From Rhodohalobacter barkolensis (GTDB lineage Bacteria > Bacteroidota > Rhodothermia > Balneolales > Balneolaceae), in assembly GCF_002834295.1 (NCBI RefSeq), contig NZ_PISP01000001.1, forward strand, positions 1,116,001 to 1,180,000: a DNA stretch of 64,000 nt. The letters run 5' to 3'. The translations under genes and the position numbers were made by a program. This document shows positions 1-64,000 of the stretch, one piece after another. Below the pieces are notes generated by a model. That model did no database searches, had not been told where the DNA came from, and saw only the letters and a program-made list of their open reading frames with translations. The number at the start of each line of letters is the position of its first letter. The first letter of the stretch is position 1.

Positions 1-74
1 ACAGGAAGAAAGTAAAACAGCAGGTTCGTGAAATGTGTGAAAAGTTTCCGCTGTACGATTTTGTAATTGTTTAA
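1..74 (+). CDS. glyA: Serine hydroxymethyltransferase, C-terminal end (partial)
   Basis: Only the last 23 codons are inside the window, read in the frame that starts at base 3 and stops with TAA at 72-74. The visible tail, with the motif CEKFPLYD near the end, matches the usual C-terminus of GlyA, the PLP enzyme that interconverts serine and glycine with tetrahydrofolate. The catalytic part lies upstream of the window. The identification rests on this short tail alone, so it is moderately sure. The downstream gene tatC starts 57 bases later on the same strand. Confidence 0.6.
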   Translation, partial: RKKVKQQVREMCEKFPLYDFVIV

Positions 75-130
75 TCTCAATAATGCATGAACCGAAAAGC
101 ACGTTCACTCCATATAATTAACTCTGCTGA

Positions 131-991
131 ATGAGCGAACAAGAAGGTCGTACAAAACGAAGTATCATGGGCAAAGTATTGCCTAAAGCAAAGCCGCCCA
201 AGGAAGATCCAACAAACAATATGTCTTTTCTGGATCATCTCGAAGAACTTAGGTGGAGAATTTTAAAAGGATTGGTCGGTGTACTTTTTGGTGTAATCGT
301 CGCTTTCTTTTTCCGTGATTTCATCATCCAGCAGTTTATTCTTGGGCCGGCGAGAGCTGATTTTTTCATGTATCAGATCATGCCCATTGATGCGGTGGAT
401 CTATCTTTAATCTCCCGGAGACTACCGGGGCAGTTCTTTACCTACTGGGGTACGCTGATCGTTGCCGGTGGTATTATTGGCTCACCAATTCTGATTTACC
501 AGCTTTGGGCCTTTGTTGAACCCGCTTTGGAGACCGGTGAAAAGATTAAAACATTTCTAAACGCGATGTTTATTAATTTTTTCTTTTTGCTCGGTATCTC
601 TTTTGGGTACTTCATCCTGGTTCCTTTTGCCGTACAGTTCTTTACTCAGTTCATTATCGATACAGTGATTAGTAATGAGTTTGATATCAATGAATATTTC
701 ACATCTGTTGCGATGTGGACACTGGCCTGTGGAGTAATTTTCCAGATCCCTGTGGTCAGTTACTATCTATCCAAGGTGGGTTTACTTACACCCGAAATCA
801 TGAAAGCATATCGCAGACATGCTATTGTAGCAGTGATGATTGTGGCGGCATTTTTAACCCCGCCGGATCCTGTCTCACAGCTAATGATTGCCATACCACT
901 GCTGTTTCTTTACCAGTTTGCCATCTTTTTAAGTAAAGTTGCAAATAAACAGAGAAAACGAGCGTTAGAAAAAGCGTTTGGAGATTCATAA
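131..991 (+). CDS. tatC: Sec-independent protein translocase TatC
   Basis: TatC is the polytopic inner-membrane receptor of the Tat pathway, which exports folded proteins with twin-arginine signals. The 286-aa product has the family start of the conserved core (SFLDHLEELRWRI, about residues 32-44), followed by several hydrophobic segments consistent with six membrane spans, and the conserved AFLTPPDPVSQL segment near residue 245. About 30 hydrophilic residues precede the core, a modest N-terminal extension. No tatA/tatB gene is adjacent in the window, so the partner subunits must be encoded elsewhere. The ATG at 131 is the only reasonable start. Confidence 0.95.
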   Translation: MSEQEGRTKRSIMGKVLPKAKPPKEDPTNNMSFLDHLEELRWRILKGLVGVLFGVIVAFFFRDFIIQQFILGPARADFFMYQIMPIDAVDLSLISRRLPGQFFTYWGTLIVAGGIIGSPILIYQLWAFVEPALETGEKIKTFLNAMFINFFFLLGISFGYFILVPFAVQFFTQFIIDTVISNEFDINEYFTSVAMWTLACGVIFQIPVVSYYLSKVGLLTPEIMKAYRRHAIVAVMIVAAFLTPPDPVSQLMIAIPLLFLYQFAIFLSKVANKQRKRALEKAFGDS

Positions 992-1095
992 ACACGTTTA
1001 GAAATAAGTTGTTTAATGATTCATGAAAACCCGTTACCTTTCAGCCTGTAAAAAAAGGATGTCTTATTAATTTTTTGAAAATATTTAAATCATAA

Positions 1096-1635
1096 ATGAA
1101 GTTTAGCTCTTTTAAAATCTCGATCATATTAGCCGTTTCACTATTTGCCATTATTTCCTGTGATACAAATGATCCTTTCAACATTCCCCCTCCGGATTTT
1201 TCAACGGTTCCCGATGCCTATGACTATGAAGATTTGGAGCCGATTGATATAGAAGAAGGAATCACAGCATATATTCACGAAGAGGGAGACGGAGTGGGTA
1301 CTGTTACCATTCGCGATGATTTACTCCTGTTTATTACATTGAGGACATTGGATGGAGATATCATCTATAGTACCTATAATGATGCCAGTGTTGAACCTAC
1401 GACGGTTCGTGTAGGGAATATTCAACTTAATCCAAGTGTGTTCAATTACAGTATTCAACTGACATACACTTATGGAATGAGGCAGGGTCTTATAGGTATG
1501 GAAGAGGGAGAACGACGGACTTTGATCGTTCAACCTGAACAGGGATTTGCAGATTTGCCGGACGGTGCTGCTAATTCTGAATACAAAGAATCTGTGCTGC
1601 AGTATGATGTTATTGTCCTAGACATTCTGGATTAA
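1096..1635 (+). CDS. FKBP-like peptidyl-prolyl isomerase-type lipoprotein
   Basis: The 179-aa product begins with a hydrophobic signal and a lipobox ending at Cys22 (AIISC), so it should be a lipid-anchored envelope protein. Its C-terminal part (about residues 75-178) follows the FKBP pattern: a DGDIIYSTY segment early, GMEEGERRTLIVQPEQGF in the middle, and a closing strand YDVIVLDIL. The usual Tyr-Gly of the FKBP active-site loop (rIPpelaYG) is replaced by Gly-Phe-Ala, so isomerase activity is uncertain; many such proteins act as chaperones. It is followed by a shared terminator and faces alr convergently. Confidence 0.65.
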   Translation: MKFSSFKISIILAVSLFAIISCDTNDPFNIPPPDFSTVPDAYDYEDLEPIDIEEGITAYIHEEGDGVGTVTIRDDLLLFITLRTLDGDIIYSTYNDASVEPTTVRVGNIQLNPSVFNYSIQLTYTYGMRQGLIGMEEGERRTLIVQPEQGFADLPDGAANSEYKESVLQYDVIVLDILD

Positions 1636-1666
1636 GAACATCTTAAAAAAAGAAACGAAGGTTATT

Positions 1667-1702
1667 AAAAAGAAGAGTTTTTAAAACAGCTCTTCCTTTT
1701 TT
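1667..1702. terminator. Bidirectional intrinsic terminator between the FKBP-like gene and alr
   Basis: A GAAGAG/CTCTTC stem (1672-1677 with 1690-1695) is flanked by an A-run on the left (1667-1671) and a T-run on the right (1697-1702). The symmetry lets it act for both convergent genes. The alr stop codon begins just beyond it. Confidence 0.7.
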
Positions 1703-1705
1703 GTT

Positions 1706-2776
1706 TTAGAAATTCAAATACTCCCGTTCAAACCGGCCCTTCAGATTGGTGAGTATTTCATGAACGTTTGTCCCTGCAAGTTCAGACCAATCCGCTGCAT
1801 TTAAAGCCTCACCTCCAAGCAGTGTAACATCCGCATCCGTTGAGATCTTATCCCCTTTTAGGTAAACCATTATGTAATCCATAGTAACGTTACCAACCTG
1901 AGAATAAAGCTTCCCATTGATTGAAACCTGTAACTTGTTGCTTAGTGATCTTGGAATTCCATCTCCATATCCAACAGGAATGGTTGCCAGGTACCCATCT
2001 TCGGGACAACGCCATGTTGCGCCATAGCTCACGGTATCCCCTCTCTTTACAGGCCTGACCTGTGCTACCTTTGATTTCCACGTTAGTGCCGGCTTCAGCC
2101 ATTTGTGCCGGGTTTGGCCGGGATTGTACCCTAATAAACCCAACCCGGTTCTGATCATATCATAATGGTCAGTATTGTAATTGGTAGCTGCTCCGGTATT
2201 GCTGATATGCTTTAACGGAATTTCTTCAAACTGTTTGATGAGATCAGAAAAACGATCCGCTTGTTTTTGTACCAATTCAGATCCGGGATCGTCAGCTGTT
2301 GCATAGTGGGAATAGATTCCACTACAGGTCAACCTTTGATTTAATACAGCTTGCTGGCGGACTTCCTTTACTTGTTCGGGAGAAAATCCAAGCCTTCCCA
2401 TTCCCGTATCAAAATTAAGATGATAATCGGTACCATCCATCAATATTGAAAAATGAGTGAGGTGACTGACCGTAGCTGTTAAATTGTGAGTTTGATAGGC
2501 TGCGGCCGTTTCATAGGTAGGAACTCCAAACACCAATACGGGTTTGGTAATACTGGCTCTCCTCAGCTCAATAGCTTCATCTACATTAGCCACGGCAAAC
2601 CAATCCACCTGTTCTTGGATATGCTTGGCCACATTCACAACTCCATGGCTGTAGGCGTTGCACTTCACAACAGCCAGAACCTTCTTATTGGGCACCCTCT
2701 GTTTGATGGCTTCCAGGTTTTTAGAAATGGCGTCCAGATCAATTTCTAAATATGAGTTTGGAAAATGATTCTTCAA
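1706..2776 (-). CDS. alr: Alanine racemase
   Basis: This PLP enzyme interconverts L- and D-alanine for peptidoglycan. At 356 aa it is normal length. The PLP-binding lysine is Lys38 in AVVKCNAYSHG, a variant of the common KANAYGHG. The second catalytic base, Tyr251, sits in SYGATW, followed by the IPVGYGDGIPR motif. It ends at a shared terminator. Its start lies 2 bases from the stop of the upstream oxidoreductase gene on the same strand, so the two are probably co-transcribed, although no metabolic link is evident. Confidence 0.95.
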   Translation of the reverse strand: MKNHFPNSYLEIDLDAISKNLEAIKQRVPNKKVLAVVKCNAYSHGVVNVAKHIQEQVDWFAVANVDEAIELRRASITKPVLVFGVPTYETAAAYQTHNLTATVSHLTHFSILMDGTDYHLNFDTGMGRLGFSPEQVKEVRQQAVLNQRLTCSGIYSHYATADDPGSELVQKQADRFSDLIKQFEEIPLKHISNTGAATNYNTDHYDMIRTGLGLLGYNPGQTRHKWLKPALTWKSKVAQVRPVKRGDTVSYGATWRCPEDGYLATIPVGYGDGIPRSLSNKLQVSINGKLYSQVGNVTMDYIMVYLKGDKISTDADVTLLGGEALNAADWSELAGTNVHEILTNLKGRFEREYLNF

Positions 2777-2778
2777 GA

Positions 2779-4380
2779 TTACGCTCCAAATAGTTTCTTT
2801 TTCGATTTTTTCAGTATCACATGTGCTGCATTATATCCTGCGGCTCCAAAAACTCCACCTCCCGGATGGCACGAAGCGCTCGACAAATAGAGATTTTCAA
2901 TTGGGGTCTCATACCGGCTCAGTTCAGGTGTGGGTCTGAACATGAACATCTGATCAAAATTCATCTCCACATGCATCACATTCCCGCGCAGAAGTCCATG
3001 CTTCCGTTCAATATCCAGCGGGGACTGAATATACCAATCTATCAGCTTTCCTTTCATATTTGGCGCGTATTTTTCAACAACTCCATAAATTTTTTCAGCT
3101 TCGCGTTCACGGATATCGTCCCACTTTTCACCATTCGAAAGCTCGTACGGATGCCATTGAGCCCAGGCAAATAGAGTGTGTTTCCCATCTTTGGCCACTT
3201 CCGGATCAATTTTAGAAAAGGTCATGGCCAGCACGGCAGGATCTTCCGGTGGCAAACCTTTTGTGTAATCACCAATCGCGCGATTCATGTACTCCACAGA
3301 TGGTGCCAAAAGCTGCATTCCATTATGTATAATCGGATCATCGGGAGCAGCCGTGTATTGTGGCAGCTCTTCAACGGCACACCGAATCACCATCCCAAAA
3401 CCGTTACCAACCTGGATATTCTCTACTTTTTTGAAAAGTGAATCATCCAGATGTTCGCGACCCACCAGTTTCATCATGGTTGTCTGAACGTGGGCGTTTG
3501 ACACGATCAGATCGGCTTTATAATATTCTTCATTCTCAGTAACAACGCCCACAGCTTTTCCGTCACGAATATCAATTGACTTCACCGGAGAGTTTGGAAT
3601 GACTTCTCCCCCATGAGCTTCAATCAAGTTCTTCATCGCCTGGGTGAGCATTCCGCTCCCACCCTTCGGATGTTTTGCACCACTTTGATGAAGCATAGAC
3701 TGCCACCCAACAAAATCACCCGTTGCTGACTGATCCGGCAGCGGCCCGGATTGTGCAGCAAACCAGGTTAAAGCAGCTTTCAAGTATGGATTTTCAAAAG
3801 CTTTGTCCACCACGCTACCGTAACTTCCCAAAATCTTTTGCAAGCCATCCATCTGTTCCCCTTTCTTGAACATGGATCCATCCCGAATTTGTCCCTTTGC
3901 CATCTCCATGAAAATATTCTTCCCGGTAGGCGGAACCATAAATGCTTTCAGCACTCCTTTATTAATGCGCCCCCAGAATTCTATAAATTCACGATAGTTC
4001 TCTACGTCCTCCGGAGCAACTTTAGCAATTGAATCAAGTGTCTTCTCCAGATCTTTGTGAAAATGTATCACTCCCTTACCGTCGGGAACCGGGTAGCTCA
4101 TAAACGGATCCATCTCGATATATTCCAAACCATAATCTGTCAGCTCAAGCTCCTCCAGAATACCGGTTTGATGAATCATGATGTGCACAGACGAACCCAC
4201 ATCCATCCTGAATCCATTCGGATTTTCATCCGATTGAAACATTGTTTCCGTACAGACCGCCCCGCCAATTGTATCTCGTCTCTCTAAAACTCCTACCTTA
4301 TAACCCGCTTTTGCCAGATAACTTCCGGTAACAAGACCATTGTGACCGGATCCAATAATTAGTGCATCAAATTCTTTCAT
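2779..4380 (-). CDS. CrtI/phytoene dehydrogenase-like FAD-dependent oxidoreductase
   Basis: The 533-aa product opens with a Rossmann FAD-binding motif (DALIIGSGHNGLVTGSYLA) and ends with the family C-terminal signature (ASCHPGGGVFGAAGYNAA). This places it in the NAD(P)/FAD oxidoreductase group related to phytoene desaturases and to mammalian PYROXD2. No carotenoid genes (crtB, crtE) lie nearby, so a carotenoid role is not supported. A second member of the same superfamily is at 31964-33442. The 112-base gap to the divergent sppA must contain the promoters of both. The substrate is unknown. Confidence 0.8.
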   Translation of the reverse strand: MKEFDALIIGSGHNGLVTGSYLAKAGYKVGVLERRDTIGGAVCTETMFQSDENPNGFRMDVGSSVHIMIHQTGILEELELTDYGLEYIEMDPFMSYPVPDGKGVIHFHKDLEKTLDSIAKVAPEDVENYREFIEFWGRINKGVLKAFMVPPTGKNIFMEMAKGQIRDGSMFKKGEQMDGLQKILGSYGSVVDKAFENPYLKAALTWFAAQSGPLPDQSATGDFVGWQSMLHQSGAKHPKGGSGMLTQAMKNLIEAHGGEVIPNSPVKSIDIRDGKAVGVVTENEEYYKADLIVSNAHVQTTMMKLVGREHLDDSLFKKVENIQVGNGFGMVIRCAVEELPQYTAAPDDPIIHNGMQLLAPSVEYMNRAIGDYTKGLPPEDPAVLAMTFSKIDPEVAKDGKHTLFAWAQWHPYELSNGEKWDDIREREAEKIYGVVEKYAPNMKGKLIDWYIQSPLDIERKHGLLRGNVMHVEMNFDQMFMFRPTPELSRYETPIENLYLSSASCHPGGGVFGAAGYNAAHVILKKSKKKLFGA

Positions 4381-4492
4381 ATTTCGTAGGGTTTAAGCAT
4401 GGAATGAATTTCTACTTTTAGTAAGTTCTTTCTAACAACATAAGCACCCCGCTCATTCGGGCATTTGAAAATAATAAGTAATCAAACAGATA

Positions 4493-6277
4493 ATGCAATT
4501 TTTTAAGACTTTTTTAGCTTCTATTCTGGGCACCATTTTAGGAGTTTTAATTTTAGTACTCATCCTATTTGCAACACTTGTAAGCAGTTCTTCAGAACCG
4601 GAACCTTACATTCGATCCAATACGGTTCTGACCATGAATATATCGGGAGATATTCCTACCCGTGTCTCAGATGACCCGATTGAGGAACTCTTTAATCCGG
4701 GTGCCACTCACAGAATGTCCCTGCAAAACCTTAAATCAAATCTTGATAAGGCTGCGGCAGATGATAACATTCAGGCAGTTTGGGTAAAAACCAACCAAGT
4801 TTTGGCATCATGGGCAAATCTCGAAACAGCCTATCGATATTTTGAGGAGTTTAAAGAGAGCGGGAAACCCATCTATTTCAGCACAGATGACATCGGGATG
4901 AATGAGAAATCGTACTACCTGGCATCTTTGGCTGATAGTATCTTCACTCCTCCTGTTACAAATTTTGAGTTTGACGGATTTGTAGCTCAATTTACTTTCT
5001 ACAGCGATATGCTCGACAAAATTGGAATTGAGCCTGAAATTTTCAGAGTTGGAAAGTATAAATCTGCAGTTGAACCTTACATCAACGAAAGCAGCTCACC
5101 GGAAAGTCGTGAGCAGACAAGAGAAATTCTGGGAACAGCAACAAACACCTTTGTAGAGGCTGTAGCCAAGCGAACAGGCAAATCCAATGAAGAAGTTGAT
5201 GAGTTACTAAACTCTGCTCCGATTGAGCGCGTCGAGTTTGCAATTGAAAATGGACTCATCGATGCTTACGCCTATGTTGACGAAGTAGAAGAGATCATCA
5301 AAGAGAGGTTGGAAGTTGATGAAGATACAGAACTCCAAACCGTTGGCTTTTCAAGATACTCCCGCGTAACAGCAAATAGTGCCGGTCTTGATCTGCCCGA
5401 TACAAGTGACAGAATAGCGGTAATTTATTCCAGCGGAATTATTCTCCCTGACCTTGGTGATTCACCTTTTGGATCAGCCGGAATAACGCCCAAAAAATTT
5501 AAAAATCAGCTCGACTCTGCTGTAGAGGATGATAATGTAAAAGCAATTGTCGTGCATATTGATAGTCCGGGTGGCTCAGCCACATCATCAGACCTGTTGT
5601 GGCACTACATCAAGCAGGCCACTGAGAAAAAGCCTGTGATTGCTTCTATGGGTACCGTGGCAGCCTCGGGCGGTTATTACATGGCAATGGGTGCTGATAC
5701 GGTTTTAGCCGGTGAAAACACCATTACAGGCTCAATCGGGATATTCAATCTGCTGTTTAATGCTGAAGAATTAGTATCAGACAAGATTGGCATTGACTAT
5801 GAAACGCTTAAAACGCACGAGTACGCAGATCTGCTAAACCTGACCCGACCCTTTACTCCTGCAGAGCGTCGAATTATTCAACAAAATGTAGAAAGCGGAT
5901 ACGAAACTTTTCTGCAACGTGTGGCCGAAGCAAGAGGTATGACAAGGGATGAAACTCATGAAGTGGCTCAGGGCCGGGTTTACACCGGAGTAGCAGCATT
6001 GAATGCCGGTCTTATTGATGAAGTAGGAGATTTAGACAGAGCTATTGAAGTGGCAGCAGAAATGGCCGAAATAGATACCTACAGAATTGATACCTACCCT
6101 AAGAAAGAAGATATATTTGAAGCACTCTTTAGTTCATCCAATGCCAAAATCCAATCTATGATGACGTCGTGGGTTCCAAATAACCTACTTGAAGAAGCCA
6201 GAACGGTTCAGTTCTACATGAATCAGCCTAACGGGCAAAACTGGATGCTACTGCCTATCCAATTCGAAGTAAATTAA
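4493..6277 (+). CDS. sppA: Signal peptide peptidase SppA, 67K (double-domain) type
   Basis: SppA is a membrane-anchored serine protease of family S49 that degrades cleaved signal peptides. The 594-aa length fits the long tandem-domain form. A single N-terminal membrane segment covers about residues 6-30. The Ser-Lys dyad is visible: Lys190 in GKYKSAVEPY and Ser392 in AASGGYYMA, 202 residues apart, close to the spacing in the E. coli enzyme. It is divergent from the CrtI-like gene and is followed by a hairpin that could terminate transcription. Confidence 0.95.
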   Translation: MQFFKTFLASILGTILGVLILVLILFATLVSSSSEPEPYIRSNTVLTMNISGDIPTRVSDDPIEELFNPGATHRMSLQNLKSNLDKAAADDNIQAVWVKTNQVLASWANLETAYRYFEEFKESGKPIYFSTDDIGMNEKSYYLASLADSIFTPPVTNFEFDGFVAQFTFYSDMLDKIGIEPEIFRVGKYKSAVEPYINESSSPESREQTREILGTATNTFVEAVAKRTGKSNEEVDELLNSAPIERVEFAIENGLIDAYAYVDEVEEIIKERLEVDEDTELQTVGFSRYSRVTANSAGLDLPDTSDRIAVIYSSGIILPDLGDSPFGSAGITPKKFKNQLDSAVEDDNVKAIVVHIDSPGGSATSSDLLWHYIKQATEKKPVIASMGTVAASGGYYMAMGADTVLAGENTITGSIGIFNLLFNAEELVSDKIGIDYETLKTHEYADLLNLTRPFTPAERRIIQQNVESGYETFLQRVAEARGMTRDETHEVAQGRVYTGVAALNAGLIDEVGDLDRAIEVAAEMAEIDTYRIDTYPKKEDIFEALFSSSNAKIQSMMTSWVPNNLLEEARTVQFYMNQPNGQNWMLLPIQFEVN

Positions 6278-6286
6278 TTTCGATGT

Positions 6287-6313
6287 AAGGGGGCTTTTCC
6301 TTAAAAGTCCCTT
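6287..6313 (+). terminator. Probable terminator after sppA
   Basis: An imperfect stem pairs AAGGGGGCTTTT with AAAAGTCCCTT across a 4-base loop and is followed by ATTTTC. It lies about 10 bases after the sppA stop. The T-tract is short, hence moderate confidence. Confidence 0.5.
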
Positions 6314-6431
6314 ATTTTCAATAATTCTTAATCAAAAAGTATTAACGCTTTTGCCGTGGCCTAGCTATAGCAACTCAAAGCGTATCGTTAAAAATTTCAG
6401 AGCGTAAGGCTGCAGCAGACTATCGATTATC

Positions 6432-7277
6432 ATGAAAACAGACAAATTCACTATAGAACAACTGAGTGAAGGATTTTTTGAATTGTTTGAAGACGGAACA
6501 TTTAAAAAAATGAATCCCAAACGGCTTTCAAACCCGATGGATGATCCAACTCTTGGCAGATATTCATCAGCCCTGGGTATTGATCCCCTATTGATTACAA
6601 ATGGAGATCAAAATATTGTTGTAGATCCCGGCTTGGGTTGGGGACTGGATCACAAAAGTCGCTATGATAATACTTCCAATATTATAACCAATCTGAATGT
6701 TTTTGGCTTGCGACCACAAGACATTCATCATGTTATTTTAACTCATCTTCACTTTGATCACGCTGCGGGTTCCACGTTTGTAAATGATCAGTTTAAAACT
6801 GAAGCGACTTTTCCGAATGCCATGTATTACGTGCACAAAGAAGAGTGGGAATACGCCTTAACACAGATTGAAAAAAACCACGACCTCATTGGTGCTGATT
6901 ACCGCATGGATGAACTCTACAAACTGGTGGCCGAAAATCGCCTGCATTTTATTGAAGAAGATGAATTCACTGTTGTGCAGGGAGTAAAATTAATTAAGAC
7001 GGGCGGACACACACCCGGGCACATGATCGTTAAAATCACTGATGAAGAGAAAGTGGCTTACTTTATGGGAGACCTGGTGCCAACCGAATTTCATCTGAAT
7101 CAGCCATCTCATCCACAAACGGTATTAGACACGGCGAAGGCTCATCAGGCTAAAAAGCTTATCCTGCGAAAAGCATACCAGGAAAAAGCGATCATGTACT
7201 TCTATCACTCGCTGTATAAAAAGACAGGACAGCTAGCTATTGATGAAAAGCGAAGGTATGTGTTGAAGGATGAGTAG
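6432..7277 (+). CDS. Metallo-beta-lactamase-fold hydrolase
   Basis: The 281-aa product carries the zinc-binding signature THLHFDHAAG (HxHxDH), a later metal-ligand segment GGHTPGHM, and an MGDLVP aspartate motif, in the order expected for the metallo-beta-lactamase fold. There is no signal peptide, so it is probably cytoplasmic. The C-terminal Tyr/His-containing segment (MYFYHSLY) is compatible with quorum-quenching lactonase or general esterase-like members, but the substrate cannot be read from sequence. It is converged on by the lipoprotein gene at 7657, with the non-coding repeat between them. Confidence 0.85.
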   Translation: MKTDKFTIEQLSEGFFELFEDGTFKKMNPKRLSNPMDDPTLGRYSSALGIDPLLITNGDQNIVVDPGLGWGLDHKSRYDNTSNIITNLNVFGLRPQDIHHVILTHLHFDHAAGSTFVNDQFKTEATFPNAMYYVHKEEWEYALTQIEKNHDLIGADYRMDELYKLVAENRLHFIEEDEFTVVQGVKLIKTGGHTPGHMIVKITDEEKVAYFMGDLVPTEFHLNQPSHPQTVLDTAKAHQAKKLILRKAYQEKAIMYFYHSLYKKTGQLAIDEKRRYVLKDE

Positions 7278-7327
7278 AAAACTATAAACCCGAAATTGCC
7301 AGCGTCAAACAGACCTGACAACGTTCG

Positions 7328-7505
7328 CTCGACTGTCGAGTGGAACTACCACAAAACCTAAGCCTGCCACAGAATACTCGACGGTTGAATACCGAAGTGA
7401 GTTAAGTTCCAATGCGAGAAGTGTGAGCAAGACGGAATAATTTGTCAGACGGCTAAAGGTTTTTATTTTCATAGCCAATCTTTCACAGAGCCGCCGGACG
7501 AGGGG
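7328..7505. repeat. Composite repeat, unit 1, copy A
   Basis: This is a 178-base non-coding unit. It starts with a perfect 13-base palindrome, CTCGAC-T-GTCGAG (7328-7340), followed 49 bases centre-to-centre by a degenerate second palindrome (7376 onward). It ends with a hairpin whose arms (7441-7454 and 7489-7502) enclose a 34-base loop. Copy C at 18426-18603 has the same length and differs at about 28 positions plus two compensating single-base indels by hand alignment. A short open frame across it is not conserved between copies and is not considered a gene. Confidence 0.85.
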
Positions 7506-7574
7506 CATACCTCAAAGGTTGAATTGATGGGGCTTGGTACCCGTTTCAGATATTCCCGGTTGTGGAATTGGAAT

Positions 7575-7656
7575 CCAATTCAGAGTATACTCGACAGACG
7601 ACTTGCGCAATTCAGACACTGGGAAGTTGATTATCAGCCTTAGTCGTCAGTCGAGG
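7575..7656. repeat. Composite repeat, unit 2, left copy
   Basis: The second unit of the composite repeat begins around the ATTCAGAG motif. It contains two long complementary arms (7590-7603 and 7642-7655, 13 of 14 positions pairing) around a 38-base loop. The copy at 18340-18417 keeps both arms and the exact loop length. It ends directly at the stop codon of the lipoprotein gene (7657). Confidence 0.8.
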
Positions 7657-8388
7657 TTAATCCAACCTGTAATGAATAAACACCCTATCAGTATCAATCA
7701 CATTGATTTGAGCTTCATTCTCCAACTGCATATCAATTTCAAGCTGGTCTGGCTGCGCGGGATCTTCGCTATCGGACAGGGTGAGTACACCTTCCATTTG
7801 CGTATCGGTGATTTGCCATGACAGTGTAAGCACGTCACCATTGCCGGATTGATAAACCAGCTCCCAGCTCACTTCTCGCAGAAGGTTGGAATTAAAGAGA
7901 GCATAATAATCTTCACCGTCAGCCAAAAAGCGTGCATCAAGTGATCCTAAGGGTGGCGGCGGCGGCGCATAGATAAAGTCTTCGTCCTTACTCTGACCTA
8001 TCTCCAGATTGATCTCATCATCCAAATCCGCAACGGTTAAGTCGACAGAATAAACGGACCTTAGATCCGCAAAATTAGCGGTAACAATTGTATTTGACGA
8101 AATCTTAAACTCCAGTGGATTATCCGTTGATTCTCGGTCACCTGTCCAGTTTACAAAATCCCAACCCTCGTTTGCTGTAGCAGTTACCGATACATTACGG
8201 CCATCTTCATAACTGCCTGATGATGGATTGACTGTTCCTCCCTCGGACGGGGATGCGGAAGCCGTTAAAGAGTAAGATGCAGTGTCACTGTCGTTACCAC
8301 TTTCATCACCATTACTGTCGGTTGTGCTACATCCATAGACCAACAGCAAGATGAGTACTGAAGTACATATATATATGGTTTTCTTCAT
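7657..8388 (-). CDS. Lipoprotein with an InlB-type B-repeat domain
   Basis: The 243-aa product has a signal peptide and a lipobox at Cys20 (LVYGC), then a Ser/Asp/Asn-rich linker. Next comes a domain (about residues 40-108) with the pattern PSEGGTVNPSSG ... GWDFVNWTGD ... TANF, typical of the bacterial InlB B-repeat/divergent beta-grasp domain of surface proteins. The remaining 130 residues match nothing I recognise; they include a PPPPP stretch. The gene begins 5 bases after the stop of the large metalloprotease gene, so the two should be one transcript. A surface or envelope partner of the protease is plausible but inferred. Confidence 0.75.
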   Translation of the reverse strand: MKKTIYICTSVLILLLVYGCSTTDSNGDESGNDSDTASYSLTASASPSEGGTVNPSSGSYEDGRNVSVTATANEGWDFVNWTGDRESTDNPLEFKISSNTIVTANFADLRSVYSVDLTVADLDDEINLEIGQSKDEDFIYAPPPPPLGSLDARFLADGEDYYALFNSNLLREVSWELVYQSGNGDVLTLSWQITDTQMEGVLTLSDSEDPAQPDQLEIDMQLENEAQINVIDTDRVFIHYRLD

Positions 8389-8393
8389 AATCT

Positions 8394-11300
8394 TTATTTG
8401 ATCAGTGTGAGTTTCTGAATATCCACAAAGCTTCCAGCCTGAATACGCAGGAAATAGACCCCGGATGCAAGGCTCGACCCATCGAACTGTACATTATAGA
8501 TACCTGGCTGCTGTGTTTGATTCACTAACGTAGCCACACGCCTTCCTAACAAATCATAAACAACCATTGAAACCTCTGCTTGATTTGCAATTTGATATCT
8601 AATGTTTGTGGTTGGATTAAATGGATTTGGGAAGTTCTGATCAATGTTCGTTTCTAAAATCATCTCATCAAGAGATACCCGTTCCAAAATCAAAGATGAA
8701 TATTCTTTAGATATTGAATGTTTTTGCCCGGGCAACAGATTAATGTGGATTTCTTCGTTTTCATCAACTGCTATTATCCTATATGCAAACTCATCAACCA
8801 CAGAATCCTCTGATAAATTAACACTCACCGGATAATTATTTGAGGTCAAGTAAATTTCAGCAGGTAAATTATCAAGGATCGAATAATTTTTATCAGACCT
8901 AATATCTAAAACTGTTACTGGTGGTTTAGGTGGAAGCAAGTAACGATATTTAATTTGATTGTCTAATGGATTATTTGATATGTGAAAAGCCAATTCTACA
9001 TCACCAACTCCAAATAAAATCTTATCTGATTTTATATCACTTTGTACTTTTTGAGCTATCTGTGTTTCTTCACCATTTTCAGTGATTAAATCAACATCCA
9101 AAAATATGTATCCTGAATCATTAGCATGTACCCAATATCCGTAAGAAGGGATCATGAAATCTACTTCTTCATAAACACCATCTTGGTATGTCATTATTGG
9201 AGCATTCGAAAGGACATTCGATGAATCGACTATTGAGCTAACTTCAACTGTATCCACAAGACTACCGATCAAATTCCATCCCTCATTTAGTTTAATAACT
9301 GTATTTTTCAATCCAACACCTTTGGTATTTAGGCTCTCACCTGTTGCACTTCGAATCCAGTACCCTTTTCCTTGCACTATAGTTGAGTCGCTTGAATAGG
9401 TTCTATTAAAACTAAAGAGTTGTGAGCTTTGTAAGTCAATTGACTCATATTCAATCGGAAGGCTGATCATTTCCCAAGAGTTAGATATGTCATGAACTTG
9501 ATTATAATAACTGAGTATATCTGAAAACTCAGATTCACTATTGTTTAAATCTATGGCTTTTAAAGAATAAAAAATTGATCCTTGAGTCGGATCTGTATCT
9601 GTATATTCTGTGATTTCCGGACTTACCTCATCATAAAGCTCCAAATTGTTTATTGAAGAACCTCTGTATATATGTATGTCAGTCAAACCTACAGTTTTGC
9701 TTATGTCCCAGGAAATAGAAACTGACTCATCATTTATACTCATTGCAAGACTATCTGGGATAGGAATAGATTCTGTCATAAAACTTGAAATCATACTCCA
9801 CTGATCTTCACTAAGATCGTCATCTACTTGAACTCTCCAATAATAAGTTTGCCCATAGTCCAAAGGTTCTTCAATTTGATAAGACTCATTGGTCAAGGCT
9901 GTGACATCAACTAAAGTTGAATTAAATGTTGCTTCATCCGAAAGTTGTAAATGATAAACTTCGTCCTGAGATTTTCCTTCCCATATCAACTCCGGAAAAA
10001 TGTTTACATCTGTACCATCATCAACCGGAGAAATTAAAACTGGTAAATTAACATTGCCCACAATAACCATAAATGTAATTGTTGAATTGCCAACGCCATT
10101 TTTCGCAGTTACATCTATTTCAGAAACACCGACTGAACTTGTAACCAGGGATAGTTGATTACCATCAATTGATACGCTTGCAACATTTTCATTAGATGAA
10201 CTAACTTCAAAAGTTAAATCACCTTCAGACGGGTCAAAAAATATTTCTTGCAAATCCGCATAAAATGTATCACCGTTTGGATCTAATTCCTGGTTAGGAA
10301 TAGTCCCTTGAACTCCTGGTCTTGTTGACACAGTGGTAGTAGGTGATGGAGCTGTGATTTCTAACTTGACTGATGTTTCAGCATAAGCACCATCCATGTC
10401 GGTTGCTTTTAACGTAACATTATGGATACCTCTTGAAAGGGTAGATCCTACCAGTTGCAATACAGAACCGTTCCCCAGAAATCCATCCACATCAGATCTC
10501 CATTCCAAACTCGATCCTTCCAGCTGACCATCCTCCAGATCGCTGGCACTTCCGCGTAATGTAATTACGGCAGATGTGTCAATTTGAGCATCTGTTGAAG
10601 GGGAAAGAATAAAAGCGTCCGGTGTAGAGTTTGGAACTGAAAATATACCGGTTGTATCTTCAGCGGTATTAAATCCATCACTGACCTGAATTCGAAACCT
10701 TCCCTCACTTGATTTCTCCAGGTTGCTCGTATTTACTGAATAACTCGACTGACGGATATCAGTAATAACAGTCTTCCAGCTTTCCCCAGCATTATCGCTA
10801 TAGTAAAGTGAATAGGATAAATCACCACCATCCGAATCAGTACCATTCCAAATCACTTCCAGGCTATCCCCTGAAATGCTTTCTCCACCAACTGGATATT
10901 CCAGTTGAACGGTTGGGGTGTTTGCCGAAGCAACAACACTACCCAATGGTGTTTCATTATACAGTACCTGAATCGATGCTATTTCGGCATCGTAAGGAAC
11001 AGCAATCGAAAATGAGCCTACCTCCATGGAGCCGTCAGACCCAAACGTGGGTTCAAACGATGTTTCATAGAGCACTTCACCGTCACCTCCAACTGCACGG
11101 AGCAGAAAATCACCCGGATCGGGAGTCAGGTGGTCTATCGTGCTTGGATTAACAATACTTTGTATGGGCGAAAAATCTACGCTGTTTTCCGGGGTTTCCT
11201 GTGCAAAATCAATGCTTCCACTCACAACCAAATAGCGCCCTATTAATGTAGAATTCAGCTCAGTAAAATTTTCGCTTCCTGCAAAGGCGAGCAGATTAGA

Positions 11301-13391
11301 AGCAGTTGAGCCATATCTATCTTTGATATGCTCCCATATACTTTCATATGTGAAACTTGAAATCCAGCGGTCATCAAAAGAATCTTCATTGGAATAATTA
11401 TCATTAGTACAGTAACTCATCAGTTCTGCATTCCACCCACCTTTTTTATCACCCCAAATACCATTTTCTTTTTTCACATTGCCAAGATGACTTACAGTGG
11501 CAATTCTTCTATTGTTGGTATTTATGCCCCAAGATTCATTAAAAACATTTTCTACAGGGCCTAAAGTTGCTACTTCCGGATGATTTTCTTCAGGCCGATG
11601 AAAAAATGGAAAGTCTTGTGCCCATGGTGCTGCTTTTTCAGCACATGGACCTTTTTTTTGAATTCCCTCTATCCATCCATCGGAGGGCATATCGCCGAAT
11701 TTACTGTGAACTGCGTGACGTTGACCAAATGCATGACCAAGTTCATGCATTGTGGTAGAAATAGTGAAATTATCAAGATTCGTATATGCTGTAAAACCAG
11801 GGATATCATTAGCTTCACCTTTGTAGTTATCTTTACCAGAATTTATAAACCCATAGTAAATGTGATCTTTGTTTATAGTGCCTTCAAGTACATCATGTAA
11901 CCACATGTAGTTTAGTTTTTTCAAGATATCTTTTGAAGAAACACTATCCCCCACAACGTCACTAAATTCCATAGTTATTCTGCCACGATAAGTGCCCTTA
12001 ACCCCGCTAATTGGAAACATTGAAATTACTTTTTTAATAGTCTCAAAAAGATCAGAGTTAGTAAAATCTGCCTTAATGATATCACCATCACTATTTTTCC
12101 AGTCTATCAGAAAAAAAGTGATTTCTGGCACACCGCTTTCCTGAAATTCAAGGATGTTCGTCATACACCCTCCATCACTGGTACTAATTAATTGAGCTTG
12201 GTCCGGGCAGCTGATATCCCCACCATTTATTTTCAGCTTGATTTTTCCGTTTAGCCAGGATTGTGGTAAATCGAAGTTTATACTTTTATCGTACGTTGCC
12301 CGTCTTTGTGCAAATGCGAACGGATCTTCTTCTGCTGAGATATACCCCGGTATATTGGAGTCTGATTCATATGGAGCTACCTGCGCAGGGCTTAATGGAT
12401 TATCAAATTCGTCGTACCCTTCCAGCCATACATTGGCTCTCACGCTATCCTGAGTAAGCGTTTGCATATGAGCTCTTACAATTGTTGGTTTGTCTTCAAT
12501 GAGCGGAACTGTATTATTCCAGTTTTGGATGGACTGGTTTACTTCTAAAGCAATTAATTCTATAGCAGGCTGTACGTGAAATTGCATATTATCGATAAAG
12601 ACAGTAGAATCGTAAACCCTGTCAGCCACATCAAAAATTGAAAAAATTAATGAAATTGTTTCCTGCCCTGGAGAGATAGGTATATATGTATCCAGATCTG
12701 TTGTTGCACCTCCATTTTGCTTCCTGCCATATGCAGTACCAGCAGCAAATCCTTCCTTTTGTCCTAATGTACCAGTATCATTAATTGTTATAGGATTTCC
12801 CTCTTTATCGAAAACCACGTTATCGGGCGCAACTAAATTTCCACTCCCATCAACTGTAAAAGTTGACTCTCCAACTTCCACGATAAACCCATCGTTAAAA
12901 GAACTTCCTATAAAATTGGGATATTCTTCAGAGAAAAACTTAAAATCAAACGACAAGAAATTCGCACCATCCGGCACATTGAGCTCAAGCTTCAGTCTTA
13001 CTATATCGGTTGCACTACCGGGACCTGTAGGCCCATTTTCTAATTCGCACGAAATCACGTTAGCATCTATATCAACATCTAATGCCAAATCAGCACAACC
13101 AGAACTCAAAACTAAATAGCTATTTCCCTTAATTGGAAATCCTGAGGCAGCTTGGCTGAATATTGAGTAACCAAGTTGGTCACTACCTAAAAAATCAATT
13201 GAAATTACGTCTTCCTCATTTAATCCAAGAGCTTCTATAACATCTGTATTTGCAATGTTTACTGATGAATTTGCATTAATTTTATTTACAGATTCTGATT
13301 CGTTGATAACTTTAGTAACTCTTTCCTGACCAAAAAGTACTTGGTGTTGAATCGATAGTATAAAAAAAACAGCCAATATAAATCGCAGCAT
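8394..13391 (-). CDS. T9SS-secreted metzincin-type zinc metalloprotease, multidomain, 1665 aa
   Basis: A signal peptide (about 1-21) precedes a domain of the choice-of-anchor L type (about 45-270). The protease region follows, with a full metzincin zinc motif HELGHAFGQRH (His549, Glu550, His553, Gly556, His559) and a likely Met-turn in ELMSYC about 110 residues later. After it come Ig/fibronectin-like and cadherin-like segments (roughly 790-1330), then a low-complexity beta-rich region. A T9SS type A sorting domain (NFPNPFNPTTNIRY to the C-terminal Lys) forms the last 80 residues. The protein should be exported by Sec, then secreted or surface-anchored by T9SS. The substrate is unknown. A lipoprotein follows in the same transcript. 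Confidence 0.9.
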   Translation of the reverse strand: MLRFILAVFFILSIQHQVLFGQERVTKVINESESVNKINANSSVNIANTDVIEALGLNEEDVISIDFLGSDQLGYSIFSQAASGFPIKGNSYLVLSSGCADLALDVDIDANVISCELENGPTGPGSATDIVRLKLELNVPDGANFLSFDFKFFSEEYPNFIGSSFNDGFIVEVGESTFTVDGSGNLVAPDNVVFDKEGNPITINDTGTLGQKEGFAAGTAYGRKQNGGATTDLDTYIPISPGQETISLIFSIFDVADRVYDSTVFIDNMQFHVQPAIELIALEVNQSIQNWNNTVPLIEDKPTIVRAHMQTLTQDSVRANVWLEGYDEFDNPLSPAQVAPYESDSNIPGYISAEEDPFAFAQRRATYDKSINFDLPQSWLNGKIKLKINGGDISCPDQAQLISTSDGGCMTNILEFQESGVPEITFFLIDWKNSDGDIIKADFTNSDLFETIKKVISMFPISGVKGTYRGRITMEFSDVVGDSVSSKDILKKLNYMWLHDVLEGTINKDHIYYGFINSGKDNYKGEANDIPGFTAYTNLDNFTISTTMHELGHAFGQRHAVHSKFGDMPSDGWIEGIQKKGPCAEKAAPWAQDFPFFHRPEENHPEVATLGPVENVFNESWGINTNNRRIATVSHLGNVKKENGIWGDKKGGWNAELMSYCTNDNYSNEDSFDDRWISSFTYESIWEHIKDRYGSTASNLLAFAGSENFTELNSTLIGRYLVVSGSIDFAQETPENSVDFSPIQSIVNPSTIDHLTPDPGDFLLRAVGGDGEVLYETSFEPTFGSDGSMEVGSFSIAVPYDAEIASIQVLYNETPLGSVVASANTPTVQLEYPVGGESISGDSLEVIWNGTDSDGGDLSYSLYYSDNAGESWKTVITDIRQSSYSVNTSNLEKSSEGRFRIQVSDGFNTAEDTTGIFSVPNSTPDAFILSPSTDAQIDTSAVITLRGSASDLEDGQLEGSSLEWRSDVDGFLGNGSVLQLVGSTLSRGIHNVTLKATDMDGAYAETSVKLEITAPSPTTTVSTRPGVQGTIPNQELDPNGDTFYADLQEIFFDPSEGDLTFEVSSSNENVASVSIDGNQLSLVTSSVGVSEIDVTAKNGVGNSTITFMVIVGNVNLPVLISPVDDGTDVNIFPELIWEGKSQDEVYHLQLSDEATFNSTLVDVTALTNESYQIEEPLDYGQTYYWRVQVDDDLSEDQWSMISSFMTESIPIPDSLAMSINDESVSISWDISKTVGLTDIHIYRGSSINNLELYDEVSPEITEYTDTDPTQGSIFYSLKAIDLNNSESEFSDILSYYNQVHDISNSWEMISLPIEYESIDLQSSQLFSFNRTYSSDSTIVQGKGYWIRSATGESLNTKGVGLKNTVIKLNEGWNLIGSLVDTVEVSSIVDSSNVLSNAPIMTYQDGVYEEVDFMIPSYGYWVHANDSGYIFLDVDLITENGEETQIAQKVQSDIKSDKILFGVGDVELAFHISNNPLDNQIKYRYLLPPKPPVTVLDIRSDKNYSILDNLPAEIYLTSNNYPVSVNLSEDSVVDEFAYRIIAVDENEEIHINLLPGQKHSISKEYSSLILERVSLDEMILETNIDQNFPNPFNPTTNIRYQIANQAEVSMVVYDLLGRRVATLVNQTQQPGIYNVQFDGSSLASGVYFLRIQAGSFVDIQKLTLIK

Positions 13392-13755
13392 TATTCAAGT
13401 ATTTATTTTTGTTCAAAAATATTCTGTAACTGAAAATGTCTCATTGATTGTTATCTATATTCATCACAGTTTTTGTAGTCTGCTGAAATTTTAATCATGG
13501 ATAAATTATAAAATGCTGATTTATAATTACTTAAGTTTCAAAGTGAATACAATATTATCAGTACTCTCAATCCGCCATAAGAAAAGATTACAAAGCATCG
13601 ACCCCTCTAATATCCAAGTAGAACAAATCTTAAGAAATAGCCCAAAATGTAGAGTAGTTCAGGTATAATCACGAGAAGAAAGTAAATCTCCTTAGTTCTC
13701 AGTTTATTGAAGATTTATAGGAATCAAATTACTTTTTTAAACCCTATATAAATGA
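13392..13755. other. 364-base intergenic region upstream of the metalloprotease gene
   Basis: This AT-rich stretch separates the Lon-like gene (stop at 13756) from the metalloprotease gene (start at 13391), both on the minus strand. I see no ORF or repeat. On the minus strand the octamer TATTTTTG (13414-13421) fits the Bacteroidota -7 consensus TAnnTTTG and would give a leader of about 18 bases, but no clear -33 TTTG is correctly spaced. A separate promoter for the protease-lipoprotein pair is therefore possible but weakly supported. Confidence 0.35.
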
Positions 13756-16098
13756 TTAGTAAGTACCAGAAAACTCTTCAAAACTCACAAACTCATCTCC
13801 TTTCCAATACAACAACCTATCCTGATAGTTTTCAAAATATCTGTAGTCCGGGTTTTGATCGATGATACCTTTTGAATAAAGGTAGTCTGCTGTTAAATCG
13901 TAGCCATCAGATGTGCCGACTCCCCGAAGTGAAAGGTCATCATTGAAGTAATAATATACATTTGACCTGCTCGCCGGTAATTCCACAGTATCTCTTTTGT
14001 ACTGTTCATAATCCGTGACGTAAACTTCTAACACACCGGATTCAGGAAAGTATCTGAGACGTTCAGCAATATTGTACTTTCTATCGGACAGTACCGACTG
14101 ACCCACAATTGTTTTGGGAATTAAGATATACTCAATAGATTCATTTAAAGAGTAATCCAATAAGTTATATTCATCGTTTAAAGGAGAGTGACCGGTAATG
14201 TTGTCTATATCCAATAAGGCGACAAAAGCCATATCAAAAGCATTATTTACACCGGAAAATGCAATCTTCTTGCTTCCACCACCTGGGTCTAAGATGATTG
14301 CATCGTGAATTCTCCCAGTATTCACAAAATGGCTTAACTCTATTCCGGTTTTCGGATCTCTAACAGAAAGGAGTCCCGGAAAATAGGGAGCATGATTTAC
14401 TACTGCGATAAGTTTTGATTCTTCACTCTCCACAATCTGTCCCACAGATAGTAGTTTTTTGGGTAAATAAATACCATTGATAATTTCCGGCTTATTTGGA
14501 AATTGAAGATCGTAACTTAGAGTTTTTACCCAGTCTGGATCTTGACGGTTAACTTGTTTTTTCTTTAGTAATCCACCTGATATAGAAAGGTTCTGACTAG
14601 CACCGGTTTCTCCCCAAATGATCGAATAATTATTCTGACTTTTCCAAAATGTTACCAGAGAATGATCCGTCGTTATATTCTTTTGTTCAGTTGCAACTGT
14701 ATGCGCCCCCACCTCAATTCTGTCAATGATCACCCCCGACTCGTTTTTCACTTTCAAAAGGGTTCCTTCGAATTCTCCACTTACCGGTCTTTGATCTAAT
14801 GGACCGTATATCAATCGGAATATGATCAGAACCAGGATGACGATTACAGAGATTCCCACCCCTTCATATCGTCTTTGCCAAGCTTGTTTTACAATATGTG
14901 TAATCTTGGATGGATTTATATGTTGGGTCAAACGACGATCATAGAGAAGTTCATTCAAATTCTTTACTGATATGACTATCAAATCTCTATTGGGATATTT
15001 TCTTTTCAGCTTATCTATCGCCTCGATGAACTGAAAATATTGCGATGCAGGAACGACCATAAAATTAATCATGGAGAAAAATGCCGCCCTTACTTTAGCA
15101 TCAACCCCTTCACTATCCACCGGTAAAAGATTACCGGCTGAATCAACATTACCTGTAATGCATAGGTCAGGCTGCAGTTCATACCTTTCGCGTTGGTTGC
15201 TTTTTCTCTGTAGGCCGACAAACCAAAGAAGCGCTATAGCTGCATTTGCCGATTCACCGTCATGAAATGCAATATTGGTTTGATATTGGGCATGCCCGTT
15301 ATAGTATTTACCATCCGATACTTTCTTATTATTTGAAATTAAACTTCTGGCAGCCTCAGATATCTTTCTGCTTTCGGGCCACTCCGCCTGCTCAATACCG
15401 ATTACCGGATAGCGTCGAAATATTTTATCGTAACCTTCACTGGAAGATCTAACTATCTGTACGTTAAGGTTTCTAAGCCGCCCGTATTCGATCATTCCAA
15501 ATTCTGAATGTTTATATATCTCAACAGTTGGCACAAAAATAGAATCGGCCTCACTTTTTAACAGTTGATCTAACTCACCAATTAGTGATTTAACGATACT
15601 GTTATCTTTGTTATTTATATCGGCTACACGTCCCTTTAACAGTTTGGATATATTAAGGAGATATTCAGAGTCTGTCCTAAATTCAATTTTTACAATTAGT
15701 GGTTCTTTAATCTTATACCAGTTAAAAAGGAGTTGAGAAAGCTTCTCCATCTCCTCGACACATATATATTGGATCAGACAAACAACTTTCAACCTTTCAA
15801 CTGCTTTTCGGAAATTTTCAGACTTCCAAATATCTTCAAACTTATCTGCAAGCTCCAAGAAAATCTCAATATCACTTTCAAGAATTGCCGGGTCCAAACC
15901 GCAATACGTAACGAAAGATGAATAAACAGGAAGTTTTTCGGCAAGCTGAATGAGGTAACTTTCGTACCGATTGTAATCCCCCTCTATCTGCTGAATGAAA
16001 TAACGAATCAGAGTATATCGATGACGTATGGATTGGTGAGAGTCCAATTCACGAGTAAGTTTTCTGTATAACTTTTCAACGTGAATAGGATTATTCAT
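13756..16098 (-). CDS. Membrane-anchored Lon-like (S16) Ser-Lys protease with extracytoplasmic sensor-like domain
   Basis: The 780-aa product has no AAA+ motifs, but residues about 240-352 follow the Lon proteolytic domain. They show an ESRKISEAA helix, the nucleophile region HDGESANAA with Ser283, CITGNVDSAGNLLPV, and the lysine region EGVDAKVRAA with Lys335, ending in VVPASQ. The Ser-Lys distance (52) exceeds the usual 43 because of a charged insertion near 298-308. A single membrane span (about 413-431) follows the basic stretch KQAWQRR, predicting a cytoplasmic N-terminus. Residues 433-780 would be extracytoplasmic and contain propeller-like repeats (PYFPGLLSVRDPKTG, FSGVNNAFD). The first 235 residues are helical and unrecognised. 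The gene starts 11 bases after the anti-sigma-like gene. A regulatory protease is my inference. Confidence 0.7.
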   Translation of the reverse strand: MNNPIHVEKLYRKLTRELDSHQSIRHRYTLIRYFIQQIEGDYNRYESYLIQLAEKLPVYSSFVTYCGLDPAILESDIEIFLELADKFEDIWKSENFRKAVERLKVVCLIQYICVEEMEKLSQLLFNWYKIKEPLIVKIEFRTDSEYLLNISKLLKGRVADINNKDNSIVKSLIGELDQLLKSEADSIFVPTVEIYKHSEFGMIEYGRLRNLNVQIVRSSSEGYDKIFRRYPVIGIEQAEWPESRKISEAARSLISNNKKVSDGKYYNGHAQYQTNIAFHDGESANAAIALLWFVGLQRKSNQRERYELQPDLCITGNVDSAGNLLPVDSEGVDAKVRAAFFSMINFMVVPASQYFQFIEAIDKLKRKYPNRDLIVISVKNLNELLYDRRLTQHINPSKITHIVKQAWQRRYEGVGISVIVILVLIIFRLIYGPLDQRPVSGEFEGTLLKVKNESGVIIDRIEVGAHTVATEQKNITTDHSLVTFWKSQNNYSIIWGETGASQNLSISGGLLKKKQVNRQDPDWVKTLSYDLQFPNKPEIINGIYLPKKLLSVGQIVESEESKLIAVVNHAPYFPGLLSVRDPKTGIELSHFVNTGRIHDAIILDPGGGSKKIAFSGVNNAFDMAFVALLDIDNITGHSPLNDEYNLLDYSLNESIEYILIPKTIVGQSVLSDRKYNIAERLRYFPESGVLEVYVTDYEQYKRDTVELPASRSNVYYYFNDDLSLRGVGTSDGYDLTADYLYSKGIIDQNPDYRYFENYQDRLLYWKGDEFVSFEEFSGTY

Positions 16099-16109
16099 AC
16101 AAACATTAC

Positions 16110-16934
16110 TTAGTTGTAGAAGAAGAGCCTCACTCCTTCTGTTTCCAGGAGTTCCTGTTCTACAGTTGCCACACCATCTGTCATTTTGAAAAGCATCGAC
16201 TGATTTTCTCTATAAAGTACAAGAAAGTTGGTTTCCGGATCATTGTGATTTAAAATTGGAGTTAACTGAACAGTATTCTCTTTTTTCTCTATTTCTATCG
16301 GAATCATGTCTTCTGTAAATGCTGACCTTCCTGCCAGGTAACTCTTTTTACTGAGTTGCGTGTTTTGCGAAACAGTGCAGACCGGTATGTGCACGTTGAA
16401 TGAATCCCACTCTTTTACATTTTCCGGATCTAATTCATTTACACTTACCGATACCTTGCCACCAGGTTCGCTGACGAAAAATAAGTTACTCGCCGGTATC
16501 TGAAAGAGTAACACATCGTCTTTTTGGATCTGGTTTGAAAGCAGATGGATCTTAATCTCATCTCTGCTTTTAAAATACAATGCTCTTAAAAGCGTGTTAT
16601 GTTCATCTGAAGCAAATGTTTTTAAAGTTTCAATTACGTGCTCTTTACTACTCTGACTCTGGGCTGCAAGTATAAAAATACCCCGATATGATTCTGAATC
16701 TTCTATCATCGGTTTCATTGAGATAATGGAAACCGCTGCATCCCTCTTTTCTTCCTTGCTCAGCTCTTCATAAATAGCGTAATAATTTTTAAACCATTCA
16801 AAATATAGTGATGCTTCAGAATCCCTTTCTATTTGTCTGCGTACTTCCCTTCTCCTCTCTTTCGATAATTCGTCAGGAAACTGAACATAAGTCTCAATTT
16901 GTTTTTCAGTAAGGTTCATACGATAAAATTTCAA
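16110..16934 (-). CDS. Putative anti-sigma-like cytoplasmic protein
   Basis: The 274-aa product is not recognised with certainty. Its first 60 residues (LTEKQIETYVQFPDELSKE, then RRQIERDSEASLYFEWF) resemble the N-terminal helical domain of anti-sigma factors, with the usual layout of a short acidic helix, a Leu/Ser turn and a second helix ending in an aromatic cluster. No zinc-binding His/Cys set and no membrane segment are present, so it would be soluble. The rest is beta-rich and contains a PASNLFFVSEPGG segment of unknown function. It lies between the sigma-like gene (52 bases upstream) and the Lon-like gene (11 bases downstream). Met6 is an alternative start. The role is inferred from weak similarity and position. 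Confidence 0.4.
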   Translation of the reverse strand: MKFYRMNLTEKQIETYVQFPDELSKERRREVRRQIERDSEASLYFEWFKNYYAIYEELSKEEKRDAAVSIISMKPMIEDSESYRGIFILAAQSQSSKEHVIETLKTFASDEHNTLLRALYFKSRDEIKIHLLSNQIQKDDVLLFQIPASNLFFVSEPGGKVSVSVNELDPENVKEWDSFNVHIPVCTVSQNTQLSKKSYLAGRSAFTEDMIPIEIEKKENTVQLTPILNHNDPETNFLVLYRENQSMLFKMTDGVATVEQELLETEGVRLFFYN

Positions 16935-16986
16935 CTAGAAAGAATGTTTGGAATAAAGTCATCGCAAGTTACATGTTTTGCATAAA

Positions 16987-18000
16987 TCAGACCCAATCAT
17001 TCCTCACATTTTGAATTAGATCTGTTCTGATCAATTTAACCATATATTCCAGTACAGGCCTGTGTTTTTTCCTAAACTGTTCATATTCCAAATCAGCCAG
17101 ATAGGTTTTAATGCGGTCAAATTGAGATAAGCCTGACTGTTCAGTAAGGTCATCACGAACGATATCAGTGGCTGTATCAAAGTAGATATCCACATGATCA
17201 GTCTCAATTTTTCCTCTCTTTACATATCCCGGTGCAACATCTCTCTTAATTTTATCAACAGATCTGTTCAAGAATTTTTCAATATCCTGTTTCAAAAGTT
17301 GTTTGTCTGCAGCCGGTTTCAAATTTTTTCTTTCTGACTCATCATGAATCAGAACAAAACTCTCACGAATTATTTTTGCCAGAATAACCAGTGAAAAGCG
17401 ATTTCGATACACCGACTGATCTTGCAGAATATTTACAACCTGATTCAAAATATCCGGTATCTGCATCTGTTCTTCAAGACGGAAACAGAGCTTTATCCGC
17501 ATAAAATCTTCCGGCATTGAAGGTAGCTCTTGAACTTCATCATTCGGTACGACTATGAAACCGTCTTCATATCGTACTTTATGCCTGAAATCTGAATTAC
17601 GAACGGAAAGTTTAAGATTCCGAATGATTTTTTTCAGAGAAGGATCACGCTCACCGTAATAGCGAAAAATACCGTCATCAACTTTGGTGAAAACCAGTTT
17701 TCGTAATTCGATAAACAATTCATGATCCTTAAATCCATCAATATCCACTGAATCAAAATAGCTTTGCAGCAATGTGAAATTTCCAAAATCATCTTTCTGA
17801 AAAATCTCAGCTATAAAGTCCCATGCAAGATCTGATTTACAATCTTCTTTAAGAAAATAGGATTTATGAGATTTAGACTTCATGATCACATATGACAATG
17901 CTAACTTATGACAAGTTGTGATCAAATAATGAATATCCCGTCTGTTATAAGATGTGTTGATACACTTTTTTAACGTACCCCTTAGTTCATAGTCACCCAT
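16987..18000 (-). CDS. Putative sigma-factor-like protein (weak region 2 resemblance)
   Basis: The 337-aa product is first in the three-gene cluster. Residues about 24-115 (HYLITTCHKLALSYVI ... KSDLAWDFIAEIFQKDD ... ELFIELRKLV) recall the helices of sigma-70 region 2, especially the acidic-aromatic helix that in ECF factors reads like DLVQEVFLKLW. I do not find a convincing region 4 helix-turn-helix in the C-terminal half, which is rich in Lys, Arg and Asp (KKIIRNLKLSVRNSDFRHK, RSVDKIKRDV). It could equally be an unrelated helical regulator. There is no signal or membrane segment. Position next to an anti-sigma-like gene strengthens the guess slightly. Confidence 0.35.
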   Translation of the reverse strand: MGDYELRGTLKKCINTSYNRRDIHYLITTCHKLALSYVIMKSKSHKSYFLKEDCKSDLAWDFIAEIFQKDDFGNFTLLQSYFDSVDIDGFKDHELFIELRKLVFTKVDDGIFRYYGERDPSLKKIIRNLKLSVRNSDFRHKVRYEDGFIVVPNDEVQELPSMPEDFMRIKLCFRLEEQMQIPDILNQVVNILQDQSVYRNRFSLVILAKIIRESFVLIHDESERKNLKPAADKQLLKQDIEKFLNRSVDKIKRDVAPGYVKRGKIETDHVDIYFDTATDIVRDDLTEQSGLSQFDRIKTYLADLEYEQFRKKHRPVLEYMVKLIRTDLIQNVRNDWV

Positions 18001-18235
18001 AGATTTTCTTTTTTACCCCTGTAAACATTTCGAAGTAAAAAAAAATGAATCTATTTAACAATTTTTTACTACGCTTTTAAACAAACTTAAGAAAGGTCTA
18101 ATGATTAATTTAAGGTTGAACTAAATCAAAAGAGAAGCTATTCGATTGATAGATAACGTTTTAGACAAATATGTTATCCATATAGCTCACAGCCATTAGG
18201 AGAGAAGTAAAGTAAGTTCGATTTGATACACCACA
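18001..18235. other. AT-rich leader region upstream of the sigma-like gene
   Basis: The region between the sigma-like gene start (18000) and the first repeat copy is AT-rich, with several A-runs (a run of nine near 18036-18044). A GATAAC/GTTATC inverted repeat with a 15-base spacer lies at 18152-18178. It should hold the promoter of the minus-strand cluster, but no clear -7/-33 pair was found. Confidence 0.3.
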
Positions 18236-18302
18236 CTCGACTGTCGAGTGGAATTACCGCAAAACCTAAACCTGTCACAGAATACTCGACGGTCGAGTTA
18301 AG
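18236..18302. repeat. Composite repeat, unit 1, truncated copy B
   Basis: This is the first 65 or so bases of unit 1. It includes a 17-base palindrome centred on 18242 (CACTCGAC-T-GTCGAGTG, 18234-18250) and the second palindrome ACTCGAC-G-GTCGAGT (18284-18298), again 49 bases apart centre to centre. Over the first 53 bases it differs from copy A at only about four positions. The rest of unit 1 is missing. Confidence 0.8.
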
Positions 18303-18339
18303 AAAGTCTGTATACTTAGTTTAGGAAATGAGGGCCGGA

Positions 18340-18417
18340 TTCAGAGCAAACTCAACCGACGACTTGCACATTCTTGGTTTTGGAAAGTTATTCATCAGCA
18401 CTAGTCGTCAGTCGAGG
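18340..18417. repeat. Composite repeat, unit 2, right copy
   Basis: It carries the same complementary arms as the left copy (18351-18364 and 18403-18416, 12 of 14 positions pairing) with the same 38-base loop. It starts at the shared ATTCAGAG motif. It sits between copy B and copy C of unit 1, giving the order 1-2-1. Confidence 0.8.
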
Positions 18418-18425
18418 GATGATAC

Positions 18426-18603
18426 CTCGACGGTCGAGTGGTAGTACCACATAACCTAATCTTGTCACAAAATACTCGACGGTCGAGTACTGAAGTGTAG
18501 TAATATCCAATGCTAGAAGTGTGAGCTAGTCGGAGTAACTCGTCAGACGGCTGATGTTTTTACTTTCATAGCCAAGTCTTTCTCAGAGCCTTCGGACGAG
18601 GGG
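18426..18603. repeat. Composite repeat, unit 1, copy C (best preserved)
   Basis: This is a 178-base unit with a perfect 13-base palindrome (18426-18438) and, 49 bases on, the perfect 17-base palindrome TACTCGAC-G-GTCGAGTA (18473-18489). A terminal hairpin has arms at 18539-18552 and 18587-18600, 12 of 14 pairing, with a 34-base loop. All three structural elements match copy A in position. No ORF is shared between copies. Confidence 0.85.
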
Positions 18604-18689
18604 AAATGATCCAGACGCTGAAAGAAGTTCGCTGTGCTCACATGCTTTCAGGTCTTTTGATAAGGGTAAGAATATTGAAGCTTAATTAT

Positions 18690-18717
18690 CCGCCTGACCG
18701 CAGGAGCGGTCTGACGG
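18690..18717 (-). terminator. Hairpin downstream of rho
   Basis: A stem of 12 positions (10 paired) around an AGGA loop has the perfect inner core GACCGC/GCGGTC (18696-18701 with 18706-18711). It lies 15 bases past the rho stop. No U-tract follows on the minus strand, so it may be a dispersed hairpin or an RNA-stabilising element rather than a classic intrinsic terminator. Confidence 0.5.
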
Positions 18718-18731
18718 GATTTAGAGATTGG

Positions 18732-20249
18732 TTACTTATTCATCGAGATTAGAAAATCTTCGTTGGAGCGTGTCCCCTTCATCTTATCTAGCAGGAATTC
18801 CATCGCTTCAAATGCGTTGTGATTATTCAGGTAACGGCGAAGAAGCACAACTTTTTCGCGCTCTTGGTCCGGAACAATAAGCTCTTCCCTTCTAGTTCCA
18901 CTCTTGAAAATATCGATTGCCGGATAGATTCTTCGTTCCGCAAGGCGACGATCCAGAACCAGTTCCATATTACCGGTACCCTTAAATTCTTCAAAGATCA
19001 CATCATCCATACGCGATCCGGTATCAACCAGAGCTGTAGCGATGATCGTAAGGCTTCCACCGCCTTCAATATTCCGTGCTGAACTGAACAGCTGTCGTGG
19101 CGCTTTCAGTGCTTCAGAATCTACACCACCGGTCATGGTTCGTCCTGAATTGCCCGTTGCCACGTTGTAAGCACGTGCTAGACGGGTGATGGAGTCCATT
19201 AGCAGAAGCACGTCCTGACCGCTCTCTACAAGCCGCTTGGCCTTCTCAAATACGATTTCAGATAGCCCGACATGGTTTTCCGGTTTCTCATCAAATGTAG
19301 AAGCTACAACTTCAGCATTTTCAACAGAGCGTTCCATTTCTGTTACCTCTTCGGGACGCTCATCAACCAATAGAATGATAATCTTGGTATCCGGATGGTT
19401 TTGGTTTACTGCGTTGGCAATATTTCGAAGAATTGTTGTCTTACCGGTTTTGGGCTGAGCTACAATCAATCCTCGCTGCCCCTTACCAATCGGCGCGAAG
19501 AGATCCATAAGCCGGGTAGTATATTCTATCGGTTTGTACTCCAGCTTGAATCTCATGTCGGGATAGACCGGTAATAGATCTTCAAAATCTTCCCTGTTAT
19601 CCATGTCTGTTGGAATTTTTCCATTTACACCTTCAACCCGAAGAAGTGCAAAATAGCGCTCTCCCACTTTTGGAGGTCGAATAATTCCAATTACACAATC
19701 ACCCTGTTTTAGCCTGAACCGTTTAATTTGTGATGGTGAAACGTAAATGTCGTCCGGACTCGCCTTGTAATTATAGTTTACAGAGCGAAGAAATCCGTAA
19801 CCATCCGGTAAAATCTCAAGCGTACCTTCATTCAGCAGAAATTTACCGAGTTGCGGGGTAATTTCATCCAAACGTTCCTGAAGAGTTGGAGCATCAGATT
19901 CCGGAAGAACATTACTAACATGTTTCTTATTCGGCTTCTTATTGCTCTTATGACGCTTATTTGGCTGACCTCCCCTCTTTGATCTACCGGAATTGGAGTT
20001 TTGGTCGTACGTTTGAATATGCTCTTTATTACCGTAAGAAATATTCTGCAGCGGCTTCTCTTTCTGATCAGGACTTTTTCCGGATGCCTCAGCCTGCTGA
20101 CGAATGCGATCGATGATGGCCTGCTTTTTTAATGCAGTAACACCTTTCATTCCCAGAGATTTGGCAATTTCTTTAAGTTCCTTGACCGTTTTGGTATGTA
20201 ATTTATCCAGGTCGATATTTGTATCCTTATCGGTTTGAGTGTCCGACAT
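18732..20249 (-). CDS. rho: Transcription termination factor Rho
   Basis: Rho is the hexameric RNA-dependent ATPase that terminates transcription. The 505-aa product has an N-terminal Rho-N helical domain ([17 protein letters not shown], about 17-33) and a Lys/Asn-rich linker (about 70-115). The RNA-binding cold-shock-like domain (about 130-210) follows. The ATPase core shows Walker [14 protein letters not shown] (about 262-274) and Walker [17 protein letters not shown]. The basic linker makes it longer than the 419-aa E. coli protein, as is common in Bacteroidota. It is preceded on the same strand by folC, 101 bases away. Confidence 0.97.
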
Positions 20250-20350
20250 AATGAGATTTTAGTTCTTGAGTAAATTCATTTGGAGTAGCGCTCAACGTAG
20301 TAGCCGATGTACGCAATGGGGAATTGTGATTCTGCTTAGAGCGGAAAGAT

Positions 20351-21646
20351 TTATGTGTGATTGTAAGCTTCTGTTCCCATCCAGTTCCTTACCGTCTTGT
20401 AAAAGTAAAAACTTCCGCTAAAAATTACTAATTCTGTTTTTTTATCTTCTGCACCAAAATATTGAATCGCTTGCTCGCTTGTAACAACTTCGGCTTTGGG
20501 GAAATAGCTTTTCATTTTTTCTACGCTTGCGGCTCTGTCCCCCTCCTGCTGGTATATCATCAAATTCGGAAACTCATTCCAAAGATTCGAAATTTCCTGC
20601 CGAAGCTTATCATCCATGAAGCTGAGAATTACTCTCCATTTTTGAGGCGGTGCAATTCTCTTTAACTCTTTTATGAGTTCTATTACAGATTCAACGTTAT
20701 GGGCTCCGTCAAAGTACCATTTATTTACGGGATGAATTTTATAAAAATGTGCATGATATCCAATTCGCGAATCCATTTTTTCAATTCCTGCAATAAAACT
20801 GGCCTCAGAAACCTCAAACTCTGCTTGAAGTAACTCTCTTACACACCAGCTTACCGCAACATTGATGGCATCAATCTGTTTCCTTCCTTCAGCGTTGATG
20901 GAAACTTTTCCTGACTCTACATGAAGTATAAAATTATCGTTCTCATACTCAGGATTGAGCTTAGTTGCATGATGAACATTTGCGCCTTTCTTTTCGGCAA
21001 TATCATTGATTACGGAAACGGCTTCTTTGTCTAATCTCCCCACAACTATCGGCCGATTGTTTTTGATGATTCCGGCTTTCTCTTCAGCAATTTTAGCTAT
21101 TGAATCTCCTAAAATATCTGTGTGATCCATTCCAACAGATGTGATCACAGAAACCAACGGATCAATCACGTTGGTAGCGTCCAGTCGTCCGCCCAAACCT
21201 GTCTCTATCACTGCCAAATCAACATCCTGACGTTCATAGTACCAGAACGCTATCGCTGTTGTTAATTCAAAAAATGTCACCTTTCGGCTTAAAATGAACT
21301 CTCCATACTCTTGAAAAAATTCGAGAAAGTAGGAATCTGTAATCCATTCACCGTTGATTCTAAATCTCTCTCTAACATCCACTAAATGAGGAGAAGTATA
21401 AAGTCCGACTCTGTATCCTGCCTCTTGATAAACGGATGCCAGCATCTGGCACGTTGTTCCTTTACCGTTGGTACCGGCAACATGAATCATCGGCACCCTT
21501 TCCTGCGGATTGCCCATCGTTTCGCAGAATTCCTTCATTCTGTCCAAATTGAAATTAGCCGCAGATCGGCCGACTGTTCCAAATTTTGGAATGGATAGCA
21601 TGTAAGACTCAACTTCCTCAATCGTATCAAACATAATCTTACTCAA
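20351..21646 (-). CDS. folC: Bifunctional folylpolyglutamate synthase/dihydrofolate synthase
   Basis: FolC adds glutamate to dihydropteroate and to reduced folates. The 431-aa product shows the Mur-ligase-type ATP motif VAGTNGKGTT (about residues 54-63) and the FolC signatures YTSPHLVDVRERFRING and ETGLGGRLDATN. The C-terminal ligase domain includes FDGAHN. Its start overlaps by four bases the stop of the class IV aminotransferase gene, which suggests translational coupling and shared folate metabolism. Confidence 0.93.
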   Translation of the reverse strand: MSKIMFDTIEEVESYMLSIPKFGTVGRSAANFNLDRMKEFCETMGNPQERVPMIHVAGTNGKGTTCQMLASVYQEAGYRVGLYTSPHLVDVRERFRINGEWITDSYFLEFFQEYGEFILSRKVTFFELTTAIAFWYYERQDVDLAVIETGLGGRLDATNVIDPLVSVITSVGMDHTDILGDSIAKIAEEKAGIIKNNRPIVVGRLDKEAVSVINDIAEKKGANVHHATKLNPEYENDNFILHVESGKVSINAEGRKQIDAINVAVSWCVRELLQAEFEVSEASFIAGIEKMDSRIGYHAHFYKIHPVNKWYFDGAHNVESVIELIKELKRIAPPQKWRVILSFMDDKLRQEISNLWNEFPNLMIYQQEGDRAASVEKMKSYFPKAEVVTSEQAIQYFGAEDKKTELVIFSGSFYFYKTVRNWMGTEAYNHT

Positions 21647-22512
21647 AGGAGATGCTTCATTTTATAATCATTAAACCATCCTGAAAGATCATCCATAAAA
21701 TCCTGGTCTGTTTGAACTGTTTTTTCATCAATTTTTGATACTTCCTGAATTTCACGAACACTGTTTGTCATCCAAACCGTATCAGCAGACTGAATATCAG
21801 AACTGTCAAATCTTCCTTCCTGAATAGTTATTTCATCCTTTTGGGATAACAGGTCAACTAAACTGTTGCGGGTTATTCCCGGCAAAATATCACATTCAAC
21901 CGATGGAGTGAAGATGGCATTCCCCTTTTTCCAAAATAGATTCCCGATGGATGTTTCAGCAATAAAATCGTCTTGTGTTAACATCAGTGCATCATCTGCG
22001 CCCATGGAATTGGCCTCTCTCCAGGCATGCCTGTAGTGTAACATATTACTCAGTTTTAAATCTGCGGGCCTGGAATTTGAGGGTACTACTCTGGTCTCAA
22101 CTGATTTCAGATGAATCGGTGTTCTGTTCCTTTTCAGTTTTGAAGTCGTCATAAAAACAAAAAAATCCGGGTTTTGTGAAATACTGTATCCGCCTTTTTC
22201 CATTAATGAAAACTGAATCCGAACTCTTGCTGTTTCCTGATCTAAATCATTCTTTTTTAGAAGCTGAAGCAAGTTTTCTCGAATACGTTCTGCAGATAAT
22301 GATTTTACCGCTCCCCGGCTTAGATACTCAATACCCCGGTTCATTCGGTCTACATGTTCATTCAGTTTGAAAAAGCGTGAACTGTCAGCTACAAAGGTTT
22401 CAAAGCAGCCCGTGCCGTAATAGATTGCAGAATGATCAACCGGAATAACGGCTTTATCCGACCTTTCGATCTTTCCATTGAATACTACGAATTTAGATTC
22501 ATTGCTCATCAT
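21643..22512 (-). CDS. Class IV PLP-dependent aminotransferase family (possible aminodeoxychorismate lyase)
   Basis: The 289-aa product has the class IV fold pattern. It shows DHSAIYYGTGCFETF near residue 25, a candidate PLP lysine in ADLKLSNMLHY (about residue 155), and ETSIGNLFWKKG and LPGITRNSL in the C-terminal half. The family includes branched-chain aminotransferases, D-amino acid transaminases and 4-amino-4-deoxychorismate lyase (PabC). Its four-base overlap with folC favours PabC, which supplies p-aminobenzoate for folate, but the sequence alone does not separate these. It overlaps the upstream thioredoxin-like gene by 14 bases. Confidence 0.8.
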   Translation of the reverse strand: MMSNESKFVVFNGKIERSDKAVIPVDHSAIYYGTGCFETFVADSSRFFKLNEHVDRMNRGIEYLSRGAVKSLSAERIRENLLQLLKKNDLDQETARVRIQFSLMEKGGYSISQNPDFFVFMTTSKLKRNRTPIHLKSVETRVVPSNSRPADLKLSNMLHYRHAWREANSMGADDALMLTQDDFIAETSIGNLFWKKGNAIFTPSVECDILPGITRNSLVDLLSQKDEITIQEGRFDSSDIQSADTVWMTNSVREIQEVSKIDEKTVQTDQDFMDDLSGWFNDYKMKHLL

Positions 22513-23035
22513 TCAATCGATCTAACTTGTCTTTCAGTGCTGTTGTATCATCTCCGACCTGAGAGTCGAAAAACTTTCCATCTTCGTCCAAAAGGATTTG
22601 AGACGGCATGCCGGGTACAAGCAGGGACTGAAAAAACGAGGTTCCTTCTACGTAGATGAAATTATTATCAACACTGTCAATATAGTTTCTGATCAGCTCA
22701 TCAGAATCCCGGACTGCGGCAGCCACAACGGTTAAATTGGAGTACTCCCGGTGATAAGATTCCAAAAACTGATGAACATCAATTGACTTATCAGACCAGG
22801 TTGACCAGAAATGTATTACTGCAGGCGTGCCTTTGATGTCGGTAATATGCAGAGTGTCTCTTTCTGCTGAGTAGGTTACAAATGACAGGGTATCAAGACG
22901 TGCTTCGCTTAGAGATTTTCTAAAATCTGCCTCCTGGTTATTCGAATAACTTATTGTTCCATAGACGATCACAATCAGTGTAAGCAGTGCACAAATCGCT
23001 ATAAAAAGGTTAAAATATTTTGGGTCGAGTCTCAT
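22499..23035 (-). CDS. Membrane-anchored thioredoxin-fold (TlpA/AhpC-TSA-like) protein lacking the CxxC motif
   Basis: The 178-aa product has an N-terminal membrane anchor (about 8-27) and a TlpA/resA-like thioredoxin fold: a central VIHFWSTWSDKS strand-helix, a cis-proline loop (PGMPSQILLDEDG) and a following beta hairpin. At the active site, where family members have W-C-x-x-C, it reads Ser81-Asp-Lys-Ser84. Both redox cysteines are absent, so it cannot act as a classic thiol-disulfide reductant. A binding or scaffolding role is possible. It overlaps the start of the class IV aminotransferase gene. Confidence 0.8.
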   Translation of the reverse strand: MRLDPKYFNLFIAICALLTLIVIVYGTISYSNNQEADFRKSLSEARLDTLSFVTYSAERDTLHITDIKGTPAVIHFWSTWSDKSIDVHQFLESYHREYSNLTVVAAAVRDSDELIRNYIDSVDNNFIYVEGTSFFQSLLVPGMPSQILLDEDGKFFDSQVGDDTTALKDKLDRLNDEQ

Positions 23036-23145
23036 AGAATAATAAATCTGAGTCGGATAGAAAGGAGATAATCTTTGATTGAATATTCTGAAGATATGAA
23101 GGAATAGCGGATTTTACATACAGAGATTCAAAACCGAAAATCTAA

Positions 23146-23178
23146 AAATCTGTCAGGTTTTGGAAACCTGACAGATTT
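23146..23178 (-). terminator. Strong hairpin terminator after the MFS transporter gene
   Basis: A perfect 15-base inverted repeat (23146-23160 with 23164-23178) with a 3-base loop lies just past the MFS stop codon. On the minus strand it is followed by a T-rich stretch, which fits intrinsic termination of the amylase-MFS transcript. Confidence 0.75.
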
Positions 23179-23185
23179 GATCAGA

Positions 23186-24736
23186 CTAAGGAAGTACGGC
23201 TTCATCCGGATCATCAACATCTTCTACAAAATACATCGTTGCGGCGGCTACAATCATTGCCGCGCCTCCCAACATAAGTGAATAGATGGCCTCTCCTCCA
23301 AACCAGTTTCGTGTTGCAAAACCGAGAAGACTGGCAGCCAGGATCTGAGGAATCACAATAAAGAAGTTAAAAATTCCCATGTAGAGTCCCATTTTTTTAG
23401 CGGGCAATGAACCGGCTAATATAGCGTACGGCATGGCTAAAATACTTGCCCATGCAAAACCAATTCCCAGCATGGAAATCAATAGCATGTTAGGGGAAGA
23501 CATGAAATAAATTCCGATTAAACTTAAACCACCGGCAACCAGTGCAATAGCGTGAACAACTTTTCGGCTTGTGGCTTTTGCCATTGGAGCCAAACCAAAT
23601 GCAATAACTGCGGCAAACCCATTATATACGGCAAACAAAATACCCACCCAATCGGCACCTTCGTTATAGAGCGTAGAAGTGGTGTCGCTTGTACCGTAAA
23701 TATGTGCTGTAACCGCGGCAGTTGTGTAGATCCACATGGCAAAAAGGGCAAACCAGGAGAAAAACTGCACCACCGCCAATTGAATCATTGTTTTTGGCAT
23801 ATGCAGAAAATCGTGTACTACTACCACCAATCCCTGATCAGTCTTACCGCTTCGTTGGATAAATCCGGCTAAAAAGGATACAACACCCAGTACCACAAGA
23901 CCTACCGTAATGATGTAGAGTTCAGGATCGTAATTACCAAAGTAAACACCTGCCGTAACAGCTAAACCCAAAAGGGTAAAAAGAATACCAAAATTAACTT
24001 TTTTCTGACCGGCCCCTGCCTCTATTGGTACTTCACGCTTAATCTCATCTGAATCCCCTATCTGTTCATCTTCGTAAGCTTCAAACGCTTCCAGTTCTTC
24101 CGGTGAATATTCATGTGAACGAAACACAGTCCAAACTACGGCGGCCAAAAATACAGCACCACCGATGTAAAATGACCATTTAACAGATGGAGGAATCACT
24201 CCTTCAGGTGCTGTATTTGCTACTCCAAACCAGTTGGTCATCATCCAGGGCAAGGCTGATGCTACCACAGCTCCCGTGCCAATAAAGAAGCTTTGCATCG
24301 CAAAACCTTTGGTTCGCTGCTCTGAGGGCAACATATCCCCTACATAGGCTCTGAATGGCTCCATTGAAATGTTAATGGAAGCGTCCAAAATCCAAAGCAT
24401 ACCGGCTGCAACCCATAAATAGGGCGAATTTGGCATGATAATTAAAGCAGCGGATGCAGCAATCGCTCCATATAAAAAATAGGGTCTTCGTCTTCCCAGC
24501 CTTGTCCAGGTACGGTCACTAAAATATCCAATGATTGGTTGAATAATTAAGCCGGTAACCGGTGCAGCGATCCAAAGAATTGGGATGGCATCGATGTCGG
24601 CGCCCAATGTTTCAAATATCCGGCTTACGTTTGCATTCTGAAGGGCAAATCCGAACTGGATTCCAAGAAATCCAAAACTCATATTCCAGATCTGCCAAAA
24701 ACTAAGTTTAGGCCGTGGTTTCGGTGTTACGCTCAT
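23186..24736 (-). CDS. MFS sugar transporter, SLC45/sucrose-H+ symporter-like
   Basis: The 516-aa product is a polytopic membrane protein with about 12 hydrophobic segments. It shows the MFS loop motif GYFSDRTWTRLGRRRP (about residues 69-84), which is typical of the SLC45/GPH-like group that imports sucrose, maltose or related sugars with protons. A central hydrophilic loop (about 210-240) is rich in acidic residues. It sits 40 bases downstream of an exported alpha-amylase gene, suggesting uptake of maltose or maltodextrins released by that enzyme. Substrate assignment is by context. Confidence 0.85.
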   Translation of the reverse strand: MSVTPKPRPKLSFWQIWNMSFGFLGIQFGFALQNANVSRIFETLGADIDAIPILWIAAPVTGLIIQPIIGYFSDRTWTRLGRRRPYFLYGAIAASAALIIMPNSPYLWVAAGMLWILDASINISMEPFRAYVGDMLPSEQRTKGFAMQSFFIGTGAVVASALPWMMTNWFGVANTAPEGVIPPSVKWSFYIGGAVFLAAVVWTVFRSHEYSPEELEAFEAYEDEQIGDSDEIKREVPIEAGAGQKKVNFGILFTLLGLAVTAGVYFGNYDPELYIITVGLVVLGVVSFLAGFIQRSGKTDQGLVVVVHDFLHMPKTMIQLAVVQFFSWFALFAMWIYTTAAVTAHIYGTSDTTSTLYNEGADWVGILFAVYNGFAAVIAFGLAPMAKATSRKVVHAIALVAGGLSLIGIYFMSSPNMLLISMLGIGFAWASILAMPYAILAGSLPAKKMGLYMGIFNFFIVIPQILAASLLGFATRNWFGGEAIYSLMLGGAAMIVAAATMYFVEDVDDPDEAVLP

Positions 24737-24776
24737 TTCAGTCAGTTTTAAATTTATTTTTAGTTATTCAGATCTG

Positions 24777-26153
24777 TTATTTGGCCAGCAACATATAACT
24801 GTTGGCATCCAGCTCCATCTCTGCAGGTACACTTACGTCGGTTCCGTCAAACACATCCGTCCATTCTCCCTGATCTCCCGAATCGAAAGTAAAGTTTTGT
24901 ATAGAGTCGGAGAAATTCAGGATCACAAACACTTGATCGTCCCCTGCTATTCGCTTGTAGGCGAATATTGAGTCATCAGAGTTGGTCGAAACTTTCAGAT
25001 AATCACCACCTGCATTTCCATTAAATAGTGCGGGATTGTCGCGGTTTAAATGGAGCAGCGTACGATAAAAGTCCTCGTATTTGTAGTCATTCCAATCAAT
25101 TTGGTCTTTTTCAAAAAACTCAAGCTGTTTATCCAGCCCGCTTTCCTGTCCGTTATAAACCAGTGGCATACCCCAGACGGTGGCTGAAAGAACCGCAAAA
25201 TTTTCAAAGTTATCACCGTACATATCCGGATCACTGCCTGTCCATGAATTTTCATCGTGATTGGTTGTGAAAAACATTCTGTAGTCTGATTTATCAAATC
25301 GGTCAAAGTTTTCTGATAATACTGCATCTAACGCATCTAATCCGGCCTCACCGGCTCCAATATCCCGAATCGTGGATGCGTAATTCCAGGCGTAGCTCAT
25401 GTCGAATGCCTGATGGAGTTCAGGTTCCTCTGCTTCTGCAAGCATAAAAACAGGTTTAATTTCATCAAGTCGCTGACGTGCTTCAATCCAGAATTCTGTT
25501 GGAAGCATGTAAGCTACGTCTGCTCTGAATCCGTCAATATTGTAGTCCCGTACCCAGTACTCCATTGCAGATATCATCGCATCCCACATATCCTTGTTAT
25601 CCACATCCAGCTGAATTACATCTTCCCAATCTTCTTCGGGCGTATAAAATTCTCCATCTTCGTTGGTCACATAATATTCCGGATTGGTTTCAGTCCAGAC
25701 TGCATCCCAGGCTGTATGGTTTGCTACCCAGTCGATGATGACTTTCATGTCATTCTCATGGGCTGTGTCTACCAAATTCTGAAAGTCTTCTTTAGTACCG
25801 AATTCAGGATTAACCTCTGTGTAATCTACAATACTGTAATAGCTGCCCAACGTACCTTTCCTATTTTCTTCTCCGATAGGATGTATCGGCATTAGCCACA
25901 GAATTTCAATGCCCATCTCCTTTAACCTGGGAATTTCTTCTGAGAAAGCCTCGAATGTGCCCTCGGGAGAGAACTGACGAATGTTCACCTCATAAATATT
26001 GGCATTTACAGACCACTCCGGTGGAGTGTTTACAGAAATATCAGAAGTCCGGTCTGTTTCATCAGATGAACAACCAAAAAAAAGTAATGCGACAAAAAGT
26101 GTTGTAAGAAGTGCTGAAAAACCTCGATTTATAACCATGATGATGTGGGTCAA
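24777..26153 (-). CDS. Exported alpha-amylase-family (GH13) lipoprotein
   Basis: The 458-aa product has a signal peptide with a lipobox at Cys28 (LFFGC), so it is a surface or periplasmic lipoprotein. The GH13 catalytic regions are complete: region I DWVANHTA, region II GFRADVAYM with the nucleophile Asp, region III MLAEAEEPEL with the acid/base Glu, and region IV TNHDENSW with the third Asp. It should hydrolyse alpha-1,4 glucans. Met6 is a second possible start (26138). It forms a transcript with the downstream MFS transporter and is divergent from a sensor kinase. A LacI/cre-like palindrome lies about 100 bases upstream. Confidence 0.92.
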   Translation of the reverse strand: MTHIIMVINRGFSALLTTLFVALLFFGCSSDETDRTSDISVNTPPEWSVNANIYEVNIRQFSPEGTFEAFSEEIPRLKEMGIEILWLMPIHPIGEENRKGTLGSYYSIVDYTEVNPEFGTKEDFQNLVDTAHENDMKVIIDWVANHTAWDAVWTETNPEYYVTNEDGEFYTPEEDWEDVIQLDVDNKDMWDAMISAMEYWVRDYNIDGFRADVAYMLPTEFWIEARQRLDEIKPVFMLAEAEEPELHQAFDMSYAWNYASTIRDIGAGEAGLDALDAVLSENFDRFDKSDYRMFFTTNHDENSWTGSDPDMYGDNFENFAVLSATVWGMPLVYNGQESGLDKQLEFFEKDQIDWNDYKYEDFYRTLLHLNRDNPALFNGNAGGDYLKVSTNSDDSIFAYKRIAGDDQVFVILNFSDSIQNFTFDSGDQGEWTDVFDGTDVSVPAEMELDANSYMLLAK

Positions 26154-26253
26154 AATTTAGAACAGATTAGCTTATTTAACTTTTGCAGTAATCGTATTGA
26201 AAATTCCCGATCCATTTAGCCAACTCACCCAAAAAGATCAGTTCCTACCAATT

Positions 26254-26271
26254 AATGTAAGCGTTTACATT
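26254..26271. promoter_or_regulatory. LacI/cre-like operator palindrome
   Basis: AATGTAAGCGTTTACATT is an 18-base palindrome with a single mismatched pair near the centre. It fits the LacI/GalR-family operator pattern and matches the catabolite-repression cre consensus TGNAANCGNWNNCA at every fixed position. It lies in the 243-base gap between the divergent amylase and sensor kinase genes. No LacI-family regulator is encoded in the window. Confidence 0.65.
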
Positions 26272-26396
26272 GACGTTGGAAAGTTGAATCTCAATAAAGA
26301 AGATTAACTCTAATTTTTTAATCAATATGCAACTAAACTCTTTGTTTTTACCTGCTGATTTGGTATTTATAGCACTCATTTCAGAACAACCTTTTT

Positions 26397-29300
26397 ATGA
26401 GTAAGCAGCTTTACTATTTAATCATCTTCCTCATACCTCTATTACTATCGAATGCGAGTCTTTCGGCATCCTCATTTTCGTCACAGGACACCACAAACGA
26501 AAAAGACTATCGCTTTGAACGAGGATTAACCACAGAAGAGGGATTACCGGCAAATGGTGTAAATAACATCATTCAGTCGAGTGACGGTTATATTTGGGCT
26601 GCTACCTATAACGGCTTGGTTCGGTACGATGGCACATCCATTACAGTTTACAACAGTTCAGATATTGAAGGATTAAATTCCAACCGGTTTCTAAATGTAA
26701 TGGAGGGACCCGGTAACAAAATCTGGGCTACTCTTGAAAACCATCAGTTCATTTCAGTTGGAAAAGATTCTATTCAGGCATACGAACTTGATTATCCCGG
26801 GATTTCTGTAAATGATCATATTACTCTACTCTCCTTTCCCGATCAGGAAAATATCTGGGTGGGCTCCGGATATGGACTATTTGAGTTCAACGGTGAAACC
26901 TTTACTAAAATAGAAGAACTGCCGGCAGATGGTGTCGTTGAAATTATTAACACAGAGAATGAAGCTCTTATCCTGCTTCGAAAATCATTATATCGTTACT
27001 CCAAAACGGAGCAATCATATGAAAAACTTCTGGAGATTGATCAGGATAACATTCTTAGAAACGGTAAATCATTCCGCCAAAAATTTGATCGCGATCATTT
27101 CCTTTTTTCTGATCTGATACAGTACAACGGCTCCTACTTTTTATCTGCTCACTCAGCACTGTTGACATATAACAACGGAAATTTTGAAATCCTTTTAAAT
27201 TCTGAGGATGCCGGTTTATTGAATATAAACGGATTCGACATCGATAGAGAAGGGAAAATATTCCTCGCCGGAAATGAAGGTGTCCGCGTGGCAGAGTTTG
27301 ATCAAGACAATCAATTGATATTTAATTCACTGTCAGATTTGCCCTCAAAAAATGTAATGGTTGATAGTGAAGGGTCCATTTGGAATGCTTCAATTTCTCA
27401 TGGAATCCGGCAATTCGTAAAAACTCCGATTTATAACGGAAAGAAATATCAAGAATTAGAGGGGAAATCACTGACAGCCAACCTGATCGATCAAAATGGA
27501 AATCATTGGTTTGGATCCAACTGTAATGATTTGATGCTCTATACAGAGAACTCAATCCAACGTTATGGGCCTTCTGAAGGGCTTACCAATAACTGTGTTT
27601 GGTCGTTACTTGAAAGAAAGAACGGGGAACTGCTGGCAGGCACGTGGGGAGCAAGTATTTTCAGGTTTGATGATGCTTCAAATCGTTTTACACCGTATCA
27701 AATTGATGGATTTGAACAGGTACGAGCTGTTCTATCCATGTACGAAGATTCAGACGAGGTACTCTGGGCCGGCACCTATTTTAGCGGTTTATTTAGAATT
27801 GAAGATTCATCAGCTGACCTAATTTTAATGGAAGACGGAAGCATCACACCCGGAGTGAGGGCTATTTTTAAGGATGCAGATGATTCGACCTGGGTTGCCA
27901 CTGATATTGGAATCGGTTTGATCAAAAACGACAAAATTGAATTACAAACTCAACTTAATCTTCTTTCAACCCATAATTTCAGAACCATCACGCAGACCGA
28001 GAATGGAGATTTATGGTTTGGAAGTTACGGAGGTGGAATTGTAATTCTGCAAAACAACGGAGAAATAAAGACGCTCACCCGTGATAATGGTTTGTTTGAT
28101 GAAACCATTTCTCAAATGATCTTTGATCAAGAGAATAACTTATGGCTGGGTGGTAACTCCGGTATATTCAATATTGAGAACAGTCAGGTAAGTCAATTTT
28201 TAAACAGTGAAATTGAAGAGGTTCGTGTTTCCAGATATGGAACCGATGAGGGGATGCCAACCCGGGAAACTTCCGGAGGTTTCACCCCTTCCGCATTACT
28301 GAACAACAATGGGATTTTATATGTACCCACGGTTCAGGGTGTTGCGGTTGTCAATACAGGGATGAACAGCATCGATCGGATTCCTCCAAAGGTGGCTCTT
28401 AAATATATCGAAGTAGACGGCAGGCAAGTTCAATCCGATCAACTTGAGAAATTACCGCATACAGTACAGCGTCTCTCCTTCAGAATTGCAGCATTGAGCT
28501 ATATCAATCCAAAATTTCATCGGTATCAGTATAAACTGGAGGGATTTGACAACGAGTGGCAGGAAACAGATGGCTCGCAAGACATCAGCTTTACCACGTT
28601 AAATCCCGGCGATTATACCCTGCTTGTTCGTGCATCCAACAGTGATGGAATCTGGAGTGATGATACGGTGATTTCTTCTTTTTCCATTGCACCTCCATTT
28701 TGGAAAACAATTCCATTCTACATTTTATCCATTCTTTTCATTGCCATACTGCTGAGGATATTTTATCAAATAAAAGTTCGAAATATTCGAAAGAGAAATG
28801 AGTTCCTCGAAGAACGGGTTGAAGAGAGAACGGAATCACTTCGGCAAATTAATGAAGAGCTCAAAAATCTTATTGATGAAAAAAATCGCCTGCATGCGAT
28901 TCTGGCCCACGATCTCCGTAATCCGTTTACTTCTATTATTGGCTACATGGAACTTCTAAAAGAGGATCTTTCATCAACCGATAATGAACAGGAGGTTATG
29001 ATAGTGAATGCCCTCTTAAGTGCCGGGAAAAACACCTACAACCTACTTGAAAACCTGCTTCACTGGTCTAACTCCACCGGCAGAGGGCTTACCCCCGACT
29101 TTTACAATCAAGACTTGGTAAAACTGATTGAAGAGTCGATTCAGATGACTGAAATCCAGGCGGTGTTCAAACGAATTAAAATTGAATTTAACTATACAGA
29201 ACCTGTTTGCGTAGTTGCAGATCGAAACATGATTTTAACCGTTCTGAGAAATATTCTATCGAATGCGATAAAATTTTCGAATGAAGACTCTTCCGTTTCA

Positions 29301-29567
29301 ATCAATCTTGAAATGGATAAATCTGATGTAACAGTGTTCATTTCTGATACCGGAATTGGCATGGACAAAAAGGAAATGGATCTGCTTTTCAAGGATGTTT
29401 CAAACAGCACACGAAGGGGCACAAAGGGCGAGCGGGGTATTGGCTTGGGCCTGACTCTTTGCAAGGAGTTTGTAGACATTCATGGTGGTAAGTTAACCGC
29501 CAAGAGTGAACACAATCAGGGAAGTACATTTTCTTTCACTCTAAAGAGATGTGATTCGTTGGATTAA
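26397..29567 (+). CDS. Sensor histidine kinase with periplasmic beta-propeller and Y_Y_Y domain
   Basis: The 1056-aa product has a signal peptide (about 1-25) and a long periplasmic region built of reg_prop-type repeats (NIIQSSDGYIWAATYNGL, later DGTWVAT-like and GDLWFGSYGG segments) that should form propellers. A Y_Y_Y domain follows around residues 690-765 (YKLEGFDNEWQETDG), then a membrane span (about 770-790). A coiled coil leads to a HisKA domain with His838 in AHDLRNPFTSIIGYM, and an HATPase domain carries TGIGMD and GIGLGLTLCKEF. Unlike many Bacteroidota hybrid systems it ends after the kinase, with no receiver or AraC domain, and no response regulator gene is adjacent. It is divergent from the amylase gene. 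Confidence 0.92.
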   Translation: MSKQLYYLIIFLIPLLLSNASLSASSFSSQDTTNEKDYRFERGLTTEEGLPANGVNNIIQSSDGYIWAATYNGLVRYDGTSITVYNSSDIEGLNSNRFLNVMEGPGNKIWATLENHQFISVGKDSIQAYELDYPGISVNDHITLLSFPDQENIWVGSGYGLFEFNGETFTKIEELPADGVVEIINTENEALILLRKSLYRYSKTEQSYEKLLEIDQDNILRNGKSFRQKFDRDHFLFSDLIQYNGSYFLSAHSALLTYNNGNFEILLNSEDAGLLNINGFDIDREGKIFLAGNEGVRVAEFDQDNQLIFNSLSDLPSKNVMVDSEGSIWNASISHGIRQFVKTPIYNGKKYQELEGKSLTANLIDQNGNHWFGSNCNDLMLYTENSIQRYGPSEGLTNNCVWSLLERKNGELLAGTWGASIFRFDDASNRFTPYQIDGFEQVRAVLSMYEDSDEVLWAGTYFSGLFRIEDSSADLILMEDGSITPGVRAIFKDADDSTWVATDIGIGLIKNDKIELQTQLNLLSTHNFRTITQTENGDLWFGSYGGGIVILQNNGEIKTLTRDNGLFDETISQMIFDQENNLWLGGNSGIFNIENSQVSQFLNSEIEEVRVSRYGTDEGMPTRETSGGFTPSALLNNNGILYVPTVQGVAVVNTGMNSIDRIPPKVALKYIEVDGRQVQSDQLEKLPHTVQRLSFRIAALSYINPKFHRYQYKLEGFDNEWQETDGSQDISFTTLNPGDYTLLVRASNSDGIWSDDTVISSFSIAPPFWKTIPFYILSILFIAILLRIFYQIKVRNIRKRNEFLEERVEERTESLRQINEELKNLIDEKNRLHAILAHDLRNPFTSIIGYMELLKEDLSSTDNEQEVMIVNALLSAGKNTYNLLENLLHWSNSTGRGLTPDFYNQDLVKLIEESIQMTEIQAVFKRIKIEFNYTEPVCVVADRNMILTVLRNILSNAIKFSNEDSSVSINLEMDKSDVTVFISDTGIGMDKKEMDLLFKDVSNSTRRGTKGERGIGLGLTLCKEFVDIHGGKLTAKSEHNQGSTFSFTLKRCDSLD

Positions 29568-29577
29568 TATATCAAAC

Positions 29578-30054
29578 CTAACGATTTCTCATATGTTGAA
29601 TTCTGTTATGACGAACAGAATCCGGGTGAAAAAAACTATCCAGTCTATTGATTTGCTGATCATTTAGCAGATCACTCAGATCACTTTTAAACTCATCATA
29701 ATGCTCCTGGATAAACCGGTTTTCAGTTGATTTCAATACACGAATGGAATCCATTATCTCCGTATGATAGTTCTGCAATAAGCTGAAGAATTGTTCTTTT
29801 TGATTCTCGCTCAGGTCCAGCTCAGTAGAAAGTCTGTTTTTAGCGCGCTGTCTCATCAAACGGCGGTGTTCCGCTCTCTCCTCATCACTGTCGAAAGATC
29901 GGTCACCCCACCTATCACTTCCTTCTCGTTCGTATCTTTCAGAGTTTGAATACCGATCTTTGTTCACTATCGAATCATTGATCAAATACCCGGAAACTCC
30001 TCCAAGTATAAAAATCGTCAGAAAAGCCAGAATTGCTTTAGATTTTGTTTTCAT
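29578..30054 (-). CDS. Spy/CpxP-like periplasmic protein (LTxxQ-type)
   Basis: The 158-aa product has an N-terminal membrane anchor or signal (about 8-26), then a highly charged Arg/Glu/Asp region. A helical domain follows with the LTxxQ-like pattern LDLSENQKEQFFSLLQNY and a second helix pair ending in LLNDQQINRLDSFF. This layout is that of Spy/CpxP/heavy-metal-resistance family proteins, which sense or buffer unfolded envelope proteins or metals. It is last in the ECF sigma operon, 5 bases after the anti-sigma gene, so it is a likely target or feedback component. Confidence 0.7.
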   Translation of the reverse strand: MKTKSKAILAFLTIFILGGVSGYLINDSIVNKDRYSNSERYEREGSDRWGDRSFDSDEERAEHRRLMRQRAKNRLSTELDLSENQKEQFFSLLQNYHTEIMDSIRVLKSTENRFIQEHYDEFKSDLSDLLNDQQINRLDSFFHPDSVRHNRIQHMRNR

Positions 30055-30059
30055 AGAGT

Positions 30060-30536
30060 TTACTCTTCAAATAGTTGTTCAAGATAGAGTACATAGGTCT
30101 CGCCATCACTGTCATCCATAGGATATAGCAGCTCTTCGACAGTAAATTCAGCATCGTTTGAATTTGACTGACTGAAGTAAAATCCAGAGGTCAAAGCTAA
30201 AAATAGAACGGATGCTGCAAGTGCATACCGCTTAAACCAGTGGACGGAAACATCGGCAAAACCATTTCGAGATTGCTCAAGGATTTTGATGCGATTCAGA
30301 ATTTGGCTCACACCGGATTTTACCTCAGATGATTCAAATTGATATTGACTGTAGATTCCGGACAGTTCCGGCAGTTCAGTAATGTTTATATAATCCTGCT
30401 TCAGCTCAGGATATGCTTCCAGTTTTAGTTCAAGTTCCTGAATTTCTGTTGCACTCAGCTCTCCGTCGGCAGCTCGAATAATTTCGTGTTCCAGCTTCTG
30501 GCGAATTTTATATTTATTCATATCATATAACTTCAT
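30060..30536 (-). CDS. Single-pass anti-sigma factor-like protein
   Basis: The 158-aa product has an N-terminal cytoplasmic helical domain (LEHEIIRAADGELSATEIQELE) of the anti-sigma type, lacking the zinc-binding His/Cys set. A single membrane span (about 108-128, LAASVLFLALTSGFYF) and a short periplasmic tail follow. It overlaps the ECF sigma gene by four bases, the usual sigma/anti-sigma coupling. It should sequester that sigma factor until an envelope signal releases it. Confidence 0.75.
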   Translation of the reverse strand: MKLYDMNKYKIRQKLEHEIIRAADGELSATEIQELELKLEAYPELKQDYINITELPELSGIYSQYQFESSEVKSGVSQILNRIKILEQSRNGFADVSVHWFKRYALAASVLFLALTSGFYFSQSNSNDAEFTVEELLYPMDDSDGETYVLYLEQLFEE

Positions 30537-31051
30537 TGTTCATATACCCCCATTCGCTTTAATATTCCTGCCAACTCTTTCCTGGCCCTGAACATTCTGT
30601 TTTTTAAAGTTTGTTCATTCACTTCCAGTACTTCAGATATTTCGGGATAACTCATACCGTCAATGGTTTTCATCACTACAACAGATTTTAAAATTTCCGG
30701 CAGTTCAGAGATCGCTTTGCGTAAGAGTAAAACTTCCTCTTTTCTATCCTTAGACACGAAGTCGTCAGATTCAATTTCGAACTCTTCAACAGGAACAGAA
30801 CTGCGTTTTTTTTCAAATTTGTGCTTTCTGAACTCATCGATACACAAATTTCTGGCAATTGAATAGATCCATGTGTAATACCCTGAGCGTCCTTCAAAAT
30901 TGTCAACACTCTTATAGGCTTTCAAGAATGCTTCCTGCAGAATATCATCCGGATCAACATTACTCCCGGAAAGATATGCAGTCATAGCACGATGGAGCCT
31001 TGGATACAGCTTTGGAATCTCTTTTTTAAAATCATCTTTATTGCTGCTCAT
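30533..31051 (-). CDS. ECF-type RNA polymerase sigma factor
   Basis: The 172-aa product has region 2 (DILQEAFLKAYKSVDNFEG, then WIYSIARNLCIDEFRKHK) and region 4 (SVVVMKTIDGMSYPEISEVLEVNEQTLKNR, a clear helix-turn-helix). This is a standard ECF (group 4) sigma-70 factor. The gene is flanked by Spy-like genes on both sides and overlaps its probable anti-sigma by four bases, so envelope stress control is likely. Confidence 0.93.
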   Translation of the reverse strand: MSSNKDDFKKEIPKLYPRLHRAMTAYLSGSNVDPDDILQEAFLKAYKSVDNFEGRSGYYTWIYSIARNLCIDEFRKHKFEKKRSSVPVEEFEIESDDFVSKDRKEEVLLLRKAISELPEILKSVVVMKTIDGMSYPEISEVLEVNEQTLKNRMFRARKELAGILKRMGVYEQ

Positions 31052-31081
31052 TAAAACTCCATCGTGGCTGAGACTTACGGC

Positions 31082-31795
31082 TTATCTGTTCTGCCGGCGA
31101 TTATTAGGTCTCTGATTCATTCCCGAATTCTGCCGGTTTTGTCGGTGATTCATAAATTGCATTAAATTTTGATATTCCTCCACTGTTAAGATCGATCTTA
31201 ATTCTTCTCTATCAGCCTGCATTGTTTCAGATAATTCTCTGCGTTGATCCGCATCAACCGAGCTTGGATTTTCAATACCCTGAATTCTCATATCTCGTTG
31301 CATTTCACTGTGCTTATTCATCATAGACAGTACCTGATCGGCTTTTTCACCTGATAACTCCGCTTTTTCTACAATCATCTGATGTTTAATCGTTCGATAA
31401 TCATGTTCAAATTCAGTCCGATCCAGCATTAATGATCGTAATTGTGATTTTTGATCGTCTGTTAAAACACCATTCAAAATAGATTGAGTATGAGGTCCTC
31501 TTAAGTTTTCTCCCATTCTTGCCTGACGCTGATCATTGTTTTGACGCTTTCCTCGTTCGCCCCGATTCATCTGGGCTCTGCTCGCTCTCATCGTTTGCTG
31601 ATACTCAAGTTGTTTAGAGATAATTTCAGATATTTGATCGTCAGTCAAATTCAGTTCTTCTCCATAAGTGAATACAATTTGTTCCAGCCCGGGAGCCATT
31701 GCTCCGCGATTCTGCATATTTTGTGCCTGAACACTTAAAGCACTCAAGCTCACAATTATTAATAGAGTTGCTAATTTTTTCATGATTTTCACCAT
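31082..31795 (-). CDS. Spy-like helical exported protein, Gln/Met/Arg-rich
   Basis: The 237-aa product has a signal peptide (about 1-24, cleaved after SVQA). It carries two LTxxQ-like helices, LNLTDDQISEIISKQLEYQ and VLTDDQKSQLRSLM, plus a third in LTVEEYQNLMQFM, separated by Arg/Gln/Asn-rich segments; the C-terminal 20 residues are almost all Gln/Asn/Arg. This is the Spy/CpxP-type layout, longer than the 160-residue E. coli protein. It lies 30 bases upstream of the sigma gene, so the operon appears to be Spy-like, sigma, anti-sigma, Spy-like. Confidence 0.65.
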   Translation of the reverse strand: MVKIMKKLATLLIIVSLSALSVQAQNMQNRGAMAPGLEQIVFTYGEELNLTDDQISEIISKQLEYQQTMRASRAQMNRGERGKRQNNDQRQARMGENLRGPHTQSILNGVLTDDQKSQLRSLMLDRTEFEHDYRTIKHQMIVEKAELSGEKADQVLSMMNKHSEMQRDMRIQGIENPSSVDADQRRELSETMQADREELRSILTVEEYQNLMQFMNHRQNRQNSGMNQRPNNRRQNR

Positions 31796-31963
31796 TGGTT
31801 GTGAATATTAATTGATCTATAGCTTAGACGTTTTTTTTTGAAAAGGGTTTGAAATGAATAGCCCTTTTAAATTGCGATCCTTTTTTAAAATGAATCGTAT
31901 GAATGGACGCTTTTCTCTTCAGGTTTGATGACAGTTTGCTTACCTTTATTCTGTTAATTTAGA

Positions 31964-33442
31964 TTGAATATAATTTATCGCGTGGCTTCACAATCTCAAT
32001 CATATGATGCAGTTGTAATAGGCTCCGGACCAAACGGGCTGGCCGCAGCAATACGTTTGGCTCTTGAAGGGCTTTCTGTTAAAATATTTGAAGCATCTGA
32101 CACAATTGGCGGTGGTATGAGAACCAAAGAACTCATGACTGCCGGCTACAAACACGATGTATGTTCTGCCATTCATCCTATGGCTGTCTCCTCCCCCTTT
32201 CTAAAAAAGCTGCCACTGAACGATTTTGGACTTGAGTGGATTCATCCCGATTATGCGGCTGCTCACCCGCTGGATAGCGGAGAAGCCGGAATCTTGAGCA
32301 GGGATTTACATGAAACAGCATTTTTGCTCGAAGAGGATGAAGGTTACTACAAAAAACTGGTTGAGCCGATCGTTTCAAATTGGGAGGGTTTAACACACGA
32401 TTTTTTAGGTCCCCTTTCCGTTCCCAAACATCCCATTGCATTGGCGTCTTTCGGATTAAAAGGACTACTTCCTGCATCGCTTTTGAAAAGAAAATTCAAA
32501 ACTGAAAAAGCCAAAGCTCTTTTTGCCGGAATGGCCGCGCACAGTATTTTGCCGCTCAATTCAATAGCTACATCTGCTATTGGATTGGTTTTTTATGGAG
32601 CTGCTCATACCGGCGGATGGCCACTACCAAAAGGAGGATCTCAATCTATCGCCGACTCCATGGCCGACTACTTTTTATCCCTGGGAGGTGAAATTGAGAC
32701 AGATTTCAGAGTTTCAACGCTAAAACAGATCCCGGAAACCAAAGCTGTTCTTTTCGATTTAACACCAAAACAGGTAAACCGGATAGCCGGTGACGTTTTG
32801 CCGTCTTCCTACCGCAATAAGTTGTCCTCATTTAAATATGGTTCCGGTGTATTTAAAATCGACTACATTTTAAAAGAACCTGTACCATGGAAAAATAGTG
32901 AATGTGCAAAAGCCGGGACAGTTCATCTGGGTGGAACCTTCGAAGAAATTGCCGAATCAGAAAAAATGATTTCCGAGGGAAGTCATTCAGACAACCCATT
33001 TGTATTGGTTGCGCAACAGAGCCTGTTTGATGATTCACGAACGCCGGACAATAAACACACACTTTGGGCCTATTGCCATGTACCCAATGGTTCAACAAGG
33101 GACATGACCGGCATTATAGAGAATCAAATAGAGCGATTCGCACCCGGTTTCAAAGATATCATCGAGGCTAAAGTAACGATGAATACCGCCGACTTTGAAA
33201 ATTACAATGAAAACTACATTGGCGGCGATATAAATGGTGGCCGACAGGATATCACTCAGCTATTTTCAAGACCGGTGAGCTTTATTAATCCCTATAAAAT
33301 TCCTGCCAAAGGACTCTATTTCTGCTCTTCTTCAGCTCCTCCCGGAGGCGGAGTTCATGGAATGTGTGGATTCCATGCGGCCAACTCAGTACTTAAAAAT
33401 GAATTTGGAAGATCAAAATCAGATTGGACGTTTAACATATGA
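31964..33442 (+). CDS. CrtI/PYROXD2-like FAD-dependent oxidoreductase
   Basis: The 492-aa product opens with YDAVVIGSGPNGLAAAIRLA (FAD-binding Rossmann motif). Its C-terminal signature SAPPGGGVHGMCGFHAAN matches the group seen in the oxidoreductase at 2779-4380. The listed start is TTG; a GTG at 31982 gives a shorter N-terminus closer to the usual one. It is also more consistent with a possible promoter (TTTG at 31935, TAATTTAG at 31955), which would place the transcript start near 31967. It overlaps the ABC permease gene by four bases. Substrate unknown. Confidence 0.8.
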   Translation: MNIIYRVASQSQSYDAVVIGSGPNGLAAAIRLALEGLSVKIFEASDTIGGGMRTKELMTAGYKHDVCSAIHPMAVSSPFLKKLPLNDFGLEWIHPDYAAAHPLDSGEAGILSRDLHETAFLLEEDEGYYKKLVEPIVSNWEGLTHDFLGPLSVPKHPIALASFGLKGLLPASLLKRKFKTEKAKALFAGMAAHSILPLNSIATSAIGLVFYGAAHTGGWPLPKGGSQSIADSMADYFLSLGGEIETDFRVSTLKQIPETKAVLFDLTPKQVNRIAGDVLPSSYRNKLSSFKYGSGVFKIDYILKEPVPWKNSECAKAGTVHLGGTFEEIAESEKMISEGSHSDNPFVLVAQQSLFDDSRTPDNKHTLWAYCHVPNGSTRDMTGIIENQIERFAPGFKDIIEAKVTMNTADFENYNENYIGGDINGGRQDITQLFSRPVSFINPYKIPAKGLYFCSSSAPPGGGVHGMCGFHAANSVLKNEFGRSKSDWTFNI

Positions 33443-35151
33443 TTCAGAATCTGATAGAGCTTACAAAAAAGAGTGCTCTTTTTAACCGATCTGTTTCAAA
33501 AAATTCAGGTTCAGGCTGGTGGAATTTTGCTACTCTCCTGATCGCATTATTGGTTTCAATACCGGTGTTAACTGTTGCAGCAAATATTTTTATCCCAAGT
33601 GGAGATATCTGGCAGCATCTTGCCTCTACGGTACTACCCGATTATGTGAAAAACTCCCTCTGGTTGATGATTGGAGTGGGTATAGGCGTATTTGTTATTG
33701 GAGTGGGTTCAGCCTGGCTTGTCACAATGTGCCGTTTTCCCGGCAGTCGATGGTTCAACTGGATGCTGATTCTTCCAATGGCGGTTCCGGCTTATCTGAT
33801 GGCGTACACATATACAGATTTCCTTGCCTTTACGGGACCATTTCAATCTCTTTTACGCGACCTTACCGGCTGGGGATTGGGCGATTACTACTTCCCCAAT
33901 GTTCGCTCAATCGGCGGGGCAATGTTAATGATGTCATTCGTTTTCTTTCCCTATGTCTATCTGCTAACACGGGCTGCTTTTTTGGAGCAATCTTCATCCC
34001 TATTGGAAGCCAGCAGGAGTCTGGGAGCAACTCCATTCCAAAGCTTTTACAAAATTGCACTGCCCCTGGCTCGTCCATCCATTGCAGCAGGTATGGCTCT
34101 TGCTCTTATGGAAACCTTAAATGATTTTGGTACCGTAGATTATTTCGGTGTTCAGACTTTTACAACGGGAATTTATAGAACCTGGTTTGGATTGGGAGAA
34201 CGAGCTGCAGCTGCACAGCTATCAGGTTTCCTGCTCATTTTTATTCTCTTCCTCATTCTGATTGAACGCTGGAGCAGAAATAAGATGAATATTCGCCAGA
34301 ACAGTACGGGGCGATATAAGCAGCTTTATATTTATGATTTGAAAGGATGGAAAGCGTGGGCTTCTACCCTATTCTGTTCCATTCCCGTTCTGATTGGTTT
34401 TCTGATACCGGTCGGAATTCTGACTGAAATGATGATATCAAATTTTAGTTCAGCAGTAGACGCACGTTTTATTCAGTTCAGCTTGAACACAGTTATGGTG
34501 GCTTCCATTGCCGGAATTTTTGCCCTTCTGGTAGCATTAGTAATGGCTTATGGAGTTCGATTAAATCCCAACTATTTAACCAAAATCTCCACAAGAATTG
34601 GGGCAATGGGCTATGCCATACCCGGTTCTGTCATTGCGGTTGGAATCTTAATTCCATTTGGCTGGGTTGATAACACAATTGATGGGTGGCTCAGAGAAAA
34701 TCTTGGCATCTCGTCCGGACTCATTCTCAGCGGTACCATATTTGCCCTGATCTTTGCCTATGTAGTTCGATTCCTTGCCGTTGCATTCAACACAGTTGAG
34801 GCCAGCCTGGGCAAAATTACAGACAACATGGATGAAGCCGCCGAAGGAATGGGTTACAGCTTTGGTAAGATTTTGAGAAAGGTTCACATTCCCATGATGT
34901 CCGGAAGTCTTTTTGCTGCCATCATGCTGGTTGTTGTAGATGTAATCAAGGAATTACCGGCCACGCTGATTGTAAGACCTTTCAATTTTGATACACTGGC
35001 CGTTCAGGTTTACCGGTTGGCTTCGGATGAAAGGTTAGCAGAATCATCCGGTGCGGCACTGGCCATTATTTTGGTTGGATTAGTTCCGGTCATCATTCTT
35101 AGCCGGTCCATAGCCAAGACCCGAAAAACATCTAAAGTTGAAAAAGAGTAA
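33439..35151 (+). CDS. Iron-type (FbpB/ThiP-like) ABC transporter permease
   Basis: The 570-aa product has about 12 membrane segments in two halves, each with the binding-protein-dependent permease EAA-type loop: EASRSLGATPFQSFYKIALP around residue 190 and EAAEGMGYSFGKILRKVHIP around residue 465. This duplicated form is typical of Fe(III) or thiamine importers (FbpB/SfuB, ThiP). The ATPase and binding-protein genes are not adjacent: the upstream neighbour, overlapping by four bases, is an oxidoreductase, and the downstream neighbour is convergent. Confidence 0.87.
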   Translation: MIQNLIELTKKSALFNRSVSKNSGSGWWNFATLLIALLVSIPVLTVAANIFIPSGDIWQHLASTVLPDYVKNSLWLMIGVGIGVFVIGVGSAWLVTMCRFPGSRWFNWMLILPMAVPAYLMAYTYTDFLAFTGPFQSLLRDLTGWGLGDYYFPNVRSIGGAMLMMSFVFFPYVYLLTRAAFLEQSSSLLEASRSLGATPFQSFYKIALPLARPSIAAGMALALMETLNDFGTVDYFGVQTFTTGIYRTWFGLGERAAAAQLSGFLLIFILFLILIERWSRNKMNIRQNSTGRYKQLYIYDLKGWKAWASTLFCSIPVLIGFLIPVGILTEMMISNFSSAVDARFIQFSLNTVMVASIAGIFALLVALVMAYGVRLNPNYLTKISTRIGAMGYAIPGSVIAVGILIPFGWVDNTIDGWLRENLGISSGLILSGTIFALIFAYVVRFLAVAFNTVEASLGKITDNMDEAAEGMGYSFGKILRKVHIPMMSGSLFAAIMLVVVDVIKELPATLIVRPFNFDTLAVQVYRLASDERLAESSGAALAIILVGLVPVIILSRSIAKTRKTSKVEKE

Positions 35152-35168
35152 AGCTTAATTAGCTTAGA

Positions 35169-35672
35169 TTACTTTCTTCGGTAGATGGGCACGTTTGAGC
35201 AAGCTTCTCCATACATCAGTTTTTTTACATGCGGAAGAAGCTTTTTTGTAGCAGCCATATAAACGTTTGATGACACATCAATTTTGCTGCACCCTTTCAG
35301 CAATACAAATCTCTCTGAATACTTTTCCCAATCTACGGAATCCAATTTTTTTATCAGAAGGTGACTCAATACTTCTGCTTTGTTTCCAAACAGCACATCT
35401 TCTACAAACTCAAAGGCATACTGAACAATGAGCATGTAGGCCCACTTCGGTATAATTGCATCTGTTGAACAGTAGACCGCCAAATAACCTTCACTATATT
35501 GACCCCAACCGTGGGCTTCAATTTTTTCACGAAAGTCCTTCTCCTTTAAAATAAGCCCTTCAAACAGAAAATCCTTGATATCGAGTTCGTACACAGTAAT
35601 GCCGTTCGCTAACTTTTCAAGATCAACGGTTTCCAGCTTAGACTGCTTAACTTTGTTTACTATTTCAGACAT
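35169..35672 (-). CDS. DUF2480 family protein
   Basis: The 167-aa product matches the DUF2480 pattern that I know from Bacteroidota SUF clusters: LDIKDFLFEGLILKEKDFRE, then YCSTDAIIPKWAYMLI and KGCSKIDVSSNVYMAA. Two conserved cysteines and a Trp-Ala-Tyr motif stand out. Function is not established. Its place as the last gene of the suf-type cluster, on the same strand, links it to iron-sulfur cluster formation. It is separated from the HesB-type gene by a 136-base repeat-like gap. Confidence 0.8.
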   Translation of the reverse strand: MSEIVNKVKQSKLETVDLEKLANGITVYELDIKDFLFEGLILKEKDFREKIEAHGWGQYSEGYLAVYCSTDAIIPKWAYMLIVQYAFEFVEDVLFGNKAEVLSHLLIKKLDSVDWEKYSERFVLLKGCSKIDVSSNVYMAATKKLLPHVKKLMYGEACSNVPIYRRK

Positions 35673-35678
35673 GAATTA

Positions 35679-35806
35679 TGGGTATTAGGTAGTGGGTAAT
35701 GGGTAGAAAGTATCAAGTAGTAGGGATTAAGTAATGATATTGAACAGCTCAACAATATTTTATACTAATAGTACTTAATACCCGATACTTACTACTTATT
35801 ACTATA
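35679..35806. repeat. Low-complexity inverted repeat between DUF2480 and the HesB-type gene
   Basis: The left half is rich in GGGTA/AAGTA words and the right half in their complement (TACTT, TACCC), so the two halves can pair imperfectly into a long hairpin around an unpaired centre near 35740-35760. Tandem-like steps of GTAGTGGGTAATGGGTA give it a slipped-repeat look. No ORF is present. Confidence 0.55.
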
Positions 35807-35808
35807 TC

Positions 35809-36144
35809 TTAAAGTGAAAATGACTCTCCACAGGAGCAACTGCGCACGGCATTTGGGTTATTGAAGTGAAATCCTTTCCCCTCCAATCCGTCCGTGTAAT
35901 CAAGTTTGGTACCGGCCAGATAGAGAAAGCTTCTCATATCAACAACAACTTTTATGCCGTGCTCTTCAAACTCCTTATCCTCTTTTGATACTTCCTGTCT
36001 GTTATCAAAATCCAGATCATAGGTCAAACCAGAGCACCCTCCGCTTACAACCGATACACGTATGGGTGCCTCATCAGAAATATTCTGTTCATTTCTGATT
36101 TCATGAATCCGCTTTGCCGCTCTATCGCTGATTGAAATGGACAT
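35809..36144 (-). CDS. sufA: HesB/IscA-type iron-sulfur assembly A-type carrier
   Basis: The 111-aa product has the three conserved cysteines of A-type carriers: Cys37 in SGGCSGL, and Cys103 and Cys105 in SCSCGESF. It should accept or transfer an Fe-S cluster. The exact name (SufA, IscA or ErpA) cannot be fixed by sequence, but the cluster context favours SufA. It is transcribed after the Nfu-type gene, with a 51-base gap. Confidence 0.9.
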   Translation of the reverse strand: MSISISDRAAKRIHEIRNEQNISDEAPIRVSVVSGGCSGLTYDLDFDNRQEVSKEDKEFEEHGIKVVVDMRSFLYLAGTKLDYTDGLEGKGFHFNNPNAVRSCSCGESFSL

Positions 36145-36195
36145 TCTTTACCTGCTTCCTTCTAAATTCGAGTGTAATGGATTAGCTAAACAGAT

Positions 36196-36747
36196 TTATA
36201 CAGAAATCACCTGAATTTCAGGGTCAATTCGTTTTACCATGCTTTCGATAGCGTAGAGTGTACCGGATGTTGCCGTCGGGCATGTTCCGCAAGCTCCCTG
36301 GTAGTGAACTTTTAATCTATTACCATCTAACCCAAGAATTTTTAGTCCGCCACCGTCTGCAAGCAGATAGGGTCGTACTTGCTCATCCAGCATCTGGTTG
36401 ATCTGCTGGAGTCGGGGATCGTCTGTATCCCGGACTTCTTTTGTAGCATGGACTTCTTCGTCTTCTGTCAAATCCAACTGAGGTTTTGCTTCTCTGATTG
36501 GAGGTGCCAGCTTACGCAGCAATTCCGACCAAACAGCATTTCCATCTTGAGTAACCGTAATGTATTTATCTACATAATAGACATTAATTACATGTTCAAT
36601 ATCAAAGAGTGATTTAGCCAGTTCATCATGCTCAGCCTCTTCACTGTTCTCAAAAGATCTGGTAACACCGTTCGTAAGTGGTTCTCCCAGTACAAATCTC
36701 ATTGCGTCCGGATTCGGAGTACGTTCTATTTCTTTAATTTTTGGCAT
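36196..36747 (-). CDS. nfu: Nfu-type Fe-S scaffold/carrier protein
   Basis: The 183-aa product has an N-terminal Nfu_N-like domain (TPNPDAMRFVLGEPL, about 10-24). The NifU C-terminal domain carries the CxxC motif in GACGTCPTA (near residue 155), where a 4Fe-4S cluster is held between two subunits. The two-domain form is common in Bacteroidota and mitochondria. It lies between sufS and the HesB gene in transcription order. Confidence 0.9.
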   Translation of the reverse strand: MPKIKEIERTPNPDAMRFVLGEPLTNGVTRSFENSEEAEHDELAKSLFDIEHVINVYYVDKYITVTQDGNAVWSELLRKLAPPIREAKPQLDLTEDEEVHATKEVRDTDDPRLQQINQMLDEQVRPYLLADGGGLKILGLDGNRLKVHYQGACGTCPTATSGTLYAIESMVKRIDPEIQVISV

Positions 36748-36823
36748 AGTCTGTTTCCTTTTTTTGTATGAAAACGTTTAAAAACCCAGTTTATTTATAA
36801 TTGGTTTACGTATAAACTCAGAT

Positions 36824-38080
36824 TTATTCAAAAAAACTCTTCGCATATCTAATTCCGTCAATCAATCGGTCAATATCATCTTCATTGTTATAAAATGAGA
36901 TGGATGCCCGGGCTGTCGAGGGAACGTTATATCGTCTTAAAATAGGCTGCGCACAGTGGTGACCGGTTCTCACCGCTATCCCCTGCTTGTCCAAAATGGT
37001 GCCAATATCGGTTGCATGGATACCATCAATTACAAATGAACATACCGAAGCTCTTCGATCAGAATTACCGATAAATCTCAAGCCTTCAATTTTATTGAGT
37101 TCACTCACAGCGTGATTTACAAGCTCCTGTTCGCGATTTGCAATCCTGTCCATACCGATATGGTTCAGGTAATCGATAGCTGAACCCAGGCCAATACATG
37201 CCGCGATAGGTGGAGTTCCGGCTTCAAATCGAAATGGAGGTACATTATAAGTTGTCTCTTCGAATGAGACCTTATCAATCATATCTCCACCACCTCTATA
37301 TGGAGGCATCTCTTCCAGCAGATTCATTTTTCCATAAAGAATTCCGAATCCTGTGGGACCACACATTTTGTGGGCAGAAAATGCAAAAAAATCACAATCA
37401 ATATCCTGAACATCAATGGGCTGATGCGGTACGGATTGCGCACCATCTATTAAAACAACAGCATCATGTTCATGGGCCAAAGCAGTAATTTCTTTAACCG
37501 GATTAACCGTTCCAAGAGCGTTTGAAACATGTACAACCGCCACAATTTTAGTCCGTTCACCCAACAGAGACTCATAAGCCTGCATATCCAGATCACCGGA
37601 ATCCGTTACAGGAATAACTTTAATTACAGCGCCGGTTCGTTCAGCAATCATCTGCCAGGGAACAATATTGGCGTGATGTTCCATCTCAGAAAGAATAATC
37701 TCATCACCCTCTTTCAATACAGATAAACCGTAACTATTTGCTACAAGGTTTATGGAATCTGTAGTTCCTGTTGTGTAGACGATTTCATTTTCAGAATCCG
37801 CGTTAATAAAATCCCGGACTTTTTTCCGAGTTTCCTCAAAAGCGTCTGTAGCTTTTTGGCTCAGCGTATGAATGCCACGATGCACATTGGCGTGTTCATT
37901 CCGGTGGTAATCATTGATTCGCTGGGCAACAGATTCGGGCATCTGACTGGAAGCAGCGTTATCCAGATACACCAATGGCTTGCCGTTTACTTCTTGATGA
38001 AGCACGGGAAAGTCTTTCCTGAACTCAGAAAAGTCAATAGCCGGTATATCTTTAACTGCTTGTGCCATGTTGGATTTCAA
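36824..38080 (-). CDS. sufS: Cysteine desulfurase SufS
   Basis: This PLP enzyme removes sulfur from cysteine to feed Fe-S assembly. The 418-aa product carries the PLP lysine in SAHKMCGPTG (about residue 235) and the catalytic cysteine in RTGHHCAQP (about residue 375), the group II pattern that is normally helped by SufE or SufU. The N-terminus extends a few residues beyond the E. coli form. No SufE/SufU gene is seen in the cluster. The gap to sufD is 99 bases and includes a hairpin. Confidence 0.95.
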   Translation of the reverse strand: MKSNMAQAVKDIPAIDFSEFRKDFPVLHQEVNGKPLVYLDNAASSQMPESVAQRINDYHRNEHANVHRGIHTLSQKATDAFEETRKKVRDFINADSENEIVYTTGTTDSINLVANSYGLSVLKEGDEIILSEMEHHANIVPWQMIAERTGAVIKVIPVTDSGDLDMQAYESLLGERTKIVAVVHVSNALGTVNPVKEITALAHEHDAVVLIDGAQSVPHQPIDVQDIDCDFFAFSAHKMCGPTGFGILYGKMNLLEEMPPYRGGGDMIDKVSFEETTYNVPPFRFEAGTPPIAACIGLGSAIDYLNHIGMDRIANREQELVNHAVSELNKIEGLRFIGNSDRRASVCSFVIDGIHATDIGTILDKQGIAVRTGHHCAQPILRRYNVPSTARASISFYNNEDDIDRLIDGIRYAKSFFE

Positions 38081-38157
38081 ATATTATCAACCTTTTTGAA
38101 GAAGTATAACCAAGGTGTGTTGAATATTTACTATTTGATCTTAACACACTCTTTACT

Positions 38158-38173
38158 CCCCTCTCAAGAGGGG
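38158..38173. repeat. C4/G4 hairpin between sufD and sufS
   Basis: CCCCTCT and AGAGGGG (38158-38164, 38167-38173) are perfectly complementary around two bases. It lies 6 bases beyond the sufD stop on the minus strand and resembles the CTCCCC/GGGGAG motif at 40443-40458. It could attenuate transcription or protect the mRNA end. Confidence 0.6.
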
Positions 38174-38179
38174 AATGAG

Positions 38180-39499
38180 TTAAACTGTTACCTTCTCTAC
38201 GTTATTTGCTTTGGTATAGCGGTACACTTCATCAATCAGAAGTTTATGTACCGATTCAACCTTCATATTCTCAATAGTTTCCAGTGCAAAAGCGTATGTC
38301 AGCACCTCTTTCGCCTTCTCTTCGGTCATACCACGACTCTGAAGATAGAATACCTCTTCTGGGTCCAACTGACCAATGGTTGCACCGTGCGAGCATAGAA
38401 CATCATCCGCAAAAATCTCAAGCTGGGGTTTGGTGTTTACCAAGCCGTCAATTGAGAGTAAAAGATTTCTGTTCTCCTGAAATGAATCAATTTTCTGGGC
38501 ATCTCTTCGGACAAAAATCTTTCCGTTAAATATACTGTGCGCTTTGCCGTTCACAACCACTTTGTGTAACTGGTGACTGTTGGCATGAGAAAAACGATGA
38601 TCCATAACTGAGTGCGTATCGGCAATCTGTTCGCCATCTATCAGAACGAGTCCGTCAAGAGTAAAATCAACTTCTTCATCTTCCTGTACTACCCGCGGCT
38701 CATTTCTGGAAAGCTTGGCTCCCAATGTAATCGTGTAGGAGTGGTACTCAGAATTTTTTCCAACGTAGGCAATCGGTCGCGATACATGCAGGGCACTACG
38801 GCTGTCACGCTGAATTCGGACGTGGTGAATATGCGCTCCCTGCTTCGCTTTAACTTCGCATACAGGGATGGTCATATATTCATTCGCCGACAAGCCAATG
38901 TGATCCTCAATAATGGTCACATCCGACTCCTCTTCAGCAACAACTAACATTCGCGGGGTTGCAATGTACGCCTGCTTTGAGTCGGTATAGAGATTCAAAA
39001 CCTGAATTGGAGCTTCAGCTTTGGCACCTTTCTCCAGATGGATAAAAGCACCGTCTTCAAACATCAAACCATTAAAGGGTACAAAAACATCGTTTTCGTA
39101 ATTAACCAGTTTGTTCAGGTACTCTTCTGTAGCTTTGTGATCTGCATAATCAGCCAGATTACCAAACGTGACTCCATTCCCTAATCCACCAATAGAAGAG
39201 TATTTCTCCTGAAACATCCCGTTGATAAAAACCAATCGGCTTCTGTCTGATTCAGGGATATAGTACTGTTCAATATCGGTTGCAGGTAACGTACCGGCTT
39301 CACTAAATGGAACAAAATCTGTACGGGTAAATGTTTTCAGATCTGTGAATCGCCACTCTTCAATTTTTTTATGTGGAAATTGATTAGCGTTGATTTCCTT
39401 CACGCTTGTTTCCCGAATCCCGCCCCATTTCTCACTCTCGGGAGAGTGTTTGGCAAGCCGGTGCAAAAATGATGGTTCAACCTGTGTAGGATGTGCCAT
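38180..39499 (-). CDS. sufD: Fe-S cluster assembly protein SufD
   Basis: SufD is part of the SufBC2D scaffold. The 439-aa product has the C-terminal SufB/D beta-helix core (HSIFNGKIFVRRDAQKIDS, then ADDVLCSHGATIGQLDPEE). Its catalytic-core His and Cys positions (VLCSHGAT) are in place. It starts at the stop of sufC, sharing one base, which suggests coupled translation and roughly equimolar synthesis. Confidence 0.95.
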   Translation of the reverse strand: MAHPTQVEPSFLHRLAKHSPESEKWGGIRETSVKEINANQFPHKKIEEWRFTDLKTFTRTDFVPFSEAGTLPATDIEQYYIPESDRSRLVFINGMFQEKYSSIGGLGNGVTFGNLADYADHKATEEYLNKLVNYENDVFVPFNGLMFEDGAFIHLEKGAKAEAPIQVLNLYTDSKQAYIATPRMLVVAEEESDVTIIEDHIGLSANEYMTIPVCEVKAKQGAHIHHVRIQRDSRSALHVSRPIAYVGKNSEYHSYTITLGAKLSRNEPRVVQEDEEVDFTLDGLVLIDGEQIADTHSVMDHRFSHANSHQLHKVVVNGKAHSIFNGKIFVRRDAQKIDSFQENRNLLLSIDGLVNTKPQLEIFADDVLCSHGATIGQLDPEEVFYLQSRGMTEEKAKEVLTYAFALETIENMKVESVHKLLIDEVYRYTKANNVEKVTV

Positions 39500-40272
39500 T
39501 ACTTCGCCTCTCCGTTTACAGTTGCATGTTCTTCTAACCAGTCGTAACCCTTATCCTCAAGCTCAAGCGCAAGTTCTTTTTTACCACTCTTCACGATCTT
39601 ACCACCAATCATCACGTGCACAAAATCTGGCTCAATATAGTTAAGCAGTCGCTGATAGTGAGTAATCAATACAACGGCATCATCTTCACCGTGAAGCTGA
39701 TTAATTCCGTTTGATACGATTTTAAGGGCGTCAATATCTAACCCTGAATCCGTTTCATCCAGCAGTGAGAGCCGCGGCTTAAGTACGGCCATCTGGAAAA
39801 TTTCATTTTTCTTCTTTTCACCGCCTGAAAAACCGGCATTTACACTTCTATCTAGGAACTCAGGATTCATCTCAATCAGCTCGAGCTTATCCTTCACGTA
39901 ATCTTCGAACTGCAGAGGATCCAGCTCTTCACGTCCCATGGATGCCGCAATTGTGTTGTAGGATTCCCGAAGCAGAGTTTTATTTGTTACACCGGGCACC
40001 TCTACTGGATATTGAAATGCGAGAAACATCCCTTTGTGGGCTCTTTCGTCAGGATCCAGTTCCAATACGCTTTCACCATCAAAAAGGATATCACCCTTGG
40101 TAACTTCATATTCCGGATGACCGGCAACTACTTTTGAAAGAGTACTTTTACCGCTTCCGTTTGGTCCCATAATGGCATGAATTTCTCCTTTATTCACTTT
40201 GAGGTTTACTCCCTTCAGGATCTCAATCCCTTCACCCTCAACTTCGACATGTAAATCTTTAAGTTCTAACAC
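39499..40272 (-). CDS. sufC: Fe-S cluster assembly ATPase SufC
   Basis: This ABC-type ATPase energises the SufBCD scaffold. The 257-aa product shows Walker [13 protein letters not shown] (about 36-47), an ABC signature variant [10 protein letters not shown], Walker [13 protein letters not shown], and the H-loop ITHYQRLL. It lies between sufB (193-base gap with repeats) and sufD. Confidence 0.96.
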
Positions 40273-40311
40273 AGTTGTATGATTTAGTTTTGTTTGTTTT
40301 TAAAATATTAA

Positions 40312-40458
40312 ACATCCCCTCTTGAGAGAGGACAGGTCTGCAAGCGTTTAGCGGCAGACAAGGGGTGTATACATTCAGGTTTCCATATCTTGAATTGAAA
40401 ACTGCCAAACACCCCTCCCTCCGACAAAATACTGTCGGAGTACTCCCCTCAAGGGGAG
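40312..40458. repeat. Multi-hairpin repeat between sufB and sufC
   Basis: Three inverted repeats follow one another: GTCTGC/GCAGAC (40336-40341, 40354-40359), CTCCGAC/GTCGGAG (40419-40425, 40434-40440) and CTCCCC/GGGGAG (40443-40448, 40453-40458). ATCCCCTCTTG at the left end faces CAAGGGGTGT in a further imperfect pair. The CACCCCTCC...CTCCCC wording is typical of dispersed intergenic hairpin elements in Bacteroidota genomes. No ORF. Confidence 0.65.
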
Positions 40459-40465
40459 ATTTAAT

Positions 40466-41908
40466 TTACCCTACACTACCTTCCAGCTTAATGCCGAGCA
40501 GTTTGTTGGCTTCCACGGCAAACTCCATTGGGAGCTCCTTCAGTACTTCCTTAGCGAAACCGTTCACGATCAATGAAATCGCGTCATCTTCACTCAAACC
40601 TCTCTGCTGCAGGTAGAAAATCTGATCTTCTCCTACTCTAGAAGTTGTCGCTTCGTGCTCAACTTTACCGGTCGGGTTGGCCGACTCAATATACGGAAAC
40701 GTGTGTGCACCACAGGTTTGTCCAATCAACATGGAATCGCATTGCGAATAGTTGCGGGCGTTATCGGCTTTCTTACTAAACTTCACCTGTCCGCGGTAAC
40801 TATTATCAGATTTACCGGCAGAAATACCTTTTGAGATAATCGTGCTCTTGGTGTTTTTCCCAATGTGAATCATCTTGGTGCCTGTATCCGCCTGTTGCCT
40901 GTTATTTGTTACGGCGACCGAATAAAACTCACCAACTGAATTATCACCCTGAAGTATGACACTTGGGTATTTCAGCGTTACTGCTGATCCGGTTTCAAGC
41001 TGTGTCCAGGAGATTTTTGAGTTGTCTCCACGACAAGCACCTCGTTTAGTAACAAAATTGTAAATACCGCCTTTACCCTCTTCATCACCGGAATACCAGT
41101 TCTGAATCGTAGAGTATTTAATTTCGGCATTTTCAAGAGCCACAAGCTCAACCACTGCAGCATGAAGCTGATGCTCATCATACATCGGAGCAGTACATCC
41201 CTCGAGATAGCTCACATGGCTATTATCTTCAGCGATAATAAGCGTACGTTCAAACTGTCCGGAATTCATATTGTTGATTCGGAAGTACGTGGAAAGCTCC
41301 ATCGGACATATGGTATCCTTAGGCACATAGCAGAAAGAGCCGTCAGAAAATACTGCGGAGTTCAATGCTGCATAGAAATTATCCCGTGCCGGCACAACGG
41401 AGCCCATGTACTTCTTCACAAGTTCAGGGTGATTTTGAATCGCCTCCGAAATTGAGCAAAAAATAACCCCGGCTTCTGCAAGCTTCTCCTTGAAGGTTGT
41501 AAAGATTGAAACACTATCAAAGACAGCGTCTACGGCAACCCCGGAGAGTGCTTTCTGCTCTTCAAGAGGAATACCCAGCTTATCGTATGTTTCACGGATT
41601 TTTGGATCAACTTCATCCAGGCTATCCAGTTTGGGTTTATTTTTTGGTGCAGAGTAATACTGCAATGTGTCAAATTTCGGCTTTTCGTAAGTGGCATTAA
41701 ACCAATTTGGCTCTTCCATTTCCGTCCAGGCACGATATGCCTTCAAACGAAATTCAGTCATCCATTCCGGTTCATTCTTCTTTTCGGAAATCAGACGAAC
41801 TACATCCTCATTGATTCCTTTTGGAAAATCCTCGTATTCAATATCGGTGGTGAAGCCGTATTTATACTCTTCACCGATCATTGACTCTAGAGCTTTAGTC
41901 TCACTCAT
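40466..41908 (-). CDS. sufB: Fe-S cluster assembly protein SufB
   Basis: SufB is the main scaffold partner of SufC and SufD. From the ATG at 41908 (MSETKALES) the product is 480 aa, the normal family length. A GTG 75 bases upstream would only add an atypical 25-residue N-terminus, so the ATG is preferred. Typical features are [20 protein letters not shown], the [21 protein letters not shown] segment with the conserved Cys, and the C-terminal [17 protein letters not shown]. It is first in the suf run; pta lies 233 bases upstream. Confidence 0.96.
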
Positions 41909-42141
41909 GTTTAATTGTTTTGAAGCTTTACTGTTATTAAGATATTCTTGTCGAACAACACTCGAACCAAGCCTTAAGTTCACTCAAATCGAGCAGATGC
42001 TTACCTATTCTTATTTGGAATGAATAAAGATAAGCAAAAAGAGCACGATCTTAAAGCCAAACCTAAGCTCTTCTAAAGAACGCGTTTTACCCGATCAATC
42101 TCTAATCGAATGAAGCTATAAAGCCGATAAGAGGAAACAAA

Positions 42142-43134
42142 TTAAAGTGATTTCTGGCTGATCAAAGAAGCCACGCATGCCGTGTTTACAATGTCATCCA
42201 CTGAACAACCCCTGGACAGATCCATGTAGGGTTTAGACAGGCCTTGCAAGATAGGTCCTGTTGCCGTAGCTCCGGCCAGCCTTTCAGTAATTTTATAGGC
42301 GATATTTCCCGCATCCAGATTTGGAAATATAAACACGTTGGCATTTCCCCCAACTTCGGATGATGGCGCTTTACGAGCGGCAACTTCAGGTACAAAAGCC
42401 GTATCAAACTGAAGTTCTCCATCCATATTCCAATCAGGCTTTTTACGTTTGGCCAACTGAAATGCTTCCTGAACCAACTCCACCTTTTCATGCTTTGCAC
42501 TTCCTTTCGTAGAGAAAGATAAAAATGCGATAGCCGGATCCTCGCCGGTGAGTAACCGATGTGTATCTCCCGCATCGATAGCAATCGAAGCCAGCTGATT
42601 GGAGTCGGGATATGGGACAACAGCGCAGTCGGCGTACGTGAAGACATCTCCACCCGGCATCTCCATCAGAAAAGCACTGGAAACCAACTCAGACCCTTCA
42701 GCTACACCAACAGTGCGTAAAGAAGATATGATCACTTCTCCGGTTGAGGCTACAGATCCTGCAACTGCAGCATCCGCTCTGCCCGTGTCCAGCATCCATC
42801 CTGCAGTAAACAGTGAGTTCTGACTGATTTCTGTCAGCTGCTCCGCTGAGGGATTTTTATGAGCCAGCTTTTTCTGAAAATAGGTGAACTTTTCATCATC
42901 AAATTCGGACCCCGAATATGGAAAAATATCTACAGATTCCGGCAGGTCCAGATCACCCTCTTTCGCCAGCAGCTCAATCTTCGATTTCTCGCCCAATAAT
43001 ATAGGTTTAGCCAATCCCATTCCGGCAAGTGTAGCCGCTGCCTTCAGCACCCGGATATCTTTTTCTGCTTCCGGCAATACAACTCGTTTTTTTAGTGTAG
43101 ATGCTTTTTCTCTGATGCTTTCAATTAAACTCAT
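42142..43134 (-). CDS. pta: Phosphate acetyltransferase
   Basis: Pta interconverts acetyl-CoA and acetyl phosphate. The 330-aa product is the short PTA domain only, without the N-terminal DRTGG region of the E. coli protein. It shows VVLPEAEKDIRVLKAA near the start, AAVAGSVASTGEVI in the middle, and NVFIFPNLDAGNIAYK with GPILQGLSKPYMDLSRGC near the end, all conserved. The start lies one base from the stop of the DMT transporter gene. No ackA gene is next to it. Confidence 0.94.
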   Translation of the reverse strand: MSLIESIREKASTLKKRVVLPEAEKDIRVLKAAATLAGMGLAKPILLGEKSKIELLAKEGDLDLPESVDIFPYSGSEFDDEKFTYFQKKLAHKNPSAEQLTEISQNSLFTAGWMLDTGRADAAVAGSVASTGEVIISSLRTVGVAEGSELVSSAFLMEMPGGDVFTYADCAVVPYPDSNQLASIAIDAGDTHRLLTGEDPAIAFLSFSTKGSAKHEKVELVQEAFQLAKRKKPDWNMDGELQFDTAFVPEVAARKAPSSEVGGNANVFIFPNLDAGNIAYKITERLAGATATGPILQGLSKPYMDLSRGCSVDDIVNTACVASLISQKSL

Positions 43135-43135
43135 A

Positions 43136-43999
43136 TTATATCAGTAATAAAATTGTAATTAACGTCAGGACAATACCTGTCCACTGTATTTTAGTAAGAT
43201 AATCTCCCCATTTCATGATACCCAGCAAGGTACCTCCCAGAACGGTCAGTACATTTACACTACTGTAAACAACAGCTCCGTTCATGCGTTCCAGTGCTTC
43301 TATCAGAAAGATAGCGGTATAAAGATTGGGAACTCCCACAGCAACGCCCAGCACCAGCTCTGCTTTTTTAAACTTCCAATTTTTGCGAATCCATAACACT
43401 AATATGCCTACCAAAAAAGCAGTAAAGAAGACAATTCCCATAAAATGTTCTTTCCCTAAAAGAGATGAAAATTCCACTTCGTAAATTTTCAGAGATGCAT
43501 CCCCTAATCCGGTTCCTATGAACAGTAAAACCAAAAGCCAGGCCGCACTGAAGGGTTCTCTGAGCATCTTCCGCTTATTCGGCAACAGCAGAAACAGGGT
43601 TAAAAATACTAACCCCACGCCGATCCATTGCCGAACTGTCAAGAGTTCAAGATACCAAAGCGTGGAAAGAAGCACGGGTACAATCAGCGAAATACGCATA
43701 GCCGCTACACTGATCCCAACCCCGTTATGAAAAACAGATTTACTGTAAATGAAGAAGTTGGCAATAAAGATGACACCGACTACAGACCCCAACCCAATTG
43801 CGTAAATTCCCTCTGTAACCTCCAGTTGAGCAATTTCTGACCAACCGGTTGTGGCAAAGGCTATCACTGTTGCAACAAGATAGTTAACCGTCAGAACCCG
43901 AACCGTATTCAGTTTCCGGTTTTCAACAACTTTTAAAAGGTGGGCAATGAGTACAGATGAAGCAGCACATAGGATAATGTAGACCCAGCCTGTAATCAT
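43136..43999 (-). CDS. EamA/DMT-family membrane transporter
   Basis: The 287-aa product has about 10 hydrophobic segments in two five-helix halves, as in the drug/metabolite transporter superfamily. The second half ends with NVLTVLGGTLLGIMKWGD, then a terminal helix LTLITILLLI. The substrate cannot be read. It overlaps the stop of the upstream pseudo-caspase lipoprotein gene by four bases. Confidence 0.85.
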   Translation of the reverse strand: MITGWVYIILCAASSVLIAHLLKVVENRKLNTVRVLTVNYLVATVIAFATTGWSEIAQLEVTEGIYAIGLGSVVGVIFIANFFIYSKSVFHNGVGISVAAMRISLIVPVLLSTLWYLELLTVRQWIGVGLVFLTLFLLLPNKRKMLREPFSAAWLLVLLFIGTGLGDASLKIYEVEFSSLLGKEHFMGIVFFTAFLVGILVLWIRKNWKFKKAELVLGVAVGVPNLYTAIFLIEALERMNGAVVYSSVNVLTVLGGTLLGIMKWGDYLTKIQWTGIVLTLITILLLI

Positions 44000-45732
44000 C
44001 TTGCCAGATTCAGGTTCAGGTTACCAAACGCCTGCACTTCCTGAGGTAAATCATGCAATCTTCTCGACATGTAGTCTACATTTCGATCTAAATGATTAAC
44101 TAAATCGGATATTCTGGTTCTGCGTTGTTGAATTGCCTCTCCCAGGAAATAGTTAAATATGGAGTGCCGTTTATTTCCATCTATAATACCTGTATAAAGC
44201 GATGACTGCTGTCCCGGCCGGTTACTGAATACAACGGCAGAGTTTGGCAGATCCCGAACTAAACGGTTTGCCGTACGCTGTAACAGTCCTGAGGACCCGT
44301 TTCGTGCAAAACCATTCGAATTGGAATCGATCTGCCCGGTATAGTCAAGGTCAATAAACAGAAACAGTGCGTCCGGTTCGATTCTTTTCAGATCTTCAAT
44401 TATTTCGTTCAGTGCAGTTCGCTTAACACCATTCTTTCCATCTGAAATCAGGTAAATTTCTGATTGATCTTCCTCTTCTCGTACTTCTGCAAAACCGCTT
44501 AAGTACACATAGAGTGAACCGTCCTGATTCATCCCGGGTACTTCACTCAAGCCGGGCAATAGGTCCTCGGATGTTATCTTTTCTACCTGATTTTCCCGCA
44601 GCCTTAAAGAAGTTTTCAGATAAGTTTCAAATAGCTGATGATCACGTGATAAATACTGTCTCTGCCCAACATCATTGTCAAAACCGTTACTCAGCACCAA
44701 TCCTCTATCGGCCGGATTATTTGGTTTTAATACAGGCATGGAGTGCTCAACGTCAATTTCACCAAAAGGAAGATCAGCGAATTCAAAGACTAAAGCAGAA
44801 CCGGACTCTGCAGTGCTTAACCATTCGATACTGCCCTCATCCTTCTGTACAAAATACTCCTCACCTTCATAAACAACCCTGTAATAGTCATCTGAACTGT
44901 TCTCCACCAATTCAAGAAAACTCCCCTGACCAACTTCGGTCATTACATTCAAATCTTCCTCTTCCGGAGTACTTCTCAAACTTACAACCAGTGAATTGAT
45001 TTTTACATAAGGGGCTAAAAATTGAGTGATGGGAAACGAAAACAAATTTTGATACTCTGACTGGTTCAATGATACTTCAATCTCTGAACTCTCATCTATT
45101 CTCCCGTTTACCTCTTCAGAGAAAGACCCTAAATTCAGTTCCAGCACTCCTTCTTCAACAGGTACTTCAGTCTGGGAGAAAAGCTCTTCATCATTTAACC
45201 TTACACTTACATCGGCAAAAACAGTGTCGCTGGGTTGTACACGCGATGAATCCCGGACGACCTCCGAGCCACTCTGCCTCATCAGTTTAGTTTCTCCGGA
45301 TTGGATAGGGTCTCCCGATGGCTGTAAGTTTGTAAAAGATAACACCCCAATAATCCCTGCAGTAAGGTTTAATCCCAGTTTTTGAGTGGTCGAGGCGTTT
45401 GTAAAAACAAGGTTTGAATTAGCAGCTACAGCCGATATTGCAGCACCGGTTAAGCCAAGCAGAACAAACCCCCATTTTGGTTTATACTGCTGCACATTTC
45501 GCTCCACCTTTACTCTTTCGATATATTCAAGATCTTTTACCTGATACAATTGAAATCCCGCAACAGGATTGTCAACACTTGGAGGATTCTCGAGTACAAA
45601 AACCTGCTGTTCCAGAATCACCCGGGGTTCAACAGACTCATCAACAGCATTCTGTTCCGTAACAACCCACCTGGTTGTTGTACACGAAACCAACATGAAG
45701 CTAAATAAAATGAGTATGAATGCACGTCTCAT
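43996..45732 (-). CDS. Lipoprotein with SH3-like and catalytically dead caspase-like domain
   Basis: The 578-aa product has a lipobox at Cys17 (LVSC), then a short membrane-like hydrophobic stretch (about 88-133). A beta-rich region follows, then an SH3b-like segment (about 260-304, ending FVQKDEGSIEW). The C-terminal part (about 322-535) follows the caspase/peptidase C14 layout: a first strand GLVLSNGFDND, then LYVYLSGFAE where active members read YxSGHG, and FLFIDLDYTG where they read DxCHSG. The catalytic His is replaced by Phe414 and the Cys by Asp463, so it should be inactive. It overlaps the downstream DMT gene. Confidence 0.6.
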   Translation of the reverse strand: MRRAFILILFSFMLVSCTTTRWVVTEQNAVDESVEPRVILEQQVFVLENPPSVDNPVAGFQLYQVKDLEYIERVKVERNVQQYKPKWGFVLLGLTGAAISAVAANSNLVFTNASTTQKLGLNLTAGIIGVLSFTNLQPSGDPIQSGETKLMRQSGSEVVRDSSRVQPSDTVFADVSVRLNDEELFSQTEVPVEEGVLELNLGSFSEEVNGRIDESSEIEVSLNQSEYQNLFSFPITQFLAPYVKINSLVVSLRSTPEEEDLNVMTEVGQGSFLELVENSSDDYYRVVYEGEEYFVQKDEGSIEWLSTAESGSALVFEFADLPFGEIDVEHSMPVLKPNNPADRGLVLSNGFDNDVGQRQYLSRDHQLFETYLKTSLRLRENQVEKITSEDLLPGLSEVPGMNQDGSLYVYLSGFAEVREEEDQSEIYLISDGKNGVKRTALNEIIEDLKRIEPDALFLFIDLDYTGQIDSNSNGFARNGSSGLLQRTANRLVRDLPNSAVVFSNRPGQQSSLYTGIIDGNKRHSIFNYFLGEAIQQRRTRISDLVNHLDRNVDYMSRRLHDLPQEVQAFGNLNLNLAR

Positions 45733-45741
45733 AACTTACTT

Positions 45742-46983
45742 TCAGAGTGTAATTACTGCACCAAATGAAAACAGATGTCTGATCTTAAAATTATCCTGCA
45801 TTCCGGGTTCAGACAGCCAGAATGGAAGTTCATACTTAAAAACAAATCCGCGCGATTTTCCGAGATAGTCCGGAATATTTAGCGAGAGTGAGAATCCGGC
45901 TCCCGCATCAGCAAAAAGGTTATCAGGTTCGTTGTCGATGAGTTCCAGTGATCGGCCTGCATCAAAAAAGAGATACGACCGGAAGCTTAGAAATTCACTC
46001 ACGTAAGGAATTCGATTAAACCCTAAAGCGATTGGATTAAAATAGTCAAACTCTGCATTAACGGATGCAATAGAGTTTAGCAGAAAAGGAGCTACAATTG
46101 CATTTTGTTCGGAGCTTGAACTTAAAAACGTATCAACGTCCTGAGCCGTGTATCCTCTTAAATTGGCACCTCCGGCTATCTGAAACTTACCGCTTTCCAT
46201 CCACGGTTGAGGTATTGTCCCTTTAGCACGGGTTACGCCGTTGTAAACGGTGTTCATAGCAGGAGCGCTGCTTCTCGAAAAGAGATACTCCGGTGCCGAA
46301 TTAACGGACGCCATACCGGTAAAGAGGCGCACATTCAATCCCCAGTATTTATGGAACTGAACATTCTGAGAAAATGACCCAGTAAATTGTGTATAAAAAT
46401 CGTTCAGAAGCTGAACACCCCATGAGGCATCCAGTTTGTACCATCCCAGGCTGTTGTCATTTTTCAGTTCAGCTGATAATGAAGATTTTAATTTACCCTG
46501 ATCACTCCACAATACCGGGAATGCAGCATATTCATCATCAAACCTTTTTTCGTAGGAATTAAACAGACTCAACTCCCGGTACCGGCGTTCATCAAATCCT
46601 TCCTGCCACCGCTTATTCAGTGCCACGCCATGGCGATGGTATCCGGCACGAACAGAAGTAATCAACTGGTAACTGGCTTCGCTGCCAAAATCTGACCACT
46701 GTTGAATCGGGTTGGTATAGGACGCATAGTAAGAGACCGGCAGATCAGGAAACCAGGTACTTAACCAAACACCTGCATCAAGACGATGCGGGCCATCTTC
46801 AAACGTACCGGGCACCTGCCCTTTTACACGTACCCCGACTCGAATTCCATCCGCATCATTGTACCAAAGATCGGGCGCAGGAATCAATTCATAGTTCGAG
46901 GATGACTGGGCGGTTAATTGAGCCGGCATCATCCAGATGATCAGAAAAAATAAAACGGTTATGAGGGTATAGATACGATCCAA
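45742..46983 (-). CDS. Outer-membrane beta-barrel protein
   Basis: The 413-aa product has a signal peptide (about 1-25, ending AQLTAQ). Alternating aromatic/polar strands run through it, with GGANLRGYTAQ about two-thirds along and a C-terminus FSFGAVITL typical of outer-membrane barrels. The RGY turn and the DAGR and DAGAG segments resemble the C-terminal barrel of BamA/Omp85-type or bacterial surface antigen proteins, but no POTRA domains precede it. It overlaps the NUDIX gene by 25 bases. Function unknown. Confidence 0.65.
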   Translation of the reverse strand: MDRIYTLITVLFFLIIWMMPAQLTAQSSSNYELIPAPDLWYNDADGIRVGVRVKGQVPGTFEDGPHRLDAGVWLSTWFPDLPVSYYASYTNPIQQWSDFGSEASYQLITSVRAGYHRHGVALNKRWQEGFDERRYRELSLFNSYEKRFDDEYAAFPVLWSDQGKLKSSLSAELKNDNSLGWYKLDASWGVQLLNDFYTQFTGSFSQNVQFHKYWGLNVRLFTGMASVNSAPEYLFSRSSAPAMNTVYNGVTRAKGTIPQPWMESGKFQIAGGANLRGYTAQDVDTFLSSSSEQNAIVAPFLLNSIASVNAEFDYFNPIALGFNRIPYVSEFLSFRSYLFFDAGRSLELIDNEPDNLFADAGAGFSLSLNIPDYLGKSRGFVFKYELPFWLSEPGMQDNFKIRHLFSFGAVITL

Positions 46984-47420
46984 TCGTCCAGGATTTCATT
47001 TTGGGTTATTATGGAATCTGTAAGCTTTAAAAGCCGTCGTTGTTCCGGCCAGCTGATACGTTTTACTGCTTGCTCTAACGTGAGCCATTCATATTCGGTA
47101 TGTTCATCATCAAGATCGGGTATTTGATCCGTTTCAAGCTGAGCGGCAAATGCAGGTATGTGGTGAACAGTATCACTCTTATGCTCATAAAAGGTGTTTA
47201 CTGAGGGAATTGTCCAGAACAGAACGGGCGTTAAACCCGTCTCCTCTTTCAACTCACGAAGGGCTCCCTTCCAATATGTTTCACCGGTTTCAACCTTCCC
47301 TCCTGTCATTCTCCACTGGCCCTGATAAATTTTCCCTTTTGCTCGCTTAAAAAGTAAAAATTCGGGTTTTCCTTCAACTATTCTATAAGCGTACAGGTCA
47401 ATCAGTCTTTTTTTTGGCAT
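46959..47420 (-). CDS. NUDIX hydrolase
   Basis: The 153-aa product carries the full Nudix box, GGKVETGETYWKGALRELKE followed by ETG, which binds the divalent metal and hydrolyses nucleoside diphosphates linked to another group. The length and the preceding segment FKRAKGKIYQGQWRM fit dihydroneopterin triphosphate- or MutT-type members, but the substrate is not determined. It follows uxs by 7 bases and overlaps the barrel gene. Confidence 0.9.
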   Translation of the reverse strand: MPKKRLIDLYAYRIVEGKPEFLLFKRAKGKIYQGQWRMTGGKVETGETYWKGALRELKEETGLTPVLFWTIPSVNTFYEHKSDTVHHIPAFAAQLETDQIPDLDDEHTEYEWLTLEQAVKRISWPEQRRLLKLTDSIITQNEILDDWIVSIPS

Positions 47421-47427
47421 GAGATCT

Positions 47428-48366
47428 CTACCCCACCTGATTTTTAAAATATTCCATGGTCTTAAGTAAACCTTCCCTGCGGTTGACTTTAGGCTCCCAG
47501 TTCAACACCCGCTTCGCTTTGGATACATCAGGTCGCCGGATCTGAGGATCATCCTCTGGAAGTTCTTTAAATACAACTTCACTTTTACTTCCCGTGATTT
47601 CGATGATCTCTTTTGCAAAATCAAGAATCGTAATCTCTTCCGGGTTGCCCAGGTTAACCGGTTCTGACTCATCACTCATCGCCAATCGATAAATTCCATC
47701 CACAAGATCATCCACATACGTAAACGACCGGGTTTGTGACCCATCGCCAAAAACCGTAATCGGTTCGTTTTTCAGTGCTTGCCGGAAAAATGTGGGGAGT
47801 GCACGCCCATCCTTTAACCTCATTCGTGAACCATACGTATTAAAGATACGCGCAATACTGGTTTCTATGTCGTGAAATCGATGATACGCCATGGTTATCG
47901 CTTCAGCAAAACGTTTGGCCTCATCATAGACGCCTCTCGGTCCTACAGGATTTACATTGCCCCAGTAATCTTCATTTTGAGGATTGATCTGCGGATCACC
48001 GTAAACCTCACTGGTTGAGGCTAACAGCAGCTTTGCATTTTTTGCTTTTGCCAGGCCAAGTGCTTTGTGTGTTCCCAGTGATCCGACCTTCAGCGTCTGA
48101 ATCGGCATTTCCAGGTAATCAATCGGGGAAGCCGGAGAGGCGAAATGTAGAATAAGATCCAGCTCGCCGGCAACAACAATATAGTTTGTCACATCATGTT
48201 TGATAAACTGAAATCTCTCCTTCCCGATCAGATGAGAAATATTTGATTCAGCCCCGGTTAGAAGGTTATCCATACAGATCACATCCCAGCCTTCGTTGTA
48301 AAATTTATCACAAAGATGAGATCCTAAGAATCCGGCTCCGCCGGTAATGAGAACACGTTTACTCAA
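47428..48366 (-). CDS. UDP-glucuronic acid decarboxylase (UDP-xylose synthase)
   Basis: The 312-aa product is an extended short-chain dehydrogenase. It has [12 protein letters not shown] at the NAD site, STSEVYGDP, and the catalytic YDEAKRFAE (Tyr-x-x-x-Lys), with [10 protein letters not shown] and [14 protein letters not shown] in the C-terminal half. These match UDP-glucuronate decarboxylases, which make UDP-xylose. The gene lies downstream of UDP-glucose 6-dehydrogenase, the enzyme supplying its substrate, which supports the call. Confidence 0.92.
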
Positions 48367-48463
48367 AGTTTTACAGATTGTATGAAATGATAAGAAGTGT
48401 TTTAAAATGGCGGCATCATGATTTATGCATCTTAATGCCGCCAGTAAAATTGGTCAACAGTAC

Positions 48464-49798
48464 CTAAGCATTCACTGAAGGACGACCCACACTGATATAA
48501 GTGATTCCGGCCTCTTCAGCTCGTTCCAGGTCGTAAAGGTTACGTCCGTCAAAAAGGACCGGCTCCTTCATCAGCTTTGTGAAGTTCTCCAGGTCCGGAC
48601 GGCGGAACTCATTCCACTCGGTGCAGATCACCAGGGCGTCAACGCCATCCAGAACGGCATCGCGGTCGCTGGCAAACTCTATGTTATTCAGAGCATCCTC
48701 TGTTGCCGCCTCCTTGAAGGTTTCGATCGCTTCCGGATCGTACGCCTTCATCTTCACTCCCAGTTTGCCAAGGGCATCGGTAATGTAGAGCGATGGCGCT
48801 TCACGAATGTCATCGGTTTCCGGCTTGAACGACAGTCCCCACACGCCCACAGTTTTTCCCTTCAGGGAATCGCCGTAGTGCTTTTTCATCTTCTCCACGA
48901 TGGAGACTTTCTGGGATTCGTTTACTTTCATCACCGAATCGAGAATCTTAAAGTCGTATCCGTGCTGTCCGGCGGTGTGGTGAATGGCCTGAACATCTTT
49001 CGGGAAGCAGCTCCCGCCATACCCTATTCCGGCAAATAGGAATCGCTTGCCAATACGCGAATCGGTTCCGATACCGCGGCGGACATTGTCCACGTTGGCT
49101 CCCACTCGCTCACAGATATTGGCAATCTCGTTCATAAAGGTAATCTTGGTCGCCAGCATCGCGTTGGCTGCATATTTGGTCAGCTCACTGCTGCGCTCGT
49201 CCATGATGATGATCGGATTCCCGCTGCGCACAAACGGCTCATAAAGTGTCTTCATCATTTTGGCCGCCTTCTCGCTCCTGGTCCCCACAACCACTCGCTC
49301 GGGGTACATAAAATCTTCCACGGCCGCTCCCTCTCTCAAGAACTCGGGATTCGAAACCACATCAAATTCCGTGTCTGTTTTGGCCGCAATCTTTTCTCGC
49401 ACTTTATCCGCTGTTCCAACCGGCACGGTGCTTTTGTTTACTACAACCTTATAATCGGGGTACTTGTTGAACAGATCTCCGAGCTGGTCGGCTACGTTCA
49501 GTACAAAGCTCAGGTCGGCCTGCCCATCGGCTCCGGGAGGTGTTGGCAGGCAGAGAAATATAATGTCGCTCTTCTGAAAGGTATCTTCCAGGTCGGTGGT
49601 AAACGAGAGGCGTTTTTCGCGGATCGAGCGGTCAAACACCCGGTTCAGGCCCGGCTCATAGATCGGCACTTCGCCGTTACGCATCTTCTCCACTTTCTTC
49701 TCATCGATGTCCACGCAGATGACATCATTTCCGCTGTCGGCAAAGCAGGTCCCTGATACCAGGCCTACATAACCGGTTCCAATTACTCCAATTTTCAT
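48464..49798 (-). CDS. ugd: UDP-glucose 6-dehydrogenase
   Basis: Ugd oxidises UDP-glucose to UDP-glucuronate in two NAD-dependent steps. The 444-aa product has the Rossmann motif GVIGTGYVGLVSG, the catalytic cysteine in GYGGSCFPKDV (near residue 260), and the C-terminal VWGLSFKPETDDIREAP. Base composition is higher in G+C than most neighbours, over 50% in several stretches. It begins one base after greA and precedes the UDP-xylose synthase gene, so both steps of UDP-xylose formation are together. Confidence 0.96.
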   Translation of the reverse strand: MKIGVIGTGYVGLVSGTCFADSGNDVICVDIDEKKVEKMRNGEVPIYEPGLNRVFDRSIREKRLSFTTDLEDTFQKSDIIFLCLPTPPGADGQADLSFVLNVADQLGDLFNKYPDYKVVVNKSTVPVGTADKVREKIAAKTDTEFDVVSNPEFLREGAAVEDFMYPERVVVGTRSEKAAKMMKTLYEPFVRSGNPIIIMDERSSELTKYAANAMLATKITFMNEIANICERVGANVDNVRRGIGTDSRIGKRFLFAGIGYGGSCFPKDVQAIHHTAGQHGYDFKILDSVMKVNESQKVSIVEKMKKHYGDSLKGKTVGVWGLSFKPETDDIREAPSLYITDALGKLGVKMKAYDPEAIETFKEAATEDALNNIEFASDRDAVLDGVDALVICTEWNEFRRPDLENFTKLMKEPVLFDGRNLYDLERAEEAGITYISVGRPSVNA

Positions 49799-49799
49799 G

Positions 49800-50273
49800 T
49801 TATAGTCGCTCTATTTTTTTGATTTCCAGTTCCAGTTTTCCGGCCGGTACATCTATTTTCACAATGTCTCCCACCTCCTTACCAAGAATTCCCTGTCCGA
49901 TGGGTGAATCGACAGAAATTTTTCCGGCTTTAAAATCGGCCTCATCTTTTGAAACAAGAGTGTACTTCATCTCTTTGTTCGTTTTCTTGTTCAGTATCGT
50001 AACCGTAGAGAGTAAATACGCTTTTGTGTCATCTATATCCCTGTCGTCAATAATGCTGGATGTAGCCAGTGTATTCTCCAGCTCAGCAATTCGCTTTTCC
50101 AGCAAGCCCTGAGCCTCTTTGGCAGCATCATACTCTGCATTCTCACTTAAATCTCCTTTCGCTCTTGCCTCTGAAATTTCTTCTGCAATCTCTTTACGGC
50201 CACGTGTTTTTAAATCTCTTAGTTCTCTATCGAGCTTTTCGTATCCTTCTTTAGACAGATAATTTTTCTTCAT
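49800..50273 (-). CDS. greA: Transcription elongation factor GreA
   Basis: GreA rescues stalled RNA polymerase by stimulating transcript cleavage. The 157-aa product has an N-terminal coiled coil with the acidic tip residues in ARAKGDLSENAEYDAAKEAQ and a C-terminal FKBP-like domain with VDSPIGQGILGKEVGD. This is the standard family length. The start faces the trmH-like gene across a 183-base divergent region that holds a perfect hairpin. Confidence 0.96.
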   Translation of the reverse strand: MKKNYLSKEGYEKLDRELRDLKTRGRKEIAEEISEARAKGDLSENAEYDAAKEAQGLLEKRIAELENTLATSSIIDDRDIDDTKAYLLSTVTILNKKTNKEMKYTLVSKDEADFKAGKISVDSPIGQGILGKEVGDIVKIDVPAGKLELEIKKIERL

Positions 50274-50315
50274 ACTTATTAACTTCTTACATCAGTTCAA
50301 CTTTGTTAAAATAGA

Positions 50316-50339
50316 AATAGCAGTACTTCTACTGCTATT
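50316..50339. promoter_or_regulatory. Perfect hairpin in the greA / trmH-like divergent region
   Basis: Ten-base arms (50316-50325 and 50330-50339) pair without mismatch around a CTTC loop. It is 43 bases upstream of greA and about 118 bases before the trmH-like start. It could be an operator or a leader hairpin of greA. No T-tract follows on either strand. Confidence 0.5.
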
Positions 50340-50456
50340 ATCCCGTTCAATTTTTCATGTTTATTTAGACATGTAAAAATAGGATGTTCCGCCCTGTTTT
50401 CCCAACGTGAATTTTATATAAAGGCACAATCTCAATCACAACAAAAACTTTAGGAT

Positions 50457-50993
50457 TTGAAAAAGCTCAGCACTAAAGAAATTCTTCAACAAAACCTGAA
50501 CCGAACCTCTCCACTTAAAAAAGATTTCATCCTGTGGCTGCACGACATCCGCAGCCTTCACAATGTGGGAGCAGCATTTCGTTCGGCAGATGCATTTGGA
50601 ATCAGAGAGCTCTGGCTTTCGGGGTTCTCCCCTGTTCCTCCCCGGCCTGAGATTACAAAAACCGCCATCGGCGCTGAAGAAAATGTGAATTGGAAACAGA
50701 TTCAATCTATACCGGAAGCCGTTCAACAATTAAAATCTGACGGATATACCATTGTAGGTTTAGAGCAGACCACAACTAGTAAGTTACTCCATCAGTATAA
50801 ACTGCCTTCAAAGAAAATCTGTTTAGTATTGGGCAATGAAGTGACGGGGATCGGAGATGATTTGATTCCCCATCTGGATGCAAGCGTGGAAATACCCCAA
50901 TTCGGAATGAAGCACTCACTAAACGTATCGGTTGCCGGCGGTGTGGCTCTGTATGCGTTTTTTGAGAAGTTTGAAGATTTAAAAAATTCCTGA
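50457..50993 (+). CDS. TrmH/SpoU-family RNA 2'-O-methyltransferase
   Basis: The 178-aa product has the SPOUT knot motifs: motif 1 NVGAAFRSADAFGI, motif 2 ICLVLGNEVTGIGDDLIP and motif 3 IPQFGMKHSLNVSVAGG. These bind S-adenosylmethionine and methylate a ribose 2'-OH of tRNA or rRNA. The length is short and there is no extra N-terminal RNA-binding domain, so the target RNA is unclear. The start is TTG with an AGGA placed too close to be a good ribosome site. Confidence 0.88.
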   Translation: MKKLSTKEILQQNLNRTSPLKKDFILWLHDIRSLHNVGAAFRSADAFGIRELWLSGFSPVPPRPEITKTAIGAEENVNWKQIQSIPEAVQQLKSDGYTIVGLEQTTTSKLLHQYKLPSKKICLVLGNEVTGIGDDLIPHLDASVEIPQFGMKHSLNVSVAGGVALYAFFEKFEDLKNS

Positions 50994-51003
50994 GTATTAG
51001 GGA

Positions 51004-51097
51004 TCAGAATGACGATCGGGTCATCCTGAACGATAGTGAAGGATCTCATATTCATAGAGTCAGCAACCGGAGATTCTTCGCTCATCTCAGTATGACG
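51004..51097. repeat. Inverted repeat of the GTCATCCTGAACG...TTCGCTCA type
   Basis: The left part contains GGTCATCCTGAACGATAGTG and GAAGGATCTC. The right part, GAGATTCTTCGCTCATCTCA plus GTATGACG, is an imperfect reverse complement. This wording belongs to a class of dispersed intergenic repeats that I know from several Bacteroidota and other genomes. It occupies the gap between the trmH-like gene and metG. Confidence 0.7.
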
Positions 51098-51265
51098 GAA
51101 TCAAAAAGTACCAATAATGAGTTGTTCAGAATCAGGTCAATTAATCGAGTTCATTCAATCAAAAATTTTCCTTCATCCGATAGTATCTTATTATAAAACC
51201 AATATTGGTAATTTAACGCCATAGACCTTAATTTCAGCCGCCTGAACCAAGTATTAAATGATCTT

Positions 51266-53299
51266 ATGTCGAAACGAAAATTAGTTACATCCGCACTACC
51301 CTACGCCAACGGACCGATTCACCTGGGTCATCTCGCCGGAGCCTATCTTCCGGCCGACCTTTACACTCGTTTCCAGCGGTTAAAAGGTGAGGATATTATT
51401 CACATTTGTGGTTCTGATGAGCATGGAGTTCCTATTACCATCGCCGCAGAAAAAGAGGGTGTCTCTCCGCAGGAAATTGTGGACCGTTACCACGAGCGTA
51501 ACAAAGCTGTATTTGATAAATTCGGAATCGACTTTGATTACTACGGGCGAACAAGTTCAGAAACTCACAAAAAGACTTCTCAGGATTTCTTTTTAAAACT
51601 GTATGAGCAGGGAGTCTTTAAGAAAAAGAGTCAGGAGCAGTTTTATGATGAAGATGCCAATATGTTTCTGCCCGACAGATATGTAAAAGGAACCTGCCCC
51701 AAATGCGGTCACCCCGAGGCGTATGGCGATCAGTGTGAGAAATGCGGCTCATCCCTGTCTCCCACCGATCTGATTGACCCGGTGAGTGCTTTAACCGGCA
51801 ATAAACCTGTCGCAAAATCGACCGAACACTGGTTCATTCCTCTCGGAGATTTTCAGGACAGACTCCAGGAGTGGATCGATTCACGAAAAGATTGGAAACC
51901 GAATGTTGTGGGTCAGTGCAAAAGCTGGCTGGATAGCGGATTGGGAGACCGTGCCGTAACCCGCGATCTCACATGGGGTGTACCCGTTCCGCTGCCCGAA
52001 GGTGAAGGAAAAGTGCTCTACGTCTGGTTTGATGCACCTATCGGCTACATCTCTGCAACCAAAGAGTGGGCAGATGAAAAAGGTGATCCGGAACTCTGGA
52101 AAACCTATTGGCAGGATGAGGAGACATCACTGATTCATTTCATCGGAAAAGATAATATTGTGTTCCACTGCATCATGTTTCCGGCAATGCTGATGCAGCA
52201 CGGTGAGTTTGTTCTGCCCGAAAATGTTCCGGCCAATGAGTTTCTAAATCTTGAAGGACGAAAACTCTCCACATCGAAAGGCTGGGCTGTTTGGCTTGAG
52301 GAATATCTTGATAAATTTGAACCAGACCTGCTTCGATACGTACTCGGTACAACTCTCCCCGAGGCAAAAGATTCAGATTTTTCATGGAAAGATTTTCAAA
52401 ACCGGATAAACGGTGAGTTGGCCGATATTCTCGGTAATTTTGTTTTCCGTACAGTCAGTTTTACAGAGCGCTTTTTTGATGGGTCTGTTCCGGAATTGTC
52501 CAATCCCACAGAATTGGATCTGAATACGCTCAAGGAGATTGAAAATCAAAAGCAGAAAATTGAGGAAGCATATAACTCCTTCAAATTTCGTGAGGCCATT
52601 GCAGAAACCATGAATCTGGCCCGTATCGGGAATCGCTATTTTACCGAAACTGAACCCTGGAAAACCCGAAAGGAGAACCCCGAGGCTTGCGGAAATACGC
52701 TGAATGTTTGTGTTCAAATCTCCGCAGCACTTTCAGTTCTTTTTCATCCTGTTTTACCGGCAAAAATGGCCCGGCTTCGGGGTCAGTTGGGAGTACCCAA
52801 TACACTGAGTTGGGATGATGTTACATCAAATCTCATTCCGTCCGGACAGATCATTGAGCAGGGAGAAATCCTTTTTGAAAAAATTGAAGATGATGCCGTA
52901 CAAGAGCAGATTGAAATCCTGGAAAAACGTGCTGCCGAATCATCGGGCACCGAAAGCAAGGAGTTCGAACCGCTGAAAGAGACGGCCACGTTTGATGATT
53001 TTGTAAAACTCGACTTCCGTGCGGGAAAAATTACCGACGCCAAAAAGATCAAAAAATCGAAAAAACTGCTTAATATCACGGTTGATCTTGGATTTGAGAA
53101 ACGAACCATTCTATCAGGTATCGCAGAATTTTTCAAAGCCGAAGATATCGTTGGCCGTTCAGTTGTGGTAGTGGCAAACCTGGCTCCTAAAAAAATGATG
53201 GGTATTGAAAGCAACGGAATGATCCTGATGGGCGAAGACACCGAGGGCAAACTCCACTTCGTAGAAACAGATTCAGAACCCGGAAGTCCGGTAATGTAA
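51266..53299 (+). CDS. metG: Methionyl-tRNA synthetase with C-terminal tRNA-binding domain
   Basis: The 677-aa product has the class I ATP-site motif PIHLGHLAG (HLGH) and a zinc module with two CxxC pairs (CPKCGHPEAYGDQCEKCG). The second signature reads KLSTS in EGRKLSTSKGW. The C-terminal 110 residues form the EMAP/Trbp111-type tRNA-binding domain (DDFVKLDFRAGKITDAKKI), followed by VVVANLAPKKMMGIESNGM. The length is normal for the two-domain form. A GH13 gene starts 4 bases after it. Confidence 0.97.
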   Translation: MSKRKLVTSALPYANGPIHLGHLAGAYLPADLYTRFQRLKGEDIIHICGSDEHGVPITIAAEKEGVSPQEIVDRYHERNKAVFDKFGIDFDYYGRTSSETHKKTSQDFFLKLYEQGVFKKKSQEQFYDEDANMFLPDRYVKGTCPKCGHPEAYGDQCEKCGSSLSPTDLIDPVSALTGNKPVAKSTEHWFIPLGDFQDRLQEWIDSRKDWKPNVVGQCKSWLDSGLGDRAVTRDLTWGVPVPLPEGEGKVLYVWFDAPIGYISATKEWADEKGDPELWKTYWQDEETSLIHFIGKDNIVFHCIMFPAMLMQHGEFVLPENVPANEFLNLEGRKLSTSKGWAVWLEEYLDKFEPDLLRYVLGTTLPEAKDSDFSWKDFQNRINGELADILGNFVFRTVSFTERFFDGSVPELSNPTELDLNTLKEIENQKQKIEEAYNSFKFREAIAETMNLARIGNRYFTETEPWKTRKENPEACGNTLNVCVQISAALSVLFHPVLPAKMARLRGQLGVPNTLSWDDVTSNLIPSGQIIEQGEILFEKIEDDAVQEQIEILEKRAAESSGTESKEFEPLKETATFDDFVKLDFRAGKITDAKKIKKSKKLLNITVDLGFEKRTILSGIAEFFKAEDIVGRSVVVVANLAPKKMMGIESNGMILMGEDTEGKLHFVETDSEPGSPVM

Positions 53300-53303
53300 T
53301 TTT

Positions 53304-55289
53304 ATGAAAAGAACCAGGTTCGAATCCAAACCGGGTGTTGTCTTTTCAGACAATGCTACACACTTTTGTATTTACTGCCCCCACGCATCAGCGATGAATT
53401 GTGTCCTTTTTGATCAGTATGATGATGAAAAAGGGTTAGATCACTCAATGCAGATTGATGCTGACGGATATTGGCATATTGCCATTCAGGGAGACCAGTC
53501 GGGCAGGTGGTACGCATACCGTGCAGAATTTGATGACGATGAGGCGAAGCCCGATTCACCCTACATCGACAACTTGTTTGCGGATCCTTACAGCAAACAT
53601 GTAACCGTTCGCAATACCTATCGGCAAGAGGCCAGAAGCTATATTTTTAAGGATGACTTTGACTGGGAAGGCGATTCTCACTGTTTCCCGGACGATCCGA
53701 GAGACCTGATCATTTATGAAACGCATCTCAAAGATTTAACGGCACATCCCAGTAGCAAGGCAAAAGGAACCGGATTTTATCAAAAGTTTATCGATCGTGA
53801 ACAAACCGGAGGAGTAAACCATCTAAAACGATTAGGCGTAAATTGTGTTGAATTTTTGCCACTTCACAAATTTCCGCCGGTTGAACCCCCGTTCGAACAG
53901 TCTACTCCCGAAGGATTTCAAAACAGCTGGAATCCCTACTCTGCAAACTATTGGGGGTACATGACCTCTTTCTTTTTTGCACCTGAAAGCTCTTTTGCTT
54001 CCGACTATTCCAATCGCTTCTCGGGCAAAACCACTGCAGCCGTTTCAGAATTCAAAGAAGTTGTAAAGCAGCTCCACAAAGAGAATATTTCAGTAATAAT
54101 GGATGTGGTATTTAACCATACCTCTTTATTTGATATGAATCCCCTTACTCACCTCTGCCCTGATGAGTATTTGCGATCAGACGAGGAGGGAAATCTCTTA
54201 AACAGAAGCGGAACCGGGAATGAGTACAGATCAGAAAACCCTATAGCACGGCAACTCATCGTCGACTCTATTCTCTATTGGATCGAAGAGTATCACATCG
54301 ATGGGTTCAGGTTTGATCTGGCTGCACTTTTAGATCGCAAATCGTGGGATGTGATACGCTCGGCAGTACATGAAAAATATCCACATGCGGTTCTAATTGC
54401 CGAACCCTGGGGCGGTTACTACTCGCCGCACCATTTTTCGAGTCACGACTGGGCCTCATGGAATGACAGGATCCGAAACAGCATCAAGGGGTCTGAGCCT
54501 ATGCATGATAAGGGATTCATTTTCTCTGAATGGCAGCACGAAACCAGACGCGAACGACTGGAAAACATCTTCAAGGGAACGCTAAATCATGGTGAAGGTG
54601 GCTTATACAACACGTCTGCTCACAGCGTAAATTACCTGGAAAGTCACGACGGATATACGCTTGGCGATTTTATTCGAATCGGTTTAAATCCGGAACTGCA
54701 GGATCAGGTTATCGAAAATCGATCTGAGCATGTAAAGCTAAATCACGACGAACTTCGAGTAGCCAAATTAGCTGCCCTGTCGCTCTTTACCACACAGGGA
54801 ATAACCATGATTCATACCGGGCAGGAATTTGCCCGATCCAAAATCATTGCCAAAACTCCATGTCCTGATAAAGATGTTGGAAAGATGGATCACAATAGTT
54901 ATCAAAAGGATAACGAAACCAACTGGATCAATTTTGAAGAGATTGGATTGAACTCTTCACTGTTAAATTACTACCGCGGTCTGATACAGATTCGTAAGAA
55001 TTCACCCGCACTTCGAAAGTGCAGCCCGCATGAAATCAGTTTTCAACATTATGGTAATCCACTGGTCATCACTTTTTACATCAGCGGCCATGATAGCGGT
55101 GATATAAATGATTATTATGTCATTTTGAATGGAACCGGCATTGAGCAAATCGATTGCAAACTACCCGAAGGAACCTGGGAAGTAATTGTAAATAAAGATA
55201 TTGCGTCACTTCAATCATTCAATATGGTAAGCAAAACCGTAAAAATTGAACCCCGAAGCGGAATGTTGCTTAGAAAGTTGCGACATTGA
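53304..55289 (+). CDS. GH13 debranching enzyme (isoamylase/GlgX-like) with CBM48
   Basis: The 661-aa product has an N-terminal CBM48-like domain (about 8-110, FSDNATHFCIYCPHASAM). The GH13 barrel carries all catalytic regions: region I DVVFNHTSLF, region II GFRFDLAALLD with the nucleophile Asp, region III LIAEPWGGYY with the acid/base Glu, and region IV YLESHDGYT with the third Asp. This is the glycogen-debranching/isoamylase type acting on alpha-1,6 branches. No signal peptide is present, so it is cytoplasmic. It follows metG by 4 bases, an unusual pairing. Confidence 0.9.
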   Translation: MKRTRFESKPGVVFSDNATHFCIYCPHASAMNCVLFDQYDDEKGLDHSMQIDADGYWHIAIQGDQSGRWYAYRAEFDDDEAKPDSPYIDNLFADPYSKHVTVRNTYRQEARSYIFKDDFDWEGDSHCFPDDPRDLIIYETHLKDLTAHPSSKAKGTGFYQKFIDREQTGGVNHLKRLGVNCVEFLPLHKFPPVEPPFEQSTPEGFQNSWNPYSANYWGYMTSFFFAPESSFASDYSNRFSGKTTAAVSEFKEVVKQLHKENISVIMDVVFNHTSLFDMNPLTHLCPDEYLRSDEEGNLLNRSGTGNEYRSENPIARQLIVDSILYWIEEYHIDGFRFDLAALLDRKSWDVIRSAVHEKYPHAVLIAEPWGGYYSPHHFSSHDWASWNDRIRNSIKGSEPMHDKGFIFSEWQHETRRERLENIFKGTLNHGEGGLYNTSAHSVNYLESHDGYTLGDFIRIGLNPELQDQVIENRSEHVKLNHDELRVAKLAALSLFTTQGITMIHTGQEFARSKIIAKTPCPDKDVGKMDHNSYQKDNETNWINFEEIGLNSSLLNYYRGLIQIRKNSPALRKCSPHEISFQHYGNPLVITFYISGHDSGDINDYYVILNGTGIEQIDCKLPEGTWEVIVNKDIASLQSFNMVSKTVKIEPRSGMLLRKLRH

Positions 55290-55342
55290 CGCTCAGCGAA
55301 TATTTTAGTGCGTCTGTTTATTAACCTAAAATCTATCTTACT

Positions 55343-56695
55343 TTGGCTACATCACCTACCGAAAACCGTGGAACATGGAACTCAAAATTTGGATTTATTC
55401 TGGCCGCTGCGGGATCGGCCGTTGGATTAGGTAATATCTGGCGGTTCCCAACGGAGGCCGCATCCAATGGAGGCGCCGCATTCCTAATTATTTATATTAT
55501 CTGTGTTGCACTCATTGGATTGCCTGTAATGATTGCCGAATTATCAATCGGCCGAAGTACTCAAAAGAATCCGGTTGGAGCATTTAGAGCATTAAGTAAC
55601 AACAAGTTTTTCCCATTGGTAGGTTTTTGGGGCGTACTGTGCGGGGTGATGATTCTAAGTTTTTACACCATAATTGCCGGTTGGACATTCAGTCACGTCT
55701 TTGTTGAAATTTTCACCTTCATGGGAATGGATGGCGCAGCCGGTTTACTGGCAGATTTTGGTAACGGTTATATCAATGCCATTTTCGCAATTCTATTTAT
55801 GGGACTTACCATTTTGATTATTCGTGGCGGTGTAAGTGAAGGCATTGAACGAGCGACTAAACTAATGATGCCGTTACTGGTACTCATCTTAGTCATAATG
55901 ACTTCTTACGTGATATTCCAGCCCGGCGCTACTGAAGGCCTCGAAGTCTACTTGAAGCCCGACTTTTCAATGATTACCGGAGAGCTGGTCTTAGCTGCTC
56001 TCGGTCAGGCTTTCTTCTCTCTCTCGCTCGGAATGGGGGCACTGATAACTTATGGTTCCTATCTCAGTAAAAAAGAGAACATCGTGGAAGCAGCTAGTTT
56101 TGTAACCCTGGCTGATGTAGGTATTGCATTTCTTGCAGGTCTTTTAATTATGCCTACCATCTTTCTTGCACAGGCGCAAGGGGTTGAAATTTATGACGGC
56201 TCGGGTAACTTTCTTGCGGGTCCTGCACTCATATTCCAGATTTTACCGGAACTGTTTGCTCAGATGGGTGGCTTTTTAGGTTTAACATTAGGTGTCTCTT
56301 TCTTCTTTCTTCTCAGTCTTGCTGCGTTGACCTCTACAATATCTCTGCTCGAGGTACCTACCTCCTACATTATTGACGAACATGGCATACGTCGCAAAAA
56401 AGCAGCGCTATACGTTGGATTAAGTGTCTTGGTTATCTCCATCATAATTTCGTTTAACACGGGTTTGATTGATGTTGTAGACTATGTATTTAGCGTGATT
56501 GGTCTGCCTTTGGGTGGCTTGCTGATTTGTATTTTTATTGGATATTTCTGGAAAACAAAGAGCGCAGTAGATGAGATGAAGCATGGGTTTAAAGACATTC
56601 GCGATTCATGGTTTACATCTCTGTGGTCTATATTTATTAAATTTGTTTGCCCAATAATCATCATTATTATTTTGGCTCAATCCTTATTTGGATAA
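55343..56695 (+). CDS. Neurotransmitter:sodium symporter (NSS) family transporter
   Basis: The 450-aa product begins with WNSKFGFILAAAGSAVGLGN and IWRFPTEAASNGGAAF, the TM1 Na+/substrate-binding signature of the LeuT/NSS family. It has about 11-12 membrane segments and the FFSLSLGMGALITYGSYL motif of TM6. Family members import amino acids with sodium. The start is TTG; no better ATG lies in frame nearby. It is 53 bases after the GH13 gene. Confidence 0.92.
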   Translation: MATSPTENRGTWNSKFGFILAAAGSAVGLGNIWRFPTEAASNGGAAFLIIYIICVALIGLPVMIAELSIGRSTQKNPVGAFRALSNNKFFPLVGFWGVLCGVMILSFYTIIAGWTFSHVFVEIFTFMGMDGAAGLLADFGNGYINAIFAILFMGLTILIIRGGVSEGIERATKLMMPLLVLILVIMTSYVIFQPGATEGLEVYLKPDFSMITGELVLAALGQAFFSLSLGMGALITYGSYLSKKENIVEAASFVTLADVGIAFLAGLLIMPTIFLAQAQGVEIYDGSGNFLAGPALIFQILPELFAQMGGFLGLTLGVSFFFLLSLAALTSTISLLEVPTSYIIDEHGIRRKKAALYVGLSVLVISIIISFNTGLIDVVDYVFSVIGLPLGGLLICIFIGYFWKTKSAVDEMKHGFKDIRDSWFTSLWSIFIKFVCPIIIIIILAQSLFG

Positions 56696-56789
56696 TCATA
56701 GCATCTAAATTGGATTTCTTTACTGCAGTAAGTTGTTATCGAGTATTACCTGCTGTATTTTTGAGTCTTAATTTGAACTAACTGATAGC

Positions 56790-57365
56790 ATGGGAAAAGT
56801 AAGTACATCCGATTTCCGTCCCGGAATGAATATTTTGTTGGACGGTGAAATTTACACGATTGTTGATTTTCAGCACGTAAAGCCCGGTAAAGGTGGTGCA
56901 TTTGTACGTACCAAATTAAAAGGTGTTGAAAACGAAAAGAATATCGATAAAACCTTTCGGTCCGGAGAATCTGTTGAGTCGATCCGGGTTGAAAAACATC
57001 CATATCAATTTCTCTATGCTGAGGGAGATATGTTCTTCTTTATGCATCAGGAAACGTATGAACAAATACCACTTGAACGTAAAAAAGTTGAAAACGCCTC
57101 ATTCATTACAGATGGGCAAATCTGCACGCTGTCTATCGACGTAGATAACGACCAGGTTCTCTTTGCTGAACCACCGGACCAAATTGAAGCAGAAGTTGAG
57201 GATACAGATCCCGGTGTTCGTGGAGATACTGCACAGGGCGGCAGTAAACCCGCTACTATTTCCGGTGGCGCCGTGGTTCAGGTTCCACTTTTCATCAATA
57301 AAGGTGATCTGATTCGTGTGGATACACGAACCGGAGAATATCTTGAAAGAGCTAAATCAAAATAA
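56790..57365 (+). CDS. efp: Translation elongation factor P
   Basis: EF-P relieves ribosome stalling at proline runs. The 191-aa product has the three-domain layout, with the modifiable tip loop KPGKGGAFVR (Lys in the position modified in lysine-type EF-P, about residue 34). Domains II-III end in GDLIRVDTRTGEYLERAK. No modification enzyme gene (epmA, epmB or earP) is in the window. It is followed closely by accB and accC. Confidence 0.95.
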   Translation: MGKVSTSDFRPGMNILLDGEIYTIVDFQHVKPGKGGAFVRTKLKGVENEKNIDKTFRSGESVESIRVEKHPYQFLYAEGDMFFFMHQETYEQIPLERKKVENASFITDGQICTLSIDVDNDQVLFAEPPDQIEAEVEDTDPGVRGDTAQGGSKPATISGGAVVQVPLFINKGDLIRVDTRTGEYLERAKSK

Positions 57366-57374
57366 ATATTTATT

Positions 57375-57857
57375 ATGGACTTAAAATTAGTAAAAAACCT
57401 GCTTGACCTCATCTCAAAAACTGAACTTAACGAAGTTTCAATTGAAGAGGGAGATTTTAAACTGAAGGTTAAAAAACAATCAGACGCTCCGGCACAGGCT
57501 GCTCCGATGCAGTTTCAGATGCCGGCTCAACAGGCACCTGCACAACCTGCTCAACCGGCAGCCGCAGCAGCTCCTGCAGATACTGGCTCAGCCGAGAAAA
57601 AAGAGTCTCAGCCTGACGGAGAAACCGTAAAATCTCCGATCGTCGGTACCTTTTATGAATCTCCCTCCCCCGATTCTGATCCATTCGTGAAAGTTGGAGA
57701 CACGGTTCAAAAAGGCGATACCCTCTGTATTGTAGAAGCCATGAAAATAATGAATGAGATTGAAGCTGAATTCTCAGGTACTGTTCAAAAACTACTTGTA
57801 GAAGATGGTCAGCCAGTTGAGTACGACCAACCTCTGTTCATTATCAAAAAAGCTTAA
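57375..57857 (+). CDS. accB: Biotin carboxyl carrier protein of acetyl-CoA carboxylase
   Basis: AccB carries biotin on Lys124 in [10 protein letters not shown], the canonical E-A-M-K-M-like site. The 160-aa product has an N-terminal helical segment, an Ala/Pro/Gln-rich linker (about 40-78) and the biotinyl domain (about 83-160). It starts 9 bases after efp and 9 bases before accC, so the three genes are probably co-transcribed. Confidence 0.96.
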
Positions 57858-57866
57858 TCAGACGGT

Positions 57867-59210
57867 ATGTTTAAAAAGATTTTAATAGCCAATCGTGGCG
57901 AAATTGCACTTCGTATTATTCGAACCTGTAAAGAGATGGGAATTAAAACCGTTGCTGTCTACTCTACTGCAGATCAGAATAGTCTGCACGTAAAGTTCGC
58001 AGACGAAGCGGTTTGCATAGGCCCGCCTCCCGGGCGCGACAGCTACCTCAAAATTCCAAGTATCCTTGCTGCAGCCGAGATTACCAACGCAGAAGCAATT
58101 CATCCCGGTTATGGATTTTTAGCCGAAAATGCCGAGTTCAGTCGTATTTGCCAGGAGCACGATCTTAAATTTATTGGTCCTTCTCCCGAAATGATTGAAC
58201 AGATGGGCGATAAAGCAACCGCTAAAGCAACAATGATTAAAAACAATGTTCCTGTTGTTCCCGGATCAGAAGGCATTGTTACCTCGATTGAAGAAGGGAA
58301 AAAGATTGCCAAGAATATCGGGTTCCCGGTTATTATTAAAGCGAGTGCCGGAGGCGGCGGCCGCGGAATGCGGGTGGTTCAAAGCGAAGATAAGTTTGAA
58401 CATGCTTTTAAAACATGCCGGAATGAAGCGGAATCTGCTTTCAACAATCCCGCTGTCTATATCGAGAAATTTGTAGTAAACCCACGCCATATTGAAATTC
58501 AGATTATGGGTGATCAGCACGGCAATGTAAAGCATCTCGGAGAACGGGAGTGTTCACTACAGCGACGCCATCAGAAAATTCTGGAAGAGGCCCCCTCTCC
58601 TGTTATGACACCTGAAGTTCGTGAGAAGATGGGTCAGGCAGCTGTAAATGCAGGTAAAGCTATCGACTATGAAGGAGCCGGAACCGTTGAGTTTATTGTC
58701 GACAAAGACCTCAACTTCTATTTCATGGAGATGAATACCCGGATCCAGGTCGAACACCCGGTGACGGAAGAAATTACTTGGTGTGATTTGGTTGAGCAAC
58801 AGATACGTGTAGCTGCTGGAGAAGAAATTGAGATGAAACCGCTGAAAATGCGTGGACACGCCATTGAGTGCCGTATCAACGCAGAAGATCCGGAACACAA
58901 TTTTCGTCCAACTGCCGGTGAGATTACATCATTCAACGTTCCCGGCGGACACAGTGTACGGGTTGATACTCACGCGTATGCAGGATATAGAATTCCACCC
59001 AACTACGATTCAATGATCGCAAAATTGATTGTGAGTGCCCCAACACGTCCTGAAGCCATCAAACGTATGAAGCGCGCACTACAGGAGTTTGTTGTTGAAG
59101 GTGTAAAAACTACGATACCATATCACCTGCAGTTGATGGATGATCCAAACTTTCAATCCGGGGATTTCAATACTCAATATTTGGAGCAACATTTTAAATT
59201 CAAACCATAA
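57867..59210 (+). CDS. accC: Biotin carboxylase subunit of acetyl-CoA carboxylase
   Basis: AccC carboxylates the biotin on AccB using ATP and bicarbonate. The 447-aa product has [16 protein letters not shown] at the start and the ATP-grasp glycine loop [12 protein letters not shown]. It also has the [20 protein letters not shown] segment and the active-site [18 protein letters not shown]. Length and motifs are standard. Confidence 0.97.
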
Positions 59211-59231
59211 AAAAACTAATCATCAATCCAT

Positions 59232-59612
59232 ATGAACACTCCTAATGATCTAAAATACACGAAGGAACACGAGTGGGTACGTGATAACGGTGACGGAACC
59301 GTAACGATTGGAATTACTGATTTTGCACAGGGTGAGCTCGGTGACATTGTCTTTGTTGAATTGGAACCGGAAGGTTCTGAGTTTGATCAGGATGAAGTTC
59401 TGGGTACCGTAGAGGCTGTTAAAACTGTTTCAGAGCTTTTTTCTCCCGTTTCAGGTGAAGTAACAGAGATTAATGAAGCACTTGAAGATGATCCTGAACT
59501 TGTTAACAGCGATCCCTATGGTGACGGATGGATGGTAAAGTTAAAACTATCTGATGCCTCTGAACTGGATGATCTCCTTTCAGCTGACGACTACAAACAA
59601 TTGATAGACTAA
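59232..59612 (+). CDS. gcvH: Glycine cleavage system H protein
   Basis: GcvH carries a lipoyl group that shuttles the aminomethyl intermediate of glycine cleavage. The lipoylated lysine is Lys64 in GTVEAVKTVSEL. The 126-aa length is normal. It lies between accC and guaA with 21-base gaps on each side. The gcvP and gcvT genes are not in the window. Confidence 0.96.
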   Translation: MNTPNDLKYTKEHEWVRDNGDGTVTIGITDFAQGELGDIVFVELEPEGSEFDQDEVLGTVEAVKTVSELFSPVSGEVTEINEALEDDPELVNSDPYGDGWMVKLKLSDASELDDLLSADDYKQLID

Positions 59613-59633
59613 ATTCACTTCAACTATTTTAAA

Positions 59634-61184
59634 ATGCATACTCATCACGATGAGTGGATCCTCATCCTTGATTTTGGTTCACAGTATACTCAGCTAATTG
59701 CAAGACGATTACGTGAACTTAATGTCTACTGTGAAATACACCCTTTCAACGCTCCCAAAAAGGACTTTGAAGAGCACCCTCCCAAAGGTATCATACTCTC
59801 CGGAGGCCCAAAAAGTGTCTACGATGAGGATGCACCGGTACTAAATCTAAACTATTTCGATTTTGATGTACCGGTTCTGGGAGTTTGCTATGGATTGCAA
59901 TCGCTGGCCCATGCCATTTCTCCCGATAGTGTTGAAAAAGCTGAAAAACGTGAATTTGGGCGGGCGGAACTTCTGATTGATGACCATTCAGATCTTTTCA
60001 GAGGTATTGATGATGGTTCTATAGTTTGGATGAGTCATGGCGATCACATCAAAAAACTTCCCGATACCTATGAAGTTATTGCACACACTAAAAATGCTCC
60101 TGTAGCCGCGGTTAAGCATAAAAATAAGCCCATTTTTGGTGTTCAATTTCACCCGGAAGTAGTTCATACGGAAGACGGAGCCGCCATACTGAAAAATTTC
60201 ATAATCAATATTGCGGGATGTACCGGTGACTGGACTGCGGCATCATTTATTGAAACTGAAATCAAAGCTATCCGAGAAAAAGTTGGCAAAGACAAAGTTA
60301 TCTGCGGTCTGTCCGGTGGAGTTGACTCTACAGTTGTTGCCACCTTGATTCACGAAGCCATTGGCGACCAGCTGCTCTGTATTTTTGTTGATAATGGGCT
60401 GTTGAGAAAAAATGAGTACGAAAATGTACTGCAAACCTATAAAGATCATCTCCATCTGCCCGTAAAGGGTATCGATGCTTCAGATCTATTTCTGGATAAC
60501 CTGAAAGGGGTATCTGATCCTGAAGAAAAGAGAAAAATTATAGGAAATACGTTCATTGACGTTTTCGATAAAGCCATTGAGAACGAAAAGGAGTATAAGT
60601 ATTTGGCACAGGGCACCCTCTACCCTGATGTTATTGAAAGTGTGTCCTTTAAAGGTCCGTCAGCAACTATTAAATCTCACCATAATGTTGGCGGTTTACC
60701 GGAAAAAATGAATCTCGACCTGATTGAACCGGTTAGTGAACTGTTCAAAGATGAAGTCCGAAATGTGGGTCGAGAATTGGGAATTCCCGAGAAATTTATA
60801 GGTCGACACCCTTTCCCGGGACCCGGAATGGGAATTCGTGTATTGGGTGAACTCACAAGGGAAAAATTGAACCTTCTTCGGGAAGCCGACGATATTTTTA
60901 TTCAATCTCTGTGGGATCATGAACTCTATCATGAAGTATGGCAGGCTCTGGCTGTACTTCTGCCTGTACAGTCAGTTGGTGTTATGGGCGATGAAAGAAC
61001 CTACGAATATGCAGTAGCTTTGCGGGCTGTAACCAGCCTTGATGGCATGACTGCCGACTGGGCACACCTCCCCTATGAATTTCTTGCAGAAGTAAGCAAC
61101 CGTATTATCAATGAGGTAAGAGGAGTTAATCGTGTGGTCTACGACGTTAGTTCAAAACCTCCTGCCACAATTGAATGGGAATAG
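59634..61184 (+). CDS. guaA: GMP synthase (glutamine-hydrolysing)
   Basis: GuaA aminates XMP to GMP. The 516-aa product has the class I glutaminase nucleophile Cys85 in GVCYGLQSL with the His-Glu pair in VQFHPEVVH. The ATP pyrophosphatase P-loop is [12 protein letters not shown], and the dimerisation domain ends in the standard IEWE. All features are typical. Confidence 0.97.
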
Positions 61185-61250
61185 ACAGGAACTTTTTACT
61201 TCTAATTCAATTTATTTCAGTGACTTTAACTTGTTTGATTCTTTACTGAT

Positions 61251-62984
61251 ATGAAAAAATTTCTACTCTTTCTGGCCATTCTTTTTCTACAATTTGAACT
61301 TACTTCGGCACAATCTTTTCGAGATGGTGTACAACTTTATGAAAGTGAACAGTACGAAGAAGCGATAGAGATATTCAGTGAGTTGGATACAGAAGAAGCA
61401 CTTCTTTTTATTGGCAAGAGCTATCTTGCTTTGGGGAATTACCCACTTTCAGTTGATTATCTAAACCGGGCGCAGGAAAGTAACCGGGCTTCTATCAGTC
61501 AGGAAGCGCAATACACCAAAGCTGTAATTCATTTTCGAACAAAGAATTTTTCTGAAAGCCTCAATACATTAGGGCAACTGATTGAAAGTGATAATCGAAC
61601 CGGTATCCAGGTTGATGCAAGGAGATTTTATAATCAAATCATTCGATATTTAGATATAAGGGAGCGTTTTGTAGCAATGCAGAATGCTGAAAGGCCCTCT
61701 CTTCGTTTAGATATAGCCCAAAATTCTAAAAGACAGTTAGATCCTCCCCTGTTTCGTTCTCTGGTGAATGAGCTTATACGGCTTGAACCCAATTCCACAC
61801 TGCATGGAGAACTTCTTGAAACCTTAGAGATGGATCAAGAAAATTCAGACTCTACATTTCAGTATCCAAGTCCTCCGGAAGGCACAGTTTATCACATAGG
61901 CGTTGTACTGCCAACATTTGATGAAGATGATCCCGATTTTACCATTCCTAGAAATCTCTATTATGGAATAATGCTGGCTGCAGATGAATTCAACAGTCGC
62001 AATAACGATAAAAAAGTAGAGCTTATCTTTAAGAATTCTGCAGAAAATGCAGACACCACAGCAATGGCTGTTACTGAGCTTACCTGGGCTCATCATGCAG
62101 ATGCCGTAATTGGCCCCCTCTTTTCTGAACCGGCCAAACAGATGGCCCGGCTGTCAGAAGAGTACCAAATTCCGATGTTAGCACCACTGGCAAATTCAGA
62201 TGAACTCAGTCTGGATTATAACTATACCTTTCAAATCAATCCCACTTTTGAAGTTCACGGTATAAATATGGCCCGATATGCCGTTCAGGAGCTTGGACTT
62301 GACACATTAGCCGTTATCACTGAAGCCGAGTCTTTAGGCCGTCAGTCAGCACTTGCATTCCGAAAGGAAGCCGAACGACTTGGAGCATATATCTCCTACT
62401 TCTTTGAAGATGATTTTGCATCCATCGGCTACGATATGAGTGAGTACACCGAAGTATTTACTCCCGACGAGGCATTGATCGACTCATTAGGACTTGTGCC
62501 TACAGAAGCAATTTTCGCCCCATTTACAGGACAAGCTTCATCAACTATGGCCAGTCTTTTAATGAATGACCTTGAAGCCATGGGGAGTCGACAAATAATT
62601 CTGGGATCAGAAGAGTGGCAAGATGCTGACCTTTCCGCTTATCAGGAACGAACTTTTGAAATTTATCACACCCGTGCAAGTGGATCTGCAGCCGATTCAT
62701 CAACAGTTGCCTACTTTGAAGAGGATTTTGAAACTCGGTTTGGCACAGCGCCGGACAGATTTGCAAGTATTGGATATGATACGGCAACTTTCCTTTTTCA
62801 AAGCCTCGAAACAGCAGGTAATCCCAGCTATTTAGGTCGTGTATTAAGAAGTAAACAGCCCTACAACGGGTTGGCGCTTAAAATCCATTTTGATGGAAAC
62901 CGTATAAATCAAATGCTATATATCCGACCTTTAACGCCACGTGCTGAAGAGAGATTCAATGGCAATGAAAATGCTGATAACTGA
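61251..62984 (+). CDS. TPR plus type I periplasmic-binding-fold protein (LpoA-like layout)
   Basis: The 577-aa product has a signal peptide (about 1-20, ending TSAQ). N-terminal TPR-like helices follow (about 22-200, with EQYEEAIEIFSELDTEEALLF and NYPLSVDYLNRAQES). The C-terminal half (about 215-560) resembles ABC-type amino acid substrate-binding proteins: GVVLPTFDEDD, then ADAVIGPLFSEPAKQM and the FASIGYDTATFL helix. TPR plus binding-protein fold is the layout of LpoA, the outer-membrane activator of PBP1A. No lipobox is visible, so it would be soluble and periplasmic. The convergent neighbour is mltG. Confidence 0.7.
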   Translation: MKKFLLFLAILFLQFELTSAQSFRDGVQLYESEQYEEAIEIFSELDTEEALLFIGKSYLALGNYPLSVDYLNRAQESNRASISQEAQYTKAVIHFRTKNFSESLNTLGQLIESDNRTGIQVDARRFYNQIIRYLDIRERFVAMQNAERPSLRLDIAQNSKRQLDPPLFRSLVNELIRLEPNSTLHGELLETLEMDQENSDSTFQYPSPPEGTVYHIGVVLPTFDEDDPDFTIPRNLYYGIMLAADEFNSRNNDKKVELIFKNSAENADTTAMAVTELTWAHHADAVIGPLFSEPAKQMARLSEEYQIPMLAPLANSDELSLDYNYTFQINPTFEVHGINMARYAVQELGLDTLAVITEAESLGRQSALAFRKEAERLGAYISYFFEDDFASIGYDMSEYTEVFTPDEALIDSLGLVPTEAIFAPFTGQASSTMASLLMNDLEAMGSRQIILGSEEWQDADLSAYQERTFEIYHTRASGSAADSSTVAYFEEDFETRFGTAPDRFASIGYDTATFLFQSLETAGNPSYLGRVLRSKQPYNGLALKIHFDGNRINQMLYIRPLTPRAEERFNGNENADN

Positions 62985-63086
62985 TTCGGATTAAAACCAC
63001 ACATTCTTAAAGAGTGACTATCGGGAATATTTACCACCTGGAATTAATTCAACTGATCTGCTTCTATCAAGAAAAGAGTATTAAAA

Positions 63087-64000
63087 CTATTCTCTGTTTT
63101 GAGACTCCAGCCGTTCGCGCTCATCACGTAATCGATACTGTTCTCTAATCCATCTCCTCCACTCTGCACTAGCCTGCTGATGCTCTTCAAATGTACGCGT
63201 AAAACGGTGTGAACCGTCCGGAGCAGCAACCATAAAGAGAAAATCATGTTCCTCCGGCTGAATAACGGATCTTATTGAAGCTTCATCAGGATTGGTAATG
63301 GGACCAGGCGGTAATCCCGCATTGATGTATGTATTGTACGGGTGATCAATCCGATAATCTTCAAATAACAAGCGCCTTCGTTCACCCAAGGCATAAATCA
63401 CAGTGGGATCGGCCTGAAGTCGCATATTTCTATTGAGTCGATTCAGATAGAGTCCTGCAATTCTGGGTTTCTCATCAGCGACCTTGGCCTCCATCTCTAC
63501 AATAGAAGCAAGAGTTACAATTTCACTGATCGAGTATCTGCTTTCCCCGATTTCATCCTGATATCTGTTTGATATCATACTTTCAAATTCACTATAAATC
63601 CTCCTAACCGCATTTTCAGGCGCTGCTGTCCAGTAAATCTGATAGGTATTCGGCAACATTCTAGAAAACAGCTCATCACCGGTTAATCCATATTCTTCTG
63701 CAATCTGTGAACTATCTGAAAACAGCTCCAAAAATTGTTCAGAATCTGCCTTTAACTGTACTCCAAGTGTTAAGGCTAATCTCTCGGGATCACTTCCGGA
63801 TAGTACGGTCACTGATGCCGGATCCTGAATACCTTTGGCCATATTCGACAAGAACTCTTCATATGAATGCGCTCCATCAACCCTGTAGAGACCGGTTCTA
63901 AAATTTCTCCAGCCTAATACCCTGCCGGCCCACTTCAGCTCATCACTATCTAAATTTACACCCAGATTATCCATCATCAAAGCCAGATCATCCAACCCGG
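63087..64000 (-). CDS. mltG: Endolytic peptidoglycan transglycosylase MltG, partial (5' end missing)
   Basis: MltG cleaves nascent glycan strands and ends their elongation. The visible part shows the YceG core: the catalytic glutamate in SIVEMEAKVADE, LYLNRLNRNMRLQADPTV, the YNTYINAGLPPGPITNP motif, and the C-terminal DFLFMVAAPDGSHRFTRT. The reading frame runs off the window at 64000 without a credible start (a TTG at 63995 is internal). The N-terminal membrane segment therefore lies outside. The C-terminal 30 residues are highly charged. Confidence 0.93.
   Translation of the reverse strand, partial: GLDDLALMMDNLGVNLDSDELKWAGRVLGWRNFRTGLYRVDGAHSYEEFLSNMAKGIQDPASVTVLSGSDPERLALTLGVQLKADSEQFLELFSDSSQIAEEYGLTGDELFSRMLPNTYQIYWTAAPENAVRRIYSEFESMISNRYQDEIGESRYSISEIVTLASIVEMEAKVADEKPRIAGLYLNRLNRNMRLQADPTVIYALGERRRLLFEDYRIDHPYNTYINAGLPPGPITNPDEASIRSVIQPEEHDFLFMVAAPDGSHRFTRTFEEHQQASAEWRRWIREQYRLRDERERLESQNRE

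What the first reader, a model, noticed from the sequence alone, without database searches (positions are those of the whole stretch)
13756..18000. Three-gene cluster: sigma-like, anti-sigma-like and membrane Lon-like protease
Seen: three closely spaced minus-strand genes (gaps of 52 and 11 bases), with weak sigma region 2 resemblance in the first, weak anti-sigma N-domain resemblance in the second, and a Lon-type Ser-Lys domain tethered to a membrane span and an extracytoplasmic domain in the third. Known: most regulated-proteolysis systems cut a membrane-bound anti-sigma factor from the periplasm or within the membrane (DegS, RseP). Here the anti-sigma-like protein is soluble and the protease domain faces the cytoplasm. 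Inference: an outside signal sensed by the tethered domain could switch on cytoplasmic cleavage of the soluble regulator. I know of no described system with this layout.
Basis: partly seen in the sequence, partly recalled or inferred. Interest (0 to 1): 0.85.

Follow-up and report, generated by a model that had tools for sequence, protein, structure and literature searches.

The report
Transmembrane Lon-like protease with anti-sigma partner
Three neighbouring genes look like a relay in which a sensor outside the cell membrane switches on an inward-facing protease that cuts a regulator and so frees a gene-switching protein; the trio recurs in many related bacteria, but this is inferred from sequence and has not been tested at the bench.

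Summary
In detail: three minus-strand genes (g1 337 aa, g2 269 aa, g3 780 aa) that recur together across the phylum. g3 is a Lon-type Ser-Lys domain (Ser283 and Lys335 in 25 of 25 aligned homologues; best solved relative E=8e-7), no Walker A, one membrane span, and an FG-GAP-like outer domain. g2 starts with an anti-sigma-like domain: at 14 of 40 fetched loci g1 is followed instead by one protein that joins this domain (zinc ligands invariant), a span and g3's outer domain, without Lon. g1 as sigma factor is the weakest link: no profile match, only middling structural similarity. g2's low-confidence linker carries a conserved LAA motif; Ala86 is kept in 33 of 34 split-form g2 proteins, and the exception is the genome where no g3 was found. 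Best reading: the outer domain gates cytoplasmic cleavage of soluble g2, freeing g1. Nearest described system: CRISPR CalpL/T/S, where a cyclic-nucleotide-activated Lon protease cuts a soluble anti-sigma factor. Here the sensor lies across the membrane: a new variant of a known kind.

The parts
16987..18000 (-). g1, 337 aa, sigma-like partner protein (new family; sigma identity inferred)
   Evidence: model pLDDT 77.6, pTM 0.49; structure comparison
17596..17994 (-). g1 N-terminal helical region (residues 3-135), proposed counterpart of sigma region 2
   Evidence: helices; VIA alignments start at model residue 1-5 in the sigma rows; no sequence-profile support
16993..17304 (-). g1 C-terminal helical region (residues 233-336), proposed counterpart of sigma region 4
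   Evidence: inference
16110..16919 (-). g2, 269 aa, soluble anti-sigma-like protein (ATG start at 16919)
   Evidence: no membrane span in its homologues
16740..16919 (-). g2 N-terminal three-helix anti-sigma-like domain (residues 1-60)
   Evidence: hhalign to the zinc-type N-domain of fused proteins: probability 96.6, E 6e-10, 63 columns; helices 5-13, 20-32, 34-54
16656..16676 (-). conserved linker motif FILAAQS (residues 82-88), proposed cleavage or recognition site
   Evidence: Ala86 in 33 of 34 split-form g2; model segment 75-92 below pLDDT 50
16113..16727 (-). g2 C-terminal beta-rich region (residues 65-269)
   Evidence: no clear fold match
13756..16098 (-). g3, 780 aa, membrane-tethered Lon-like protease
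15544..16098 (-). g3 N-terminal region (residues 1-185), function unknown, no Walker A motif
14899..15543 (-). g3 Lon-like Ser-Lys protease domain (residues 186-400)
   Evidence: profile against solved sequences: 1z0c E 8.1e-7; Pfam Lon_C in 6 of 25 members
15250..15252 (-). codon of Ser283, proposed nucleophile
   Evidence: Ser in 25 of 25 rows
15094..15096 (-). codon of Lys335, proposed general base
   Evidence: Lys in 25 of 25 rows
14803..14862 (-). g3 membrane span (residues about 413-432)
13759..14799 (-). g3 outer domain (residues 434-780), FG-GAP-like propeller
   Evidence: FG-GAP_3 in 17 of 25 members; shared with the fused proteins, E 6e-42
8394..13391 (-). possible target or ligand gene: 1665-aa secreted protein with choice-of-anchor L domain and T9SS type A tail
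   Evidence: place only, no evidence of regulation

Best explanation
A one-component, outside-in proteolytic switch. g2 is a soluble anti-sigma-like protein that holds g1, a divergent sigma-like protein, inactive. g3 sits in the inner membrane with an FG-GAP-like sensor outside and an ATP-independent Lon-type Ser-Lys domain inside. A signal or ligand sensed by the outer domain turns on the Lon-like domain, perhaps by changing its oligomeric state; it cuts g2 at or near the LAA motif in the linker between the anti-sigma domain and the beta-rich part; g2 then lets go of g1 (directly or after further degradation), and g1 directs RNA polymerase to target promoters, perhaps including the neighbouring secreted-protein genes. 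Shown by sequence: cluster and its conservation, Lon-type domain and dyad, topology, homology of g2's N-domain and g3's outer domain to the two ends of one fused zinc anti-sigma-type protein, conserved linker motif. Inferred: protease activity, cleavage of g2, the signal, g1's function as a sigma factor, and the targets.
For: Lon-type domain: profile of 25 g3 proteins against solved sequences, 1z0c E 8.1e-7 (called LonB from recall; the record says protease La homolog), 8dvh Lon protease 2 E 5.3e-6; Ser283 and Lys335 in 25 of 25 rows, N-flank of the span more positive in 25 of 25, Walker A in 0 of 25. Anti-sigma: in 14 of 40 fetched loci g1 is followed by one protein = anti-sigma-type N-domain, span, g3's outer domain, no Lon; His3, His28, Cys32, Cys35 invariant in those 14; zf-HC2 in 10 of 14, best E 0.001; g2 of the window's kin aligns to that N-domain at E 6e-10 and g3's span plus outer domain to its rest at E 6e-42. 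Split loci: HX3CX2C still in 7 of 24. Coupling: g1 in 46 of 48 genomes with a strong g3-profile match, N=394, Fisher p 9e-52 (not corrected for kinship). Linker motif: Ala86 in 33 of 34 split-form g2, lost only in G012, which keeps g1 and g2 and the other top-ranked positions but has no g3 match; strict motif in 0 of 14 fused proteins. Tandem g3 copies next to a single g2: outer domain more divergent than Lon in 4 of 4 pairs tested. g1: of 50 VIA rows shown, 23 are chains of sigma or RNA-polymerase initiation entries that I take to be sigma (chain names are not printed), best Z 7.8. Precedent: CalpL/T/S (passages).
Against: g1 has no sigma match: Pfam 0 sigma families among 30 and 28 members, solved sequences none, hhalign to nine own-genome and kin ECF sigma factors probability 0.7-0.8 percent, and reversed-sequence decoys score higher; Z below 8 can be a common helical arrangement, as the tool says; Foldseek gave nothing at E<=0.001. 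The window's own g2 has lost the zinc ligands and has no Pfam anti-sigma match. The motif loss rests on one genome. The relaxed motif pattern was set after seeing the sequences. Two g3 proteins (G028 438 aa, G149/L082 499 aa) end just after the span and keep no outer domain, so the sensor is not always there. Two genomes with a strong g3-profile match (G230, G375) have no g1 match, and five with g1 have no strong g3-profile match. No activity, binding or expression data exist here.
Confidence: 0.55

Rival explanations
1. Same relay without sigma: g1 is another kind of cytoplasmic effector (for example a different RNA polymerase- or DNA-binding protein) held by g2 and freed by g3's proteolysis.
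For: No sequence profile links g1 to sigma factors; the structural similarity is middling.
Against: The g1 gene is followed at 14 of 40 fetched loci by a protein with the full zinc anti-sigma signature, a span and an outer domain, the usual partner of an ECF sigma factor; sigma or initiation-complex chains fill 23 of the 50 VIA rows shown.
Confidence: 0.25
2. The Lon-like domain is a scaffold or binding module, not a working protease: g3 recruits g2 through the LAA motif and releases g1 by a shape change, as the fused form must do without any Lon domain.
For: The fused form has no Lon domain, so the outer domain can control the anti-sigma domain without it, by RIP or by a shape change; there is no AAA+ module to unfold substrate.
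Against: Both dyad residues are kept in 25 of 25 rows at a median pairwise identity of about 30 percent in this domain, hard to explain without catalysis.
Confidence: 0.12
3. g3 degrades or processes something else (for example g1 or a secreted-protein precursor), and g2 is a regulator of g3 rather than its substrate.
For: Only genetic coupling ties g2 to g3; the downstream neighbour is a secreted T9SS-type protein in 5 of 9 loci tested.
Against: The protease faces the cytoplasm; the LAA motif of g2 is missing in the one genome without g3.
Confidence: 0.08

Closest known systems
[quoted passage not shown]
   Same: Three partners; [quoted passage not shown]
   Different: CalpL senses cyclic tetra-adenylate with a cytoplasmic SAVED domain in a CRISPR system; g3 has no SAVED match in 25 members, a membrane span and an outer FG-GAP-like domain, and the anti-sigma-like domain here is of the zinc type in relatives. 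CalpT's own fold was not compared.
Zinc-binding (ZAS, class I) membrane anti-sigma factors with an extracytoplasmic sensor
   Same: The fused relatives have this layout: His3-His28-x3-Cys-x2-Cys domain, span, outer domain, next to the sigma-like gene.
   Different: In the window the layout is split in two proteins and a Lon-like domain has taken the place of the anti-sigma domain at the membrane.
Regulated intramembrane proteolysis of anti-sigma factors (DegS/RseP type; recalled)
   Same: An envelope signal leads to proteolysis of an anti-sigma factor.
   Different: There the anti-sigma factor spans the membrane and is cut outside and within it; here g2 is soluble and the protease domain is cytoplasmic and part of the sensor protein.
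Csx29/Csx30/CASP-sigma (type III-E CRISPR)
   Same: A signal-gated endopeptidase cuts a soluble inhibitor of a sigma factor (passages of PMC10028731).
   Different: Protease is a TPR-CHAT (caspase-like) enzyme gated by RNA.
LonC, Lon-like protease without ATP-powered unfolding (PMC3391209, search listing only)
   Same: Lon-type proteolytic domain working without ATP-driven unfolding.
   Different: No membrane span plus outer domain is known to me for it; not compared directly here beyond the Lon rows.

Membership tests
Sigma-70 / ECF sigma factors (g1) | match to sigma region 2 or 4 sequence profiles | tested here: not met
   Pfam: no sigma family among 30 and 28 g1 members; NCBIfam SigW E 0.023 and ShbA E 0.051 in one member each of 30, not significant; hhalign no better than reversed decoys. 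In the own genome PF04542 finds 16 places, 15 over the cut-off, g1 not among them.
Sigma-70 / ECF sigma factors (g1) | two-domain sigma2-sigma4 fold | tested here: inconclusive
   AlphaFold model pLDDT 77.6, pTM 0.49; VIA best Z 7.8 to a SigD model, 7.3 SigB complex, 7.1 sigmaS complex, 163-166 residues aligned, rmsd 10-18; Foldseek none at E<=0.001.
Sigma-70 / ECF sigma factors (g1) | gene next to a zinc-type anti-sigma gene | tested here: met
   14 of 40 loci with HX3CX2C fused proteins, 7 of 24 split ones with the motif.
Sigma-70 / ECF sigma factors (g1) | binds core RNA polymerase and promoter DNA | not testable with these tools
   needs bench work
Class I / ZAS anti-sigma domain (g2) | homology to anti-sigma domains | tested here: met
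   hhalign of ten window-type g2 to the N-domain of 14 fused proteins E 6e-10; those show zf-HC2 in 10 of 14, best E 0.001, the one score seen below the curated cut-off, and RsiW at E 0.038 in register. Indirect, through the fused form.
Class I / ZAS anti-sigma domain (g2) | HX3CX2C zinc signature | tested here: not met
   absent in the window's g2; present in 14 of 14 fused and 7 of 24 split relatives. Passages of PMC7406223: about 44 percent of this class lack it, so it is not required.
Lon (S16) protease domain (g3) | Ser-Lys dyad and domain homology | tested here: met
Lon (S16) protease domain (g3) | AAA+ module (LonA/B/C proper) | tested here: not met
   no Walker A before the span in 25 of 25 rows, no AAA Pfam domain apart from one chance-level RuBisCO activase hit (E 0.15, one member)
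CalpL/T/S | SAVED sensor domain on the protease | tested here: not met
   no SAVED match in 25 g3 members at E<=1
CalpL/T/S | Lon protease beside anti-sigma-like and sigma-like genes | tested here: met
   (sigma-like by inference)
CalpL/T/S | type III CRISPR neighbourhood | not tested
   only the three proteins were scanned with PADLOC; the rest of the window was not scanned for cas genes
RIP-controlled membrane anti-sigma factor | anti-sigma factor spans the membrane | tested here: not met
   no span in the split-form g2 proteins; the fused relatives do have this layout (hydropathy called a span in 12 of 14)

The most novel reading that the evidence does not exclude
A transmembrane signalling class in which one protein is both the outside sensor and the inside protease, acting in a single ATP-independent cut on a soluble anti-sigma factor; it arose by a swap in which a Lon-like domain replaced the anti-sigma domain at the membrane end of an older zinc anti-sigma sensor (or the reverse), and it drives a family of sigma factors so divergent that no sequence profile recognises them. 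Tandem g3 copies would let several signals feed one switch.
Probability: 0.45. Interest if true: 0.86.

Novelty: new variant of a known kind. Interest (0 to 1): 0.73.

Why it matters
If true, it gives a third way to connect an envelope signal to a sigma factor, beside cutting a membrane anti-sigma factor from outside or in the membrane and beside shape change. The split and fused forms, both beside the same g1 family, offer a natural experiment on how a proteolytic switch evolves from a direct one. It may also help with a gap noted in PMC7406223 (passages): few ECF sigma factors of Bacteroidetes have a recognisable class I anti-sigma partner. The conserved linker motif and the dyad make it directly testable.

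Tried and rejected
Chance ORF cluster: rejected by conservation of order and of the dyad. Defence system: PADLOC gave only Cas8b at E 0.077 for g1, chance level. Direct sequence evidence for g1 as sigma: Pfam, NCBIfam, solved sequences (33), hhalign with reversed controls (59, 66, 69): nothing convincing. Fold of g2's C-part: Foldseek none at E<=0.001 (76), VIA best Z 6.1 (77), led nowhere; g2's N-domain was barely tested there. A g3 structure was not predicted; the two structure jobs went to g1 and g2. No complex of g1 and g2 could be modelled. Rfam over 5000-20000: nothing (98). Tree of 51 g1 proteins (95): fused and split cluster, three changes at least, one origin not ruled out, quick method with weak deep forks and long branches, so no direction of evolution is claimed; in it G012 (no g3) was labelled split. 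Other CRISPR or SAVED sequences were not fetched for comparison.

Rows dropped before counts: a 76-aa ORF in L111 with a weak g2 N-domain match and the 14 fused proteins were left out of the 34 split-form g2; that set is 10 kin of the window plus 24, with some genomes represented more than once (G110, for example). The 40 regions were picked by hand, and G110, G149, G298 and G071 give more than one locus. Neighbourhoods of g1 in G187 and G367 were not looked at. Paper searches returned nothing; others returned lists longer than shown, of which only the rows shown were seen; two papers that hold both FG-GAP and anti-sigma factor (PMC7841849, PMC2668756) were not opened.
Full report
What is there. 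Three minus-strand ORFs, here g1 (16987-18000, 337 aa), g2 (16110-16919, 269 aa from its ATG; 274 aa from an upstream TTG) and g3 (13756-16098, 780 aa), with gaps of 52 and 11 bases for the ORFs as first described. Pfam, NCBIfam and PADLOC give nothing significant for the three window proteins themselves; the best was the NCBIfam spore LonB model on g3 residues 262-384 at E 0.01.

Conservation. Among 58 related genomes 10 have a g3 match and 11 a g1 match. Fetched neighbourhoods show g1-g2-g3 in the same order in other genomes of the genus (some cut by contig ends), with two g3 copies in tandem in G005 and three in G016; G028 has a g3 of 438 aa that ends after the span; G012 has g1 and g2 but no g3; G043, from another family, has all three. 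In 92 genomes of the family 16 have g2, so the system is patchy. In a phylum sample, 51 of 394 genomes have g1 and 76 of 394 have a match to the g3 profile, of which many weak ones are ordinary Lon proteases or other FG-GAP proteins (my reading of their frame lengths and matched parts). With a stricter limit of E<1e-20, 46 of 48 g3-profile genomes also have g1, and five g1 genomes do not reach it.

g3. A profile of 25 g3 proteins finds Lon proteases among solved sequences: 1z0c at E 8.1e-7, 8dvh at 5.3e-6, LonA entries around 1e-3. Pfam Lon_C matches 6 of 25 members and FG-GAP_3 17 of 25. Ser283, Lys335, Gly281 and Thr315 are the same in 25 of 25 rows; there is no Walker A motif ahead of the span, and the flank before the span is the more positive in 25 of 25, which puts the Lon-like domain in the cytoplasm.

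g2 and the fused form. Of 40 regions around g1 elsewhere in the phylum, 19 hold g1, g2 and g3 (in L082 and L101 without a recognised outer domain, in L093 in another order), 14 hold g1 followed by one protein of 442-498 aa, and 7 hold something else: g1 alone, g1 with g2 only, or g1 with g3 only. The 14 fused proteins consist of an N-domain like that of g2, a span (called by hydropathy in 12 of 14) and the outer domain of g3. His3, His28, Cys32 and Cys35 are invariant in them, the pattern of zinc-binding anti-sigma factors; zf-HC2 matches 10 of 14 with best E 0.001, and the solved anti-sigma-W factor RsiW appears at E 0.038 in register, each weak alone. Ten g2 proteins of the window's kind align to this N-domain at E 6e-10, and twelve g3 proteins align by span and outer domain to the rest at E 6e-42. 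Thus g2 and g3 of the window correspond to the two ends of one anti-sigma-type sensor, with a Lon-like domain added at the membrane end. The zinc motif remains in 7 of 24 split relatives and in G043, and is gone in the window's g2.

The linker. The g2 model (pLDDT 81.7, pTM 0.72) has three helices (5-54) and beta strands from 65 on, and its only long stretch below pLDDT 50 is 75-92. In that stretch lies FILAAQS. In an alignment of 34 split-form g2, Ala86 is kept in 33; after Met1 and Trp171 it is the top-ranked position of 238 scored. The one exception is G012, the genome with no g3 match in two searches; its g2 keeps the common residue at the other leading positions listed (Trp171, Tyr47, Arg112, Gly154, Trp42). 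A strict pattern matches 25 of 34 split and 0 of 14 fused proteins; a relaxed one, set after seeing the sequences, 33 of 34 and 2 of 14, against 3.2 of 34 in shuffles. I read the motif as the site that the Lon-like domain cuts or grips. It is one loss event, so the link is suggestive.

g1. This is the least certain part. No sigma model of Pfam matches 30 or 28 members; NCBIfam gives SigW and ShbA once each in 30 at E 0.02-0.05, the latter at the right end of the protein; hhalign to ECF sigma factors is no better than to reversed decoys. The model (pLDDT 77.6, pTM 0.49) has no Foldseek match at E<=0.001. In the VIA second look the best row is a SigD model at Z 7.8, and 23 of the 50 rows shown are sigma or initiation-complex entries whose chain I take to be sigma, aligned over both ends of g1. 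No control tells how many sigma chains were among the 521 compared, and the tool warns that helical proteins reach such Z values without kinship. The partnership with a zinc anti-sigma-type protein is the stronger argument.

Mechanism. The best-supported account is a relay: outer domain, Lon-like domain, cut in g2's linker, release of g1. In CalpL/T/S a Lon protease activated by a cyclic nucleotide cuts the soluble anti-sigma factor CalpT, and further degradation is thought to free the sigma factor CalpS (passages of PMC11417357); in Csx29/Csx30 a caspase-like enzyme plays that part (passages of PMC10028731). [quoted passage not shown] In tandem g3 copies the outer domain is more divergent than the Lon domain in four of four pairs tested (61 against 50, 48 against 30, 47 against 31 and 57 against 35 percent identity), as expected if several sensors feed one g2.

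Targets. g3 is followed in the window by a 1665-aa secreted protein with a T9SS tail; a T9SS tail is found on the downstream neighbour in 5 of 9 loci tested, the window included. That is a lead only.

Verdict. Observation confirmed; interpretation partly supported; a new variant of a known kind, with the sigma identity of g1 and the cut in g2 as the two decisive tests.

Noticed in passing
window 18236-18248, 18285-18297, 18426-18438, 18475-18487 and 7328-7340; L174 6884-7127: Palindrome CTCGACNGTCGAG: five places in the window with up to one mismatch against 0.07 expected, nine places in the genome, four of them in an array beside a mutL-like gene (L174). It looks like an interspersed intergenic repeat.
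   Followed up: partly
window 7328-7505 and 18426-18603: Two copies of that repeat region, 83 percent identical over 179 bases and in the same orientation, flank a block of five minus-strand genes (7657-18000) that includes g1, g2 and g3; the block may have moved or been gained as a unit.
   Followed up: partly
window 7657-8388: 243-aa lipoprotein-like protein with repeats of the kind VTATANEGWDFVNWTG after the 1665-aa secreted protein; no NCBIfam match. A similar-looking 298-aa protein lies downstream of the trio in L075.
   Followed up: no
L019 9559-11046 and 12219-13691: In G043 g3 is followed by a PknB-like Ser/Thr kinase and, after one gene, a protein that looks like a PP2C phosphatase (by eye).
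   Followed up: no
L018 and L089: In G028 and G174 the cluster sits between a mutL-like gene and the same kind of glycosyltransferase-like gene, so the place may be an insertion site used more than once.
   Followed up: no
L101 (G229): Three g1 copies and two weakly matching Lon-like, outer-domain-less proteins in one region.
   Followed up: no
L016 4993-5998: In G005 g1 is split over two frames: a frameshift, real or of assembly.
   Followed up: no
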